Part shown: one piece after another, positions 1 through 64,000 of the stretch
How positions within the stretch are numbered: position 1 is the stretch's first letter
Layout: each line of letters begins with the position of its first letter
Origin: an uncultured Gemmatimonadota bacterium
GTDB lineage: Bacteria > Gemmatimonadota > Gemmatimonadetes > Longimicrobiales > Longimicrobiaceae
Reading direction: 5' to 3'
Length of the DNA: 64,000 bases
NCBI GenBank assembly: GCA_902805735.1
Contig: CADCTW010000133.1
Location: 62,001 to 126,000 of the forward strand
Program-made: the position numbers and the translations under genes
The notes under the pieces: generated by a model
What the model was told of the DNA's origin: nothing
Database searches by the model: none
Seen by the model: only the letters and a program-made list of their open reading frames with translations

Positions 1-85
1 GTGACCTCGCAGGTATACTGAACGCGCGGTCTTCGAGGGCGCGGCCGCAGGATGCGGTGCTGGGATCGATCCGCTAATTAACGCG

Positions 86-112
86 CGCGGCGGGCGGGTC
101 TTGCCCGCCGCG
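86..112. terminator. GC-rich hairpin upstream of first lipoprotein
   Basis: A perfect 10-bp inverted repeat (86-95 with 103-112) with a 7-nt loop. No T-run follows, so it may be a weak terminator of a gene to the left or part of the leader of the next gene. Confidence 0.4.
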
Positions 113-143
113 GGGGGTTCAACCCGGGAAGAGGAGGTTTCTC

Positions 144-707
144 GTGAGACTGGTTAACATCGCACTCTTGGGAGTGCTCACGGTGATGGGATGTTCACGC
201 GCGAATACCACCGGAGGGCAAGAGCGCTCCTCTTTCCTCCGTGCGAATGTACAGGGAAGCGTCCGCGCCGAATACAGCGGCACTGGGGAGTTCGGGACGG
301 ATCACCTGCCGCGGACATTCGTGCTGAGCTCAACGGGGACCGGGGGTGCCGCGGGACAGAGTCTGGTCCTCCGCCGCCGGCAGGACAGTGCCTGGCCCGC
401 CGTGGGGCGTTACCCCCTCGTGCCTGTCCAGGATGCGGCAGCGAGCCCGGATGGGTTCACCGGCGTATACTCCCGGGCAAACGGGCGCGGCCACGAGTCC
501 TTCGTCGCTCGTAGCGGGACGGTGGAGATCACCCGTGCCTCCGCGGAGCGTGTGGAAGGAACCTTCCGGTTCGAGGCCGTGCTGTGTTCGGGGCGGGGCG
601 AGGACGAGGGCCGCTACGGGGACTGCGCCGCGGCGGATGCGCCGACTGTCGAGTTGATCGGCTCGTTCGCAGTCACGCCAATGAGCAACGTCGGCACGCC
701 GTTGTGA
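144..707 (+). CDS. small predicted lipoprotein, function unknown
   Basis: A 187-aa protein whose N-terminus is a lipoprotein signal: a short basic start, a hydrophobic stretch and the lipobox VMGC near residue 17. It should therefore be lipid-anchored after export. The GTG start is supported by an AGGAGG ribosome-binding site about 8 nt upstream. The mature part is Gly/Ser/Arg-rich with alternating hydrophobic residues, suggesting a small beta-sandwich, but no family is recognised. A second predicted lipoprotein follows on the same strand. Exported by motif; function unknown. Confidence 0.7.
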   Translation: MRLVNIALLGVLTVMGCSRANTTGGQERSSFLRANVQGSVRAEYSGTGEFGTDHLPRTFVLSSTGTGGAAGQSLVLRRRQDSAWPAVGRYPLVPVQDAAASPDGFTGVYSRANGRGHESFVARSGTVEITRASAERVEGTFRFEAVLCSGRGEDEGRYGDCAAADAPTVELIGSFAVTPMSNVGTPL

Positions 708-799
708 GAGCAAGGCAGGTCGCTTCGGGCGCACGGTGGCGCGGGCGATCACGGTGTAGAACGGGTCGGCGCGGAGGCGGGATTCGTTGGCCTGGCACA

Positions 800-1387
800 T
801 TGGGGGTCCTTCTCGCAGGCGCGTTCGCATGTGCGGACGCGCCCGCGCGTCGCCCCGACGCGAGGGGGGACGCAGGGGCTGCTCCTTCGCTGCCCCCGGT
901 CGATACTGGGAGCCGGGGGAAGATCCTGGAGCCCGCTGGCGCCCAGCCGCCGGTGGGGATTTCCGTCCGGGCGTTCGCGCAGGTCGAGCGGGATACGCTG
1001 ATTGCCGGGGTGATCATCGCTAATCGCCTGCGGGAGCCTGTCGAGGTGGACCACGGAGTCTGCCCGCCGATTCTGCGTGTATATGCGCCCGGAGTGCGCA
1101 CTCAGCCTCCAGTGTGGCGTTCCGACGCCGCAGCGGGTCCGCTTCCGCTCGGCGCGAACGAACCGTCGTGCATCGCCGCCGGGGTGCGTATTACACTCAC
1201 CGCGGGCACCGAATACGCCCCGCTCGAGCTGCGCGTCCGAACGCCTGTGGACCGGATCTTGGGGGACTCACTGCCACCGGCGAGCTATCGAATCGCTCTC
1301 ATAGCTGACGTTGGCGAATCTCCGCGCGAGGCGCAGACCTCCGTCATTCTTGGCCGTCAAGCGTTGCCGACAGCGCCAACACCCTGA
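800..1387 (+). CDS. predicted exported/lipoprotein, start uncertain
   Basis: The open frame runs from before 600, but the part that looks like protein starts with a hydrophobic segment (GVLLAGAFACADAP) around 800, where a TTG codon is available. The Cys in AFAC could be a lipobox cysteine, although the n-region before it would be very short; a start further upstream in the Arg-rich stretch is possible. The mature ~180 residues contain two Cys and read like a secreted beta-rich domain. Same strand as the preceding lipoprotein with about 90 bp between. No family recognised. Confidence 0.45.
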   Translation: MGVLLAGAFACADAPARRPDARGDAGAAPSLPPVDTGSRGKILEPAGAQPPVGISVRAFAQVERDTLIAGVIIANRLREPVEVDHGVCPPILRVYAPGVRTQPPVWRSDAAAGPLPLGANEPSCIAAGVRITLTAGTEYAPLELRVRTPVDRILGDSLPPASYRIALIADVGESPREAQTSVILGRQALPTAPTP

Positions 1388-1595
1388 GAATCGCTGGTCG
1401 GCCGCTCGAAAGTCGGGCTGCGTCCGGGTAGGTACTGGCGGGACGGTCGGGGCGGTAGCACGCCGGGCGGATCGACGGAACTTCGCCTGGCGGGACTGGG
1501 GCTCACGGGCGCTTCGTGTCGGGCACGTAAAGCGGCGGTGTCCTCGGTTTGTCTGGTTAGCCATCGTGCTGGTAGCGAATCAGCGGGCGGAGTGT

Positions 1596-1991
1596 CTAAA
1601 CTTCGACCAGCTCGTCGGGATCCCGGCCGAGTGCGAGAATCGCGAGGCGGACACGGCGGTGGAACGCCCCCGGCTCGGTGCAGATAAGTGCCTCTCGAAG
1701 CTGGGCGACCGCCGACTCGACGTCCTGTCGCGACGGGGTACGGGCTGATTTCACCGTCGAAGGCAGCGCCAGTCCGGACACCGCGACGTGAATGCCGTGT
1801 GCGAACCACCAGCCGCAATACTTCCTCAGCGTTCGCCGGTACGGGGTCGCGCCGTTCACCGTTTTCTGCAGCCCGGACGGGGACACGCCCACCTGGCGCG
1901 CGACTCCGCGGAGCGAGTCCTTCTCCACGGCTGCTGCGAGTCGTGTGCGAATTTCCTCGAACGGAGGTATGGCCGTCGCTAAGTTCGTCAT
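1596..1991 (-). CDS. small helix-turn-helix DNA-binding protein
   Basis: About 131 aa from the internal ATG at 1991 (an upstream ATG at 2060 would add a poorly coding, basic leader). Residues ~25-55 form a helix-turn-helix pattern (RGVARQVGVSPSGLQKTVNG) like the Cro/XRE or Hin-type HTH of small regulators. The C-terminal half is helical and Arg/Leu-rich. It is encoded alone, convergent with the lipoprotein pair and divergent from the Mrr-like nuclease, so it could regulate that nuclease; this is inference. Specific family not recognised. Confidence 0.6.
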   Translation of the reverse strand: MTNLATAIPPFEEIRTRLAAAVEKDSLRGVARQVGVSPSGLQKTVNGATPYRRTLRKYCGWWFAHGIHVAVSGLALPSTVKSARTPSRQDVESAVAQLREALICTEPGAFHRRVRLAILALGRDPDELVEV

Positions 1992-2348
1992 ATGGCTCGG
2001 TCGTATGCTCCGCCCCCGCCGGGCTTGGGATATGATGGGATGAGGGAATTTCGTTGCCAATCTCGCGTGCGTCGGTCGAGCTGCCCCTTCAATCGACCTG
2101 GTTGCACCGCCATCTCGATCAACTCCAGCGCTGCCGCCCAGTAGCCTAACGACTCAGGGCTCTAAAGTCTCCTCGGTGTTGCTATCGCGCCGGGGCGGTG
2201 GATCCGTTCAACCGGTACTCGTTCAGCGAGCACTGGTTGGATGCGTGGAGCCTCGCGGAATCTACTTGATCCCGCGGCCGGTTCTTGGTAGCATCTTAGG
2301 ACGCTTGATTCCCCCTGCCCACTGAGTACATCGGTATCCGTCACGACT
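1992..2348. other. intergenic region, no gene seen
   Basis: About 357 bp between the HTH gene and the Mrr-like nuclease, reading away from both, so it must carry both promoters. No convincing small ORF, repeat or RNA gene was found. Confidence 0.4.
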
Positions 2349-3251
2349 ATGCAACAGGCACATACAAAGTTCGATGTTGCCACGGCCGGAGACGGTGAGT
2401 GGCTAATCAATGGTAGTGAGCCTGAGCCGGACGTCTCGGAATACTTGGACGCCCGGACGACGGGATATGACTTGTGGAACGCACCAAACTGTCCGTACTG
2501 CCAGTGTGCTCTGGTGCAGAGGCGCTTTGAGGATGTTGCTCAATCAGACACCGGATGGCACTATAATCGAGAGTACATTCTCGCCTTCTGCCGCCGCTGC
2601 CGCCACTGGGAATTCGAGGGATCTGAAGGCGGAAACAAATGCATGGACAGTTCCAACGGTGTAGTCGTTTCGTCCGTTTCCGCTAAGTTCGCAGACCAGC
2701 TCCCGGAGGAGTGCCATTCCGAGTTGGCTCAGCAACTCAGACGGTATCCCGATGCCTGGCACGCCTTATCTCCATCAACAATGGAGCACCTCGTTGCTTC
2801 GATTTTCCGCGCCAACTACTCTCACTGCGAGGTAATTCACGTAGGTCGCCCGGGAGACTGCGGAGTCGATGTGATCTTCGTCGACAACAGTAGCACGACG
2901 TGGCTCATTCAAGTGAAGCGCCGGGCAAAGCCACGGAAGGCTGAAAGTTTCTCAACTCTTCAGAGCATCTTAGGAACGCTTGCGCTCGAGGGCGAGCGGC
3001 ATGGAATCGTCGCCACCTGTGCGGACTATTTCTCTCATCAGGCACGTCGGGAGCGGGAACGCGCTCGCCGAGAGGGGTTCGTTGTCGAATTCCTCGACAA
3101 AGGAATACTTGATCGTATGATCGGCGCGCTTCTTCCAGTCGACCCGTGGCGAGAATTATTCGAGCATCCAATGCTATCTCATCTTGATGCCGAAGTTCGC
3201 GCCCATTTCGGAGGTGATCCAGCCCAGTTGCACTTGTTTCTTTCGCAGTAG
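2349..3251 (+). CDS. Mrr-like restriction endonuclease with zinc-binding N-terminus
   Basis: A 300-aa protein. Residues ~45-85 contain two Cys pairs (CPYC and CRRC) typical of a zinc ribbon. From ~145 there is an Mrr-type restriction endonuclease fold: an 'LVASIF' helix, then GDCGVDVIF and, about ten residues on, LIQVKRR, i.e. the D...QxK catalytic signature of the Mrr clade of PD-(D/E)xK nucleases. Such enzymes cleave modified or foreign DNA. The gene is visibly richer in A/T than its neighbours, consistent with recent transfer. It stands alone and is probably a solo (possibly modification-dependent) nuclease; target unknown. Confidence 0.75.
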   Translation: MQQAHTKFDVATAGDGEWLINGSEPEPDVSEYLDARTTGYDLWNAPNCPYCQCALVQRRFEDVAQSDTGWHYNREYILAFCRRCRHWEFEGSEGGNKCMDSSNGVVVSSVSAKFADQLPEECHSELAQQLRRYPDAWHALSPSTMEHLVASIFRANYSHCEVIHVGRPGDCGVDVIFVDNSSTTWLIQVKRRAKPRKAESFSTLQSILGTLALEGERHGIVATCADYFSHQARRERERARREGFVVEFLDKGILDRMIGALLPVDPWRELFEHPMLSHLDAEVRAHFGGDPAQLHLFLSQ

Positions 3252-3662
3252 CCGGCATCGCTGCCCAACCTCCTACTTACCTAGTCGAGTCGTAGTGCGT
3301 TGTGACGACCCAACGAGGCGCTGCAGCTGACGCGCATCCGTGGCTTGCCCGGCTACGCGAGCAACAGCAGCTGCGCGGTGACTCCTTCATTCAGCTGAAG
3401 CTAACTGTTCTGCGGTCGCATGGCTCACTTCCTGTAGAGGCGCCTTGCTACAATCCGCATCCCTCGTCTCACAGTAGGCGCCGCGGTGGACGGAGAGAGC
3501 CGATGGGATTGCCGGTCCTTAGTCACAGTCATACGTTTCGTCCTGCCCCGAGTTGCGGGGCCGGACAGGGTTAGATCTGGTGTCCGAATCGGGCCAATGG
3601 CAGGACTGCCTCGCGCCTCCACACGAATGTTGATTCCCTCCTTCTGGCAATTAGCAGGAATC
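3252..3662. other. intergenic region, no convincing gene
   Basis: About 410 bp before the zinc-ribbon gene. A 90-codon plus-strand frame at 3302 exists but lacks a recognisable domain or ribosome-binding site. Presumably holds the promoter of the operon 3663-6700. Confidence 0.35.
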
Positions 3663-4542
3663 ATGGCTGCGACGTGCACTGATTGCGGTTACACGTACCC
3701 TTCGGATTCGAAGCAATGTCTCGCCTGCGGCCGGCCAGCCCCGATGAAGTCGGGCGGGGTACCCGAACGTCAGGCTGGCGAAGAACAAGCAAGAGCAGAG
3801 CGAACTCAACAATCGATATATGGCGTCGGTAACCGCAGCCGACGCGTCGGGAACCCGTGCGACGCTCGACGAATTCGTGAGGGTCGTGGAGGCGAACGGC
3901 AGGCTGGTCACCGTGTGCAACTTCATGAAATTCCGATGGATGTTCGAGCCCCCCAACGGCGTATTCCCCAGGTTCCAGCGACTGCTCGAAGCCGGGCTGA
4001 TCTTCATCGACGATGATCCGATGAACGCACTTCGCGTCCAGGCGGAGGAGGCCACATTACCGCGGTGCAGCCGCGACATTACCTTTGCGGCGCTGTCCAT
4101 AGAAGATAGGGGCATCAGGCACTACGGGAATTTCGTGATCGTATGGAACCTTGATCAGGTTGCACACCGTACAAGTTTGTTCGTAGCGAACTGCGTTACT
4201 TGGCGACTCGATCGGGGCATGACCATGACGGAACCGACACCCCTGGGTTTCCGCGCAGTCTGGGAACATCGTGGCCGCCTCGCAGCGGCTAAGCATGGGG
4301 AGGAGATCACGCAGCGTACGACTCCGGCAGAGTTCTCGCAGATCCTCATGGCGGACAGCGCAAGTCCCGACGACGGAAAGGACATCTTCATCGAAGGGCA
4401 CATATGGGGCCAGCTGTCGCGGGGTAGCGTCGCCAAGCTGATCCGTCTCAGGCGTGAGGAGAGCATCGGAGATAACGTGAACGCAGCAAAAATTGCGAGG
4501 GCGCTGAAGTCGGTCGGTTTGGACGTGGAAGGCTTCCCATGA
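3663..4542 (+). pseudogene. zinc-ribbon protein of unknown function, frameshifted
   Basis: The frame opening at ATG 3663 encodes a clear zinc ribbon (CTDCGY then CLACGRP) for ~32 residues and then turns into poor coding sequence. A second frame, stop-free only from 3748, encodes natural-looking protein (…NVRLAKNKQEQSELNN…) continuing through the ATG at 3820 to 4542. Removing one G from the GGGG run at 3756-3759 joins the two into one ~290-aa protein. Either the gene is disrupted, the run is a slippery or phase-variable site, or the base is an assembly error. If unshifted, translation from ATG 3820 would give a 240-aa protein lacking the zinc ribbon. The main domain (YGNFVIVWNL, HIWGQLSRGS) is not recognised. 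Its stop overlaps the next start (ATGA), so it is the first gene of an operon that includes a DGQHR protein. Confidence 0.6.
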
Positions 4543-5378
4543 TCGCGTGGATCTCCGGCGGCGCCGGCCAAGCGTTGGTCGAAGAAGAGGGCGGGTTCTT
4601 CCTCTTAGAAGATTCCGAACCGGACCGAAGGCTGGAGCTGGCCGGCATCTCCATGGTGACTCGCGATTGGCTGGATGCTTACCCAACTGACGTCGCTTCG
4701 CGGAACGAAGCACGCGCCGAACTGCAGCGGGCGTCGAATGGTTATCAGGCGCTTGAACTCACGTCACTCTTCTTGGACCGGGAAACCGACCCCGAAGATC
4801 GCCACGTTGTGCTTGCCGAAGCAGAACGGCTGCTTGGTGACGCATCGACGTTCAACTACGTGATTGGCGTGTACTGCGCGCAGCCGATGCCGGAGAGCGG
4901 TGAGCTGTTAGAGGGGGTTGAGCGGTGTCGGCAGCTGGGATTCCCCCGCGTTGGCGAAGTGGTCGAGACGGTTCTCAAATTCCAACAGAACATCGCCGCG
5001 GCTTATGATGCATGGAATTTGATACGGCCGACGGTATTCGGCGCTGCGGAACGTCGACCTGCTGTCCTCGCCACCGCCGTGCGACGGGGTCTGTTCCTAG
5101 GCATGGTAAAACGCATCGGCGACCTACGGCGGTGCGAAGCCTTTCCCGATGTTCTTCCGTCGCTCGTGGATCCTTTCACACTGCGGAAGTTTCCTGAACT
5201 CTCACCGGTCGTGCGCGCGTGGACGCGCCACGCCAGAGTTTTTTGCCCTCCGCTAAGTCCGCCGGTGCCGCTTTTTTCTGATCCGGGCGTCCCTCGCCAC
5301 CGGGCACGCGTCCGCGGTGGCGACTCTGTCGGTCTTTGCGGTTACACCCGCGCCTTTTCTCAAGCCCCGGCATTTTGA
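4539..5378 (+). CDS. unknown protein in DGQHR operon
   Basis: A 279-aa protein starting in an ATGA overlap with the preceding gene and ending in a TGATG overlap with the DGQHR gene, so the three are translationally coupled. The first ~220 residues are acidic and helical, with no motif I recognise. The last ~55 residues are Pro/Arg/Gly-rich and unlike the rest; the other two frames across 5225-5375 read more like protein, so the C-terminus may be altered by indels. Function unknown; context suggests a role with the DndB-like protein. Confidence 0.55.
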   Translation: MIAWISGGAGQALVEEEGGFFLLEDSEPDRRLELAGISMVTRDWLDAYPTDVASRNEARAELQRASNGYQALELTSLFLDRETDPEDRHVVLAEAERLLGDASTFNYVIGVYCAQPMPESGELLEGVERCRQLGFPRVGEVVETVLKFQQNIAAAYDAWNLIRPTVFGAAERRPAVLATAVRRGLFLGMVKRIGDLRRCEAFPDVLPSLVDPFTLRKFPELSPVVRAWTRHARVFCPPLSPPVPLFSDPGVPRHRARVRGGDSVGLCGYTRAFSQAPAF

Positions 5379-6700
5379 TGACGGATATCGCTATGCCCGT
5401 CAGCACGTCGGCTCCGCCCACTCTGTATCTTCCCGCGCTCGCTTGCGAGATGGGGGCGTGGAGGTATTACGTGACTGCCATGCGCCTCGCCGATGTTGCG
5501 GAGCGGATCAGATTCGCGGAAGACCTCGGTAAACCCGCGCGTTATGACGATTGGATCCAACGGGTTGTAAACGAGACACGTAAGGGGCAGATATCCAATT
5601 ACCTCCTCAACCAGGAGGATCGCTTCTTCAGTTCGCTAGTGGTGACGGTGTACGGCGGAGCTCCGCGCTGGTTCGATCTGGGATTGCTGGACGCTCCGGA
5701 TCTCGGCCTCGACGATATTCCTCCAATGGCGCTGGACTCCATCGACCGTAGCCTGGGGCTCCTTTCCCTCAGCGGCGACGAGGAACTGTTTCCCGTGGAC
5801 GGACAGCACCGCCTCGCCGGGATCAAGGCAGCGGTCTCCGCGAACCCGGATCGGGGCAACGAGATGGTGAGTGTTCTCTTTGTCATGTATCGCGGAAAGG
5901 TTGAGACCCGACGACTCTTCGCAACACTAAATCGATACGCCGTTCCGGTGAACGAGGGTGAAAGGATCATCTTGGACGAGGACGATGGCCTTGCGATTAT
6001 CACGCGACGCCTGATGCAGTCTCACCCGCTATTCGCCGGTATAAAGCGCCTCGCCTCACCTAAGAATTCAAGCCTGGGGGAGACGGATTATACGAGCTTC
6101 ACTACTCCAATCACGCTGTACAAGATCAACAAGATGCTCTGCATCAAGCATGATCGAGGCGCAGAGTGGTCGCTGAAGGCATTGGCCGGCTCCTTCCGGC
6201 CCCCGGATGAACACCTTGACCGCGTCTGGAGCATATCGCAGCGGTTCTGGGATCAGATGGCTGATCACTTTCCCGCAGTTGGCGCTTTAGCAGAGAAGGG
6301 CGGGGGCAACGCAGTCCGAACTCACCGCCGGACAGACGGTGGGCATATGTTGTACAGGCCTGCCGGCCAGCAAGCCTTCGCGCGCGCGATCCGAGCCCTG
6401 CACAACAGAGGGGTTTCGATGGAGGACGCGTTCGCAGCACTAAAGAAGATTCCGATGGAGTTGGCGGGCGCGCCTTGGTTGGGGCTTCTTTGGCAACCGT
6501 ACCCAGAAGGAAACCGCGGACGGATGATCCCGAATGTGGCGACGCAGATCGTTGTCTCGGGACTGCTCCTGCACTGGGCGGGTCTCTCCACCCAGCAAGA
6601 TCAAGTTGCACTGCTCGACAGGTACCGCAAGGTGACGGGTCGTCCGGACGCACAGCTGCCGCAACCGACGCGCCGATACAACAAGCGCGTGTCAAGGTAG
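5378..6700 (+). CDS. DGQHR-domain (DndB-like) protein, copy 1
   Basis: A 440-aa protein with the signature LFPVDGQHRLAGIKAAV near residue 150, the defining motif of the DGQHR/DndB family. It is preceded by the usual 'NQEDRFFSSLVVTV' region and followed by 'ETRRLFATLNRYA', both typical of the family. DndB proteins accompany DNA phosphorothioation and related modification systems and act there as regulators; other DGQHR proteins sit in defence islands with unknown roles. The ATG at 5378 overlaps the previous stop and defines the third gene of the operon. A second, longer DGQHR protein lies at 20258. Family assignment is strong; specific job is inferred. Confidence 0.8.
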   Translation: MTDIAMPVSTSAPPTLYLPALACEMGAWRYYVTAMRLADVAERIRFAEDLGKPARYDDWIQRVVNETRKGQISNYLLNQEDRFFSSLVVTVYGGAPRWFDLGLLDAPDLGLDDIPPMALDSIDRSLGLLSLSGDEELFPVDGQHRLAGIKAAVSANPDRGNEMVSVLFVMYRGKVETRRLFATLNRYAVPVNEGERIILDEDDGLAIITRRLMQSHPLFAGIKRLASPKNSSLGETDYTSFTTPITLYKINKMLCIKHDRGAEWSLKALAGSFRPPDEHLDRVWSISQRFWDQMADHFPAVGALAEKGGGNAVRTHRRTDGGHMLYRPAGQQAFARAIRALHNRGVSMEDAFAALKKIPMELAGAPWLGLLWQPYPEGNRGRMIPNVATQIVVSGLLLHWAGLSTQQDQVALLDRYRKVTGRPDAQLPQPTRRYNKRVSR

Positions 6701-6920
6701 GCGTGCTCGGTGACATCTCCGATCGGATAGGATAGGGGTGAGGTGCATGCGCCATCCAGAAATTTGGGATGGCGTATGCGCAGTGAAGTAGGGGAGGCAG
6801 ACCAGGGGTTGCCAGATCGCCGTGCGGAGACGGTTAAGCTGGGCCGAGGGCCGAGGTATCTCGACACGATTGCCACTTGGGGACATCCACTGCTCACCCG
6901 AACCGAGGAAAGAGCAGGAA

Positions 6921-8060
6921 TCAGTCGCGGGTGTCATTGGCTGGCGGATGGGCGCGGAGGCGATCCGAGGCAACTTGGAACGCGTCCGAGGCTTTGTCCC
7001 GCACCGCCACCATCGCGGCGACGTGGAACGTCTGGCTCGGAAGGGGTGTCGAGCCGAGCGATGCCGCAACAGTGGTCACCAGCGAGTGAGCCATCAGCCC
7101 TGCAGGCTGCTCCAGGCCGTACTCGGACGGGCCGTGGAGCAGCGTCTCGGGCGGCCAGACCGGGTGCCCGGGATTGTCGGTGAACCCGCGAACACTGGAG
7201 TGGACTGCGTGGTTCGCCTTGACATATGCCGGGTGCAGCACGGATAAGCCGACTGCCGCCTCGAGAACGCCAAACGAAGGGCCCGCCGGCCCGAACGACT
7301 TGCCGGTGAGCCCGGGGATCGCCCACCCGAAATCTGTGCCGAACTGCGCACCGTATCGTCGGCCCAAGTCCCTGGCGCGCTTCTGCAGCGACCTCTCCGC
7401 GTCTGGCGCCCCTTCCCGACCGCGCCATGTCGGGCTATGCCGGGAATACGCACGCACGAGTCGGAGGCTCTGCAAATCGTTGTGCAGCATGTACCCCTCG
7501 GCCACAATGGGTCCAGTCTCAGAGACGAATTTCGCCACGACGGAGATCTCGTGCAGCGTTCGCCAGCGACCCCAAGCGCCAGATGCGAACCCGGAGCGGA
7601 GTAGCACGCGCACCTCGTGGCACGTCTGGATGCCACGGGCGAGGAGCACGAGCTGCGCGCGTGGTGGCCAGTTCGGCGTCTCGGGCCGTGCCGCTCTACG
7701 TGTGCGCCACTGGTTGAGGTCGAGCAGCCGCTCGGCTAACCACAGCAGCTCGTCCAAAAGTCTCAGCCCGTCGCCCCACACCCGCTCGAGACGCTCGCCG
7801 AACGCGTTGTCCGCGGCGCAGCGGGAGTCCCACGCCGCCGCGGCCTGTTCCGCCCATCCAACCCGGAGCAGGTGCGGGGTTTCTGGGTCCGCGAGCATCG
7901 TCGGGAACACCTCTCCCCAGAACTGGCTGACCCCTTCCTGCGGGAGCGCATCCGGATTGCCGCCGGCTTGCAGGTACGGTCCCCAAAATAATTTCCAGAG
8001 TTCGACAACGAGCGGATCCTCGAGCAGGATCTCAGCGTCGTGCGGCGGGTTGACTTTCAT
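6921..8060 (-). CDS. DUF5677-like protein
   Basis: About 379 aa from the internal ATG at 8060; the longer frame to 8222 is Pro/Arg-rich and unlikely. The middle contains GRWRTLHEISVVAKFV and later YVKANHAVHSS, a helical arrangement with conserved His that matches the DUF5677 family as I know it, a family common in accessory regions and possibly HEPN-like. Last gene of a minus-strand series starting with the SNF2 helicase. Function unknown. Confidence 0.6.
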   Translation of the reverse strand: MKVNPPHDAEILLEDPLVVELWKLFWGPYLQAGGNPDALPQEGVSQFWGEVFPTMLADPETPHLLRVGWAEQAAAAWDSRCAADNAFGERLERVWGDGLRLLDELLWLAERLLDLNQWRTRRAARPETPNWPPRAQLVLLARGIQTCHEVRVLLRSGFASGAWGRWRTLHEISVVAKFVSETGPIVAEGYMLHNDLQSLRLVRAYSRHSPTWRGREGAPDAERSLQKRARDLGRRYGAQFGTDFGWAIPGLTGKSFGPAGPSFGVLEAAVGLSVLHPAYVKANHAVHSSVRGFTDNPGHPVWPPETLLHGPSEYGLEQPAGLMAHSLVTTVAASLGSTPLPSQTFHVAAMVAVRDKASDAFQVASDRLRAHPPANDTRD

Positions 8061-8172
8061 CGTTGTCAGGTCACAGAGAGTGCGCGGTGGTACGCCGGAT
8101 CTCCATGGGCCAGGTGCACGCCGCGACGGCAACCCCGGTACTCCCTCAATCCGGCAATGAATTTGGCAGCCG

Positions 8173-8793
8173 CTAGCTCGCGCCGCGGGTCGTGGGCCGT
8201 TCGAGCGTGCGGGCGTAGCCACGGAGCGCGGCGAGGATGTCGTCTACATGGCAGGGTAAGTCCCCCACCTTCAGCTCCACGCCCGGCGGGAGCGCGCCCT
8301 CGAGCCCGTCGATGTGTTTGTGGAGCACCGCAGCACGTGCGCCGGCGATCGTCCGGTCGAATTGCGAGAGCGTGCGGCGCCGCTTGCGGATGTGCTCTTG
8401 GTAGTAGGCTCGTCCCTCCGCCGTCGCCAGCACCCAGCCGCCCTCCTCCACCACGAACCTTCGGGTCAGCAGCGCGCGCAGCACCCGCCCGTCCAGGTGG
8501 TCCGCTAACGCCCCGCCGTCCTGCCGACAGATCATTCGCAGTGCGTCACCCCCTGCATCGGAGAGGACCCCGGCGTCGCCACGCGTCGGCAGGGGCGTGG
8601 TATTTGTGGGAGCGTCGCCCTGCGGTAGGTCTCGGCCCGCAGCGGTCGGGATCACTCGTCCGTCCCACTCCACGACGAGTCCGGCAGCTTTGAGGGGCCG
8701 CAAGCGCCGGCCGTCCAGCTCGCCTGCGGGCGCTCCACCGCGGCGAACCAGATCCGATAACAGGGTGAGATGGTGTGCTTTTAGGTCAGACAC
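8173..8793 (-). CDS. tandem winged-helix-like protein
   Basis: About 206 aa from a GTG at 8793 (the ATG at 9129 would add ~110 poorly coding residues). The sequence contains the same block twice: LDGRRLRPLKAAGLVV…TAAGRD and LDGRVLRALLTRRFVV…TAEGR. That is helix-helix-strand-wing, as in two winged-helix domains in a row, followed by a basic helix (RKRRRTL). Probably DNA- or protein-binding. It lies between the STAND gene and the DUF5677-like gene on the same strand. Family not recognised. Confidence 0.55.
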   Translation of the reverse strand: MSDLKAHHLTLLSDLVRRGGAPAGELDGRRLRPLKAAGLVVEWDGRVIPTAAGRDLPQGDAPTNTTPLPTRGDAGVLSDAGGDALRMICRQDGGALADHLDGRVLRALLTRRFVVEEGGWVLATAEGRAYYQEHIRKRRRTLSQFDRTIAGARAAVLHKHIDGLEGALPPGVELKVGDLPCHVDDILAALRGYARTLERPTTRGAS

Positions 8794-9144
8794 GGGCGGG
8801 TGGCCTCTGGCGTGTGAATTCTGGACGAGCGGTTTGCATCGTATGTACAATCCGGCGTAAGAGCTAGGTCTCTCGGCAGGCTCGGCCCAATGCGCCCATG
8901 GCGGAGGGTGCATGGCGGGCAATCCGCCTTCGCCCGGACGGGTGCCGGGTCGGGCATTCGGTTGGTCACTTACGTGCTCCCGCGTTGACGCGAGTTCGTG
9001 AGGGTTACAATCGCGGGGCGGGCGCAATCTCGTGCGGGATGCCCGCTCCAGAGTGCATCTGCCAAGCCCGCGAGAGCTGAGGGCGAGCGCGCCTGCCGCC
9101 GCCCCCTGGTAGGCGGGCGCGTGCTGCACCCCGATCTGTGTGCG
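8794..9144. other. intergenic region, nothing recognised
   Basis: About 350 bp upstream of the winged-helix gene and downstream of the STAND gene. Only ORF shadows and no clear repeat or RNA were seen. Confidence 0.3.
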
Positions 9145-11772
9145 CTAAACGCCACAATGCTCGCATGGTACCGGCACGGGTTCTAGCGGGCATGGTAGCC
9201 ACAGCGAGAACTCCGTCTGACACGCGCAGACGGAAATCCCGGTTGTATCATCAGCCGCAGCCGAGCCGGCCGGGGTACTCGCAGCCAAGAGCTCAAGAAT
9301 GTGGCGCAACGTCTTCGCTGGTTCCGTTCCATGGAACGCGCGAATGATGGGTGCGAAGATCGGTGCATACTCGTCGAACGCGAGTCGGCATGCGTCCTTG
9401 TCGCCCTCCAACATGTCCCATTCCCCACGACACATCCCGCCGAAGAAGCCCTCCTGAATGTCCGCTACGGCGAGGGTGAGCCCCCGCTCGTACCGATCCC
9501 AAACGGAGGGATCTGCGTCAGGAGCGTACATGATCCTTTCGGTACGCAGCCAATTCAGGAACGGCCACGGGCTGATCGCACCGTACGCGGTGGTCGCGGC
9601 AGCCCTAACTACCGGGGAGGGGTCTCGCGTCAACTCGCAGAGCACGCCGCTGACGATAGTGTCCTCCTTCCCGTCCGTGACGTACTCATCCGACACCCTT
9701 TTTAGTGCGCGGAGGACGATTCCGCCGACGGCACCGTCGTCCAGCGGGTTCGTCTCGTCAATCATCAGCAGTTCCCGGATGAACGCGGGATCATCGATAA
9801 GGAGAGCTTCTACATCGTCTGCATCATCCGCAAGGATCGCCATGAGCTTTGCCGCGCTGGCTTTTGAGATCGGATCGTCGTCTGCCGCCGCCGCAACGAC
9901 AACTCCGCGGACCCAGTCGTAGTTCGCGTCGAACCATCCCTTCCGCTCGGCACCGTTCCAGGCGACTTCCCAGAGGCACGACAAGAGGAACCTGCGTAAC
10001 GCCACTTCCGCGCATCCAGCGAGTCCGTCCAACGCAGCCCGCAACCTGTTGAGATTGCAATCCCGTGTGAGGTACCAACGGAGTGCGTCTGATTCGACCT
10101 CCGACTCCAATACACCGGCCATCGCAGCGCAGATCTCGTGCGCTTGCCCGACCAGCCGGGTCGGCCAGTCACGGAGCCAGTGCGCGACTACAAAGTCCCG
10201 CTCCCGCGAGTAGTAGAAGTCGACGTCCGACACCCCACCCATAGTGCCTGAGCGCCGCATGAGGAGCGCGGACTCGAACGGACCTTCCGCAAGCCCTTCC
10301 GTGACCGGCACGTTGAGGCGCTTGAGGAGTTCGTGGTACCCTACCGGTCCTCCCTGGTCGAGCACGGCCTCTGCGGTATGACGCAGGAGGACGCGGCCAG
10401 CGTCGAGGTCGCGGATTCTCGCACGGTCGAGCTTGGTCAGGAGCCGTTTCTGGATCAGGTCCGTTTCGTCCAACGACGGAGGAAGAACACCGCCCGCGTA
10501 CGTCTCCATCGCAAGCCGGAGCACGAGCGGGTCGCGCACAGGCGCGTACCCGGCAGGGATGCGCACGCCATACACGCCAGCGGCGACCTCCAGCGCTTTA
10601 CGTGCCTCTTCCTCGTCGAACCCCCCGAGCGTGACCACGTGCCAGTTCTTCGGAGCGGAGTCGGCTCCGACTTCGATGGCGGGGATTCCTACCGCCGGAA
10701 TACCCGCCGCCCGCGCGAGGGCGGAAACGTTCCCGGTGCCGTCGAGCATCAGTCGCCGCGCCGCCACCGTTGTCATACTCAGGACCAGAGTCACGCCCCG
10801 GTCGACGAGGCGCTCCCCCTCCCGGTCGATAGCCCGTGCCGCATCCGTGCTGGCCTCATTCCACCCGTCCACGAACACGACGAGGCGCCGCCCGGACGAT
10901 CGTGCGATGCGCGACAGGCGGTCGGCCGCGACCCGCGACGTGTCGATGCCATGGTGGAAGTTCCACTCGAAGTCTTCACGCAACTCTTCAAGGAGCCCGC
11001 CGATCGCAACTGCGGGAAAGAACAGAGTCGGATCCCCGGCGGCGAGCCTCGCCTCGGCGACGTGGCACATGAGGTTCGTCTTCCCCTGCTGCGGCGGGCC
11101 GATCAGCAGGATGACTGGATGTCCGCTCTGGATCTGAAGACTAAGCTCCGCCTCAGCCTGGGGTCGGCGTACGTAGAGTCCGGGGACATACTTTTTCCCG
11201 TCGCGGGGGTCTTCGGCCCGCAGAAGTCGCATCCGATAGTCGACCTGCGCTTTGCAGAAGGTAAGCAGGTTATCGGGATCCAGCGTGATCAAGCGCTCCA
11301 GTGCCTCGGCCCGCAGCTCGAGGTCTGCCACAGAGAGCCGGAATCCGCGTTGCGCGTAGGGGTGCTCGGCTGGGATGTGTGATTGATCAAGCGGACGCTC
11401 GGTGATCACGTCGTAGATCACCGCCTTCTTGCCGTTTGTCACGACCGCGAATGGGGGCATGCCGCCGCCGTTCTGGACCAGTCGCGCGTACGAGATCGCC
11501 TGGACGCGTGCACGGTCGTCGAGCGGCTCGTCCGGAGCCTTCGTCTCCACTATCATCAGGTTTCTGCCGTCGCTGAGCCGGACAAGGAGATCGGCGCGAG
11601 GGCGATACCGCTCCGGGTAGTCCGGCTCCCGGGAATCGAAATGCTTCGTTTGGCGCCCGAAGTGCAGATCGAACACGACTTCAACCGAGAAGTCCTCCGG
11701 CCGAAATCCGTGATCGGCGAGCCAATGGGTCACGAGCTTGGTCCGAACATCCTCTTCGGTTCTCAGTGCCAT
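9145..11772 (-). CDS. STAND NTPase with N-terminal HsdR-like nuclease domain
   Basis: An 875-aa protein in three parts. Residues ~1-160: a type I restriction HsdR-N-like PD-(D/E)xK domain with RADLLVRL then MIVETKAP, matching the D…ExK core. Residues ~195-480: a STAND/NACHT-like ATPase with Walker A GPPQQGKTNL and Walker B LVVFVDGWNEA. The rest: Leu/Ala-rich helical repeats, as in sensor regions. This layout (effector nuclease, NTPase switch, repeat sensor) is that of anti-phage STAND (Avs-like, NLR-like) proteins, which are triggered by a phage protein. It follows the GHKL ATPase on the same strand with ~180 bp between. Domain calls are by eye; trigger unknown. Confidence 0.75.
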   Translation of the reverse strand: MALRTEEDVRTKLVTHWLADHGFRPEDFSVEVVFDLHFGRQTKHFDSREPDYPERYRPRADLLVRLSDGRNLMIVETKAPDEPLDDRARVQAISYARLVQNGGGMPPFAVVTNGKKAVIYDVITERPLDQSHIPAEHPYAQRGFRLSVADLELRAEALERLITLDPDNLLTFCKAQVDYRMRLLRAEDPRDGKKYVPGLYVRRPQAEAELSLQIQSGHPVILLIGPPQQGKTNLMCHVAEARLAAGDPTLFFPAVAIGGLLEELREDFEWNFHHGIDTSRVAADRLSRIARSSGRRLVVFVDGWNEASTDAARAIDREGERLVDRGVTLVLSMTTVAARRLMLDGTGNVSALARAAGIPAVGIPAIEVGADSAPKNWHVVTLGGFDEEEARKALEVAAGVYGVRIPAGYAPVRDPLVLRLAMETYAGGVLPPSLDETDLIQKRLLTKLDRARIRDLDAGRVLLRHTAEAVLDQGGPVGYHELLKRLNVPVTEGLAEGPFESALLMRRSGTMGGVSDVDFYYSRERDFVVAHWLRDWPTRLVGQAHEICAAMAGVLESEVESDALRWYLTRDCNLNRLRAALDGLAGCAEVALRRFLLSCLWEVAWNGAERKGWFDANYDWVRGVVVAAAADDDPISKASAAKLMAILADDADDVEALLIDDPAFIRELLMIDETNPLDDGAVGGIVLRALKRVSDEYVTDGKEDTIVSGVLCELTRDPSPVVRAAATTAYGAISPWPFLNWLRTERIMYAPDADPSVWDRYERGLTLAVADIQEGFFGGMCRGEWDMLEGDKDACRLAFDEYAPIFAPIIRAFHGTEPAKTLRHILELLAASTPAGSAAADDTTGISVCACQTEFSLWLPCPLEPVPVPCEHCGV

Positions 11773-11951
11773 TCTTATGGTCCAGAATAGGGTAGGGCGG
11801 TTGGCCTAACCTCCAACGAGGGCAGAATCCGCCGGCTTGAGGTGCCCAGCAGCGGAGTGGATACTGCGCGAGATCCAACCTCCTGGAGCGAGCCGCATCA
11901 ATCCGCTTGAGCCGTCGAGACGGCATTGCGGCGGAGGACGGAGTTGCGGAC

Positions 11952-14900
11952 TCAGCTACAGGATTCCGCTCCGACTTGTGGCTCCGTACTCAGCACGGCG
12001 CGTATATCCCCGAGGTGGGTGGATACAAACCGCAGCGATTCAGGTGCGCGCGCGAGCACAACCCTGATCCTGCCGTCCGCCGCACCCGTGAGAGCCCCGA
12101 TCACATCCTCGTCGGGCGTCCCATTGGCGTGCTTGAACTTCGCCGCGCATACCGGGCAGAGCGCCAGGTGGTTCGGCCGGTGCTCACGGGTTAGGGCGAG
12201 CAGCTGCACGGTCTCGAAATAGTACTCACCCGACGCGAGCTTGAACGGCATCTCTCGTTCGCAGATCTGGCAGACCATGATGCCGTCGTCGTTGGTATAC
12301 AGGTCGCGCAGGTACTCCCGGGCGTCGGCCCGCGCTTCCCGGTCGGAGACGCGGACGGACCGGTTCCTCCGTTCAAACTCGACCGCCGGTGCCTGCGCGG
12401 CCTCCGCGGCCACGCGGCCCCCACGCCGCACGGGATCGGCCGACTCCCGCTCCGGGAACGGGCTGCGCGCGCGCCGGTCGACAAGCTCCATGAACTCGTG
12501 CAGGAAGGCTGTGCGATCGTCCGCCGGAAGCGCGGCCAGGCGGTCCGCGAGCTCGAGGGGGATGCCGATGCTCTCCGCGGCCTGCTTTCGTGCCTGGTAT
12601 GCCTCCTGACGCTGTTGAACCCGCTCGCCCAACCCGACCACTGGGAGCCAGCCGTTTGGGTCGTCACGGCGGAAGGTCGGATGGACGTCGGCGAGCGTGA
12701 TCTCCGAGGGCATGTAGAAGTTCCCTTCGGCATCAGGAACCCACGCCCGGCTCCGCAACTCGTACACGAGGGTGGAGGGCCGGGACAGAAGCGCCGCACG
12801 GTTGTTCGGGCGCTGCCGAGCTTCCTGCTGGTACCGGGAGGCCGCGAGGAGGGTGTTCCACACGCACCGGCTCACCTCGACGGACAGGCGGTTGAAGTAT
12901 CCGACCAGCCCAGAGATCGTGTAGTCGTCATTGAGCGCGTACTCGGTTCGGGTGCGCCAGAACTCCTGGCGCAGGTACGCATAGTCGGGGTGCGTCTCGG
13001 GAATCGTCGTCTTCTCGATCTGCAGGTGCCGCATCACCCCAAGCTCTGCCGCGAACTCCTCTAGGCCGTCCAGTTTCGCAGGAATGTAGCCTGACCACAG
13101 CGGTTCATGCCCGTCGTCGGAGGCGAGCACGGATGCGAGCCCCGTGGAGGAGTACGGGGAATCCAGGTACATCCCGTCGGGCTGGCAGAACGTCTCCCCG
13201 TCCGCGGCCAGGAAGAGGAACGCGTCCTCGAAGATGCTCGAGTCCTCCTCCTTCCACCACTCGATGAAGCGCCGGAGGTGGAGGATGTGGTCTTCCGTGC
13301 TCGGGTTCGGCGAATCCTGCCGGTAGTAGCTATCCAGGATGGACACGAGTTCCTCCTCCACCCCGGCAGTTTTCACCCCGAGCCGGCCGAGGAAGCTTTT
13401 CACCTTCTCAGATCGCTCTCTGTTCCTGCCCGCCAGAACTTCCGACTTCAGGTAAGGCAGGCGCGAGGCGAAATCTGGATCCCCGTCCCCCGGGAAGTAG
13501 GCGTCGCGCGCGCGCACGTGTTCTCCGGAGGCGAGCCGGACGATCTGGTACTCCTGCAGATCGTAGATGCTCACCTTATGAGCGAGGGAGACCTCCAGGA
13601 GCGCGTAGAACCGGTACATCCACTCGTCGGGTCTCGCAGCCAACCAGTCGCGCGCCGCCGGGGCGATCCAGCCGGTGAAGTGATGGTGCAGCGCGGAGCC
13701 GAGGTTCGGCCAGGTCCAAGCCTCGATCCCGAGGCTCGAGAGGAGGAGATTCTCCCGCCGCTGGTCGACGGCGCCTGCGGGTGCCCACCTAGCCGTCCTA
13801 GCCGTGCCCGTGCTCAGAAAGAACGGGAGGAGGTCGTCGGTGATCACGTCCTTAATCGCGCGCGGTCCCTGGACGAGGTCGCGGGCGGGCAGGTGCCCGC
13901 CGGCGTGCGCGGGTACCAGGTTCTCCCGCCGCAGGATGCCGAGGACCGCATCCCGGATTGGCCCGTAGAACGGCTCGAGATCGTCCTCCCTGTTGGGCAG
14001 GACGGCGAGGAAGTCGGTCGTGAGCAGTCCCATGTCGCGGATCGCGGGGAGCGTGCCCACCAGCAACTCCGCGGTCTGCGCGAGGAGCTGCTGGTTGCCG
14101 GCGTCCGCGTGCCGGATGCTGTCGCGCGCGACCGTCGAAGCGTACGGTCCGTGGATGTGGAACCGGAGGCGGGGGGACTCCTTGTCCGCGGGGAAGAAGA
14201 GGAACAGCTTCCCGTCGGTCTCGGCGATGCGCAGGGCAGGAGCGGGGTCCCCTTCCGCGTCGCCGCCCGGCGCCGGCTTCGCGGAGTGCGGCTCGATCGC
14301 GAACGCCACCGCCACGTTCAGCTTCGGCTTGTCCTTGAGCGGGGACTGGAATCGCAGCCAGTGGGTGACCGCGGGGAAGGCGTCGCCGGGCGCCTCCCTG
14401 ATGATCGTGACCCGCCCCTGCTCCTCGCCGACGCGCTCCACGCGTCCGTACGCGGACTCCTCCTCCACGCACCAGGTGATCTCGCGGACGTGCGTCAGGA
14501 AGAGGAGGGTCTCCGCCGCGAGCGCGCGCAGCCCGCTGGCTGTTTCCGCGTGGGCCCGGAGCGGGGTCTTGTCGGTCCGGTTAAACGGAAACTCGAAACG
14601 GGTCGCTGTTCCCAGGCCGGGGGCGGCCGGAAGCGGTTCTGGGCAGACCAGGTCGCGCACCTCGAACGCGTAGTCGCCGGAGAAGACGCGGGGCGTGTCG
14701 GTGTACGCGAAAACCGCCTTGAAGCCGACGCCGAACTTCCCGATCTGGTTGACATCGTCCTTCTTGGTGCTCTTTCCGATCTGGGTGATCGACTCCACGT
14801 CCGCCGGACTGAACACGCGGCCGTCGTGGGTGAGGATGAGGCCGTCGGCGCGCAGGTCGAACGAAACCGAGGTCGCCCGGGCATCCTCCGCGTTCTGGAG

Positions 14901-15038
14901 GAGCTCGTAGATGAAGTGCGCCTCGTCCGGGTACAACTCCGTGAGCAGCGTCCGGAAGTCGAACTCGTTCTCCTGATTCGCGAGCACCCACTTGCGGCGC
15001 TTCTCGCTGATACGAGAGAGGTGGGCGGCTGCGTTCAT
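11952..15038 (-). CDS. GHKL/sacsin-type ATPase with C-terminal zinc/HNH-like domain
   Basis: A 1028-aa protein. Residues ~25-190 are a sacsin-type GHKL (Hsp90-like) ATPase: ELLQNAEDARA (N-box with catalytic E and Mg-binding N), ILTHDGRVF (G1-like) and IGKFGVGFKAVF (G2 lid). The long middle is helical. Near the C-terminus (~920-985) there is CQICEREMPF … HRPNHLALCPVC, a treble-clef arrangement like HNH/zinc modules, but the usual catalytic His position reads 'ETVQLL', so it may bind rather than cut. The ATG overlaps the SNF2 stop (ATGA), so the two are coupled. Proposed role: ATP-driven clamp working with the SNF2 motor in DNA defence. Confidence 0.75.
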   Translation of the reverse strand: MNAAAHLSRISEKRRKWVLANQENEFDFRTLLTELYPDEAHFIYELLQNAEDARATSVSFDLRADGLILTHDGRVFSPADVESITQIGKSTKKDDVNQIGKFGVGFKAVFAYTDTPRVFSGDYAFEVRDLVCPEPLPAAPGLGTATRFEFPFNRTDKTPLRAHAETASGLRALAAETLLFLTHVREITWCVEEESAYGRVERVGEEQGRVTIIREAPGDAFPAVTHWLRFQSPLKDKPKLNVAVAFAIEPHSAKPAPGGDAEGDPAPALRIAETDGKLFLFFPADKESPRLRFHIHGPYASTVARDSIRHADAGNQQLLAQTAELLVGTLPAIRDMGLLTTDFLAVLPNREDDLEPFYGPIRDAVLGILRRENLVPAHAGGHLPARDLVQGPRAIKDVITDDLLPFFLSTGTARTARWAPAGAVDQRRENLLLSSLGIEAWTWPNLGSALHHHFTGWIAPAARDWLAARPDEWMYRFYALLEVSLAHKVSIYDLQEYQIVRLASGEHVRARDAYFPGDGDPDFASRLPYLKSEVLAGRNRERSEKVKSFLGRLGVKTAGVEEELVSILDSYYRQDSPNPSTEDHILHLRRFIEWWKEEDSSIFEDAFLFLAADGETFCQPDGMYLDSPYSSTGLASVLASDDGHEPLWSGYIPAKLDGLEEFAAELGVMRHLQIEKTTIPETHPDYAYLRQEFWRTRTEYALNDDYTISGLVGYFNRLSVEVSRCVWNTLLAASRYQQEARQRPNNRAALLSRPSTLVYELRSRAWVPDAEGNFYMPSEITLADVHPTFRRDDPNGWLPVVGLGERVQQRQEAYQARKQAAESIGIPLELADRLAALPADDRTAFLHEFMELVDRRARSPFPERESADPVRRGGRVAAEAAQAPAVEFERRNRSVRVSDREARADAREYLRDLYTNDDGIMVCQICEREMPFKLASGEYYFETVQLLALTREHRPNHLALCPVCAAKFKHANGTPDEDVIGALTGAADGRIRVVLARAPESLRFVSTHLGDIRAVLSTEPQVGAESCS

Positions 15039-18000
15039 GTCGTGGGCGCCAGCGGGTGAATGTGGATGTACCCGTCCGCGACGGGGCGGGTGACCACGTC
15101 GACCGTCCCCTCCGCGGCGTCCAACTCCGCGGAGCGCCGTGCGTGGTCGGCCTGCGCCGCGTCGACGCGCGCCAGGTGCATGCGACGGATGTTAGGGTGC
15201 GTGGCGCTGCTGATCTGCTGGTGCAGCATGGCAAGCCGGGCCTCGTGGCTCCTGCGCAGGCTCGAGCGGCGGAAGTCGGCGAGCCGGAGCGTCTCAGCGC
15301 GGTGCTCCTCGCGGTGCTGCGACCACAGGGCGTACTGCCGGGCTTCGAGCTCTTCGAGCGCGGCGCCGGGCGGCCGCGGAGGATCCCCGGCGGGACCGGA
15401 CTCGGCGGTGGCGAGGAGCTCGAAAAAACGCGCCTCAACTCCCGGGTCGGTGCAGACCGGCTGGAACACGGACGAGGTCCGGAGCCCGCGCGATTCCCAC
15501 CGGTAGATCGCGAACGGGTAGACGCCGGGCTCGATCTCATCGGCGCGGACACGGAGCGTCACGGCCAGGGGCTGCTCGGGCGCGAGCGCGTGCGCGGCTT
15601 GCTGCGCGAGCGGATGGACGGGGGTGATGAAGGTCACCGCGCGGTGGTCGGTGGCGTACCCGCTATCGAAAGTAACGGCGAGGTGCGGATCGCTGCCTTT
15701 AAGCCAGCGCTCCCACTCGCGGTACACCGGCGAGCGGCTGGAGGAGAGCCGCCGGTAGTCCTGCAGGAGTCGCTCGCGGTCCGCCTGGCTGGCGCGCAGC
15801 GTCTGCTTGGCTCCGGATCCGAGGAGCGACGCTTCGCCGGTGCCGACATTTGCGGTATACGCGCGGACGAGGTTCTGGAGCGCCTCGGGTGCGAGCCAGT
15901 CGCTCGCAGCGTCGTGGACGTCCTGGTCGCGCTGAGCGGGCGGCAACGCGACTCCGAAGAGCGCGCTCTGCTCCGCCTCGAGGCGGCCCTGCTCCTGGAT
16001 CGCGCGGACCTCGTTGTCCGCGAGCTGCTCCAGGCGGGCGCGGCGTTCGTCTTCGGAGAGCTGCAGGTCGTCGCCGATCCGCCTCAACTCCCTTCCGATG
16101 CGGCCGAGGATCTCCTCGCTTCCTCCCAACGCCTCCTGGAACACGCCGATGCGCATCAGGCAGCGAAAGTAGACGTCGGCGTCCACTGTGCCGCCGGTGA
16201 TCAGGTTGTAGATGACAATCGCCGGACTCTTCTGCCCGTAGCGGTCGAGGCGGCCGATCCGCTGCTCCACCCGCATGGGGTTCCAGGGCAGATCGTAGTT
16301 CACCAGCGCATCGCAGAACTGGTAGTCCAAGCCCTCCGAGCCCACCTCGGACGACAGAAGCAGATCCAGCGCTTCCGGGTCCTCGCGGGGGAGAGCGAAT
16401 CGGTGCCGCGTGTCGCGGCGCTCCTCGTCATCGATCCCGCCGTGCACGACCCCGATGCGCACGTCCTCGCCGGCCAGGCGGTCCCACAGGTACCCGAGCG
16501 TGTGCCGGAATCCGCTGAACAGCAGGAGCTTGTTGTTCGGCAGCCCCTGCTTGTCGCGGACCACCGAGCACAGGCGGTCGAACTTGGGGTCCGTGGGGCC
16601 GAGCGATTCCGCACGAGTGAGGAGCTCCCGGACGTCGGGCGCCAGTGCAGTGGGGAGGTCTCCGGGCACCCCCATGCCGCCGTCGTCCCCGCCCATCTCG
16701 TCCCACTCGAGCAGATCCACCCGCCGCTCCAGGATCGCCCGGATGAGGGGCGCGAGGCCGTGGATCGAGCTTGCGGCTTGGCGGCGGAGGGTCGAAAGCA
16801 TGAACGCGACGCCCTGCGGGCCGTGCTCGGCCTCCAGGAGGCGAGCCTGAACGTCGAGGAGCAGCCGGTGCAGGGCCTCCTGCTCGGGCGTGAAGTCGGT
16901 GAGGAGGGTCTCCGGCTTCCGGGTCGTGAACGCCCCGATGTCGCGGCGCCGGGTCCGGTTCAGGAGACGGTCCAGTGTGTGGAGCCGCTCCACGCCCTGC
17001 GTGAACTCCACCCGCTCGGCCCGCCCGATCGGTGCCGTGTGCAGCGCTTCGAGCAGCCGCTGGAACTCCGGGTTCGGCCGGATCAGTTCCTGCCCCCACC
17101 GGGTCGCGCCGGCCTCCTCCAAGGCCTGCCTCGCTTCCGCCTCCCACCCCGGCTCCGCGGCGCGCGCGAGCGAGCTGGCCCGGTTGATGTGCGGGTTCGG
17201 CGCTGTCATATGCTCGAAGCTCGGGGGGTCGATGACCAGATCCGGGCGGAGCACGTTGAGCAGAGTGAATAGGTCGGACGCGCCGAGCTGGATCGGGGTC
17301 GCGGTGAGGAACACCACCGCGTCGGCGCGGTCGCACAGCAGCCTCACGCCCTGGTGGAGCAGCGTGTCCGGATTTCGGATCGCATGCGCCTCGTCGACGA
17401 TGACGAAGTCGAAGCGCGGCGCGGGATCGAGGTCGAGCAGACCGGGGACGCGGCGCCGGCCCCGCCCGCTGCCGTGGAGAAGCTCTTCGTCGAACAGGGA
17501 GAACGGCAGGATCGACTTCGCATATCGTTCCGGCCAGTCGCCCTCCAGGTCGGCCTCCTTGAGGCAGAACCGGAGGCGTTCGCCGTCGAGGTGCTCGAAA
17601 TCCTCGTCGAAGCGGCGAAGCTCCTTCTGCCACTTCCGCTCCGTGACCAGCGGCTTCGGGCAGATGACCAGCACCGAGCGCACCTCCCGGCGCGCCTGCA
17701 TCTCCCGGAGGATCAGCCCCGCCTCAATGGTCTTGCCGACCCCCACCTCGTCCGCTACCAGGAGGCGCGGCCGGTCGGCGTGGATGAACTTGAGGACCGG
17801 GCGGAACTGGTAAGGGATGAAGTTGACGCGCGCTGCGTGGAGTGCGTACAGGGAGGAGACTCCAGGGTGGAGGAGCTGGAGCGCCGTGAGGCGGGCTCGT
17901 AGCTCCGGAACGGCCACGTCGGCTGGCGGGCCCGGGGCGCTGTCGACCGCCTGCAGCTGGCTCTCGTAGTAGGTGGTCGTGGCGCCACCGTGGAACACGG

Positions 18001-18115
18001 TGTACCGTGTCTCGGGACTGCCGGGGAGCACCTGCAGCACCGCTCCACGTATCTGCGGGTCGAACTGCAGCGCTACGAGCTGCCCAGGTTCGAACTGCGA
18101 CGGATCGTTTGGCAT
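15035..18115 (-). CDS. SNF2/RapA-type DNA helicase-translocase
   Basis: About 1026 aa from the ATG at 18115 (preferred over 18262, whose extension is basic and unconserved-looking). SF2 motifs are all visible: DEVGVGKTIEAGLIL (I), VIVDEAHAIRNP (II, DEAH), LTATPIQLG (III), LLFSGFRHTLGYL (IV), SSEVGSEGLDYQ (V) and RIGRLDRYGQ (VI). SNF2 enzymes of this RapA-like branch translocate on duplex DNA and are frequent in phage-defence islands (e.g. DrmD of DISARM), but the other DISARM genes (DUF1998, PLD, methylase) are absent here. It heads a minus-strand operon with the GHKL ATPase. The N-terminal ~60 residues look like a small SH3-like barrel. Confidence 0.85.
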   Translation of the reverse strand: MPNDPSQFEPGQLVALQFDPQIRGAVLQVLPGSPETRYTVFHGGATTTYYESQLQAVDSAPGPPADVAVPELRARLTALQLLHPGVSSLYALHAARVNFIPYQFRPVLKFIHADRPRLLVADEVGVGKTIEAGLILREMQARREVRSVLVICPKPLVTERKWQKELRRFDEDFEHLDGERLRFCLKEADLEGDWPERYAKSILPFSLFDEELLHGSGRGRRRVPGLLDLDPAPRFDFVIVDEAHAIRNPDTLLHQGVRLLCDRADAVVFLTATPIQLGASDLFTLLNVLRPDLVIDPPSFEHMTAPNPHINRASSLARAAEPGWEAEARQALEEAGATRWGQELIRPNPEFQRLLEALHTAPIGRAERVEFTQGVERLHTLDRLLNRTRRRDIGAFTTRKPETLLTDFTPEQEALHRLLLDVQARLLEAEHGPQGVAFMLSTLRRQAASSIHGLAPLIRAILERRVDLLEWDEMGGDDGGMGVPGDLPTALAPDVRELLTRAESLGPTDPKFDRLCSVVRDKQGLPNNKLLLFSGFRHTLGYLWDRLAGEDVRIGVVHGGIDDEERRDTRHRFALPREDPEALDLLLSSEVGSEGLDYQFCDALVNYDLPWNPMRVEQRIGRLDRYGQKSPAIVIYNLITGGTVDADVYFRCLMRIGVFQEALGGSEEILGRIGRELRRIGDDLQLSEDERRARLEQLADNEVRAIQEQGRLEAEQSALFGVALPPAQRDQDVHDAASDWLAPEALQNLVRAYTANVGTGEASLLGSGAKQTLRASQADRERLLQDYRRLSSSRSPVYREWERWLKGSDPHLAVTFDSGYATDHRAVTFITPVHPLAQQAAHALAPEQPLAVTLRVRADEIEPGVYPFAIYRWESRGLRTSSVFQPVCTDPGVEARFFELLATAESGPAGDPPRPPGAALEELEARQYALWSQHREEHRAETLRLADFRRSSLRRSHEARLAMLHQQISSATHPNIRRMHLARVDAAQADHARRSAELDAAEGTVDVVTRPVADGYIHIHPLAPTT

Positions 18116-18486
18116 GGCGTCAGGGGTTCTATTCGGGCATCGCGGGCGATCTGCCAGCGGTCTGGAAGCGGGGCCGGTGCGCCGGATGCCGGACATGTGT
18201 CGAAGCGGGGCGTGGGCTTGACTACGGACTCGCTGGTATTCAAGCCGGACCGAACGGGCCATTGCTCCGGAATGTAAGTTACTGCGCTGGTCGTGGGGCG
18301 GCCACCCACACCGCTACGGGACCGCGCGAGGTGAACGTCAGGGTGCGTAGTGCATACGGCGACATCGGAAAGCGAGGGGCACGCCTCACGGAGGCTGACA
18401 CCGCGCTGACCTGCCAATCCTTGCGGACGGGGTTTCCGGTCGCAAGGTTTCACCTCCGTTCCGTGCCCCCTCCCAATCCCTGCACG
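18116..18486. promoter_or_regulatory. divergent promoter region between SNF2 and DUF3883 genes
   Basis: About 370 bp separate the SNF2 operon (minus) from the DUF3883 operon (plus), so both promoters must lie here. No clear palindrome was found. The long plus-strand frame upstream of 18487 is Arg/Gly-rich and looks non-coding. Confidence 0.4.
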
Positions 18487-19458
18487 ATGCCTCTCGTACT
18501 CGCACAAAATGAACGAACCGTCAACCCGCGCTTCGCGAATTTCGAGAACGTGACCGGGGAGCAGTTCCATTTTATTGACAATTACCGGCGTCGGGTCGTC
18601 CCCGGCGAACTCATCGTGTATTACCGCGGCGTCCGCCGGGCGGATGGCTCCCGCCGGACAGTTCCCGAATACTTCGGATGCGGGCGAATCGGCGAGGTCT
18701 GGCGGGATCTTCGTGCCGATGACAGCGCACCACGAGCGGAGTGGAGGTGGTACTGTAGTATCGAAGAATACGAGCCGTTCGTCACTCCGGTGCCGGCGAT
18801 CGTGGAAGGGCGGGCAGTCGAAGGGATCGCCAAGAGCCTCTTGCAGGTGAGCGTCCGACGCCTGTCTCAGGAGCTGTTCGAGCGTATCCTGCTTTCGGGC
18901 GGATTGGGGATCGCAGCTGGAGACGTTGCGCACGTGAGCCCGTCCGAATTGGTGCCGGTCGATGCGGCTCAAGTGTCCACTGGTGAAAACCTGTGGATAC
19001 CGGTGCGGGGCAGCTCTCGCGGCGGAGGCGCGAATTCTCCACCCCCGCGGCGCTCGGCGTATGCGAAACGGATCGGCGACAGAGCTGAGGACGTCGTAAT
19101 GCATTTCCTCCGCGGCACGCTCGCCGCCGAGGAAGCGAAAACACTCCGCCACCCTGCGAGGGAGGGTGAGACTCCGGGATGGGACATCGAGTTCACCCAC
19201 AGAGATGGGGCACTCGTCGGGATCGAGGTGAAGGGGACTGCCGGTCCATCGTTCGGCTCAATCGAATGGACGGCGAACGAACGCAACGCGGCGCGGCGTC
19301 TCGGCGCCCGGTACTGGTTGTACCTCGTGGCGGAGTGCACCTCCGGTAATCCGAAGGTGCAGGCTATCCAGGACCCGGAGGGCGAGGTGGCCGAAGGGCG
19401 AATGTCGGCTGAGCCTGCGGTCTGGCGCTTGAGCCCCGCGGAGGTGGAGCGCGCTTAG
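18487..19458 (+). CDS. PUA/EVE-like plus DUF3883 domain protein
   Basis: A 323-aa protein from ATG 18487. The N-terminal ~130 residues (PGELIVYYRG, EYFGCGRIGEVW) have the strand pattern of EVE/PUA-like modified-base readers. The C-terminal ~110 residues are a DUF3883 domain: RAEDVVMHFL, GWDIEF then VGIEVKGTAG (an ExK-like nuclease-fold core), WTANERNAARRLGARYWLYLV. DUF3883 proteins are common in restriction and defence islands and may be nuclease-like. First gene of a plus-strand cluster with the GIY-YIG-like and DGQHR genes. Likely a reader/nuclease for modified or unmodified DNA; role inferred. Confidence 0.7.
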   Translation: MPLVLAQNERTVNPRFANFENVTGEQFHFIDNYRRRVVPGELIVYYRGVRRADGSRRTVPEYFGCGRIGEVWRDLRADDSAPRAEWRWYCSIEEYEPFVTPVPAIVEGRAVEGIAKSLLQVSVRRLSQELFERILLSGGLGIAAGDVAHVSPSELVPVDAAQVSTGENLWIPVRGSSRGGGANSPPPRRSAYAKRIGDRAEDVVMHFLRGTLAAEEAKTLRHPAREGETPGWDIEFTHRDGALVGIEVKGTAGPSFGSIEWTANERNAARRLGARYWLYLVAECTSGNPKVQAIQDPEGEVAEGRMSAEPAVWRLSPAEVERA

Positions 19459-19588
19459 CGTCCGCACGGCGGGACCCTGGCGCCCGCCATGCCAACTGGT
19501 ATCTTCTCCGGCAGCCGCAGGGGTGACGCACGCGACCGCGGAATGATCGCGTGCGGACCTGCAACCCATCCGCCGTCCGGATTCCGCA

Positions 19589-20257
19589 GTGAGCACCAGC
19601 GAAGATTTCCACGGGGGCGCCGAGTTCGCGAAGGTGCCCCGCGCCCCGGGTTTGTACGCGTGGTACTACAAGCCCGTGATCGCTGATCCGGCCGCGATTG
19701 CCCGGGCGCTCTCCTCCTTCCTCGGACGGCCGGGAGAGATCCACGCGGACGTCGTGACCCGGTACGGGCTGCGCCTGTCGGCCCGCTCGCCACTCGCCGC
19801 CCAGTATGGGAGTGAGCGGAAGAGCCCGCAGGAGGTCGTCGAGGAAGCCGTCGCGGTAGCTGAAGGCTTCGTCTCAGACTTCTTCACCAGCGACGCGGTC
19901 CAACATTTCACCCGGCCCATCTACATCGGGATCGCGCGCAACCTCCACGAGCGGATTTACGACGGCCACTACAGCACCCTTGACGAGCTCTGGGATTCTG
20001 GGTCGCGGGTGAGCCGGTACCTCACGGCGCACCCTGGGGCGGGCGTGGACGATGTGGCCGGCGCCCTGAATTTGAAGCACTCCTTCGCGCTGGAAGCGCG
20101 TGTTCGCGGGATTGCCGCGCGCGACCTACTGGTGCGTGTGTACGCGGTGCAGAACCTCCCGGCTGATCTGGGGCGCGACGAGGACGACGCTCCGTCCCGG
20201 CGCGCCCTTGAGCGGCTGCTCCAGCTGATCGCCGACCCCATCTTCGGGAGACGTTGA
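19589..20257 (+). CDS. GIY-YIG-like endonuclease
   Basis: A 222-aa protein starting at GTG 19589 and ending immediately before the ATG of the DGQHR gene. APGLYAWYY replaces the GIY element, PIYIGIARNLHERI gives the YIG element with the conserved Arg after it, and a Glu-containing helix with the downstream 'P-x-F-GRR' end matches the metal-binding Glu and C-terminal Pro/Asn region of the fold. Insertions between the elements make it longer than standard domains. GIY-YIG enzymes nick or cut DNA. Position between DUF3883 and DGQHR genes suggests a joint system. Confidence 0.65.
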   Translation: MSTSEDFHGGAEFAKVPRAPGLYAWYYKPVIADPAAIARALSSFLGRPGEIHADVVTRYGLRLSARSPLAAQYGSERKSPQEVVEEAVAVAEGFVSDFFTSDAVQHFTRPIYIGIARNLHERIYDGHYSTLDELWDSGSRVSRYLTAHPGAGVDDVAGALNLKHSFALEARVRGIAARDLLVRVYAVQNLPADLGRDEDDAPSRRALERLLQLIADPIFGRR

Positions 20258-22561
20258 ATGTCGGTACGCTTTGGTGTCCAGAAGACGATGTACATCCACG
20301 GGACGCACGGAGAGTTCACGGTCGGCGTGGGCGAGCGGCGCGTGCGCGCCGAGTTCCTGCTGACCAAGATTCGGCCCGGCTCGGAGGGTAGCTGGGAGAA
20401 CGATCTGGCCACGCAGATGGTGCCCTGGCGCGAGGTGTTCAACGTCGAGGAGATGACCTTCGACGAGCTGCTCCAGCGCGACCTGGATGACTCGCGGGTC
20501 GCGCACGATCTGATTCCCTATCTAATGGGCGAGAAGGGCGCGTACGCGAAGTTCTTCCCGCCCATCCTGGCGGTGATCGTGCCCAAGCGGACTGACCGGA
20601 CCGGGATCGAATCGTACTACCCCGAACCCAAGCCGCCCGTTGGCGGCAAAACCGAGTATGGCAACCTGTTCGATGTCGTGCACCTCGCGATTGAGGGTGA
20701 GCCGACGCCGTTCGGGACCATCGCGTTCAACCGGCAGCGGACTGGGTTCGTGATCGTGGACGGGCAGCACCGGGCGATGGCGGTGCTCGCACTGCACCGC
20801 CAGCTAAACGACAGCTGGGCGGGGAGCGCCCACGCCTCTTACTATGCGCACCTCGATCCCAGGGCGGAGCAGATCCAGGGGATCGAACTGCCAGTTTGCC
20901 TCGTGTACTTCCCCGAACTCCATGAGGGGGACGGGAGCCTTGCCGACCGCGGCATCGATCTGCGTACGGTCTGCCGCGAGATCTTCCTCGTGGTCAACCG
21001 CAGCGCGAAGCACGTGAGCCGTTCCCGGGAGCTGCTGCTAGACGATGAGGATTGGGCCGCGCTGATGATGCGGCGCTCGCTGTCGAAGCTGAAGAAGCGC
21101 GGCGAAGACGAGGCTGGACTCGCCCGCATCTACTCGATCGCGTACGGCGACTCCGACGCCGACACCGCGAACACCGTACTAATGGGGCAGCTGGAGTATG
21201 CCTCGGCGATCTCGCTATTCAAGACGCACGCGGCCGCCGCGTTCGGGAGCCCCTCCAGCCTACAGTTCGAGAGTCCGGCGGACATCAGCGATGCGCGCTC
21301 GACCCGAAACAAGGAGCGACCCACCCAGCTTCTGGTGGGAACCGCACTCCAGAAATGGCAGGCCGTGAATCGGGGCTCCGCTAAGAACTATCCGGCGGCG
21401 GAGGTTGAGATGGCCGTCCATCTGCTCGGGGACCTGGCAGACTCAGTGACCCTAGCGATGTTCGACCGCTTCCGCCCGTTCGAAATTCACAACGCGGTGC
21501 TCCGGCGCCTGCGCACGCGCCTGAACGACCCGGCATCGCGTGCCGACCCGATCCAGACGAAGTGCGCCACGCTCCTGTTCGAGGGTAGCGGCGTGCGCAA
21601 CGTTTTCACCGAGCACGTGGACCGGCTTAAAGGCGCGGAAGCCGAAGCCAGCACGGTCGGCGAGCAGGTGAGCGACTACATCGCTCACCAGCTCCAAGAC
21701 GCCCGCGCGGTGTTGGCGGCGATGGAGCGCTACGAGGAGCAGATCCGGACTGATCGGGCGGCCCTGTTGTTCGGTCTCGACGCCGACACCTTCTTCGGCG
21801 AGTCGGCCGAGAAGGACAAGAAGGGCGCGCTCGCAGCCCGCGCGAAGTCGGTCTACGACACGATCTCCACGCAGGCGTTCCAGCTCGGCTTCCTGATGGC
21901 GGTGCTTACGGTCGTCGAGCGATCGGTGCGCTCCACCACGCCATACGACGAGCGGATGCGGCGGGTGCGCTTCGTGGTGGATCTCTTCCTGGGGGCCCTC
22001 AACAGCTACTTCGGCGCAGACGATGCGGCGGCGCGCCGAAGCGAGCGCGGGCTCGGTTTTGAGGACCGTGGCGCCGTGTTCGACTTGCGCGCGTTCGGGC
22101 TCCGAGGCCTACTTGCGGAGAGCACCAAGGAGATCAACGAGCGCGAGTGGCGTTTCTTCCGGTACGCAATCCTCGAGATCGTCCACTCGGAGTTCGCACG
22201 CGCCGGTTTCGCATCCGTGCTCCAGGGTGCGGACGCCGACCTGTCCGTGGAGTACCTGGCCGGGGTGCAGAGTCTCAGCAGGGACCTGGCAGGGCTGCGG
22301 ACGTTCTACGTCGAGGCCGCAGTCCGGGAGGCGTTGCGGGACAGGGAGTTTCAGCGCGAGCTCGACCTGATCCGGGTGCGCGCGGAGGGCGGGGGACAGA
22401 CGCCCGACCAGATTGAGGAGCTGTTGAAGGCAAGGCGGACGCAACGCGAGGCTGAGGTGCGCGAGCGGGCAGGCCAGCACCTGGTGGCGAGTCTCGGCGA
22501 GGAGCCCGCGCCGGATCTGCAGGCGGAGCGGGTACGCAGCGCCGTCACGGGGGCGGAGTGA
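20258..22561 (+). CDS. DGQHR-domain (DndB-like) protein, copy 2
   Basis: A 767-aa protein, longer than typical DndB (~350-400 aa). The family signature FVIVDGQHRAMAVLAL lies near residue 165, followed by 'EIFLVVNRSAKHVSRSRELLLDDED', a typical family segment. The ~400-residue C-terminal extension is helical, charged and partly coiled-coil-like. It directly abuts the GIY-YIG-like gene. DndB-type proteins bind DNA and regulate phosphorothioation; this large version could be a regulator or sensor for the surrounding cluster or for the ssp operon 11 kb away. Distant from the copy at 5378. Confidence 0.75.
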   Translation: MSVRFGVQKTMYIHGTHGEFTVGVGERRVRAEFLLTKIRPGSEGSWENDLATQMVPWREVFNVEEMTFDELLQRDLDDSRVAHDLIPYLMGEKGAYAKFFPPILAVIVPKRTDRTGIESYYPEPKPPVGGKTEYGNLFDVVHLAIEGEPTPFGTIAFNRQRTGFVIVDGQHRAMAVLALHRQLNDSWAGSAHASYYAHLDPRAEQIQGIELPVCLVYFPELHEGDGSLADRGIDLRTVCREIFLVVNRSAKHVSRSRELLLDDEDWAALMMRRSLSKLKKRGEDEAGLARIYSIAYGDSDADTANTVLMGQLEYASAISLFKTHAAAAFGSPSSLQFESPADISDARSTRNKERPTQLLVGTALQKWQAVNRGSAKNYPAAEVEMAVHLLGDLADSVTLAMFDRFRPFEIHNAVLRRLRTRLNDPASRADPIQTKCATLLFEGSGVRNVFTEHVDRLKGAEAEASTVGEQVSDYIAHQLQDARAVLAAMERYEEQIRTDRAALLFGLDADTFFGESAEKDKKGALAARAKSVYDTISTQAFQLGFLMAVLTVVERSVRSTTPYDERMRRVRFVVDLFLGALNSYFGADDAAARRSERGLGFEDRGAVFDLRAFGLRGLLAESTKEINEREWRFFRYAILEIVHSEFARAGFASVLQGADADLSVEYLAGVQSLSRDLAGLRTFYVEAAVREALRDREFQRELDLIRVRAEGGGQTPDQIEELLKARRTQREAEVRERAGQHLVASLGEEPAPDLQAERVRSAVTGAE

Positions 22562-22870
22562 CGAGGAAGCGGAGAGCTGCGGCGCTGCCCCCTTCGTGCT
22601 CCCCGAAGGCCGATGCTCCGCAAAACTACTCACGTGCGCCGATCGCGCGATCACTAGCCGTCTTGCGCCGGTGATCGCCAGTGGCGAGTAATTGCTCGAG
22701 GATTTCGACAACGACGCGGATCAGTTCACGATCATAGCGCAAGCTGATCGGAGCTCATCGGGGGACCCGCTTCGATCTCGTTGCGATGAACCTTTCCCAT
22801 TCCTGGTACCCGGACGTGATGGACGAGAACCGCGAGGATGAGGCTCTGAGCACGACGAACGCCGGACGAG
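22562..22870. other. intergenic region, nothing recognised
   Basis: About 309 bp between the DGQHR and HEPN-like genes. No coding, RNA or repeat signal was supported. Confidence 0.3.
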
Positions 22871-23620
22871 GTGACGAGGGTACCCTCGGGGGTCGGAGTG
22901 AGATCTGAGGTGGATGAGACGCCGCGCCAGACACCGGCTCGCGAAACCTTTGCCTACAATATTGAGGTTGTCACGAGCCTCATGAGGCTGGTCGACGCGC
23001 AGATCGACACGCTCAATCGAGAGGAGTTGCCGATTCTGAGGGAGGAAATCGACCGAGCATCCGATGATGTGTATGCGAAGGGTGCCGTTCTAGTGAAGTA
23101 TTTCACCCACCGCAACACGGTCGAGTTCCAAATACGATGGTACGCGGTGATGCTGGTGACGATTACCGAGGCATACCTGCAGGACGCCCTGAGTTTCTGT
23201 GCGGGGTTGGACCCACGGCTGATGAACGATTCGGAGCAGAAGGCGACTTACGCGGAGATTGTTGCAGCGGATTCCCTACATACGCTTGCAGAGGAGCTTC
23301 GCACTCGTTGGGCGAGAAATTTCGTGGACGGAGGTGGGCCGGCGTTCTGGATCAAGCGGCTCACACGTATGGGTGTGCGCGGGTATCCAGATGCACTGGC
23401 CGCTGAGATGGAAAGGTTGTGGGGCATCCGCCACTTGGTCGTCCACCAAGCGGGACGGGTCAATCCTGAATTCAAGCGGCGACACCCGGACCTCAGTGAT
23501 GCGATCGGGACGACTATCCAGGTGAATGGAACACAGATCGGGAGCTTCGCTCTAAACGTGATCTCCTTCGTGAACACCACTGATCGTTTTCTCGCGAGAC
23601 GGTATCTGCAAACCGAGTGA
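22871..23620 (+). CDS. HEPN-like protein (possible RNase)
   Basis: About 249 aa from GTG 22871; a GTG around 22900 is an equally good start. Near residue 200 the sequence WGIRHLVVHQAGRVNP contains the R-x4-H motif typical of HEPN domains of the RiboL-PSP/MAE_28990-like type, where the Arg and His make the RNase active site. An upstream helical region (TITEAYLQDALSF) fits the other HEPN helices. HEPN proteins act as RNase toxins or RNA-degrading effectors in defence. It follows the DGQHR gene after ~310 bp and ends at a strong terminator. Confidence 0.65.
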   Translation: MTRVPSGVGVRSEVDETPRQTPARETFAYNIEVVTSLMRLVDAQIDTLNREELPILREEIDRASDDVYAKGAVLVKYFTHRNTVEFQIRWYAVMLVTITEAYLQDALSFCAGLDPRLMNDSEQKATYAEIVAADSLHTLAEELRTRWARNFVDGGGPAFWIKRLTRMGVRGYPDALAAEMERLWGIRHLVVHQAGRVNPEFKRRHPDLSDAIGTTIQVNGTQIGSFALNVISFVNTTDRFLARRYLQTE

Positions 23621-23637
23621 CGGCGTGAACACGGCAG

Positions 23638-23669
23638 AAGATGGGGGCTCCTGAGGGAGCCCCCATCTT
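23638..23669. terminator. bidirectional terminator
   Basis: Perfect 14-bp stem (23638-23651 with 23656-23669) with a 4-nt loop between two convergent genes. The A-A-G / C-T-T base gives short T-tracts in both directions. Confidence 0.75.
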
Positions 23670-24772
23670 CACTTCATCAGCCGCAGGTCTGGTCTACGTC
23701 CTTCATCCGACTCGGGAGGGGGGGCGCCGCCTCCTCCTTTCATCGAGGTGAGCGAGAGACCAAACGTGATTTCGTCCAGATCTTCTATCGGGATTCGAAG
23801 ATCGCGCACTACATCTGTACGTGACACGCCGGACTCACCAGAGGCAAAAACCCATGCAAGCACTTTGGACGCTTCGCTCGGCCGCTTCGGTCCGGGCTCC
23901 GTCTTCTTGTACTTCGTCTTGATTTCGATCGTGAGCGACTTGTACTGCCACTCAGTGATCCGGTTGAGGGTGTAGAGCCTGCGCACGTAGTTCAGCGCTG
24001 AAACGCCCCATCGTTGCTTCGCCTCCACCACCGTCGCGAGCGAAATACGTTGTGGCGCAGTTGCAAGGAACTGCGGTCCTGGCATGAGGAACGCCGCGGC
24101 GAACACGTGTGCCTCATCGTTCTCAGCTTTGCTCGACCCGCCTCCGGTGTGGGCATGGAGAGCGAGGTGCCCGAGCTCGTGGGCGGCATCCATCCGACTA
24201 CGCTCCGGCGTCACCGTTGTATTCAAGAATACGAACGGCATTCCACCGTGCCATACTGAGAACGCGTCGAACTCGGCGCCTTCGTGGACGAGGGAGTACA
24301 CGCGCACTCCCTTGGATTCTAGGAGGTGGACGAGATTGGGAAGTGGTCGATAGCCGAGCCCCCATGTCGCACGCACCTCCAACGCCGCCTCGGCTGGCGT
24401 GTAGCCCCGGAGGTCCGGGACATCGATCTCCGGTCTTGCGATTTGTTTCTCTAGGTACTGGTCAAGGGCTACTGCTTGGGCACCGGCCGCCAACGCGATA
24501 TCACGTTGACGAGCCGTCATCCGGGCCAACGAGCGGAACGCCCAATCCTCCAAAAGTGGGGGTGCATCTCCGAAGAAGTAGTTTGCCGGAAACCCCAACT
24601 CGTGGGCGAGTGCCGCAAGGCTCTCATCCTCCGGCGCCCGCTCTCCGCGTTCCCAACGGCTCACCGACTTGGGAGCTACTCCGATACGTGCGGCCAACTC
24701 TTGCACGCGCAATCCGCGACGCTGGCGGGCTAAGGTGAGTCGTTCAGGGGAGAAGATCTCATTTTGCTTCAT
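23669..24772 (-). CDS. XRE-family regulator with ImmA/IrrE metallopeptidase domain
   Basis: A 367-aa protein. Residues ~8-60 are a Cro/XRE HTH (ARQRRGLRVQELAARIGVAP, SVSRWERGE). Residues ~190-230 contain DAAHELGHLALHAHTGG, the HExxH zinc-peptidase motif of the ImmA/IrrE (DUF955) family, with a downstream Glu (KAENDEAHVFAAAFLMP). Such proteins repress genes and cleave a partner or themselves after a signal; they often pair with toxins or control mobile elements. Its ATG follows the stop of the upstream gene with no gap, so the two form an operon, and the palindrome at 25491 is a candidate operator. Confidence 0.85.
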   Translation of the reverse strand: MKQNEIFSPERLTLARQRRGLRVQELAARIGVAPKSVSRWERGERAPEDESLAALAHELGFPANYFFGDAPPLLEDWAFRSLARMTARQRDIALAAGAQAVALDQYLEKQIARPEIDVPDLRGYTPAEAALEVRATWGLGYRPLPNLVHLLESKGVRVYSLVHEGAEFDAFSVWHGGMPFVFLNTTVTPERSRMDAAHELGHLALHAHTGGGSSKAENDEAHVFAAAFLMPGPQFLATAPQRISLATVVEAKQRWGVSALNYVRRLYTLNRITEWQYKSLTIEIKTKYKKTEPGPKRPSEASKVLAWVFASGESGVSRTDVVRDLRIPIEDLDEITFGLSLTSMKGGGGAPPPESDEGRRPDLRLMK

Positions 24773-25456
24773 CTAGCTAGCGCGACGTGTGACCGTGAAA
24801 TCGACATCTGGCGAGGGCGGTGCGGTGTCTCGCCCCACGCGAGGGCTTGACGGGTTGAGAAGGTCGATATCCGGCAGGATCAGCCGCTCGGCCCAATCCA
24901 GCAGCGCGCCCGACCCACTGACCGCCCTCGCATAGGAGACCTCCATCCGCACTACGTCTTCCACTCTGTTGTAGAGGAGGAACCACGTTCCTCCTAGAGT
25001 CGAGATAAAGTCTTTGGGGTTCCCACCCTCCTCTAGCTGTAGCGCGTACTGCTCCGTGTTGATCCGGACGATGCGCACGCCCGCGTTGCCACGAGCGCGG
25101 CGCGTGCTCAGTTGCTCATGGGCGTTACGAACGCCAGTCATGCAGTTGCCCCTCACCGCCACCACTACGACGTCCCCATCCGGAGACACGATCCGCGGTA
25201 CACAATCCGTGTCGTCCTTCTCCCAGCCTTCATCGACCATTCGGTGGCGGAACACCCCGGTGATCTCGCCCCACACGACCATGCCGCGATAGGTCACCGG
25301 GTGCGAATCGGTAACGAAGTCGCCCAATTGATAGCCAGCCAAGACCGATTCCCGCACCGCCTCCGCCGGGATCCCGAGTTCGGCGAGCCTCCGCAGCACT
25401 GCTTCTTCGTTGGGCTCCTGCACATCCTCGAAGGGTTGGGTTTCGCTGGGGCGCAT
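24773..25456 (-). CDS. unknown protein paired with ImmA/IrrE regulator
   Basis: A 227-aa protein with a good AGGAG site upstream of the ATG at 25456. The N-terminal part reads EEAVLRRLAELGIPAEAVRESV (helical), followed by an SH3/beta-rich region (HPVTYRGMVVWGEITG, DGDVVVVAVRGN). I do not recognise the family; it is directly followed by the XRE-ImmA gene, the arrangement of toxin/antitoxin-like or repressor/antirepressor pairs. Function unknown. Confidence 0.55.
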   Translation of the reverse strand: MRPSETQPFEDVQEPNEEAVLRRLAELGIPAEAVRESVLAGYQLGDFVTDSHPVTYRGMVVWGEITGVFRHRMVDEGWEKDDTDCVPRIVSPDGDVVVVAVRGNCMTGVRNAHEQLSTRRARGNAGVRIVRINTEQYALQLEEGGNPKDFISTLGGTWFLLYNRVEDVVRMEVSYARAVSGSGALLDWAERLILPDIDLLNPSSPRVGRDTAPPSPDVDFTVTRRAS

Positions 25457-25490
25457 TCAAACTCCTATCCGAAGGGCCGGCGGCAGTACA

Positions 25491-25525
25491 GGTGGTCCTC
25501 CATTTTACAAAAAAAGAGGACCACC
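25491..25525. promoter_or_regulatory. inverted repeat, candidate operator of the XRE-ImmA operon
   Basis: GGTGGTCCTC (25491-25500) and its exact complement GAGGACCACC (25516-25525) flank a 15-nt A/T-rich core, 35-70 bp upstream of the start of the operon. Spacing and AT core fit a repressor site over a promoter; a hairpin in the leader is the alternative. Confidence 0.55.
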
Positions 25526-25748
25526 CCGCAAGGGGCGAGCTCGAAGTTCACGCTGTGTGTTCGACGGATAGCGCAGATGCTCGCTTCAGCAACCCGATCA
25601 CGGAACCGCCGGTGAATGATGGGCGACCGAGGCAACACTCGCCCGTACCCTTTCAGCTTAACTTCACGTTGCCGCGATCAGAGTTCGGAAGACCCGGCGC
25701 GGTTCACGACGTCTGGGCAGCCGACGCATTTGCGACCCTCTGGAACTG

Positions 25749-27240
25749 TTAGAAGGCTGTTGAAAAAAGGAGCGAGCGCGCCGAAGGTGAAGTAGATTGT
25801 AGTCGCTGCATCGGTGGCTCGTTTCCCTCGACGAGATTCGACATGCTCGGACGTAACGCGTCGCAGCCAGCACTCTTCCAGATGGTGGACCTGGCATCGC
25901 TGGTCCCGCCGGAGCACCGGCTGCGCAAGATCGATGCGGTGCTGGACCTCGCCTGGGTTCGCGAGGCGGTCTCGGCCTGCTACAGCGAGCGGGGCCGCCC
26001 CAGCATCGACCCGGAGCTGTTCCTGCGCATGCTGCTGTTGGGGCGCCTCTACGACCTCTCAGACCGGGAGCTCTGCGCCGAGATCACCATGCACGCCGGG
26101 ATGCGCTGGTTCTGCCGCCTGCAGCTGCACGACGCGGTGCCCGACCACTCCACGCTCTCCAAGCTCAAGGACAAATGGGCCGGCGCGGGCCTCTTCCAGG
26201 AGGTCTTCGACCGCGTGGTGCGCCAGTGCGCCGAAGCCGGTCTGGTGTCGGGGCGGCACGTCTCCATCGACGGCTCCGAAGTCCGAGCCAGCGCGAGCAT
26301 GAAGAGCCTCGCCCCTCTGGAAGCTGCGCCCGATATCGCGCCCGATCCTACGAGCGATCCGCCCGAAGGCGGAGCGCAGGAGCCGCAGCCCGAGGGCGGC
26401 TGGCGTGGGCACGGGGTGAAGTACTCCAACCAGACGCACCGCTCCACGAGCGACCCTGAAGCCCGCCTCTACCGCAAGAGCAAGGGACGCGAGGCGCGGC
26501 TGAGCTACCTGATGCACGACCTGATCGACACGAAGAGCCGGGTCATACTGCGCCGCCGCGTCAGTGCCGCCCATTCCAGCGCCGAGCGGGAGGTCGCACG
26601 CGCGATGCTTGCCGAAGTGCTCCAGAAGCGCGAGGCGCTCGCCCTACCGGCGGCTCCCGAGATTGCCAGCCTGGACGCGGGGTACGGCACGGGCTCCTTC
26701 GCCGCCGATGTGCTGGAGATGGGCGTGCTCCCGCACATGCCGCTGCAGGCGAGCCCGGCCCCCGAGGCGATCCCCACGTGGAAGCGCCCCACCCGCAATC
26801 TGGTCCAGTACCGCCGCCGTCGGGAGAGGGTGCGCATCGCCCAGGCGAGGAACCGCGTACGCGACCTGCAGCAGACGCGCGGCTACCGCGTAAGCCGAAA
26901 GCTGCGCATCCGAAGCGAGCACATCTTCGCCGAGGCCAAGACGATCCACGGGATGGACCGGGCGCGCCAGCGTGGTCGAAGCAAAGTGCAGCTCCAGGCC
27001 GAGCTCGTTGGCATCGTACAGAATCTGAAGCGCTTGGCCGCCTTCCGGGGCCGCCGCGGCGGAAAGGCCGTACACGCGGCCCAGCCGCTGCCCTGCGCGC
27101 CCTGTGCACCACGCTCCCCCAGGTGTACTACGCTTCCCACGTGCCGCCGGCGCGGCGCTACCATCGCGCCGGTCCGCCCACTTTCATCCCGGTACCCGCG
27201 GAGGCCGATATGCAGACGGCCTTCTTCAACGGCCTTTTAG
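25749..27240 (+). mobile_element. IS1182-like insertion sequence, 1492 bp
   Basis: Terminal inverted repeats: 25749-25770 (TTAGAAGGCTGTTGAAAAAA…) and 27219-27240, whose complement begins CTAAAAGGCCGTTGAAGAAG; about 17 of 22 positions agree. One transposase ORF fills the element and its TAG stop lies inside the right repeat. No target duplication is obvious in the flanks. It sits between the ImmA operon and the end of sspA and disrupts no recognisable gene. Confidence 0.8.
25843..27240 (+). CDS. IS1182-family transposase
   Basis: A 465-aa DDE transposase. The N-terminus (MVDLASLVPPEHRLRKIDAV, GRPSIDPELFLRMLLLGRLY, LQLHDAVPDHSTLSK) is the classic IS1182/IS5-group DUF772 region; VSIDGSEVRAS contains the first catalytic Asp, SLDAGYGTGSFAAD the second, and RIRSEHIFAEAKTIHGMDRAR the catalytic Glu. 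The last ~75 residues are Pro/Arg/Cys-rich and may be read-through into the terminal region rather than a conserved domain. Appears intact. Confidence 0.85.
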   Translation: MLGRNASQPALFQMVDLASLVPPEHRLRKIDAVLDLAWVREAVSACYSERGRPSIDPELFLRMLLLGRLYDLSDRELCAEITMHAGMRWFCRLQLHDAVPDHSTLSKLKDKWAGAGLFQEVFDRVVRQCAEAGLVSGRHVSIDGSEVRASASMKSLAPLEAAPDIAPDPTSDPPEGGAQEPQPEGGWRGHGVKYSNQTHRSTSDPEARLYRKSKGREARLSYLMHDLIDTKSRVILRRRVSAAHSSAEREVARAMLAEVLQKREALALPAAPEIASLDAGYGTGSFAADVLEMGVLPHMPLQASPAPEAIPTWKRPTRNLVQYRRRRERVRIAQARNRVRDLQQTRGYRVSRKLRIRSEHIFAEAKTIHGMDRARQRGRSKVQLQAELVGIVQNLKRLAAFRGRRGGKAVHAAQPLPCAPCAPRSPRCTTLPTCRRRGATIAPVRPLSSRYPRRPICRRPSSTAF

Positions 27241-27340
27241 ACGAGTCCATGTACGCGAGACGCAGGGACACAGACCGAGGCGGCGCTGTAGTCCGACCAG
27301 CCAATGGGTTCCGATCAACTTTACGGCAACTGCTATTCGC

Positions 27341-28585
27341 CTAGCGCGGCCGCATCGCCGCACGCGCGAGTCCAACTTCCCGAGCGAGCACCTCGCTGGC
27401 GCGTTCGATCTCGTGCTCGGTGGTGAACTTGCCGATCCCGATCCGGAGCGCCCCGCGAACCACCTCCCGCGGCAGGCCAAGGGCCTGGAGCACGTAGGAT
27501 GGGGTCTCCACACCCGAGGAGCATGCCGATCCGGTCGCCAGGGCAACCCAGTCGCGGGTCCGCGCGACGACGACCGTGTTCGGCACGTCGGGGACAGAAA
27601 CGTGGAGGTTGCCGGCGAGGCGGTTCTCGGTGTCTCCGTTGACGACTAGGCCAGGAATGCCGCGGATAAGGGTCTCCTGGAGGCGGTCCCGCCGCAGCGC
27701 GATCTCGGGTTCGTCCACGCCCATCTCCATCCGGCGTAGGCGGGCCGCCTCGCCCATGCCGGCGATCCCGGGCACGTTCAGCGTCCCGGACCGGAGCCCC
27801 CTCTGGTGCCCGCCGCCGCGGAGCAGCGGGTCGAGCGTCACGTCGCGGCTGACGACGAGCGCCCCGACGCCTTTGGGGCCGTACATTTTGTGGGCGGCGA
27901 GCGCGACCATGGAGAGACCCCATTCCTCCGTGAGGATGGGGATCTTGCCGGCGCCCTGAGTGGCGTCCGTGAGGACCGGAACCCCGTGGGTTCGCGCGAT
28001 CCGGCCGATCTCATCCAGCGGGTGGATCGTTCCGACCTCGTTGTTGGCCGCCATGGTGCAGACCAACTCCGCGCCGGCCCCGCACGCGCGCTCCAGGTCC
28101 TCCAGATCCAGCCTGCCCCGGTGGTCGACGTGCAGCCAGTCCAGGGTTGCCTCACCACGCTCCGCGAGCCAGGTGCAGGTGTCGACGACCGCCCGGTGCT
28201 CTAGGCGCGTGAGGGTAATCCTCACCGGGTCCGATCGCCGTGTCCGTTTCGCGCGCACGAAACCCTGAAGTGCCAGGTTCAGGCTCTCCGTGGCGCCGGA
28301 GGTGAACACCACATGGCGCGCGCGCGTGCCGAGTAAGAGCGCGACCTGCTCGCGGGCTTCGTTCACCGTCGCTGCGGCCTCGTCGCCGTACGCGTGGTCA
28401 CGGCTGCTGGCGTTGCCAAACGCCTCGGTCAGATGGTGCATGACGACCGCCGCGACGCGGGGGTCGGTCGGGGTTGTGGCGTGGTAGTCCAGGTAGATCG
28501 GCCGCGGCGGCGGAGCGCTGGAGCGCTCCGCCGCCGCGGGGTGGTCAAGAATCGGCACGGTCGACCGGGCGTTCAGAGGTGGCAC
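27341..28585 (-). CDS. sspA: cysteine desulfurase SspA/DndA-like
   Basis: PLP-dependent cysteine desulfurase that supplies sulfur for DNA phosphorothioation. From the first conserved segment IYLDYHATTPTDPRV the family motifs follow: NASSRDHAYG, TSGATESLNLAL, the PLP-Lys region ALAAHKMYGPKGVGAL and the active-site-loop Cys in TGSACSSGVETPS. About 390-410 aa. The start is uncertain: GTG 28585 (overlapping sspD) or GTG 28558; the open frame to 28840 is only a shadow of sspD. Fourth gene of the sspB-C-D-A operon; in the published Vibrio locus sspA is divergent, so the order differs. An 18-bp perfect palindrome lies in its first codons. Closely related to IscS, so a general role is possible. Confidence 0.85.
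   Translation of the reverse strand: MPPLNARSTVPILDHPAAAERSSAPPPRPIYLDYHATTPTDPRVAAVVMHHLTEAFGNASSRDHAYGDEAAATVNEAREQVALLLGTRARHVVFTSGATESLNLALQGFVRAKRTRRSDPVRITLTRLEHRAVVDTCTWLAERGEATLDWLHVDHRGRLDLEDLERACGAGAELVCTMAANNEVGTIHPLDEIGRIARTHGVPVLTDATQGAGKIPILTEEWGLSMVALAAHKMYGPKGVGALVVSRDVTLDPLLRGGGHQRGLRSGTLNVPGIAGMGEAARLRRMEMGVDEPEIALRRDRLQETLIRGIPGLVVNGDTENRLAGNLHVSVPDVPNTVVVARTRDWVALATGSACSSGVETPSYVLQALGLPREVVRGALRIGIGKFTTEHEIERASEVLAREVGLARAAMRPR
28502..28539. repeat. perfect 18-bp inverted repeat at sspD-sspA junction
   Basis: CCGCGGCGGCGGAGCGCT at 28502-28519, two bases, then its exact complement at 28522-28539. In mRNA this is a very stable hairpin at the very beginning of sspA, able to mask or set translation, or to cause polarity. 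Confidence 0.7.
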
Positions 28586-29370
28586 GCGAGGCAGCCGACG
28601 TCGTCGTCCTCTTCGTCCAGGGCGGCGGCGAGCACCTCCGCGAGGGGGCGGTTGGCCTGCTTGAGCAGCTGACGCGCTTGGGCAGCCTCGTGGGACGCGA
28701 TGATTTCGTCGCGGCGGTCGAGCATCGCCCGCAGGCTCTCGCCCTGCGACCAGGTGAACGTGCGTCCATCCCGGTGCTCTTCCTCGTAGGCGACCGCCTT
28801 CCAGAACAGAACCGGGTGCTCGTCTGCGAGCCGGATCCACTCATACTTGCGCTGGAAGAAGCAGAAGAAGCACCCCGATCGGGAGCGCCACTTGTAGTAC
28901 GACGGGACGCCCACACCGCTCTCGTCGAGGATGCGGAAGATGTCGGCCTTGACCAGCCCCTCCTCTTTGAAGGGGTAGACGGGCCGGATGTTCGGCTGAG
29001 TCGAGATGTAGCCCGCGCGGTTCTCGTCCGCGCGAATTCCGACGTAGCTGACCGCGTGGTCGTCGCCGATCCACGCCTCGATGGGCTGGATCTTCAGGAG
29101 CTCCGTGCACCAGCGAATGTTCGGCGACGGAAGGAAGCCGTTCTTGATGTCCAGCCAGTAGTCGAACCCCCGCTCCGGGTTGAGGCGCGTGATCTTGATC
29201 CCGAGGCGCGCCTCAAGGCGGTTCAGGTACTCGTAGGTCTCCGGCAACTCCTTGTGCGTGTCACAGAAGAAGTACTCCATCTCCGGCACCCGCTTGTGCA
29301 TCAGCACCGCAAGGGCCGCGCTGTCCTTGCCACCAGACAGTCCGAGGATGTGGCGGACACGCTCAGCCAT
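28573..29370 (-). CDS. sspD: SspD/DndC-like PAPS-reductase-family ATP pyrophosphatase
   Basis: A 265-aa protein from ATG 29370, chosen because GGAGG lies five bases upstream (an ATG at 29388 lacks one). PP-loop LGLSGGKDSAAL activates by ATP; RWCTELLKI, GIRADENRAGY and GCFFCFFQRKYEW are the conserved Cys-bearing motifs of the PAPS reductase/DndC group that hold the Fe-S cluster. SspD transfers the activated sulfur to the DNA backbone with SspB and SspC. It overlaps the end of sspC by 8 nt and is followed by sspA. Confidence 0.85.
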   Translation of the reverse strand: MAERVRHILGLSGGKDSAALAVLMHKRVPEMEYFFCDTHKELPETYEYLNRLEARLGIKITRLNPERGFDYWLDIKNGFLPSPNIRWCTELLKIQPIEAWIGDDHAVSYVGIRADENRAGYISTQPNIRPVYPFKEEGLVKADIFRILDESGVGVPSYYKWRSRSGCFFCFFQRKYEWIRLADEHPVLFWKAVAYEEEHRDGRTFTWSQGESLRAMLDRRDEIIASHEAAQARQLLKQANRPLAEVLAAALDEEDDDVGCLACHL

Positions 29371-32300
29371 GTTGCCTCCGTAAGTCATCGCCGCGTGCGG
29401 CGTCCGGCGTCTCGGCGGCCTCGGGCATGGCCGTGCCGCCGATGAGCCGCTCGGCGAACCGCACCGCGATCGCGGTCCGGAGCATCTCGCTGGAGACTAC
29501 ACCCAAGACCCCCTCCAGTTCGTCTAACTTGTCGTTCACCAGCTGCTCGTGCTCCCGACCCACCCAGACCGTCTCGCGTACCGCCAAGCCGTTCGGGTGG
29601 GTGATGACTACACGCCGGGCATCGAAGCCTTCACGGTGGCTGAGCGACAGGTCCTCCTGTAGAGCAAACAGCGTGCGGAACCGGTAAGCCAAGTCGGTCA
29701 GGTTCAACTCAAAGGCGAGGGCGTCGTCGTCAGTCCACGTGTCGGCGGGACGGTCTGCGATCACCATCAGGACGGATTCGATCCACTGCTTGTCCTCGGA
29801 GTCTCCATCCACGAGCGCATGCACGAGCGCGTGGAGCCTCGGCTCGATGATCCGGCCGTACAGCGCCCGGGCGCGGACCCGCAGGTCTTCCCGCGTCTGC
29901 GCGACAGTCCCTTCGGCCTTGAACGCGGCCTGGATCCGCTGGAGCGAATCCTCCAGCAAACGCTCGTAGTGCCTGTGGAGCTCACGGATGGCCGCGAGCA
30001 GGGCGCGGCGGAATGACTCGTGTCCTCCGGGCTCCTGCGCCGGTTCTGCGGAGAATGGCGCGAAGCCCAAGGCCTTCGGCAGATCCTCGAACAGCAGCCG
30101 CTCCGGCTCGGTGACCGAGAGGAGTGCCGTCCGCACCGCGCGCGCCTCCTCCGACACACGCCGCGTCTGCGCGGTCACCGCGGGCAGCCGGCGCGCGAAG
30201 TTCGTGAGTGGGCGTGCGACGCCTAAAACCGTGGCGTTCCGGATCTCCCGCGGGAGGCGCTTCCCGGTGGGGGCGAGCACCGACTTGAGCTCTTGGAACA
30301 CCTCCAGCCGCAGGCCCTCGATCCGGAAGTGCTTGACTGAGAACTCCCGTGGGTTCTTGACGAGAACCTCAAAGTGCTCGGACCCGAGGATCGGGAGGAA
30401 AGTGCCGTTGCGGTAAACGCTGACGTCGTCGGCGCGGTACAGGAGCACCGCGGCGAGGACGACGGGGATCATTCCGGCCTTTACGCCGTACGGCGGCGCC
30501 TGGAGCAGCGCGTACAGCTCAGAAACCGGCCGCGGGGTTTCCGAAGCGGAGTCGCAGAAGCCCTCCACGGCAAGCCACAGCGCGGAGACGGCATCTTCCG
30601 ACGGCGGCCCGAAGTCCCACCCGGTCTCTCTCTCCCGGTGGATGCCGGTGCGCCCGAGCACGGAGTGGTACATCGTGACTTCGGGGCCGTTGCCGGCGAG
30701 CCCGAGCGAGGGCCGGTCACCCGCGGTCAGCATCGCGTCGATCAGGACGCGGCGCGCACGCGAGCCCTGGGGCGTGAGGTCCCGCCGGTTCACCAGCTCG
30801 TTCCAGACCACCGGCGCATCCGGGTACAGCGCGCGGCACGCCTCGGAGAGTGCAGCGTTGAGCGCTTCGTCCGCCCGGCGCTCCCCGAGCACCCAGTACG
30901 GGTGCTCGGCCCCAGGGGTGAAGGCTGCCCGGACCGACTCGTCCACCGCGCGCCGTGCCAGCGCGAACCGCTGGCGGATCTCACGGCGAGCGACTCCGTC
31001 CGTCTGAAGAGTTCCACGCCCGCGGTCCAGTTCGGCGAGGGCGACGAACTCGCGGACCGCCGCCTCCATGCTCCGGACCGAGCGCGCCGGGACGACCGCG
31101 AGCGGCCGTCCACTCGCGGTTTTCGTAGGCACCGAGAGAGGGAGGTCGGCTCCGACCCAGTGCACGAGTACCCCGTCGGTTTCCGGGTTCTGGACATCAG
31201 CCGCGCCGAGCGCTCCAGGAGTTTCCGCGTACTGGCGCTCAAAGTAGCGTAGCGCGCCCGTCCGGTAGCTCTCGCGCTGCGCGACAACCGGCGGCAGGGG
31301 TGCGGCGTACGTCAGCAGCTCCGATATGGTGCGCCGGTCCGCCTCCGTGCGCTGGCGGACGAGCTGGCCGATGTCGTGGTGCGATCCCTCCCAGATGCGG
31401 AGCTCGTCGACGCGCTCCCGATACGCGATGGTTCCGCGCGCGAGGAGGCGGTCCAGAGTGGCCGCCCATCGCGCCGCGTCCGCACCGTCCGCTGCTTCAG
31501 CGACCGCCGCGAGCACGAGATGCCTGCCGGCGCGGAGCGCGCCGGTGGAGCCGAGCAGGTTCAGAGTGCCGATCGTCTTCAGCAGGCGGAGCTCGTCCTG
31601 GTCCTGCCCGGCCGCCTCGCGGACGAGCGCGTGTACTTCAGCCCAGCGCTGGAACTGCGGGCGGGAGTACAGCCCCATCCCGGCGACGTCGACGAAGTAG
31701 TCGTACAGGTCGGCGACCAGCAGGAGGGGGAGGGGGTCCTCGTCGACCCGCCGGTCGGCCAGGAACCGCGTAAGGGAGTAGGGTTCCGGGCTGGCGAGGA
31801 AGGTGAACAGGGAGCGCTCGTTCTGCGCGTACCGAGCGCAGAGCTGCGGGAGGACCGCCGCGGCGACTGGGTGCAGCGGGAAAAGCGCGGCGAAGCGGGC
31901 GGCCCAGTCCGGGTCCCCGAGGCCCGCGTCCGGAGCCTCACGCTGCAGCCGACCCTGCCACGCTCGGGCTTCCGCCGCCACACGCTCCGCCAGGTCCGCG
32001 GGCGGGTCGGCCTCGATCGCCTCTCCCATGAGCCGGAGCATCTGGGCCGGCGCTTCGGCGAAGGGAATGTCCTCAAACCGGCCGTGCACCTTCTCCCACT
32101 CGGTGCGGCGTGCGCCGGCTAGGCCGTCCGCGTACTCGGCGAACGCCTGGTGCAGCAGCCCCACCACGAGCACGGGCGGGTCCTCGGGCCCGGAGGGTAG
32201 TTCGGCGAGTTGCTGGAGCAGGTACAGGTCGTCGGACCCGTCCGCCCGCGCAGTAGCCTCGAAGACCTTGCCGAGCTCGTCGAGCACGAGGAGGACGCCG

Positions 32301-32866
32301 GTCCGGGCAGCGGCACCGATCTCTTGCACGAGTTCCGGCAGGCCGCGTGCGTCCACGGTGCCGCCGGTCTCGACCGTCTCCATCATGACGCGGAGCCGCT
32401 TGAGCACGCCGGGACGCGGCCCGACCCGACCGACCCAGAACCGTTCTGCACCTGAGGCCAGGGCGCGGATCACCGCGTGCGCCAGCGGTTCGCGCCTGCC
32501 GGTGACCACCGCACGCACGTAGCCCGCCTTCGGGACTGCGGAGCGGTACCGCTCCGCCAGCGCCTGCTCGCCCGCCGCCTCGGCGATCCGTAGCGCGACA
32601 TCGCGCGTCGGGTCGCCTGCGGGCGCGTGCAAGGCCGCCAGAAAGTGGGCGAACGACGACTTGCCCGTGCCGTAGACGCCGGTCAGGGTCCACGCACGGG
32701 CCGCACCCGTCTTCGAAGCCGCGGCTGCGATCCGCGTAGCCGTCTCGACGGCGCGCGGGGTGAGCACGTAGCCCTCGAGCGCGTCCGGGAGCTCCAGGTC
32801 GCGCTCGAGGTTGACCGAGCGCGCGTAGCGGCGCCGGACCCGGAAGTACTTTGCGAGGGCGGTCAT
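29363..32866 (-). CDS. sspC: SspC-like P-loop ATPase of phosphorothioation system
   Basis: A 1167-aa protein from ATG 32866 in an ATGA overlap with the sspB stop. Walker A TGVYGTGKSSFAHFLAAL lies ~60 residues in and Walker B GVLLVLDELGKVFE at ~200; the rest is a long helical region with no nuclease motif seen. Large ATPases in this position belong to the SspC group of single-strand phosphorothioation systems (and resemble BrxC-type ATPases in outline). The context of a DUF4007 gene before and a DndC-like gene after makes the assignment convincing although the protein itself is divergent. Confidence 0.75.
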   Translation of the reverse strand: MTALAKYFRVRRRYARSVNLERDLELPDALEGYVLTPRAVETATRIAAAASKTGAARAWTLTGVYGTGKSSFAHFLAALHAPAGDPTRDVALRIAEAAGEQALAERYRSAVPKAGYVRAVVTGRREPLAHAVIRALASGAERFWVGRVGPRPGVLKRLRVMMETVETGGTVDARGLPELVQEIGAAARTGVLLVLDELGKVFEATARADGSDDLYLLQQLAELPSGPEDPPVLVVGLLHQAFAEYADGLAGARRTEWEKVHGRFEDIPFAEAPAQMLRLMGEAIEADPPADLAERVAAEARAWQGRLQREAPDAGLGDPDWAARFAALFPLHPVAAAVLPQLCARYAQNERSLFTFLASPEPYSLTRFLADRRVDEDPLPLLLVADLYDYFVDVAGMGLYSRPQFQRWAEVHALVREAAGQDQDELRLLKTIGTLNLLGSTGALRAGRHLVLAAVAEAADGADAARWAATLDRLLARGTIAYRERVDELRIWEGSHHDIGQLVRQRTEADRRTISELLTYAAPLPPVVAQRESYRTGALRYFERQYAETPGALGAADVQNPETDGVLVHWVGADLPLSVPTKTASGRPLAVVPARSVRSMEAAVREFVALAELDRGRGTLQTDGVARREIRQRFALARRAVDESVRAAFTPGAEHPYWVLGERRADEALNAALSEACRALYPDAPVVWNELVNRRDLTPQGSRARRVLIDAMLTAGDRPSLGLAGNGPEVTMYHSVLGRTGIHRERETGWDFGPPSEDAVSALWLAVEGFCDSASETPRPVSELYALLQAPPYGVKAGMIPVVLAAVLLYRADDVSVYRNGTFLPILGSEHFEVLVKNPREFSVKHFRIEGLRLEVFQELKSVLAPTGKRLPREIRNATVLGVARPLTNFARRLPAVTAQTRRVSEEARAVRTALLSVTEPERLLFEDLPKALGFAPFSAEPAQEPGGHESFRRALLAAIRELHRHYERLLEDSLQRIQAAFKAEGTVAQTREDLRVRARALYGRIIEPRLHALVHALVDGDSEDKQWIESVLMVIADRPADTWTDDDALAFELNLTDLAYRFRTLFALQEDLSLSHREGFDARRVVITHPNGLAVRETVWVGREHEQLVNDKLDELEGVLGVVSSEMLRTAIAVRFAERLIGGTAMPEAAETPDAARGDDLRRQHG

Positions 32867-33858
32867 GCGGCTGCTCCGGTGACGGCGGCCGCGCGCGTCG
32901 GATAGTGCTCGGTCCACAGGCGCTCCGCCAGCGGGAGCGGGTCCCCCTCGAACGCGAGCTGCACCACGCCAGCCGCCTCGGCCACGGAGAGGGCGGGCTC
33001 CTCCGCCGCGACCGACTCCAGGGCGGCGTACAGAGCGCTCTCACTGAGCCGGAACGCCATCCCCGGGCTGCCGAGGTCGTGGACCAATCGCGGGAGGGCG
33101 ATGGTCCGGGCACCGGCGCCCCGGGCGGCGTACTCGAGGGCGGTCGCCGCCACGACGCGGGCGGGGAGCGCCGCTTTAGGCCCGACAGCGAACGCGAAGG
33201 TGCCGGGCTCCGCACCCGGACGCAGCAGGCCCAGCTCCGCGAACGGGCACTGGATCGTGTCCTCTCCGGCGCCACCGGCGTCGTCCTGGACCCCGTACAT
33301 GCGCAGAATGCAGGAGGCGTCCTTCTCGTACGAGGAGTCGGCGTAGCGCGTGTCCGGCCACTGCTGGCCCACGTACTCCTGGAGCGCCACCGAGAGGTGG
33401 CGCGCCGAGAACTCCGCGCGGGCGAACCGGAAGAACGTGTAGTGCCAGGCCGTCGCGAGCTCCGGCCGGTTCACGAGGCGCCAGTGCAGGAGCCAGAGCG
33501 AAGCAGTATCCTCCAGGTACGGATCAAGGCCAGACTGTTCGTCAAGCAGCCGCTGGCCGAACTCCGTCCGCACGCTGACCGGATGTCCCGCCTGATCGGC
33601 CCCCAGCTCCAGCACGCCGAACGCATATGCCCAGTAGCGGATTGCACGCACCATGTTCTTACCCACGCCCAGATGTAGCGCGGCGTCAGCGCGGGTGAAC
33701 AGGTCGGGCGTCTGGAGCGACAGCTCGTAAGCCTTCTTGAGCCAGCCGTGGCGTGGGTGGAACGTGTCGTGGCGCGCAAACGCCGGGCCCGCGGGCAACG
33801 GGTCCGGCGCGAATGGCGCGCCGCCGACCCGAAGCTCGATCTGAGTGCCGTCAACCAT
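32863..33858 (-). CDS. sspB: SspB-like DUF4007 DNA nickase
   Basis: A 331-aa protein from ATG 33858 (upstream frame to 34278 is non-coding promoter DNA). FARHDTFHPRHGWLKKAYEL and LHLGVGKNMVRAIRYWAYAFGVLE are the hallmark N-terminal motifs of DUF4007, the domain of SspB, the sequence-specific nickase that opens the backbone for sulfur insertion. ~300 residues is the usual family length. First gene of the sspB-C-D-A operon, divergent from the HTH/GIY-YIG/GHKL cassette. Confidence 0.85.
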   Translation of the reverse strand: MVDGTQIELRVGGAPFAPDPLPAGPAFARHDTFHPRHGWLKKAYELSLQTPDLFTRADAALHLGVGKNMVRAIRYWAYAFGVLELGADQAGHPVSVRTEFGQRLLDEQSGLDPYLEDTASLWLLHWRLVNRPELATAWHYTFFRFARAEFSARHLSVALQEYVGQQWPDTRYADSSYEKDASCILRMYGVQDDAGGAGEDTIQCPFAELGLLRPGAEPGTFAFAVGPKAALPARVVAATALEYAARGAGARTIALPRLVHDLGSPGMAFRLSESALYAALESVAAEEPALSVAEAAGVVQLAFEGDPLPLAERLWTEHYPTRAAAVTGAAA

Positions 33859-34237
33859 GGGATGCGTGTGTCTTGGGGGGGCGGGCCAGAGCCGTCCGGC
33901 CCGGCGGCAATATACGTAAACCCGCGGGTTTGCGCGACGCCGGAGTGTGTATGTGTGTACGCGTGATTGCGTTAGCGGACGGAGGCCACTCTGCCGGGGG
34001 CGGATCGTGAATTCCGGACGCGGCGGTGATGGCGCCCGCGGGGGTGACCCTGTCCCATCAGGGATGGAGAGCACGGACCGCCGGCAGGGGTTGCCGGCCG
34101 CGCCCGCGTGCTCCACATTGCAGCCGTCCCTTGCGGCCGCCTGACCGAATGGCAGGCGGCGCGCCGTGGGGACGCACCACAGTCTGGGCGGGCCGAGCTG
34201 GTGATCCGGTCGGTGTCCGCTCCGGGAGAAAATGCAC
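33859..34237. promoter_or_regulatory. divergent ssp / GHKL-cassette promoter with 14-bp palindrome
   Basis: About 375 bp shared by two divergent operons. AAACCCGCGGGTTT at 33918-33931 is a perfect palindrome next to the minus-strand TATATT (33908-33915), a plausible -10 box for sspB. A bound repressor would cover the spacer/-35 of sspB. No other structure recognised. Confidence 0.5.
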
Positions 34238-34786
34238 ATGAGTACCCCCCCTCCGGGCGCGTCCAGCGCCCTCGGCACCGGCGTGCGCTTCGCCGCCGTC
34301 CGTCAGCTCCAGGAACGCCGCTCGCGTTTCGTCCCGGGGAGCTTCGCCTACGACATCGCGGACCACGCGATCACGTTGGCGCTCAGCCCCCGCCGCCCCA
34401 CCCCCAATCCCGGATACCTCCAGCGCAACGCCCTGCGCGACGCCCGGCGTGTGCTCGCCCGTGCCGGGAAGAGGATCCGCACCGATGCGCTCACCCCGGA
34501 CACGCCGCTCGGCCGCGAGATCGAGGCCGGTGTGCATCCTGGCGCCATCGAGTCCATTACCACCCCGGAGTCGCTTGCCGCCAGCGCCTTGCTGCTCCGC
34601 TGCATCAAGCGTCACGTCAGCACCCGCCTCGGCTCGCGCGGACTGCGCTGCCTGAGCGGGCTCTTGGAGGGCGAGTCCCCGGACGAGTCCGCGGCCGCGC
34701 TCGGAGTGTCCCCGCGTACTGCGGACCGGGTCCGCGCCCAGGTGCGCGCGGTCGTGCGCGAGTGCCTGGCCGACGGGGACGCGTGA
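34238..34786 (+). CDS. sigma-like/LuxR-type HTH protein
   Basis: About 182 aa from ATG 34238 (ATG 34232 is also possible). The C-terminal third (LSGLLEGESPDESAAALGVS PRTADRVRAQ, written in two parts) is a sigma-70 region-4/LuxR-like HTH; the N-terminal part resembles a sigma-factor-like helical region (RDARRVLARAGKRI). It probably binds DNA and may control or target the cassette. Its stop overlaps the GIY-YIG start (GTGA). First gene of a three-gene overlapping operon divergent from sspB. Confidence 0.6.
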   Translation: MSTPPPGASSALGTGVRFAAVRQLQERRSRFVPGSFAYDIADHAITLALSPRRPTPNPGYLQRNALRDARRVLARAGKRIRTDALTPDTPLGREIEAGVHPGAIESITTPESLAASALLLRCIKRHVSTRLGSRGLRCLSGLLEGESPDESAAALGVSPRTADRVRAQVRAVVRECLADGDA

Positions 34787-35220
34787 GCGGTGCTCCCCTG
34801 CGGCTCGAGTTCTCGGCCGACGCGCGCATCGCGCTTCCCTTCTGCAGGTCCATGATCCGGGCGTTCGTGGCGCCAGGGCATCCCGGCGCCTACCTGCTCT
34901 TCGTGGGCGGCGTCCCCGTCTATGTGGGACGCTCAGATCGGTGCGTCCAGACCAGGCTGGTAGGACACCCGTATTTGGGCCGGGCCGAGCACTTCGTCTG
35001 GCACCCGTGCACGAGGCCCGAACAGGCGTTCCGGATGGAATCATACTGGTACCACCAGCTGACGGACGCAGGCCACGCGCGCAATCTGATCCACCCGGCG
35101 CGGCCGACCGGGGCGGCGAGGGGCTGCCCGTTCTGCCGCGTCCTCGACGGAATCCTGATCGACCACTCCGGAGAGGGCGTCGGCGACGCCCTCTCCCCGA
35201 ACCCGCGAGGAGCCGCATGA
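34783..35220 (+). CDS. GIY-YIG endonuclease of ssp-linked cassette
   Basis: A 145-aa protein starting at GTG 34783 inside a GTGA overlap and ending in an ATGA overlap. GAYLLFVGGVPVYVGRSDRC gives the GIY (AYL) and YIG (YVG) elements with the conserved Arg-Ser-Asp; FRMESYWYHQL carries the catalytic Glu; CPFC near the end may bind zinc. A single-domain GIY-YIG nuclease coupled to a GHKL ATPase and next to a phosphorothioation operon is a strong candidate restriction effector. Confidence 0.75.
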   Translation: MSGAPLRLEFSADARIALPFCRSMIRAFVAPGHPGAYLLFVGGVPVYVGRSDRCVQTRLVGHPYLGRAEHFVWHPCTRPEQAFRMESYWYHQLTDAGHARNLIHPARPTGAARGCPFCRVLDGILIDHSGEGVGDALSPNPRGAA

Positions 35221-37028
35221 GCACGGACCAGAATCTTGGAGCGACCTCTTCCGACGACGCGCAGGCGCCGGACGCCGACGCGCGCACGCCCCGCGTCGGC
35301 AGGCGCCGGAAGGTGCGGCTGTTCCTGGGGAGCCTCGCGCTCCGCTCCCTGCGCGACAGCGGGTACACGATCGAGGGCGCGCTCGGCGAGCCGGTCGACA
35401 ACAGCATCGAATCCGGCGCCAACCGGATCGCGGTCAAGATTGAGGAGGGGATCACCGAGAGCGGTAAGAAGGGGGTCACACGGATCGTCATAGCCGACGA
35501 CGGGGCGGGGATGGAGGAAGCGGTCCTGCGAAGGTACCTGCAGATCGGCTTCTCCACCCGCTACATGTCGGACCAGACGATCGGCAAGTACGGCGTGGGG
35601 GCGAAGCTGGCGGCGCTGAGCGTGGCGAAGCGAGTGGAGGTGTGGAGCCGGGCGCGCGACAACGATCCGTGGCGGCGCGTCGTCCTCGATCTGGACGAGA
35701 TCGGGGGAGACGATCCGGACGCGCGGGAGAACGAGGATGTGTCAGTCGACGAGCCGGACCTCGCGCCCTTCCCCGAGGGCGTGGTCCCGATCGACCCCAA
35801 AGGCACCGGGACGGTGGTCGTCTGGTCGAAGGTCGACCGGCTCGACGAGGGCCGGCGGGCGCGCGACACGCCGCGCCTGCGCTCGGACATCGAAAAGGAG
35901 CTCGCGCGCATCTTCCGGTACTTCCTGGACGGCGGAATCAAGATCTCGGTGAACGGGCACGACCTCCTGCCGTACGATCCGCTCTTCCTGATGGAAGGCA
36001 CCTGGTCAGACGTCGTGCTCACCAAGGAGCTCGGGCCCAAGGACACCAAGGCCGAGGGCAAGCCGGAGACGCTCCACTTCGGCGCCGAGGTCCTGGCCGA
36101 CGAGAACATCACTGTCGGGCGGTCCACCGCCCGTCTGCGCGTAACGCTGTACCCTCGGGAGGTGCTGCGCCGCCGCTTCTTGGGTGGCGACGAGCTCGCG
36201 CAGAAGCTGCGCATCCCGGGGACCGAAGGCGTGATCAGCTTCGTGCGGCAGAACCGGGAGATCAACTACACGGTGGTGCCGCGGATCTTCCCCGCTGGGA
36301 TCCGGGAGTTCGACCGGTTCATTGGGGTGGAGGTGTTGTTCAAGCCCGACCTGGACCTCCACTTCGGCGTCCGGAACGTAAAGCGCGGCGTGGAGCCGGA
36401 CGAGCAGCTCCGGGACGAGATCCGGACCCGACTCGCGCTTTACATCAAGACGGCCCGCCGGCGGCTGAAGGAAGCCTGGACGGATGCGGATGCGCCGGAC
36501 CAGCAGGGGGAGCACGACCCCATCGTCAACGCGGCCGCCGACGTAGACCGGACGCTGACGAAGGGGCGGGTGGAGGGACCGAGCGATCCGCGCGAGGTGG
36601 AGGAGGCGTTGGCGGACCTCGCGCGGGACGCCGGCAAGGATACCACCACGGAGGAGCGGGACGAGTACATCGAGCGCGTGCGCAAGATGCCATTCGCGAT
36701 CGTCTCGGTGGACTTCCCCGGCAACAACTTCATCGACCTAGAACACCTCCGGGGCCAGGTGCTGATCCGGCTCAACACGCGCCACCGGTTTTACCGCGAG
36801 CTCTGGGCGCCGCTGAAGCGCGTGGCGGAGGCCCCGGAGGGCACCCTCTCGCCGGAGGAAGTCAGCGACGTCGGGCGGCGCGCAGTGGAAGCCCTCACGC
36901 TCATGGTGCTGGCCTACGCCAAGGCCGAGACCATGCACGAGGACCCGCACACCCAGTACGGCGACTTGCGGGACGAGTGGGGCCGCTTCCTCAATCAGCT
37001 GCTCGGGAAGGTGAAGGACGTCCTGTAG
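35217..37028 (+). CDS. GHKL (Hsp90/MORC-like) ATPase of ssp-linked cassette
   Basis: A 603-aa protein from ATG 35217. GHKL motifs are clear: LGEPVDNSIESGAN (N-box), IVIADDGAGME (G1, DxGxG) and IGKYGVGAKLAAL (G2 lid). The ATPase domain fills ~50-230; a transducer-like domain (RFIGVEVLFKPDLDLHFGVR) follows and the end is helical. Such ATPases dimerise when ATP binds and act as DNA clamps (MORC, MutL, gyrase B). It is the last gene of the HTH/GIY-YIG/GHKL operon and could gate the GIY-YIG nuclease. Whether this corresponds to part of SspFGH needs comparison. Confidence 0.8.
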   Translation: MSTDQNLGATSSDDAQAPDADARTPRVGRRRKVRLFLGSLALRSLRDSGYTIEGALGEPVDNSIESGANRIAVKIEEGITESGKKGVTRIVIADDGAGMEEAVLRRYLQIGFSTRYMSDQTIGKYGVGAKLAALSVAKRVEVWSRARDNDPWRRVVLDLDEIGGDDPDARENEDVSVDEPDLAPFPEGVVPIDPKGTGTVVVWSKVDRLDEGRRARDTPRLRSDIEKELARIFRYFLDGGIKISVNGHDLLPYDPLFLMEGTWSDVVLTKELGPKDTKAEGKPETLHFGAEVLADENITVGRSTARLRVTLYPREVLRRRFLGGDELAQKLRIPGTEGVISFVRQNREINYTVVPRIFPAGIREFDRFIGVEVLFKPDLDLHFGVRNVKRGVEPDEQLRDEIRTRLALYIKTARRRLKEAWTDADAPDQQGEHDPIVNAAADVDRTLTKGRVEGPSDPREVEEALADLARDAGKDTTTEERDEYIERVRKMPFAIVSVDFPGNNFIDLEHLRGQVLIRLNTRHRFYRELWAPLKRVAEAPEGTLSPEEVSDVGRRAVEALTLMVLAYAKAETMHEDPHTQYGDLRDEWGRFLNQLLGKVKDVL

Positions 37029-37067
37029 CCGGCGCGGCGGGCGGCGCACCCAGCCGGAGGGTCCGAG

Positions 37068-37523
37068 TTAGGGTGTGTCCGTCCGCCGCGGGAGGAGGTC
37101 GGGGTCGATCGTGTAGCCGCCCGGCAGGCAGGGCACATGAGCCCAGCGCAGCATGTGGCCACTACGACCGTCGCTCGCTTCCACCTCAAGTCGGTTGTGG
37201 TTGAGTTGCGTCGATGTGCCGCAGTACGGGCAGATCGACGCGAGCGTCTCCCGTGAAACCATAGGCACCATCGAAGCCGGCAGCTCGGCGCGCGGGGCAA
37301 GGCCGCGAACGGCGGACCACGCGGCGTCCGGGTCCCCGCCGGCGTAGAGGCAGGTGCCGCGCGCGAAAGCGGTGGCGGGGTGCGCGCGGCGTGGAAGGGA
37401 CATCACCCGGAAGCGCACCGCCGGCCGGTGTCGGAGTTCGCCGCTGTCAGGTGCGGGTACGGCGGCGGGCTCGTACGCGGAGACCTGGATCCGGTGCCGC
37501 GGACCGTGAAATACTCGTGTCAT
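37068..37523 (-). CDS. small Cys/His protein, function unknown
   Basis: About 151 aa from ATG 37523; the open frame to 37808 runs through terminator hairpins and is unlikely. The C-terminal half has ICPYCGTSTQLNHNRL…WAHVPCLPGG, a Cys2-His-type zinc-binding pattern. Ends 39 bp from the convergent GHKL gene. Family not recognised. Confidence 0.45.
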   Translation of the reverse strand: MTRVFHGPRHRIQVSAYEPAAVPAPDSGELRHRPAVRFRVMSLPRRAHPATAFARGTCLYAGGDPDAAWSAVRGLAPRAELPASMVPMVSRETLASICPYCGTSTQLNHNRLEVEASDGRSGHMLRWAHVPCLPGGYTIDPDLLPRRTDTP

Positions 37524-37547
37524 CGTGGGGCAGGGGGTGGAGACGGA

Positions 37548-37578
37548 CGCCCCGGCCAGGGAGATCCTGGCCGGGGCG
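37548..37578. terminator. strong hairpin
   Basis: Perfect 13-bp stem (37548-37560 with 37566-37578) and 5-nt loop, GC-rich, between two minus-strand genes; no T-run. Confidence 0.5.
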
Positions 37579-37687
37579 CGTGGGTCGAGAACAGGGGTTG
37601 GTCGGGCGCCGGGCACGCGGGGCGCCCGCCGCGTCGCGAAAGGACTTTCTGCGGCAGCAAGATCGGCTGGGTGACCGCACACAAAGA

Positions 37688-37713
37688 GGGGGGCGCTCCG
37701 GTGAGCGCCCCCC
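37688..37713 (-). terminator. rho-independent-type terminator
   Basis: An 11-bp stem (37688-37698 with 37703-37713) with tetraloop; on the minus strand it is followed by TCTTTGTGT. Fits termination of the coiled-coil gene that ends at 37763. Confidence 0.65.
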
Positions 37714-37762
37714 TGCTTCCGTTCGTCTGCAATCGGAACGAACCACCGCGCCTGGGACGAGC

Positions 37763-38095
37763 TCAGCGCGGGCGCAGGTACCCGATCAGGAGCAGGCCCA
37801 GCTCGCACGCGCGGTCGCGGTCGACGATGCGGGCCCGCAGCTTCGATTCGATCTCATCGAGGATTGCGGGCGCCACCCGCCGCCCGGCGGGGGCCCACTC
37901 CCAGCGGGTTCCATCTGTCGCGACGTACACGAACCGCCCCCTGGCGGCACCGGGAGTAGCGATCTTGGGCGGCCCCAGAGCCCTCAGCCAACGACCGCCG
38001 CGCCGGAGGGCGCTCTCCAGGGATTCGACGCGTGCTCGAAGCTCTGCCACCTCACCCGGCAAGTCCTCGGAGCCGTGCGGGCAATCACCGCGCAT
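37763..38095 (-). CDS. small coiled-coil protein, function unknown
   Basis: A 110-aa protein from ATG 38095. Residues ~12-32 form a short coiled coil (VAELRARVESLESALRR), then a beta-rich FVYVATDGTRWEWAP segment and a helical C-terminus. It is the last gene before the comM junction and therefore the end cargo gene of the island. Function unknown. Confidence 0.5.
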   Translation of the reverse strand: MRGDCPHGSEDLPGEVAELRARVESLESALRRGGRWLRALGPPKIATPGAARGRFVYVATDGTRWEWAPAGRRVAPAILDEIESKLRARIVDRDRACELGLLLIGYLRPR

Positions 38096-38197
38096 GCGAC
38101 TCCCTGCGTACGGCGTGCGGGGTCCCGCGCCCGACCCCGTCCGCGGCGGAGCGTCCGGTGGACGTGATCGTGGGTGGCGATGTTTTCTGTCGGACAC

Positions 38198-39535
38198 CCG
38201 GCCCCGGCCGACATCAAAAAGGACGGCAGCGCCTTCGACCTCCCCATCGCCATGGGCATCCTCGCCAGCACGGGGCAGATGCACTCCATCCAGCACCTGA
38301 AGCGCTTCATGCTCGTGGGCGAGCTGGGGCTGGACGGCGGCCTGCGGCCCGTGCGCGGCGCCCTCTCCATCGCCATCGCCGCGCGCGACGCGGGGCTCGC
38401 CGGGCTGATCCTCCCGGACGAAAACGTGGCCGAAGCAGCGGTGGTGGAAGGCGTCGAGGTGCGCGGCGCCCGCACGCTCCTCCAGGTCGTGCGCTTCCTG
38501 GAAGGCGCGGGCTCGCTCCCCGCCGCCAGCGTGGACCGCGAAGCCCTCTTCCGCACCGCATCCACCTACGACACGGACTTCGCGGACGTCCGCGGCCAGG
38601 AGCACGTGAAGCGGGCGCTGGAGGTCGCCGCGGCCGGAGCCCACAACATCCTCATGGTGGGGCCTCCCGGGTCGGGGAAGACGATGCTGGCGCGCCGCAT
38701 CCCGGGCATCCTCCCCCCGCTGACGCTGGAGGAGGCGCTGGAGACCACCAAGATCCACTCCGTCGCCGGGCTGCTCGGCAACGGCCGCTCGCTGGTCGCG
38801 ACCAGGCCGTTCCGCGCGCCGCACCACACGATCTCGGACGCGGGGCTGATCGGCGGCGGCTCCAACCCACGCCCCGGCGAGGTGTCGCTGGCGCACCACG
38901 GCGTCCTCTTTATGGACGAGCTTCCGGAGTTCCGCCGCAACGTCCTGGAGGTTCTTAGACAGCCACTCGAGGACCACGAGGTGTGCCTGGCCCGCGCCTC
39001 GATCTCCCTGACCTACCCCGCGAAGTTCATGTTGGCGGCCGCGATGAATCCGTGCCCGTGTGGCCATCACGGCGATGCCCAGCGGCACTGCACCTGCTCG
39101 CCGCAGGCGGTGCAGCGGTACATGGCCCGCGTCAGCGGCCCCCTTCTGGACCGCATCGACCTGCACGTGGAAGTCCCCGCCGTCCCGTTCCGCGAGCTGA
39201 CGGATGGGCGCGCGGGCGAGCCTTCGGAGGCCATCCGCGAGCGGGTGCGGCGCGCGAGGGAGGTGCAGCTCACCCGCTTCGCCAAGCGCCCGGACGTGCA
39301 CGCCAACGCCCACATGTCCCCGCGCGACCTCCACCACTTCTGCCGCATCGGCGAGGCCGGCGACGCGCTCCTCCGCACCGCCATCGCCCGCCTGGGCTTC
39401 TCCGCCCGCGCCTACCACCGTGTCCTCAAGATCGCCCGCACCATCGCCGACCTGGAGGGCGCGGCGGAGATCGGGACGGCGCACGTTTCGGAGGCGATCC
39501 AGTACCGCTCGCTGGATCGCGGGTCGGCGGGGTAG
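38198..39535 (+). pseudogene. comM: comM/yifB ATPase, 5'-truncated at island junction
   Basis: ComM (YifB, Mg-chelatase-family AAA+ ATPase) drives branch migration in natural transformation and is ~500 aa. Here family similarity begins abruptly at PAPADIKKDGSAFDLPIAMG, normally preceded by ~75 residues, so the first part of the Lon-like N-terminal domain is missing. The rest is complete: GPPGSGKTMLARRIPG (Walker A), GVLFMDELPEF (Walker B), MNPCPCG and the C-terminal domain to the stop. An ATG at 38174 opens the frame, but its first residues are not family-like. The missing 5' end presumably lies beyond the left edge of the window, with the defence island in between. Confidence 0.8.
39052..39535 (+). 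repeat. direct repeat copy 1 (comM 3' end)
   Basis: Last 484 bp of comM, repeated at 47159-47645 with a sharp left boundary at GTGCCCGTGTGG. By my count 14 differences in the first ~444 bp, 13 of them synonymous; the last ~25 bp diverge more. Confidence 0.9.
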
Positions 39536-39839
39536 AACCCGTGAGGAACAGCCTTGCTACGCCGGGCATGGTCGCGTTCAAGGAAATCGTCTCACGTCTC
39601 ACCATGTGCGTTTGACAACTTGAATACAAACGGTTACCGTCCACATCCTGACCTTTTGCGCCATTTGGCATTATGGCTGCCTGGCGATTCGCGCGAAGGG
39701 AAGCGGTGTTCGAAATCAGAAGATCTTTCGAGCGATCTCGCGGAGTTGTTCGTCCGCCGCGTCCTCTCGCCCTTTCGCTGACGCAAGGGCAGCGCGTCCC
39801 GCTCAACTCGGTTTCAGGCAGCTTTAGGAGTACCTCACG
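39536..39839. other. intergenic region after comM
   Basis: About 304 bp. A TTGACA at 39612 could be a -35 element, but no good -10 is placed at the right distance. No gene recognised. Confidence 0.3.
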
Positions 39840-41162
39840 TTGCAAAGCCCCTCCCGGTTCGTGCTCCTCCAGACCGTTTTCTTGGTCGTCATCGCGAGTT
39901 CGGCACGTGCGCCTCTGGCCGCTGTTGCGCAGTCGAGTGGCGAAGCATTCCCGCCTGCCGCTGTGTGCACAGTGCAGGAGCTCTCGCGGGAGCCGCTTGT
40001 GCTCGGCGAAGGGGCTCGTGTGTACGTGGAAGCGGACGCTTTCGTGGCGGATGCACGGGGCAATACGCTGCTGGCGGGTACGCCGAACAGCCTGACGCGC
40101 ATGAGCGCACAGGGCGCCGTCACAGCAGTGGTAGACGACAGCATACTGGGAGTCGTGATTCCCCGAAGCGGGCCCGCGCGCTCCATTCCGATTCCCGTCC
40201 CTGCCGGCGGGAAACTCGAGGGAGTCCGTGTTACCGCCCGTGCCAACGGCGGCTGGGCAGTGGGGTTCGCGGAGGTGAAGCCACGTCAGGGCAGTGAGAG
40301 CGCAGACTCGACCACTCGGCTCTGGTACGGGATCTATGACGGCGCGGAGTGGACGAGCCTCGAAGAATTGCCGATGCCGCCCTCAGGGGTTGTTGATGCG
40401 CGTTGGGCATCCTCACTAGTCAGCCGCGGAGACACGATCTCGTGGGCGATGACGCATCGCACCGCTTCCGGCCCGCAGATCGTGCTCTTTGAGCGGCGTC
40501 GCGATCACTGGTCGCATGAGTTGATACGGACCTTTCACTCGGAGGTGGAGCTCGGACACTCTGATGCGCTGGGCCTGATGCTGCTCGTGGTCCAGCCATA
40601 CAGCGGCCCTGGCGAGCGGTACGACGCCAATTCGCTCGTGCTCTGGTCTCGATACCCGGCGTGGCGTGCCGTCCGCCGGCTCGTCCACGGCTCCGTCGTC
40701 GGTCGCGTGTACCGCCCGAGGTTCGCTCCGTCATTCGGCGGAGATGTGCTCACCTGGGAGAGTCCGTCGACTTCACCGCGCCCGCGCGGGCTTGAGCTAC
40801 GCGCGCTGCTTGGCCGCTGGCAAGACAGCGCCGCTCAGCATGTAGCCCTGGATTCAGTCGTCTCCAGCATGCAGGGTTACTCCAACACCGTCAGCCTGCG
40901 GCGCGACTTGAGGCTGTGGGTTAGCATTCCCGTAGCCTCGGACCGGAGCCGCGCGGAACTCCGCTTCTTCGCCGATTCCGCGCGATCCGCTGTAGTGCTC
41001 GGCGCTGTTTCGAACCCATACGTGGGTTTCATCGCTGCGGCACCTACAAGCGCCGACACGGTGCTAGTCACAGGTTTGCGGTATGCCGAGAATCGTTACC
41101 TGGTCTCACTTCTCCTCCGGGCCAGAATCGACTGTCAAGATGGTCCGAACCCGCGCCGATGA
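39840..41162 (+). CDS. secreted ~440-aa paralogue A, function unknown
   Basis: A 440-aa protein with a signal peptide (FLVVIASSARAPLAAVAQ). Start TTG 39840 with AGGAG about 10 nt upstream. It shares with the proteins at 43864 and 48185 a set of segments: an early Cys, 'LLAG', 'LGVVIP..GPA', 'W.VGFAEVK', 'LWYGIYDGAEW', 'LLVVQP', 'SLVLWSR' and a C-terminal '(L)RARIDC'. The repeated short strands with Trp suggest a beta-propeller in the periplasm or on the surface. First gene after the intact comM 3' end. Family unknown to me. Confidence 0.7.
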   Translation: MQSPSRFVLLQTVFLVVIASSARAPLAAVAQSSGEAFPPAAVCTVQELSREPLVLGEGARVYVEADAFVADARGNTLLAGTPNSLTRMSAQGAVTAVVDDSILGVVIPRSGPARSIPIPVPAGGKLEGVRVTARANGGWAVGFAEVKPRQGSESADSTTRLWYGIYDGAEWTSLEELPMPPSGVVDARWASSLVSRGDTISWAMTHRTASGPQIVLFERRRDHWSHELIRTFHSEVELGHSDALGLMLLVVQPYSGPGERYDANSLVLWSRYPAWRAVRRLVHGSVVGRVYRPRFAPSFGGDVLTWESPSTSPRPRGLELRALLGRWQDSAAQHVALDSVVSSMQGYSNTVSLRRDLRLWVSIPVASDRSRAELRFFADSARSAVVLGAVSNPYVGFIAAAPTSADTVLVTGLRYAENRYLVSLLLRARIDCQDGPNPRR

Positions 41163-41208
41163 CGGCGCACGCCGCCTGGTTCAGTTCGGCGATGGGTGTT
41201 GAATGCGC

Positions 41209-41478
41209 TCAGCCTCCGTTGCCGGCGTATCCGCCGCCAGCGATGGCCGGTGACGTCACCGTTGTGGTAGAGTCGGTGCCTGCGGTCCCTTCGGCAGTCA
41301 CGCCGCTGGTACCTGTGGAGTCCGGCGTCACACTCCGGGCACCGTTGGCCATGTAGCCGCCGCCATTGAAGGCCGGGCGGGTAGTGCGAGCCTGCTGAAC
41401 ACTGGTTGGAGACTCAGCACAGCTCGTGGTAACGGCCGCAGCCATGAGGAGCGCGACGGGAAGACGCGTGCGAATCAT
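41209..41478 (-). CDS. small lipoprotein with repeated GGGY motifs
   Basis: An 89-aa protein: hydrophobic signal with lipobox TTSC at ~residue 19, then FNGGGYMANGARS, a Thr/Ser/Gly-rich linker and, at the very end, IAGGGYAGNGG. The twice-repeated GGGY-x-x-NG motif flanking a low-complexity linker looks like a precursor or surface peptide rather than an enzyme. RBS (GGAG) is present upstream of ATG 41478. Divergent from the AraC-type regulator with only ~79 bp between, so probably controlled by it. Unknown family. Confidence 0.6.
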   Translation of the reverse strand: MIRTRLPVALLMAAAVTTSCAESPTSVQQARTTRPAFNGGGYMANGARSVTPDSTGTSGVTAEGTAGTDSTTTVTSPAIAGGGYAGNGG

Positions 41479-41557
41479 GTGTACTCCGAGGATTGTGGGG
41501 ACTTGTGGACCGGGATCGTTCCCGGGGCGCCTGAATTATCAATTTTTCGGACAGGTC

Positions 41558-42394
41558 ATGCAATCGGAACTGTCTACTCTGTATCTCTTGCACGACGAGG
41601 CCACCTTGGCGGAAGCGCTTCGCCGCCAGGTGCGCTCCCGGTTTCGTGTCCAGCAGGTACGAGGATGGGAGGAGCCGCGCGACTCTCTCAGGCGCTGTTC
41701 GCCGGATGCAGTGTCCGTCGTAGCCCCTTACTTCGAGACGGATGACGGGAGCCCATCAATCCGGCTACGCCGCCTGCTCTTAGAGTTTCCCTCCTCGCCC
41801 GTGATCACGGCCTTTCGGGTGACGGAGGCGCGGCTGCGAGACATGCAGCTCTTGATGAGGTGGGGTGTAGCCGAGGTTCTGGACCTGAGTTGTGAGCTCA
41901 CCGGCCCCGCCTTGCTCCGCCGCTTGGAGGCGGTACGCGGGCATCGTATGCGGCTCGTCTTGGATAGGGCCCTGCCTCGTGTTATCCCGAGCCGAGCACG
42001 GGCACTCCTAGCGGACGCTGCAGAAGTTGTTGCTGTGGGCGGGAGAGCTCCTGAGCTTGCTGCGCGTCTGCAAACTGGCGAACGCACTCTAAATCGGTGG
42101 TGCAACAAAGTTGATCTGCCGGAGCCGCGGCGGCTACTTGCCTGGCTCCGGGTGCTACTTGCGGCCGACATGCTCTGCGAAGGTGATCGCCCTGTCGCGG
42201 CAGTCGCACGCGCCTGCGGGTATGCCTCGGATTCGAGCCTCAGAAACGCATTGCGGCTGGTGGCGAACACCACGCCGGCAGACGTGAAGGCCAAAGGGTT
42301 CCACGCTGTTGTGGCAGAACCCTTCGCCCACGAACTGGGAAAGCTTCGCGATCGAGGTGACGCCCGGTCGCGGGCCAGGTCGTACCTGAACTAA
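41558..42394 (+). CDS. pseudo-receiver/AraC-type transcriptional regulator
   Basis: About 278 aa from ATG 41558. Residues ~1-120 look like a receiver-like fold (RCSPDAVSVVAPYF, SSPVITAFRV, WGVAEVLDLS) without a clear phospho-acceptor set. The C-terminal ~90 residues carry an AraC/XylS HTH: LLAADMLCEGDRPVAAVARA then CGYASDSSLRNALRLV. Located between the GGGY lipoprotein (divergent) and the TPR-like gene. Probably regulates the surrounding secreted genes. Confidence 0.7.
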   Translation: MQSELSTLYLLHDEATLAEALRRQVRSRFRVQQVRGWEEPRDSLRRCSPDAVSVVAPYFETDDGSPSIRLRRLLLEFPSSPVITAFRVTEARLRDMQLLMRWGVAEVLDLSCELTGPALLRRLEAVRGHRMRLVLDRALPRVIPSRARALLADAAEVVAVGGRAPELAARLQTGERTLNRWCNKVDLPEPRRLLAWLRVLLAADMLCEGDRPVAAVARACGYASDSSLRNALRLVANTTPADVKAKGFHAVVAEPFAHELGKLRDRGDARSRARSYLN

Positions 42395-42478
42395 GAGCGC
42401 CAGCACGTACTACTCTCGCAGCTGTGCACTGCGTTTACCTGACAGGGCGTTTCGAGACGATACATGAGGGGTTCCTTG

Positions 42479-43652
42479 ATGATACAGAAGTCCCGCCCGG
42501 TGCGTCCCTGGCGTATTCCGCCGGCACTGCTGCGAGCTCCCGGCGAGTTGATAGACGGTGATTCAGTGCTGTCTGAGTTCACCGGTGCCACGGGACTGGT
42601 TCTCTGGCAAGGATTGCGTGACGCGATGCTCTGGGGGGTGACTCTACCCGAGAGGCGAAGTTCACTCTTTGTCCCGGGGGCAGGGAGTCGTCGCCAGCTG
42701 CTCACCGAGAGTGCGCCGAGTGGGATGCTGCCCGAGTCTATGGATGTCCTCTCCATGCTACTGCTGGCCCCGAGTGCGATGAACGCCGAGATGGTGAGTC
42801 GCTCGTGCCTCGCTGTCGCTCGTTGGGCCGAAGCTCAGGGCAAGCGGCGAACAGCCCTAGCATTTGCGCAAGCAGCTGCCGTCTGCGCTCCGGATCGCGC
42901 GGACGCAGCGCTCGAGACGGGGCGACTTGCTGTCGCTGCTGACGAGGACTCGCGGGCTGAAACATGGCTGCGCCGCACGATTGGGGTCGCCCGGCAATCT
43001 TGAGCGGCAGACATACGCCCGCGCATACCTAGAACTCGGGCTGCTTCGTGAGCGAGGGGGCGATCTTGCGGGAGCTCAGCGAGCCATGCTGCGCGCGGTT
43101 CGCACAGCCCGGCGTTACGGCCTGCGCGAAACACGCGGAGTTGCGGCACACGGACTCCTTCGCGTCTGCACAAAAATCGGCAGCTACCCTGAAGCTGAAT
43201 CCTGGGGCCGGGTGGCTGTGAGCAACTTAGGGCGAGAACACGCGCGCGCACCGGGGGTGCTGCGCGATGTAGCGCGGCTTCGCATTCAGAGCGGGGATGT
43301 ACACCGAGCGGTCGATACAGTCCAGAAGCTACTGCGGAGCGAGAACGACCCTGACGTGCGGATGAAACTCCTCGCCCTGTTAGCCCGTGCAGTTGCATCA
43401 CGTCGGGACCAGTTCGCCTTCCCTGGGGCGTGGTGGAATGCGTGGGAATTCGTCCGGGATCGATCACCCTGTGTTTCCCGCGACGACGCACTCGTGGACT
43501 TGGCGCACGCAGCGGCAGCAATGGAGGACCGCCCGCGGGCGCTGGGGCTAATCGGACTAATCTCAGGCCAAGGCGCTGCCGCGACAGCGGCCACGGCAGA
43601 CGCACTGGATCTCGCGCTCGCGCCTTTGGCATTAAGGGTAGCTCGCCGGTGA
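42479..43652 (+). pseudogene. TPR-like protein, frameshifted
   Basis: The first frame (ATG 42479 with GAGGGG upstream) encodes ~174 residues ending at 43003 in the middle of a TPR-like helical repeat (AETWLRRTIGVARQS). The protein continues naturally in the next frame (ERQTYARAYLELGLLRERGGDLAGAQRAMLRA…) to 43652. Removing one base between 42983 and 43001 (GGGG, CCC or TT) restores a ~390-aa TPR-like protein. Either disrupted or a sequencing slip. A truncated paralogue of its N-terminus lies at 47764, and members occur next to the secreted paralogues, suggesting a cytoplasmic scaffold or regulator for that family. Confidence 0.65.
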
Positions 43653-43863
43653 AGGTCTGTCCCTCTGGAGGCGGCAGTTGTATCCGCTGGCGCGGGCGAG
43701 ATTTTGGGACATTTGACACGCTGAGAAAGGGCGGATAACGTGCTTAGATCTCTGGTTGCGCGCGGCCTCAGCATTTCGAGGCTAGGCTTCCGAACTACAG
43801 TGTGGCTGGGCACCAGAGCGCCATCCAAAGCTTGCGCGTCCGAGTCTTTCTAGGAGAAGCCGC

Positions 43864-45165
43864 ATGGAGCGTCTGTCGATTCTTTGCCTTTGCGCACCGC
43901 TGACCGCGGCATTACTCCACGCCGCAAGCGCAAATACGTTGGAGAAAACGCCGGAGACGCGGGTGCAAGAGATTCGAACGGATAGCGCGCGCCGCTGTAC
44001 CGCAAGCATCGTCTCACAGGAAAGGCTCAGTGTAACTGGCGGCCACGAGATCTACGTTGAGCCTGTGACACTCGCGGCAGTTGGTGGTGACGTCTTATTA
44101 GCAGGGTCACCTGCCTTCCTGTGGGACACCACAAAGACGGACGACGCGCGCCGACAGCAAAACCGTCGGATACTTGGGGTTGTGATCCACCATGACGGGC
44201 ACAACACGATCGTTCCCTCTCCGATCGACGCGAAGCTGATCCTCGGCATCAGGGCCGTCGGAATTCAGAACAACACGTGGGCGGTTGTCTTTGCAGAGTC
44301 GAAGCCCTGGGTGGGCAGTACGCCGCCGGACACCGCAGATCGCGTATGGTTCGGAGTTTATAATGGCTCGCGCTGGAGCACGCTAGAGCAAATTCCGCTT
44401 CCGCATGGGGTACGTGTACACCCGCTGCGAGGGTCGGGGCTTGTGAGACAGGGCGACACACTGTTTTGGGCAGTGCGAACCACCACTGAAGCTCGCGCTT
44501 CGGAGGTGGTGGTGTTCCGCAGGGAAGGTGCGCGATGGTTTTCTGATACCGTGCCAACGCGCGATGCAACTGATCTTGCGCTGGCGTACTCTGGTTCTCT
44601 CGGGGCGGTCCTGGCAGTCGTTCAACCAGATACTTCGGTGACGGAAGATAACGGCTCATTGTATTTGTACGCTCGGCAGGCGCGGTGGATGGCCCTCCGC
44701 CGAGTTGTCTCTGGTGAGAAAGACGCCACGTACGCACCGACTCTGAGATTCACGCGCACACACGGGGTGTTGAGTTGGTCGGCGCTGACCCAAACTCGCT
44801 CAAGAGTTCGTCGCGAGTCGCGTGCTGCCACTCTGGATGCGGCGGCCCAGCCACAGAGTCGCTTTACCGTGGATCCGCAGATATTGGATGTCTCGATTCC
44901 CGTGGAGTCCAGCGGTAGTACACACCTTTGGATCACTGATCACGCTGGGGGAGACGGCACCCGACAAGAGCTTCGCTTCGTTGCTGGATTCGATGCAGTC
45001 ACATCGACGGTTGGCGTACTCCCGAACCCCTATGCAGGGTATTTCGGTGCTGTATCTGCCCTGCCTGGCCATGTGATCATCGCCGGACCAATCATTGATC
45101 GCACGCAACGTAGAGTTCTCTCGCTCGTGATACGCGCCAGGGTTGTATGTGGTGCGCTGCATTAG
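43864..45165 (+). CDS. secreted ~433-aa paralogue B, function unknown
   Basis: A 433-aa exported protein (signal LCAPLTAALLHAASA), AGGAGA site before ATG 43864. Diverged paralogue of 39840 and 48185, sharing 'LGVVIH', 'WAVVFAESK', 'VWFGVYNGSRW', 'LAVVQPD' and the C-terminal 'IRARVVC'. It is less GC-rich than neighbouring DNA. Follows the frameshifted TPR-like gene and precedes a lipoprotein. Unknown function. Confidence 0.7.
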   Translation: MERLSILCLCAPLTAALLHAASANTLEKTPETRVQEIRTDSARRCTASIVSQERLSVTGGHEIYVEPVTLAAVGGDVLLAGSPAFLWDTTKTDDARRQQNRRILGVVIHHDGHNTIVPSPIDAKLILGIRAVGIQNNTWAVVFAESKPWVGSTPPDTADRVWFGVYNGSRWSTLEQIPLPHGVRVHPLRGSGLVRQGDTLFWAVRTTTEARASEVVVFRREGARWFSDTVPTRDATDLALAYSGSLGAVLAVVQPDTSVTEDNGSLYLYARQARWMALRRVVSGEKDATYAPTLRFTRTHGVLSWSALTQTRSRVRRESRAATLDAAAQPQSRFTVDPQILDVSIPVESSGSTHLWITDHAGGDGTRQELRFVAGFDAVTSTVGVLPNPYAGYFGAVSALPGHVIIAGPIIDRTQRRVLSLVIRARVVCGALH

Positions 45166-45233
45166 GGAGAGAAAGGAAAGGTGCGACCTCGACCGAAGTC
45201 GCACGTTTGCCCCCGCACAACAGGAGCGTGAGT

Positions 45234-46016
45234 ATGCGGAATCTGCTGCGACGATTGACAATTCTTGTCGTTGCGATTTCCTCCGTGGGCTGCACCGACA
45301 CGGTGGGCTCGCCCGGGCCGAGCGTCAGACCGACTCTTTCGTCCTCCCCACCGGAGGGTGCGCCGCCGGAGTTCAGCACCATACCGATCATTTTCGACAC
45401 CTGGCTGGACGTCGGCTTTCTGACCAGCAACCCGCGGGCGTACGCCGGGGGGAGCATGAACTTCTGGGGGTCGCACGGCAAGGTGGACGTTACGCTCACC
45501 GTGCGGGAAGGCAGCTCTGTGGTGGAAACGAGAACCACAAATGCGGAGGACTTTCGATATTACCCGTGGCGCCGAACCCTGTTCAACCATGGCAACACAC
45601 TCTCCCTGGGAGCGACGTGCGGCCATACCGCGAGTGGGTACGCGAGCTTCTCCGCTTGGCACGAGTACCTCGGTGACACTTGGGGCCGAACCACTGTTCC
45701 GGTTACCAAGTCGAAGCGGCAGGGGGAGTGTACTTCGTGCACTGGAAGTCTCGTCGTCGAGTACGACCCCTATGCCGAGGGTCCGGAGGAAGGTGATTGC
45801 GGCGGGGACGACGGTAGCGGATCGGGAGAAGGATCAGGTACCCAGTTCTCTCCTGGAGACTCTACGGGTGGAGAGACAGTCGACTGGAGCACTGGGAAAG
45901 GAAACGGGGGATCGAGTCAGTGTGGCCAGGACGCAGTGGTCGAGTACGTCTGCATTGACTTCATGACCGAAGAAGGATGGAAGGAGTGGAGCTGCGGATA
46001 CGTCACAACCTGCTAA
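45234..46016 (+). CDS. lipoprotein with Gly/Ser/Asp-rich tail, unknown
   Basis: A 260-aa protein from ATG 45234 with lipobox SSVGC at ~residue 20. The first part after a Pro/Ser linker is beta-rich with Trp; later CTSCTG and a Gly/Ser/Glu/Asp-rich stretch (GDDGSGSGEGSGTQF) precede a C-terminal Cys-containing segment ending VTTC. Five or six Cys suggest disulfides after export. Between paralogue B and the next small exported protein. No family recognised. Confidence 0.6.
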   Translation: MRNLLRRLTILVVAISSVGCTDTVGSPGPSVRPTLSSSPPEGAPPEFSTIPIIFDTWLDVGFLTSNPRAYAGGSMNFWGSHGKVDVTLTVREGSSVVETRTTNAEDFRYYPWRRTLFNHGNTLSLGATCGHTASGYASFSAWHEYLGDTWGRTTVPVTKSKRQGECTSCTGSLVVEYDPYAEGPEEGDCGGDDGSGSGEGSGTQFSPGDSTGGETVDWSTGKGNGGSSQCGQDAVVEYVCIDFMTEEGWKEWSCGYVTTC

Positions 46017-46033
46017 CACCTCGGGAGATACCT

Positions 46034-46501
46034 ATGATGAAGATGACAACTACCCTCATTGCAAGCGTGCTCGTGCTGATCTCCACAGTCCCGGCAACGG
46101 CACAACAGCAGCGTAGCAACACCTCGCCACTACGGGTGCCAACCATGGTTGTGCTGGTCGATTCGATCCAGCAACCGGATGCTCCTTACGTGATCGTGCG
46201 CCGTCCTGGCAGAGCGCCGGCTGATCTGATCCTCTTGCGGTCGGGAGCTGGCCCCAACGAGTTCTCCGACGCGGTGCGGGGTCTCCTCACGGCGCGGTTC
46301 GCTGACGGTGACATCGCGCGCACCGCGGCTACGTTCCGTGTGAGGCCAAATCGCCCGAACGCAACTCCCCGGGCCGCATTCCCGTGGGCCCCGCGCGTGG
46401 TAAATGACCTGCGCCGGGCTCAGTTACGTGAGATGCATGGGCTCGGCCGCGTCCGGGCCGTGCAGATCTGGCTACCCGCGCAAGGAGCCGGGGAGGGCTA
46501 A
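46034..46501 (+). CDS. small exported protein, unknown
   Basis: A 155-aa protein with a clear signal peptide (LIASVLVLISTVPATAQQQ). The mature part is beta-strand/helix mixed and Arg-rich (TFRVRPNRPNATPR). Same strand and 17 bp after the lipoprotein gene, likely one operon. Function unknown. Confidence 0.6.
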   Translation: MMKMTTTLIASVLVLISTVPATAQQQRSNTSPLRVPTMVVLVDSIQQPDAPYVIVRRPGRAPADLILLRSGAGPNEFSDAVRGLLTARFADGDIARTAATFRVRPNRPNATPRAAFPWAPRVVNDLRRAQLREMHGLGRVRAVQIWLPAQGAGEG

Positions 46502-46689
46502 GCCGCGTAGGTAATCGTCCCGTGCTTGAGCCCTGAAACGCCCACAGGGACAAGCGTGATACGTAGCGGCAATCCGTAGCAATTTCGGTCTGTATTTCGC
46601 AATGCGGTACTTGGGCGCCCTGGACGGGCTGAGTACGACTGGATGGCATGGGCTCGTCACGACACGCGGAAGCGGTGTACAGGAAAAGA

Positions 46690-46712
46690 GGCCGGCGGAA
46701 ATTCCGCCGGCC
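46690..46712 (-). terminator. rho-independent terminator of XRE gene
   Basis: 10-bp perfect stem (46690-46699 with 46703-46712), 3-nt loop; on the minus strand it is followed by CTCTTTTCC. Lies 20 bp after the stop of the minus-strand XRE gene. Confidence 0.75.
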
Positions 46713-46730
46713 TTGCGCCGTTACGCTGCC

Positions 46731-47141
46731 TTAATGGTTTCGACAGAACGCCTCCAGCAAGAGTGTGCTGCGCGTGTTCGGCTGAGTGTCACCTGCTTCC
46801 CAGGCCTGCAGAGACCCTTCGTCCGTACCAAGCTGGGAAGCTAATTCCTCCTGTGTCAGTCCGAGCTCCCGCCTCCGCCGGGCCACCTGCTGGCCCAGTG
46901 TGGCACCCTCCGGCTCCGGGTTGTATCCGAGCCAGGCGATCAGCTTCGGCCAGACCCTCAGATCGGGGAAGTTCCGCCCTCGCTCCCAGTTGTTCACGCT
47001 GGACATAGACACATCGAACCGTTCGGCAAGCTGCCGTTGGGTCAGTTGGTGATCGAGCCTCCCCTTTCTGATGTGATCTCCCACCGTGGCGAGCTCCTGT
47101 GGATAGAAGGTTGGGCGTTTTCGCGGTGAGCACCAGACCAC
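46731..47141 (-). CDS. double XRE helix-turn-helix regulator
   Basis: About 136 aa from a GTG near 47141 (the frame reads on through the comM repeat to 47657, which is only a shadow). Two HTH units: IRKGRLDHQLTQRQLAERFD…VNNWERGR and QVARRRRELGLTQEELASQL…LQAWEAGD. Both belong to the XRE class. Its 5' end lies next to the comM repeat boundary at 47158, so the natural N-terminus or promoter may have been lost. Probably a repressor carried with this duplicated segment. Confidence 0.7.
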   Translation of the reverse strand: MVWCSPRKRPTFYPQELATVGDHIRKGRLDHQLTQRQLAERFDVSMSSVNNWERGRNFPDLRVWPKLIAWLGYNPEPEGATLGQQVARRRRELGLTQEELASQLGTDEGSLQAWEAGDTQPNTRSTLLLEAFCRNH

Positions 47142-47158
47142 ATTAGGGCAACGCAGGG

Positions 47159-47645
47159 GTGCCCGTGTGGCCATCACGGCGATGCCCAGCGGCACTGCAC
47201 CTGCTCGCCGCAGGCGGTGCAGCGGTACATGGCCCGCGTCAGCGGCCCCCTCCTGGACCGCATCGACCTGCACGTGGAAGTTCCCGCCGTTCCCTTCCGC
47301 GAGCTGACGGATGGGCGCGCGGGCGAGCCCTCGGAGGCCATCCGCGAGCGGGTGCGGCGCGCGAGAGAGGTGCAGCTCACCCGCTTCGCCAAGCGCCCGG
47401 ACGTGCACGCCAACGCCCACATGTCCCCGCGCGACCTCCACCACTTCTGCCGCATCGGCGAGGCGGGCGACGCGCTCCTGCGCACCGCCATCGCCCGCCT
47501 GGGCTTCTCCGTCCGCGCCTACCACCGCGTCCTCAAGATTGCCCGCACCATCGCCGACCTCGAGGGCGCGGCGGAGATCGGGACGGCGCACGTGTCGGAA
47601 GCGATCCAGTACCGCTCGCTGGACCGAGGGGCAGCTGGACAATAG
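47159..47645 (+). pseudogene. comM 3'-end fragment (direct repeat copy 2)
   Basis: Repeat of 39052-39535: starts sharply at GTGCCCGTG within the family motif NPCPCG and runs to the comM stop with one extra codon (Gln). No start codon or N-terminal domain, so not functional alone. Nearly all differences from copy 1 are synonymous, i.e. the two copies evolved under protein-level selection, as if from two working comM genes. Confidence 0.9.
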
Positions 47646-47763
47646 CGCACCCAACAACCTGTCCGAAAAAATACATATCTATTTGTATCTTTTCTCGCAC
47701 GCTCACTCCGTCTATCTTCCGGCGTGAAAGGGAGAGAGGGGTGCGCGAGATGGTTCACGAGGG

Positions 47764-48024
47764 ATGCGGATGGAAACCAGCTATGAGTTCGCGACAGTCA
47801 CGCGGATCTCTGACAAATCCCGATCCTGCTACTTGGCGGCGCCTCCGCTTCTGCGTTCGGATGAAAACGTCGAGGGAGGCGGGATCATCGATGAGCTACC
47901 CGCACAGATCGGCCTCCTGCTATGGAGGTCATTCCGCATGGTGATGCGATGGGCGAGTGAGCCAGAGAGCCGCGCAGAAGCCTTTGACGCGAGTCTTAAG
48001 AAGCAGCGCGAAGCACATGCTTGA
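47764..48024 (+). pseudogene. N-terminal remnant of TPR-like paralogue
   Basis: An 86-aa frame whose middle (LLRSDENVEGGGIIDELPAQ IGLLLWRSFR) aligns with the start of the gene at 42479 (LLRAPGELIDGDSVLSEFTG ATGLVLWQGLR). The TPR part is absent. It sits before paralogue C, as the intact-length copy sits before paralogue B. Confidence 0.55.
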
Positions 48025-48184
48025 GTGCCGCCGTCCGGGCTGATGTGCCTACCTATTGATCAAGTGAGCGGTACACATCCCGACAAACATTCCGACACCA
48101 CGGGCCCCTCGCGGTGAACCAACTGATCGGATGCATTCTGTGGGGCGGCGACAATCGTAGGTGACCACCAACGACAGCACCCTA

Positions 48185-49489
48185 ATGAGACTGATACGCC
48201 GAGTGTCGAGGAATCCCGTGTCTATCGTGCTCTTCGCGAGCTTATTGGCGCTCGCCGGGTGTGCGCACACCCACGTCGCGGGTTCCCCCGTGATGCCCGG
48301 CACCACGCCCCAGTGCACGATTGCTGAGGTGTCTCGCGGGAAACTCCTGGACCCTCGCGGACGCCAGGTCTACATCCAACCGGTTGTGGCGGTGCCGAAC
48401 AGACGCGGCGAGCTACTCCTCGCGGGCGAGCGTAACTACGTGTTCGGCAGAGAGGGCGGCGGGCAATGGACGAGGGCGACCGAGGATAGCCTGCTGGGCG
48501 CGATCGTCCCCACGGCCGGCCCGGCGCAACTCGTCCGTTCGCCGATCCCCACCCAGTTCCTTGGGAGTGTCCGCGCGGTCGCGCGAGACGACGGAACTTG
48601 GTCCGTTGTATTCGCGGAACTGAAGCACGCGGGCGCGGAGCGTTCAGACTCAGTCGCGAGACTCTGGTACGGAGTCCTCGATGGGTCGCGCTGGGCTACT
48701 CTGGAGGTGATACCGGTTCCGCCACATGGGTCAATTCGAAGGGTTGGCGCGTCGGCTCCGGTGGAGACGAGTGATTTGTTCTCGTGGGCTGTGATCCTCT
48801 CTACCGCGGAACATCCCGGTGACGTACTAGTCCTCCAGCGTAAACAGGGTCGTTGGTCGCATGAAGTCGTCCCGACGGTGTTCGCCTCCTATGCTGCGAT
48901 CGCGTACCCACCCGGGTCGGAACCCCTCCTCGCCGTCGTTCAGCCAGATCTGGAGTTACCGAGTGACGGGAACTCGCTATTCCTCTGGACCCGGCAACCT
49001 AGTTGGACGAGAGCGGCCAAGCTGGTGGCGAGCCAGGAAGAAGCGGTCCACGACCCTCGTGTCGACTTCTCGGGAACGACAGGTACGCTGAGCTGGCTCG
49101 GTGATCGGGGCAGAAATGGTCAGCATGCCAGGACTATGGGCGGCACACCGTACGGGTTTGCGGGGCCAATTGTCACCCTCGACCTGGCGGTTGCACGTGG
49201 TAGTCGGCAGTCGACGGTGACGTTACGTGATGTCGGTCGCGTGTGGGTACTTGACCATCGTGGACAAAACGGGCTGAGCCACGAGATACGGTTCGTGGGG
49301 AGATCTGGTGACCAAGCCATGGCACTCGGAACATTGACGCACGCATTCCTGGGCGCGTTCGTCGCGGCCTCTCCACGTTTGGCGGAAATCATCCTCGCCG
49401 GAGGAGTTCAAGATTCACCGGGAAGCGCCGTGGCTACACTTGTGATCCGCACCCGAGTGCGCTGTTTGGCGCGATTCCGCTGGCGCTGA
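48185..49489 (+). CDS. lipoprotein paralogue C (~434 aa), function unknown
   Basis: A 434-aa protein from ATG 48185 (GTG 48161 is less likely) with lipobox LALAGC. Shares with the genes at 39840 and 43864 the segments 'LLAG', 'LGAIVPTAGPAQLVRSPIP', 'WSVVFAELK', 'ARLWYGVLDGSRW', 'LLAVVQPD', 'NSLFLWTRQ' and a terminal 'IRTRVRC'. Unlike A, its N-terminus is a lipoprotein signal. Probably a beta-propeller in the envelope. Unknown function. Confidence 0.7.
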   Translation: MRLIRRVSRNPVSIVLFASLLALAGCAHTHVAGSPVMPGTTPQCTIAEVSRGKLLDPRGRQVYIQPVVAVPNRRGELLLAGERNYVFGREGGGQWTRATEDSLLGAIVPTAGPAQLVRSPIPTQFLGSVRAVARDDGTWSVVFAELKHAGAERSDSVARLWYGVLDGSRWATLEVIPVPPHGSIRRVGASAPVETSDLFSWAVILSTAEHPGDVLVLQRKQGRWSHEVVPTVFASYAAIAYPPGSEPLLAVVQPDLELPSDGNSLFLWTRQPSWTRAAKLVASQEEAVHDPRVDFSGTTGTLSWLGDRGRNGQHARTMGGTPYGFAGPIVTLDLAVARGSRQSTVTLRDVGRVWVLDHRGQNGLSHEIRFVGRSGDQAMALGTLTHAFLGAFVAASPRLAEIILAGGVQDSPGSAVATLVIRTRVRCLARFRWR

Positions 49490-49572
49490 TACGGTGCACC
49501 GCGGATGCGGTGTGGAGCGAAAAGCGGGTTGAGGAGCTCGGGCGAGCCCTCAACCCGCTGCCGTTGTACGCG

Positions 49573-49986
49573 CTACCGATCGTGCTCGGCTGGCTGCTGG
49601 GCGGCGTCGCCCGCGATCAACTCGATGACACCACCGGCAACGACGCCGAGCCCTGCGCCGAGCGCGGTCCACGGCACCCGGCTGATCCAGCAGTCGTTGC
49701 AATCGTAGGTGAGTCCGAAGTACGTGCCTCCCACGATCCCGCCGAGCACCGGAAGCAGCCATGGCGGCCGTCGGCTATCGAGCGGTCCGGGGAACGCGGC
49801 AGAACGCAGATACGCTTCCTCCTGCCGTGAAGGCCACCGGCCCGCCCAGAGCTGCGATGAATCCGCGGGCAGCAGTAGAGAGCCTGCAGATGGTACTCGC
49901 GGTGTTTCAGCGCTGGTGGATTGTCCGGACGCGGTAGAGGACAACAGCACCAGAACGCACACCGACAGGATGCACAGAGATCGCAT
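49573..49986 (-). CDS. small exported membrane-associated protein, unknown
   Basis: A 137-aa protein from ATG 49986: signal peptide (LCILSVCVLVLLSSTASGQ), a middle region with two Cys (YDCNDCWIS), and two Gly-rich hydrophobic segments (LLPVLGGIVGGTYFG, ALGAGLGVVAGGVIELI) resembling glycine-zipper helices. No family recognised. Confidence 0.55.
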   Translation of the reverse strand: MRSLCILSVCVLVLLSSTASGQSTSAETPRVPSAGSLLLPADSSQLWAGRWPSRQEEAYLRSAAFPGPLDSRRPPWLLPVLGGIVGGTYFGLTYDCNDCWISRVPWTALGAGLGVVAGGVIELIAGDAAQQPAEHDR

Positions 49987-50199
49987 GTCATGCTCGAAGA
50001 TGGTTTGCGCGATGCTGCGTCCGAACCTACTCGTGTACAGTACGTTCAATTGTCCACGCCATGTCAGTTTGTCTCATTCTGGCGGTTGAAATGTCCCAGC
50101 GGGAGACGAGCCCTTACGCCGTCACCTCCTGTGTTTTCCTGCCCTTCGGCTTGGCGACGAGGCGGAGGCCGAGTCCCCCTCCAGGAGGCGGTGCTGACC

Positions 50200-50415
50200 C
50201 CGGAGTTCAGCGCGATGGGGCATGCGGTAGCTGTTGCCGCGGATCTTGACGATCTGGTAGTGATGCAGGAGCCGGTCGTCAGCGCGGCCGCCACGCCTCG
50301 TCGCCAAAGATCTCGCCCCACTCCTCGTAGCCCCTGTTGCTGGTCGGCACGGTGGAGGCGTGCTCGTACCTGCGGCTCATAGGCTGGAAGAAGAGCATGG
50401 CCCTGGTGCGTGAGA
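50200..50415 (-). pseudogene. IS21-family istB remnant
   Basis: Two frames together match the C-terminal half of IstB, the ATPase helper of IS21: SRRYEHASTVPTSNRGYEEW and IFGDEA in one frame, then DRLLHHYQIVKIRGNSYRMP in another. A frameshift near 50285 and missing N-terminus and partner transposase show it is dead. Confidence 0.7.
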
Positions 50416-50581
50416 CGGGCGGCTGCGGGCTTGCCAAACTCTTGCGAGGTGCGGGGTCCGCAGGCCCACTGGAGTCGCCGATCGTGCGACACGCGTGCGG
50501 CCCCCCCCCGAGCGCCGCTCCTTTCACCTGCGAGTTGAGCTTCACGGCCGCGCCCCCGCACGCGGCCTGGTCGGGGAGAGT

Positions 50582-50833
50582 TCATGCGGCGCCCAAACTC
50601 AGGCGCGGCAGCGTTGCGCCGAACTCCTCTGCGAGATGGCTCGCCCAGCGGAGTTGCTGCTCGAGCAGAGCGCGGCTCGGGGACTCGATGACGCGGTGCG
50701 CGATGAACTCGGCGGGATCATCCTCCGGCTCGTAGTCCTCGTCAGGAGAGGCATGCCAGCCCGGCGCGGCGAGCACCCGCTTCGTGAGCGAGCGGCGCCT
50801 CGCCTCGTCCTCGATGCGCCAGCCCACCTGCAA
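50582..50833 (-). CDS. small acidic protein, uncertain
   Basis: An 83-aa frame with an acidic middle (SPDEDYEPEDDPAEF) and a helical end. No family or clear ribosome-binding site. Could be real but is weakly supported. Confidence 0.25.
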   Translation of the reverse strand: MQVGWRIEDEARRRSLTKRVLAAPGWHASPDEDYEPEDDPAEFIAHRVIESPSRALLEQQLRWASHLAEEFGATLPRLSLGAA

Positions 50834-50943
50834 GCGGAGCCGGCGAGTCCAGCCCTGCTGCTGGGCGGTGCGTCATTGCGAGGAAAGCTGTCCCTGGAGA
50901 TTCTGGTTGCTCACGTGTGGTATCTAACGCAGCCGCCGAGCGC

Positions 50944-51615
50944 TTACGCTGAGTTGCGCGGAGCGTCAGCTCCAACGCGATGTTCGGGGGCGGATGCCCT
51001 CCGCTGCCGCCAGGGCGCATACACCAGGGCGCCAAGAAACACCGCCAGGGCAAGCATCCAGCGGCGGCGCACCTTCTGGGGCAAGCTTCGGTCTCGAAGC
51101 AGAACAATCCAGCTCGAGATCCACAGCAGCAGGAAGAGCGCCCGTCCCCCCCAGGCCACGATGCCTGGCGGGGCATCGTGGCCGAATGCGTCGAGGAAAC
51201 GCGCTCCCACAGTATGGGGCCAAAGTACCGCGAGCAGGCCAAATGTGAAGTAGATGACGTTCGCCGCGGCCAGGAACGCCCCCATCGTCGCGTATACGGC
51301 GTTCAGCAGGCGGATGCGACCGCCCTGGTCAGGTGCATGGCTGCGCAGAGAGATGGCCGTCAGCATCCAACCGCCGACCGAGCCCAGTCCGCCGAGCAAG
51401 AACCCGGACCGGCGGCTGCGGCCGACGCGAGTGGCGATCTTGGCCCCGATCCAGCCAGAGACTGCCACACTTGGAACGAGGATTAGACAAACGAGGATAA
51501 ATGCAGCCACGGTCGATAGCGGATAGTCATAGCGGCGAAAGGTTTGAGCCAGGCTGCGGCGCGCAGTTCGGCAGACTAATGTCGCCGCGCCGAAAGCAAT
51601 CCGTGAGCGCGGCAT
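50944..51615 (-). CDS. integral membrane protein, function unknown
   Basis: About 223 aa from ATG 51615. Four to five hydrophobic segments (STVAAFILVCLILVPSVAV, SGFLLGGLGSVGGWMLTAI, AFLAAANVIYFTFGLLAVLW, GGRALFLLLWISSWIVLL, WMLALAVFLGALVYA). Basic loops between them suggest a small inner-membrane protein. No family recognised. Divergent from the thermonuclease gene. Confidence 0.55.
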   Translation of the reverse strand: MPRSRIAFGAATLVCRTARRSLAQTFRRYDYPLSTVAAFILVCLILVPSVAVSGWIGAKIATRVGRSRRSGFLLGGLGSVGGWMLTAISLRSHAPDQGGRIRLLNAVYATMGAFLAAANVIYFTFGLLAVLWPHTVGARFLDAFGHDAPPGIVAWGGRALFLLLWISSWIVLLRDRSLPQKVRRRWMLALAVFLGALVYAPWRQRRASAPEHRVGADAPRNSA

Positions 51616-51744
51616 CTCGGGCGGTAACCTCGCCAACCGAGAGCAGAAGATCGAGGAAAAGGTCCGGTTGGCATGGCTGGCCCGGCTGTTGCCGCCGCGT
51701 GGAGGGGCCAACGCCATCCTCCTCCACCTCGAGACTCCACGCTC

Positions 51745-52380
51745 ATGCCCCGACGGAGACGGCGAAGCCGCCTCGCGATCGTCCCGCTCGTGGTCCTTCT
51801 GATCTCGCTGTGGTTGGCGGAGCGCAGCGCTTCGGGACCTGAACCTCGCCCCGATCAGGGTGCCCAGCCGCGTACTCCAGCGGAGTCGCCGCGCGAGCGG
51901 CCAAGCAAAGTGGAGCCCCCCAGTCGTGCGCCGGCGCGGGGGCTTCCCTGCACGGTAGACGCCGTGCCGGACGGCGACACCCTCCGGTGCACCGATGGGA
52001 CGCGCGTTCGGCTCCTCTCCATCGACACGCCAGAACTCGCGCAGAAGCCGCACGGCGCCAGCGCGCGCGACGCGCTCAGGGCGGTTGCCGGGCGCGGAAC
52101 GCGCCTCACACTCGAGACCGACGTGCGCGAGAGGGACCGATACGGGCGGATCCTCGCCTATGCCTACGACTCAGACGGCCGGATGCTCAACGAGGAGATG
52201 GCGCGGGCCGGATACGCGGTGGCGCTCGTCTACCCTCCAAATGTGCGGCATGAGGCGCGGATCCGCGCCGCGGTCGCGGAAGCCCGCGCGCAGGGCCGCG
52301 GCCTCTGGGCAACGGATGGCTTCGTATGCGCGCCCAGGGACTACCGTGCCGGGCGGTGCAGTGGGAAAGGGCGCCGCTAA
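51745..52380 (+). CDS. exported thermonuclease (SNase family)
   Basis: A 211-aa protein from ATG 51745: Arg-rich n-region and hydrophobic signal/anchor (LAIVPLVVLLISLWLAE), a Pro/Arg linker, then the staphylococcal-nuclease fold: VPDGDTLRC, VRLLSIDTPEL, DRYGRILAYAY, LNEEMARAGYA, with the catalytic Arg/Asp/Glu positions conserved, and a Cys pair near the end. Degrades DNA/RNA outside the cytoplasm, for scavenging or surface defence. Followed by a strong terminator. Confidence 0.85.
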   Translation: MPRRRRRSRLAIVPLVVLLISLWLAERSASGPEPRPDQGAQPRTPAESPRERPSKVEPPSRAPARGLPCTVDAVPDGDTLRCTDGTRVRLLSIDTPELAQKPHGASARDALRAVAGRGTRLTLETDVRERDRYGRILAYAYDSDGRMLNEEMARAGYAVALVYPPNVRHEARIRAAVAEARAQGRGLWATDGFVCAPRDYRAGRCSGKGRR

Positions 52381-52466
52381 ACAGCCTCGCACGGCCGAGT
52401 CGCACGTGTTCCCATGGGCCCGGCTGACCCGTCGGCCCGCAGGCAGCCTTTCCCCTGGCCGACGCA

Positions 52467-52492
52467 GGCGCCCCCGCACTCGCGGGGGCGCC
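52467..52492. terminator. hairpin terminator between convergent genes
   Basis: Perfect 11-bp stem (52467-52477 with 52482-52492) and tetraloop between the thermonuclease and the convergent amidase gene. Confidence 0.65.
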
Positions 52493-52503
52493 TTCGTGCC
52501 GCC

Positions 52504-54066
52504 CTACAGTGGCGGTGTGGTGGGCGGCGGGCGGCGGTGCCGGGTCGCCTGCTCGTACGCGTACCCGATCTGGATCAGCACCGGCTCGGTCCAGGCGTCT
52601 CCCAAGATCTGGAGCCCCACGGGCAGGCTACCCTGCACGTAGCCCATGGGTACCGAGACGGCGGGGAAGCCCGTGGGAGGCGAGAGTTGCCAGCTGTTGT
52701 TGCCGTGGGGGGTGTTCAGGTCGCCGATCAGGCGGGGCGGGTTGCTCCAGGTCGGGTACACGAGCGCGTCGAGCCGATTGGACGAGAGCACGGCGCGCAC
52801 CCCGGCCCGCAGCTTGGGTACGTTCGCGGCCGCCTCGCGGCACGACTTGTCCTCTTCCGGCGAGGTGAAGCGCTGGAACTCGCGCAGGCGTCCGGCGATG
52901 GAAGGGTGGAACTTCCCGGACGCCACGATCTCGTCCAGGGTCTTCACCGGCGCACGCGGCCCCAGGCTCGCCAGGTACGCGTTGATGTCGGTCTTGAAGC
53001 GCCCGCACCAGAGCGATCCCTGGATGGTGTCCATCTCCGGGATCTGCACGTCCACCACTTCCGCGCCCTGTCCGCGCATCGTGCGCAGTGCCTCCTCGAA
53101 GCGGGCCAGCACCCCGCTGTCCGTGGTGGCGGTGTTCGAGAGCTGCCGCACCACCCCGATCCGCTTGCCGCGCAGGCCGTCCCTGCGCAGGTGCGCAGCG
53201 TACCCCCCGGTGGCCACGCGCCCCCGGCTCTCCGCCGTCACGGGGTCGGCGGGGTCGGGGCCGGCGATGACGTCCAGCACCCGCACGGCGTCCGCCATCG
53301 TGCGCGCCATGGGCCCGCCCACGTCGCGGTCCAGGTACAGGGGGATGATCCCGTCGCGGCTGGTGAGCCCCATGGTGGAGCGGATCCCCACCAGCGCCAG
53401 GTGCGCGGCGGGCCCGCGGATGGAGTTGCCCGTGTCGGTGCCCAGTCCCACCACGCCCAGGCTCGCCGCCACCGCGGCGGCCGTGCCCCCGCTGGAGCCC
53501 GCGGTGCCGCGGGCGAGGTCGTACGGGTTGCGGGTGTAGCCCGGGAGCATCGATCCCACGGTCTCGAAAGGCGTGAAGGCGAACTCCGCCATGTTGCTCT
53601 TCGCCAGGATGATGGCCCCCGCTTCTCGCAGGCGGCGCACCTGGAAGGCGTCGTCCGGGGGCACGGAGCCGGCCAGCGCCAGCGACCCCGCGGTCGTGGG
53701 CAGATCCCGGGTGTCGTAGTTGTCCTTGACGATCACCGGGATGCCGTGGAGCGGCCCCGTCAACCTCCCCGTCCGCCGGTACTGCCGGTCCAGCGAATCC
53801 GCCACCGCCAGCGCGTCCGGGTTGATGGTGATCAGCGAGTTCAGGTACGGGCCCCGCCGATCGTACGCGTCGATGCGGGCCAGGTGCGCCGCCACCAGCG
53901 CCCGCGACGTCAGGCGTCCCTCGCGGAACGCCCGATGGATGGTCTCGATCGTGGCCTCGCGGACCTCGAATCGCGCTGTCTGGGCCGCCAGCATGGCCGC
54001 GCAGCCGGGAAGAGCCAGAAGAGCCAGGGCGAGAGTCCCCACCCACCTGCGAAACCGAAATCCCAT
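52504..54066 (-). CDS. exported amidase (amidase-signature family)
   Basis: About 520 aa from ATG 54066 with GGGGCAG upstream; a lipobox-like LLALPGC ends the signal peptide. Amidase-signature catalytic triad: Lys in IPVIVKDNYD, the Ser/cis-Ser-rich GTAGSSGGTAAAVAASL and the nucleophile region GTDTGNSIRGPAAHL (usual GG-S-I reads GN-S-I). Hydrolyses carboxamides; substrate unknown. The open frame upstream belongs to an amidohydrolase remnant, not to this gene. Confidence 0.85.
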   Translation of the reverse strand: MGFRFRRWVGTLALALLALPGCAAMLAAQTARFEVREATIETIHRAFREGRLTSRALVAAHLARIDAYDRRGPYLNSLITINPDALAVADSLDRQYRRTGRLTGPLHGIPVIVKDNYDTRDLPTTAGSLALAGSVPPDDAFQVRRLREAGAIILAKSNMAEFAFTPFETVGSMLPGYTRNPYDLARGTAGSSGGTAAAVAASLGVVGLGTDTGNSIRGPAAHLALVGIRSTMGLTSRDGIIPLYLDRDVGGPMARTMADAVRVLDVIAGPDPADPVTAESRGRVATGGYAAHLRRDGLRGKRIGVVRQLSNTATTDSGVLARFEEALRTMRGQGAEVVDVQIPEMDTIQGSLWCGRFKTDINAYLASLGPRAPVKTLDEIVASGKFHPSIAGRLREFQRFTSPEEDKSCREAAANVPKLRAGVRAVLSSNRLDALVYPTWSNPPRLIGDLNTPHGNNSWQLSPPTGFPAVSVPMGYVQGSLPVGLQILGDAWTEPVLIQIGYAYEQATRHRRPPPTTPPL

Positions 54067-54119
54067 TCTGCCCCTTGAATTTGAAGACGCTCCGCACCTC
54101 AGCGGTACTCCAGTTGCCG

Positions 54120-54246
54120 GCGAGTCCAAGCCACGCACCATGGTCGACAGGCCGCGCACGTTCGCGATGCTGGTGAGAGGGTTCTCGTTCAGCAGCACCA
54201 CCTGGCGGGCGATCCGCCCCGGCTCAATCACACCGATGCCGTTCCG
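54120..54246 (-). pseudogene. amidohydrolase C-terminal remnant
   Basis: Translates to VIEPGRIARQVVLLNENPLT SIANVRGL (two pieces), the C-terminal signature of metal-dependent amidohydrolases (imidazolonepropionase-like). Only ~40 codons remain, in frame just upstream of the amidase. Confidence 0.55.
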
Positions 54247-54334
54247 CCCCGTTGCGGGTACCCGGCGCCAGCATCTGGATCTCCTCCGCCTTGCGGACGC
54301 ACGCCTGGCGCGCCCGGAGCAGCACGGGGAACCC

Positions 54335-55666
54335 CTACCTCGTGAGCTGGTGGATCAGGATCGCCGCGCGCTTGGCCTGCGTCGACAGCGAGCGCAGGTC
54401 CACCGTCTCCTCCACGGTGTGCGCGTGATCGCCGTAGACGCCCAGGCCGTCGATCCCCGCCTCCACCAGCGACGCCACGAACGAAATGTCCGCCGCCCCG
54501 CGCCCCGCCGGGTCGAAGGCGAGCACCGGCCCCAGTCCCAGCGCCTCGCTCACCCCGCTGTACTGCCGCAGCAGCGCGTAATTCTGGTCGGTGGGAGGCA
54601 TGGACGGGTAGCCGTCGGTGAAGGAGATCTCCGCACGCGAGTGCGGCAGCCCTCGCGCCACGATGTGGCGCATGCGCTCGCGGGTACGCTGCAGCTGCTC
54701 GTCGGTCAGGGTGCGGATGTCGCCCGTGACCACGGTCCGCTCGGGCACCACGTTGCCCTTGCCGAACGCGGTGCCCCGCGCCGCACCCGCGTCGTGTGCC
54801 ACCTCGGTGCCGCCCAGGATCAGCCCCGCGTTGAAGGTGGCGCCGGGCTCGCCCCGGAGCTCGCCGTAGAAGCGGTCCAGGATACGCGCTGCCTCGTAGA
54901 TCGCCCCGGCCCCTACTCCCCCGCTGAACACGCCGGACGAGTGCGCCGGGCGCGCCTGCACGTTCAGCGTCCATCCGCTGGAGCTGCGGCGCGCCACCAC
55001 CGCGCGCGCCGCGCCCTCGCGGTCGCGTGAGCCGCCCTCGAAGCCCAGCGCCACGTCCGCCTCGCGCCCCGCCTCCAGCAGCGCGGCCCGCGAGATCTCC
55101 AGCGGCCTGCCCGGCGCCTCCTCGTCGCCCGTCATCACGACGGTGATGTGGGCCCCCTCCAGCGCGCCGGCGCCCGCCAATGCCTCCAGCGCCTGCACGA
55201 TCACCACGTTGCCGCCCTTCATGTCCGCGGCCCCGGGGCCGCGGGCCGTGCTGTCGTTCGCCCTCGTGAAGCGCTGGAACGGGCTGCTCTCCTCGAACAC
55301 GGTGTCCAGGTGCCCGATCAGCAGCAGCTTCTTCCCCCGGACGCGGCCGTCGCGCGGGCGGAGGCGAGCCACCAGGTGGCCGCCGCGGTTCATTTCGGCC
55401 GGCAGGGCGGCGTAGCGCACTTCGAACCCCAGCCGCTGCAGCCGCGGCGCCAACACGTCGTACACGGCGCGGACGCCCCGCGGATTGAGCGTGCCGCTGT
55501 TGATGTTGACGGTCTGCTCCAGCAGCGCCACGGCGCCAGCCGCGTGCGCATCCACGTGAGACGCGATCCGCTGCTCCGTGGGCGAGAGCGCCGCCGGCGC
55601 CTGCGCGGCGGCGGCGGTGGACAGGACCGAAACCAGGGCGGACAGGCAAAAGGTGCGCGCGATCAT
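54335..55666 (-). CDS. exported M20-family metallopeptidase
   Basis: A 443-aa protein with a signal peptide (LSALVSVLSTAAAAQ). Dizinc ligands are visible: LLIGHLDTVFE, RGPGAADMKGG, VVMTGDEEAPG and, later, the C-terminal His (GDHAHTVEETVDL); the dimerisation lid lies between. Glutamate-carboxypeptidase/ArgE-like subgroup. Cleaves C-terminal amino acids from peptides in the periplasm. Upstream of the amidase on the same strand. Confidence 0.85.
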   Translation of the reverse strand: MIARTFCLSALVSVLSTAAAAQAPAALSPTEQRIASHVDAHAAGAVALLEQTVNINSGTLNPRGVRAVYDVLAPRLQRLGFEVRYAALPAEMNRGGHLVARLRPRDGRVRGKKLLLIGHLDTVFEESSPFQRFTRANDSTARGPGAADMKGGNVVIVQALEALAGAGALEGAHITVVMTGDEEAPGRPLEISRAALLEAGREADVALGFEGGSRDREGAARAVVARRSSSGWTLNVQARPAHSSGVFSGGVGAGAIYEAARILDRFYGELRGEPGATFNAGLILGGTEVAHDAGAARGTAFGKGNVVPERTVVTGDIRTLTDEQLQRTRERMRHIVARGLPHSRAEISFTDGYPSMPPTDQNYALLRQYSGVSEALGLGPVLAFDPAGRGAADISFVASLVEAGIDGLGVYGDHAHTVEETVDLRSLSTQAKRAAILIHQLTR

Positions 55667-55775
55667 ATGCCAGGAGGTGCAGGGGAGATCGGGACGGTTC
55701 GATAGTAATACGTAGGCGAGAGAGGCGACGCAAACCGCGCCGCGTCTCGCGGGGCCACCGGCAGCCGTAACAGGG

Positions 55776-55935
55776 GCACTACGAGCCGGGGGGGGAGATC
55801 TACCAGGCGCGGGCGCGCTGGTACGATCCGCATTCGGGACGCTGCCCCTCCGAGGACCCGATCGGATCGGTGGGGACCATCAACCCGTACGCCTCCGCTG
55901 GCAATCATCCCGTCAACCAGATTGACTCCATGGCG
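55776..55935 (+). pseudogene. RHS-repeat core remnant
   Basis: Translates to HYEPGGEIYQARARWYDPHS, then GRCPSEDPIGSVGTINPYAS and AGNHPVNQIDS, the conserved core that ends RHS/YD-repeat proteins before the variable toxin tip. Nothing else of the ~1000+ aa protein is present, so this is a leftover of an RHS gene or its displaced tip cassette. The rest of 55667-56309 holds no recognisable gene. Confidence 0.7.
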
Positions 55936-56309
55936 ATCTACCGTGACGAGCGGCATCACGACGTTGGGCGGGCGACCGGATACGGGCGCCGATGCCCCGA
56001 ACGATGGGCGCGCGGCTCAGACGGCCGGTGCCGTTCAGGCCTCCCGCTACGTCCCCCTTTGCATCCTGGACGCACCCGGTCATCAGCGTCGGACAACCCG
56101 AAGCGGAGTCGTCGTGATCGTGCGACAAACGCGCGCCGCGGGGCCAAGCGGGAGCGGGTGCGCGCTCTCCTCCCACGCACCCCAGAGTCCCCGCCGCACA
56201 GGCACACAACGTTACAGAGAGCCGCCTTGGGCTCCGGCCCGCATTTTGATGTTCCCGGACGCCAGAGGATCCGCAGGCGCGGATCGCGGGCACCCGGACA
56301 GGACCGCTC

Positions 56310-56954
56310 ATGAAGGATAAGGCCTCGACCGCGCTCTGGCGTTTGATGGGATTTCGCCGCCGCATGCCGCGTGGGGACGTGTCGCCGGGGCGGCGGGCGT
56401 CGGACCGGGAGCCGGTGCGGGGGTGGCGGCCGGCGCTGGCCGTGGCGCTGGCTATCGCCCTGCTGGACTGGGGGACCAAGGCGGCCGTCGCGGCGTCGGT
56501 GGAGCTGGAGGGGTTCCGCGAGGTGATCGCGGGGCGCGTCGCGTTCTGGCACGTGCGCAACGAGGCGATGATCCTGGGGCTCTACGGCGATCTCTCTCTG
56601 GGAACGCGCAAGGCGATCGCGATCGTCGCCGCGGGGGTTGCGGTGCTGGTGATCCTGCAGATCATCGGGCGGGGGCACCGGCTGCCCGGCGCGCAGCGGA
56701 CGTACGCCTCCGTCTTCGTCGGCGTGGTGCTCGGGGGGATGCTGGGGAACCTGGGGGAACGGGTGATTCACTGGGGCGTCACCGATTTCCTCTCCTTCTA
56801 CTGGGCGCCGTACTGGCTCCCGCCGGGGAACGTGGCCGACATCGCCCTCTTCCTCTCCATCCCCATGGCGGTGCCGGTGATCGTCTTCGAGATGATGGGG
56901 CGGGCACGCCGCGCCTCGTTCGCGCCGTCGTCCGCGCCCCTCCCGCAGCGCTGA
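56310..56954 (+). CDS. lspA: LspA-like signal peptidase II
   Basis: A 214-aa membrane protein. Prolipoprotein signal peptidase motifs: LDWGTKAAV in the first membrane helix, HVRNEAMILGL (usual N-x-G-x-AF, altered here), GGMLGNLGERVI and VTDFLSFYW with the first catalytic Asp, then GNVADIALF with the second. Four predicted membrane helices. The relaxed N-box makes it a divergent member; it could process the many lipoproteins of this genome or be a paralogue. Confidence 0.75.
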   Translation: MKDKASTALWRLMGFRRRMPRGDVSPGRRASDREPVRGWRPALAVALAIALLDWGTKAAVAASVELEGFREVIAGRVAFWHVRNEAMILGLYGDLSLGTRKAIAIVAAGVAVLVILQIIGRGHRLPGAQRTYASVFVGVVLGGMLGNLGERVIHWGVTDFLSFYWAPYWLPPGNVADIALFLSIPMAVPVIVFEMMGRARRASFAPSSAPLPQR

Positions 56955-57033
56955 CCCGCCCCGCTGGCGGCGGGTGCCCGCTGGCGCCTATCTTGGTGCC
57001 ATCCACAGGGTTCCGGCGGACACGGGAAGGACG

Positions 57034-57879
57034 ATGAGCACGGATGTGAAGCGCGCGCGGCTGGCGGAGATCCTCCGCGGGTGCGGCTCGGTGGTCGTGG
57101 GATACAGCGGCGGGGTAGACTCGGTCTTCCTCGCCAAGGTGGCCGTGGACCTGCTGGGCCCCGGGCGCGTGCTGGCGGTGACGGGGAAGAGCGACAGCAT
57201 CGCGTCGTGGATGGAAGACACGGCGCGCGACGTCGCCGCGCGCTTCGGCATCCCCTGGCTGGAGGTGGAGACGCGGGAGATGGAGGACCCGCGCTACGCC
57301 GCCAATCCCAGCAACCGCTGCTACTTCTGCAAGAGCGAGCTGTGGGGCCGCCTGGGCGAGGTGGCCCGCGAGCGGGGCTTCGCGGCCGTGCTCGACGGCT
57401 CCAACGCGGACGACGTGGGCGACCATCGGCCGGGCGCCGTGGCCGCCGGCGAGAACGCCGTCCGCTCCCCCCTGCTGGAAGCCGGCCTCACCAAGGACGA
57501 GATCCGCGCCTGGTCGCGCGAGCTGGGGCTCCCCACCTGGGACCAGCCGGCCGCGCCCTGCCTCGCGTCGCGCCTCCCCTACGGACTCTCCGTCACGCCG
57601 CGCCGCCTGCGGCAGGTGGAGGAGGCGGAGGTGGCGCTGCGCGCGCTGGGGTTCCGCGACTTCCGCGTGCGGCACCACGGCGAGGTGGCGCGGCTGGAGG
57701 TGCATCCGGCCGAGGCCGGGCGCGTGGCCGAGCACCGTTCGCGGATCGGCGCGGCCATCCGCGCGGCGGGGTTCCGGCGCGCGCTGCTGGACCTGCAGGG
57801 GTACCGCCGCGGCGCGCTGAACGAGGGGCTCGGCGCGGGCGAGGTGATGCAGCTGGTGCAGATCGGGGGGACGGCGTGA
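57034..57879 (+). CDS. larE: LarE-like sacrificial sulfur transferase
   Basis: A 281-aa protein from ATG 57034 with AAGGA upstream. PP-loop VVGYSGGVDSVFLAK, NRCYFCKSELW with the sulfur-donor Cys, GSNADDVGDHRPG and CLASRLPYG are LarE motifs. LarE uses ATP and its own Cys to add sulfur to the nickel-pincer cofactor of lactate racemase. No larA/B/C is in the window, so the substrate may differ. The downstream 72-aa gene and a cysteine desulfurase overlap in the same operon. Confidence 0.85.
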   Translation: MSTDVKRARLAEILRGCGSVVVGYSGGVDSVFLAKVAVDLLGPGRVLAVTGKSDSIASWMEDTARDVAARFGIPWLEVETREMEDPRYAANPSNRCYFCKSELWGRLGEVARERGFAAVLDGSNADDVGDHRPGAVAAGENAVRSPLLEAGLTKDEIRAWSRELGLPTWDQPAAPCLASRLPYGLSVTPRRLRQVEEAEVALRALGFRDFRVRHHGEVARLEVHPAEAGRVAEHRSRIGAAIRAAGFRRALLDLQGYRRGALNEGLGAGEVMQLVQIGGTA

Positions 57880-58094
57880 GCGACGAGCGCGCAACGCGCG
57901 CGGAGCGCCTGCTGGCCGCGCGCGGCTTCGCGGGCGCCGAGGTGTCGGTGGAGGGGCACGAGCACGAGATCGCCGCCGTCCGCGTGCCGGCGGAGGCGTG
58001 GGAGCGGCTGGCGGAGGACGAGGGCGCGCTGGCCGCGGAGGTGAAGGCGCTGGGCTTCCGGTACGTGGCGCTCGACCTCGCACCCGCGGAATGA
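57876..58094 (+). CDS. small LarE-C-terminal-like protein
   Basis: A 72-aa protein starting in a GTGA overlap and ending in an ATGA overlap. Its end (VKALGFRYVALDL) resembles the C-terminal repeat of LarE (GFRRALLDLQGY). Perhaps a detached extra copy of that domain. Function unknown; translationally coupled to both neighbours. Confidence 0.6.
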   Translation: MSDERATRAERLLAARGFAGAEVSVEGHEHEIAAVRVPAEAWERLAEDEGALAAEVKALGFRYVALDLAPAE

Positions 58095-59242
58095 CCGTCT
58101 ACCTGGACTACGCCGCCACCGCCGCCATCCGCCCGCCGGAGGTGGCGGACGCGATGTCGGCGTACCTGCGCGACGTGGGGGCGACTCCCGGGCGCGCCGG
58201 GCACCGCCGGGCCGTGGAGGCCGGGCGCATCGTCTTCCGCTGCCGGCGGGCGCTGGCGCGGCTCTTCGGCGTGCCCGGCGACCCGGGGCGCATCGCCTTC
58301 CAGCTCAACGCCACCCACGCCCTCAACGCCGCGCTCTTCGGGGTGCTGCGGCCGGGCGACCGGGTGGTGCGGACGCGCTACGACCACAACGCCGTGCGCC
58401 GCCCCGTGGCCGCCCTGGCGCGGCTGGGCGTCGCCGAGACGGTGCTCTCCGGCTTCGCGGACGGGCGCTTCGACCTGTACGAGGCGGACCGCGCGCTGGC
58501 CGGCGCGCGCCTCCTCGTCCTTTCGCACGCCTCCAACGTCCTGGGCACCGCCGCGCCGCTGGCCGAGCTCGCCGCGCGCGCCCACGCCCACGGCGCCCTG
58601 GTGCTGGTGGACGCGGCCCAGAGCGCCGGGCACCTGCGCGTGGACGTGGCCGAGATGGGCATCGACCTCCTCGCCTTCACGGGCCACAAGGGGCTCCTGG
58701 GCCCGCAGGGCACGGGCGGGCTGTACGTGCGCGAGGGGGTGGAGATCGACCCCCTCTTTTCCGGGGGAACGGGCGGCGAGTCGGGCTCGGCCGAGATGCC
58801 GGTGGCGATGCCCGACCGGCTGGAGGCGGGAACGCAGAACGGCCCCGGGATCGCCGGGCTCCTGGCCGGCGTGGAGTGGGTGCTGGCGCGCGGCGTGGAC
58901 ACGATCCACGCGCGGCAGAGCGCGCTCAAAGCCCGCCTGCGCGAGCGCCTGGCCGGCATCCCCGGCCTGCGCCTCCTCTCCCCCGCGGCGCCGGAGGGGG
59001 TGGGGATCGTCACCGTCACGGTGGACGGCGTGGACCCCGCCGTGCTCGCCACGCGCCTGGACCGCGACCACGGGGTGATGACGCGCGCCGGCCTGCACTG
59101 CGCTCCCGAGGCCCACGCCATCCTGGGCACCGAGGCCTCGGGCGCCGTGCGCTTCTCCGTCGGCTGGGCCACGACGGAAGCGGATGTGGACCGCGCCGCC
59201 GATGCCGTGGCGGAAACAACTCGGGCGGGGGCGGGTAGGTAG
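58091..59242 (+). CDS. class V aminotransferase-fold cysteine desulfurase
   Basis: A 383-aa protein (ATG 58091). MTVYLDYAATAAIRPPEV, QLNATHALNAALFG, VLVDAAQSAGH, AFTGHKGLLGPQGTGGLY (PLP Lys) and RAGLHCAPEAHAILG (catalytic Cys) are those of the EF2568-type cysteine desulfurase family. It would supply sulfur to LarE, re-charging a normally sacrificial enzyme. Third gene of the larE operon. Confidence 0.85.
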   Translation: MTVYLDYAATAAIRPPEVADAMSAYLRDVGATPGRAGHRRAVEAGRIVFRCRRALARLFGVPGDPGRIAFQLNATHALNAALFGVLRPGDRVVRTRYDHNAVRRPVAALARLGVAETVLSGFADGRFDLYEADRALAGARLLVLSHASNVLGTAAPLAELAARAHAHGALVLVDAAQSAGHLRVDVAEMGIDLLAFTGHKGLLGPQGTGGLYVREGVEIDPLFSGGTGGESGSAEMPVAMPDRLEAGTQNGPGIAGLLAGVEWVLARGVDTIHARQSALKARLRERLAGIPGLRLLSPAAPEGVGIVTVTVDGVDPAVLATRLDRDHGVMTRAGLHCAPEAHAILGTEASGAVRFSVGWATTEADVDRAADAVAETTRAGAGR

Positions 59243-59306
59243 ATCGTTGCGCGCGACTGCACGTTTCTCTCTGTGGCTCTGTGTAAGACCCCTTCCCAGG
59301 TGAACG

Positions 59307-59933
59307 ATGGCGAGACGACGGGGCGGCATGGTGGGCGTGGTGGGGATCGTGGCCGTTCTGGCGCTCGCGGTCTGGTTCTTTCGCGACCGGATCCCGGGGC
59401 TCGGCGGGCCGCGCAGCGTGGCGGCCACGCAGGTGTCGCCCGAGGCGGCGAAGCAGGCGCAGGAGAAGCTGGCCCGCATGCGCGAGTCGGGTGACACGGT
59501 GCACCTCAACGCGGTGGAGTTCACCTCGCTGCTGCGCTACGACCTGGCGGGGCTCACCGGGCCGCTGCGCGATCCGTCGGTCGATTTCGTGGACAACACG
59601 CTCAAGCTCTCGGGGCGCGTCGCCACGAGCCTGCTGCCGCGCATGCCGGAGCTGGACCAGGTGCGCCGCTTCCTGCCGGACACGGCGGACGTGATGGTGA
59701 GCGGCTCGCTCCGCACGCTGCGCCCGGGGCATGCCGCCCTGGGCGTGCGGGACGTGTCGTTCGCGCGCTTTCCCGTGCCCGCCACGTACTATCCGCAGGC
59801 GCTGAAGGGGCTGGGGCGCCGCAGCGATCCCGACGCGCGCGAAGACGAGTACCCGTTCACCCTGCCGCCCGGAGTCGCCTCCGCGGAGGTGGAGGGGGGC
59901 GAGCTGGTTCTTACCCCGTCTAGAAAACCGTAG
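59307..59933 (+). CDS. membrane-anchored protein, unknown
   Basis: A 208-aa protein: one N-terminal membrane helix (VGVVGIVAVLALAVWFF), then an extracytoplasmic domain with VHLNAVEFTSLLRYDL and LSGRVATSLLPRM, an LmeA/TULIP-like outline. An AGGTGA site precedes the ATG. Family not certain. Confidence 0.6.
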   Translation: MARRRGGMVGVVGIVAVLALAVWFFRDRIPGLGGPRSVAATQVSPEAAKQAQEKLARMRESGDTVHLNAVEFTSLLRYDLAGLTGPLRDPSVDFVDNTLKLSGRVATSLLPRMPELDQVRRFLPDTADVMVSGSLRTLRPGHAALGVRDVSFARFPVPATYYPQALKGLGRRSDPDAREDEYPFTLPPGVASAEVEGGELVLTPSRKP

Positions 59934-59973
59934 CGGCACGCCGCCGCACCGACCGTTCAGACCGGCAGCGACA

Positions 59974-61331
<1,358 letters not shown>

Positions 61332-61335
<4 letters not shown>

Positions 61336-61526
61336 GGGGCTTCGGCGCCCTGGAGTGGCTGGCGCTGGCCGTGGTGTGGATGGCGTGCACCTTTGGCGGG
61401 GGCGCCGCGCTGGCCTGGCTCTACAAGCGCCTCCACCCCAGCCTGGCCTTCTACAAGCTGTGGGCGATGTGGTCGGCCGTGTTGGCCGGCGCGGCCACGC
61501 TCCTCCTCGCGTTCGGCGGGATCTAA
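61332..61526 (+). CDS. small two-helix membrane protein
   Basis: A 64-aa protein starting at GTG 61332 in a GTGA overlap with the NtrC gene. Two hydrophobic helices (ALEWLALAVVWMACTFGG, WSAVLAGAATLLLAFGG) joined by a basic loop. Coupled to the regulator; function unknown. Confidence 0.5.
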
Positions 61527-61529
61527 AAT

Positions 61530-61594
61530 CTCACACAGAGACACAGAGCCACAGAGAAGAACTTCTTCTCTGTGGCTCTGTGTCTCTGTGTGAG
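61530..61594. repeat. perfect 32-bp inverted repeat of CACAGAG type
   Basis: 61530-61561 and 61563-61594 are exact complements with a single base between, made of CACAGAG/CTCTGTG units, placed between convergent genes. Related shorter tracts lie at 59264-59286, 63180-63215 and 63440-63487. Likely a bidirectional transcription terminator and a member of a dispersed repeat family. Confidence 0.8.
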
Positions 61595-61601
61595 CCCCGT
61601 C

Positions 61602-63098
61602 TTAGTAGGGCGACCCGCCGTAATTGTCGATCTGGGCGCGCTGCAGCTTACCGGAGTAGTCCACGTAGCACACCTTGGTCTCCGAGTAGAACTCGTACAC
61701 TTCCCAGCCGCCCTCGCGGTGGCCGTTCCCCGTCTGCTTCACGCCGCCGAAGGGGAGGTGCGCCTCCGCGCCGATGGTGGGGGCGTTGACGTAGGTGATC
61801 CCGTTGGCCAGGTCCTGCATCGCGCGGAACGAGAGGTTCACGTCGCGCGTGTACACGGAGCTGGAAAGGCCGTACTTGACCTCGTTGTTGATGCGGAACG
61901 CCTCGTCCGCCTCCTGGAAGCGGATCACCGAGAGCACCGGCCCGAAGATCTCCTCCGTGGCCAGGCGCGAGCCGGGCTTCACGTCCACGAAGATGGTGGG
62001 CTCGATGAACCAGCCGTCGTCCACCCCGTCGCCCGTCGCGCGGCCGCCGCCCAGCACCAGGCGCGCCTCGGAGCGGCCGATCTCGATGTACTTTTCCACC
62101 TTGTCGCGCGCGCGCTCGTTGATCAGCGGCCCCACGTCCACCCCGTCTTCCACGCCGTAGCCCAGCTTCAGCCCCTTCGCCTTCTCCACCAGGCGCTCGA
62201 TGAACTCGTCGTGGATGGAGTCGTGCAGCAGGAGGCGGCTGGTGGCGGTGCAGCGCTGCCCGGTGGTGCCGAAGGCGCCCCAGAGCACGCCCTCCAGCGC
62301 CAGGTCCAGGTCGCCGTCGGCCATGACGATCTGCGCGTTCTTGCCCCCCATCTCCAGCGACAGCCGCTTGTGCGACTCGCCGCACGCGCGGCCGATGATG
62401 CTTCCCGTGTCCGTGGAACCGGTGAAGGAGATGGCGGACACGTCGGGGTGGTTGACGATGGCCGCACCCGTGGCGCCCTCGCCGTGCACCAGGTTCACGA
62501 CGCCCCTGGGAATCCCCGCCTCTTCCAGGATCTCGACCAGGAGCTGCACCGTGTGCGGCACGTCCTCGCCCGGCTTGATCACCACCGTGTTCCCGCACAC
62601 CAGCGCGGGGAACATCTTCCAGGTGGGGATGGCCAGCGGGAAGTTGAACGGGGTGATGAGCCCGCACACGCCGATGGAGCGGCGGTAGGTCATCGCCCAC
62701 TTGTTGCTCAGCTCCGACGGCACCGTCTTGCCGAAGAGGCGGCGGCCCTCGACGCCCGCGTAGTAGGCGGTGTCGATCCCTTCCTGTACGTCGCCGCGCG
62801 TCTCGGTGAGCACCTTCCCCATCTCGCGCGTGGCGGCGGTGGCGATCTCTTCCTTGCGCTCGCTGAGCAGGTCGCCCACGCGGCGCAGGATGTTGCCGCG
62901 GTCCGGCGCCGGGGTGCGCGCCCACGCCGGGAACGCTGCCTTGGCCGCCGCCACCGCGCGGTCCACGTCGTCCTGCCCGGAGCGCGGCCACAGCCCGATC
63001 AGCTCCGACCAGCGCGCCGGGTTGCGGTTCTCGAAGTACTCGCCCGAAGACGGCTCCACCCACTCGCCGCCGATGAAATTCTTGAACTTGTCCGCCAT
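61602..63098 (-). CDS. NAD(P)-dependent aldehyde dehydrogenase
   Basis: A 498-aa protein from ATG 63098. ITPFNFPLAIPTWKMFPAL, SFTGSTDTGSIIGR (cofactor), LEMGGKNAQIV with the general base Glu, FGTTGQRCTATSRLLLH with the nucleophile Cys, and EEIFGPVLSVI. Closest in style to the AldA/piperideine-6-carboxylate (ALDH7) or glyceraldehyde-type dehydrogenases. Oxidises an aldehyde to an acid; substrate unknown. Confidence 0.9.
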   Translation of the reverse strand: MADKFKNFIGGEWVEPSSGEYFENRNPARWSELIGLWPRSGQDDVDRAVAAAKAAFPAWARTPAPDRGNILRRVGDLLSERKEEIATAATREMGKVLTETRGDVQEGIDTAYYAGVEGRRLFGKTVPSELSNKWAMTYRRSIGVCGLITPFNFPLAIPTWKMFPALVCGNTVVIKPGEDVPHTVQLLVEILEEAGIPRGVVNLVHGEGATGAAIVNHPDVSAISFTGSTDTGSIIGRACGESHKRLSLEMGGKNAQIVMADGDLDLALEGVLWGAFGTTGQRCTATSRLLLHDSIHDEFIERLVEKAKGLKLGYGVEDGVDVGPLINERARDKVEKYIEIGRSEARLVLGGGRATGDGVDDGWFIEPTIFVDVKPGSRLATEEIFGPVLSVIRFQEADEAFRINNEVKYGLSSSVYTRDVNLSFRAMQDLANGITYVNAPTIGAEAHLPFGGVKQTGNGHREGGWEVYEFYSETKVCYVDYSGKLQRAQIDNYGGSPY

Positions 63099-63179
63099 GA
63101 TCTGCCCTGTGATGGGGATAGCCGAACCGTGTGGCGCGGGCAATCTAACGATGTCGGGAAGCGGGGCAAGAAAAACGGG

Positions 63180-63487
63180 GGTCACACGGAGGCACAGAGA
63201 CACGGAGAGAAGCTTCAACGGTTTCGGAATCGAACCGTCCGGGGGGTGGCGGGCGTCGTATGGGAGTGCCGCAGGAACGTGCTCCCCCCGTCGCCGGAGG
63301 TTCGCTTGCCCTTTCCCAGAATCTTTGCCGCGGCGCTCGCGGCGGTCGTGGTTCCGACGGGTGCCTGGACCCGGCCCGGCGCACCTTCCCCGCCGTGCTG
63401 GCCCCCCTCGCCGCCAACTGCCATTAGCATGGCGACGCATTCTTCTCTGTATCTCTGTACCTCTGTGTCTCTGTGTCTCTGTGTGAG
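63180..63487. repeat. pair of CTCTGTG-type tracts in opposite orientation
   Basis: CACAGAG-type tract at 63180-63215 and its inverted, longer, imperfect counterpart at 63440-63487 flank ~225 bp with no clear gene, between the aldehyde dehydrogenase start and lepB. Confidence 0.6.
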
Positions 63488-63571
63488 CCCCGCCGTCCCG
63501 GGAACGGGCCCGAAGCTCGCGTGTACGTACCTCACCGGGCTTCCTTGGTGTACCGCAGACCCGAGCAGATG

Positions 63572-64000
63572 ATGGACGAACGCCGCAAGACGATGGACGA
63601 GCCCCGGGGCTCCTCCATGTCCACCGGGCGCTGGATGTGGGAGTGGACCAAGGCGATCTGCACCGCCCTCGTCCTCTTCCTCGGCATCCGCACCTTCGTG
63701 GTGGAGGCGTACAAGATCCCGACCGGCTCCATGGAGGGAACGCTCCTGGTGGGCGACTTCCTCCTGGTCAACAAGGCGGTCTACGGCGCCGAGATCCCCA
63801 TCGCCCACGCCCGCCTCCCCGCTTTCACCCAACCCCGGCGCGGCGACGTCCTCGTCTTCCTTCCCCCGCACGATCCCGAGCGCAACTACGTGAAGCGCCT
63901 GGTGGGCGTGGGCGGAGACACGCTGGAGATGCGCGACAAGACCCTCTTCCTCAACGGCAAGCCCGTCTCCGAGCCGTACGCGCGGCACGTGGACCCGCTG
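63572..64000 (+). CDS. lepB: signal peptidase I, 5' part, runs off window
   Basis: Starts at ATG 63572 (63569 also possible) and is open to the end of the window (143+ codons). One membrane helix (AICTALVLFLGIRTFVVEAY) is followed by KIPTGSMEGTLLVGDFLLVN with the catalytic Ser, RRGDVLVFLPPHD and YVKRLVGVGGDTLEM with the catalytic Lys. This is type I signal peptidase, which removes signal peptides in the membrane. The C-terminal end is outside the window. Confidence 0.9.
   Translation, partial: MDERRKTMDEPRGSSMSTGRWMWEWTKAICTALVLFLGIRTFVVEAYKIPTGSMEGTLLVGDFLLVNKAVYGAEIPIAHARLPAFTQPRRGDVLVFLPPHDPERNYVKRLVGVGGDTLEMRDKTLFLNGKPVSEPYARHVDPL

Follow-up and report, generated by a model that had tools for sequence, protein, structure and literature searches.

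A recurrent cassette of three predicted envelope protein families, here called P, L and S, is found in several families of one class of Gemmatimonadota. Judged from its sequences, this cassette is real and undescribed, and it matches no described family. In the window (the whole stretch of 64,000 nucleotides that was analysed), it is represented by the gene set P2-L-S, and two further P genes, P1 and P3, lie nearby. Our preferred reading, which we put forward tentatively, is that P2-L-S is an operon for an undescribed envelope binding complex and that P1 and P3 are orphan propeller copies.

Organization of the locus

The genes concerned occupy positions 39,840 to 49,489 of the window and the edges of the surrounding interval:

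38180-39535, plus strand: comM (Mg-chelatase-like ATPase), left edge of the variable interval; 5′ end missing compared with relatives
39840-41162, plus strand: P1, orphan exported protein of the predicted β-propeller family; TTG start, signal peptide
41209-41478, minus strand: small lipoprotein-like open reading frame with GGGY repeats, annotated by reading alone
41558-42394, plus strand: AraC-type regulator whose C-terminus matches HTH_18; its family has several copies in the genome
42464-43652, plus strand: TPR-family gene with a frameshift near 43000; this family is multi-copy too
43864-45165, plus strand: P2, exported predicted β-propeller (AlphaFold2 model, Foldseek, profile), first in the P-L-S cassette
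45234-46016, plus strand: L, predicted lipoprotein with a VGC lipobox, a Gly/Ser-rich linker and a C-terminal two-Cys tail, putatively a hairpin (profile E-value 5e-46)
46034-46501, plus strand: S, small exported α/β protein, as predicted (profile E-value 1e-40)
46731-47207, minus strand: tandem XRE-type HTH protein, start uncertain, with no conserved link to the cassette
47159-47638, plus strand: second copy of the comM 3′ end (about codons 288-451 of the query reading frame)
47841-48027, plus strand: TPR-family gene remnant upstream of P3, recognized by sequence similarity
48161-49489, plus strand: P3, orphan lipoprotein of the predicted β-propeller family with an LAGC lipobox and 48185 as the more likely start
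56310-56954, plus strand: signal peptidase II gene, called lspA-like from a reading of its sequence; forms the right edge of the variable interval

An earlier note on this DNA had described three secreted paralogues of ~435 amino acids. The reading frames of P1, P2 and P3 indeed encode 440, 433 and 442 amino acids, and the proteins are homologous far beyond chance, with pairwise tblastn E-values of about 1e-46 to 1e-54 and with P2 and P3 being 31 and 34% identical to P1. The ordered motifs that it named, including the terminal RxRxxC, are common to all three, and the neighbours that it listed (AraC-type regulator, TPR gene and remnant, small lipoprotein-like reading frame, duplicated comM end) are all present. 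P1-P3 are the only P copies in the 5.79-Mb genome, which is 86% complete and comprises 254 contigs. Within the cassette the genes are closely spaced, with gaps of 68 bp between P2 and L and of 17 bp between L and S. The XRE-type protein, encoded on the minus strand, has two tandem HTH domains and adjoins the comM repeat.

The AraC and TPR genes

The same note had cast the TPR and AraC genes as specific partners of the P proteins. The AraC-type regulator matches HTH_18 in Pfam with an E-value of 1e-14; a receiver-like N-terminus, which had also been suggested, found no Pfam or PDB support outside the HTH region. The frameshift in the TPR gene is evident against an intact paralogue, and the remnant before P3 retains 49% identity over 51 amino acids. 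In the window's genome, 15 places match the TPR family and seven the AraC family, among mixed neighbours. At some of these places the two are paired, sometimes together with a small lipoprotein-like gene. Such low-complexity reading frames recurrently adjoin AraC/TPR genes (L043 7263-7535, L120 3007-3363 and 41209-41478 in the window), and in L043 and L120 those resembling the window's copy sit between the TPR and AraC genes.

The whole block from 39.8 to 49.5 kb could accordingly be taken as one envelope locus under AraC/TPR control, as the genes adjoin in the window's genome and AraC and/or TPR genes lie near some L-S loci (L120, L125, L127). However, both families are multi-copy with many other neighbours, the TPR gene is frameshifted, and P-L-S loci elsewhere come without AraC and TPR genes. 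We regard a single locus of this kind as highly improbable. In relatives neither family was seen beside P; its conserved companions are instead L and S. The AraC/TPR genes are best regarded as a module of their own that came to lie in this interval.

The P family

Ordinary signal peptides are recognized on P1 and P2, and a lipobox (LAGC) on P3, by eye and with a simple pattern. Other family members show the same mix, in agreement with the envelope location proposed at the outset. The family is also undescribed, as had been claimed: P gave no match in Pfam, NCBIfam or PDB-sequence searches.

The β-propeller, initially a guess, was recovered by structure prediction. The AlphaFold2 model of P2, which rests on five sequences (P2 and four homologues), is a closed all-β propeller of about 28 strands (pLDDT 78.4, pTM 0.81), and its poorly modelled part is mainly the signal region. 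With this model Foldseek returned 307 PDB matches at E ≤ 0.001, the best of which are β-propellers. The best global similarity is to BT3686 (5mul; TM-scores 0.55/0.62), with CylK at 0.57; at ~10% identity and medium TM-scores, these neighbours serve for fold assignment only. A search of a viral library added only distant propellers. Profile comparison provides a further connection. Three propellers from the loci L113, L114 and L123 match Pfam BNR_2 (PF13088) with E-values between 2e-7 and 2e-4 that do not reach the curated cut-off, and P aligns with these proteins over the full length at an hhalign probability of 98.9%. All three adjoin L-type genes and two of them S genes too. Direct Pfam scans of P itself gave no BNR_2 match, and the link is an indirect one through these three proteins. 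By AlphaFold2 and Foldseek, the predicted fold of P is a β-propeller, possibly of the BNR/sialidase type to which profile comparison points, and the strand count suggests seven blades.

The likeness to such propellers (BNR_2; BT3686) consists in the fold and in the full-length alignment with BNR_2-matching proteins from a shared gene context. P differs in lacking a BNR_2 match of its own, a strict Asp box and conserved catalytic-type residues, and in having an invariant terminal Cys pair. Cys45 and Cys429 (P2 numbering) are invariant among 26 homologues, and these conserved columns point to a disulfide that would join the ends of the protein and close the ring. The other invariant or near-invariant columns are Gly, Pro, Trp and one Tyr; Tyr64 (92%), near the N-terminus, is the sole strongly conserved polar column. 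The strict Asp box S/T-x-D-x-G-x-T-W is absent from the five P sequences checked, which contain only degenerate xDGSRW-like hairpins.

This conservation pattern bears on whether P could be a propeller enzyme that acts on polymers outside the cell, such as a glycoside hydrolase, a polysaccharide lyase or one of their relatives; the lipoprotein L would then bind the substrate. The Foldseek neighbours do include sialidases, the glycoside hydrolase BT3686, the PL24 lyase LOR107 and the enzyme CylK, and the remote BNR_2 link would fit as well. However, no Arg, Asp, Glu or His column exceeds 80% conservation in the 26 homologues, which do not show the conserved Arg triad and catalytic Asp/Tyr/Glu of sialidases, and L has no significant carbohydrate-binding Pfam match. 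An enzymatic P is, in our judgement, quite unlikely. With no conserved polar residues of the sialidase kind, P probably lacks enzymatic activity and serves as a platform for binding.

The P-L-S cassette

When the neighbourhoods of P in relatives were read across loci, L came first after P and S next. Searched with iterative profiles, 23 neighbourhoods gave strong E-values for L, and 23 did so for S. In six-frame translations, the P, L and S profiles match side by side on the same strand at 24 loci, one of which is P2-L-S of the window, and these loci span several families of the class; the order is P-L-S at 22 of them and L-S-P at two, and two further loci end at the contig edge after L. The three are not obligate partners, because L-S pairs also occur without P and P occurs without L-S (P1 and P3 in the window; L058, L094, L095 and L110). 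No family was found for L or S in Pfam, NCBIfam and PDB-sequence searches, and a search of a literature collection for the cassette returned no relevant paper.

Alignment of the L proteins showed four conserved cysteines. A C-terminal tail with two Cys is present in all 22 aligned L proteins and in 17 of the 635 further proteins encoded at these loci, a contrast to be read in the light of a tail pattern written after L was seen and of a background which may hold unrecognised L-type or P proteins. A tail-bearing L-type gene precedes S in nearly every case, even without P, as established partly by reading. At L101 (6464-7477), a single open frame spans both L and S; it is possibly a natural fusion, seen once and in a draft genome. 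The tails of two L-type proteins, L121 5493-6140 and L122 5578-6129, contain the Asp-box-like sequences SYDNGVTW and SYDGGITW, which fit the BNR propeller motif.

In many S proteins (e.g. that at 46034-46501 of the window), Gln seems to be the first residue behind the predicted signal peptide (AxA|Q). This start recalls the Q-rule described for Bacteroidetes (PMC10653852). The AlphaFold2 model of S has a pLDDT of 67 and gave no confident fold match in Foldseek. An ExbD/TolR-like domain, suggested by a βα pattern, was rejected: hhalign against 30 ExbD proteins of the same clade gave 0.1%, and Foldseek did not return it either.

In the window's own genus S is commoner than P, and a third small family, M, often lies upstream of L-S pairs. 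M precedes pairs that lack P, sometimes has a lipobox and shows the motif LERLLSxVxPExR (L117 4380-4775, L119 1502-1933, L120 6975-7346, L121 6236-6553 and L122 6242-6616). The member from L117, searched against Pfam, had no match.

The recurrence of the tail can be explained in another manner: the tail could serve for sorting or anchoring, with S as the protein that processes or anchors it. S would then deliver L-type proteins of diverse fronts to the surface, and P would be a co-encoded cargo or surface receptor. The N-terminal regions of L-type proteins are diverse while the tail recurs after a Gly-rich linker with S nearly always next, and the companion of L-S can be P, a BNR-like propeller or M, an unrelated small lipoprotein. 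On the other hand, the tails vary strongly among subgroups and are without known sorting-motif features, and nearly every L has its own S beside it rather than one shared machine. We consider this explanation unlikely.

Distribution, evolution and selection

P was detected in 30 of 394 genomes of the class and in 36 of 395 sampled genomes of the phylum (~9%). Its occurrence is sparse and extends over several families, and all matches fall within the window's own class. A scan of contigs from all bacteria with short conserved P patterns, which reaches only fairly close relatives, yielded one further contig, from Gemmatimonadetes; plasmids and phages gave no match. A BamB-type lipoprotein is a lipid-anchored propeller in the envelope. 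A likeness to P would concern the lipobox-bearing members such as P3, and P differs in having no PDB sequence match and in being so sparse, unlike a housekeeping assembly factor.

The repeated local duplication proposed for the three P genes was not borne out by phylogeny. P1, P2 and P3 form no supported clade, although a three-gene clade is not rejected by the AU test (p = 0.09). P2 tended to join a homologue from another genus in one tree, and a second tree leaves the core unresolved.

The diversifying selection suggested alongside finds no support in the closest pairs. Between the two related genomes G005 and G006, the P genes have a dN/dS of 0.27, and the comM-lspA locus gives 0.13 for its L-type gene and 0.20 for its S gene; in more distant pairs the ratio is also below 1, with partial saturation. 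The values for G005 and G006 indicate purifying selection on the P, L-type and S genes, which evolve somewhat faster than most neighbours. These values also weigh on an antagonistic role for L and S, in which L variants would be envelope-displayed effectors, S the cognate immunity protein, and P would help target binding. Variable front domains, tight L-S pairing and a variable genomic interval are what such a module would display. Yet selection in the closest pairs is purifying, the variable end is N-terminal, unlike in polymorphic toxins, no toxin-domain match was obtained for the cassette proteins, and in PADLOC no anti-phage defence model was matched by P, L or S. We regard antagonism as an improbable function.

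The comM-lspA interval

The P genes of the window lie between comM and an lspA-like gene, 16.8 kb apart (39535-56310). The comM gene before P1 is 91% identical to those of G005 and G006, whose products extend further at the N-terminus, and it is also 5′-shortened compared with that of G009. Its last 480 bp (39052-39531) are repeated at 47159-47638 with 96% identity. In G001 and G004, fragments of comM beginning at about codon 288/289 were noticed on separate contigs, and an additional fragment lies between comM and lspA in G006.

In G004, G005, G006, G007 and G009, the gene that comes after comM or a comM fragment is 64-80% identical to the window's lspA-like gene. The distance between the two is 0.7 kb in G004, where comM is broken, ~4.5 kb in G007, ~5.4 kb in G005 and G006 and ~9.8 kb in G009. 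The content varies likewise, with M-L-S in G005 and G006 and metabolic genes in G009. In the window, the G+C content of the block is 0.63 vs 0.70 in the flanks, and no transposase or recombinase was noticed in the interval. Because size and content vary among relatives, the G+C content of the block is low and a comM repeat lies within it, the interval is recognized as a variable region in the genus, in which the cassette family appears to have been placed more than once.

In Acinetobacter, AbaR-type islands sit at comM. The likeness lies in comM bordering variable DNA and in the comM fragments left behind. The window differs in that no transposase was noticed and in that the variable DNA is mostly downstream of comM, up to lspA.

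A model for the cassette

In the operon model that we tentatively prefer, P2-L-S (43864-46501) would encode a cell-envelope complex. P would be exported, either secreted or lipid-anchored, as a seven-bladed BNR-type propeller with its ring closed by the invariant Cys pair. Having lost, or never had, catalytic residues, it would bind a glycan, peptide or protein as a platform. The lipoprotein L would present a disulfide-clamped β-hairpin at the tip of a flexible Gly-rich tether. S, small and periplasmic or secreted, would be dedicated to L, most simply as a tail-binding partner or chaperone. Together, the three may constitute a module for recognition or assembly that is tethered at the outer membrane, and a putative surface recognition role of the P locus is possible.

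A wider version of this model is conceivable, if rather doubtful. L-S would be a modular two-protein envelope system across Gemmatimonadota, in which S captures the clamped C-terminal hairpin of interchangeable lipoproteins or exported proteins, and the propeller P or the helical lipoprotein M is plugged in beside.

Three families without a Pfam model recur as what is predicted to be one operon, in a phylum in which the cell envelope has hardly been studied. S and L-type proteins are more widespread than P in the window's own genus. The definition of the cassette supplies profiles for annotators and a small testable system for experimenters. If the L tail binds S, the pair would represent a new way to assemble or display envelope proteins.
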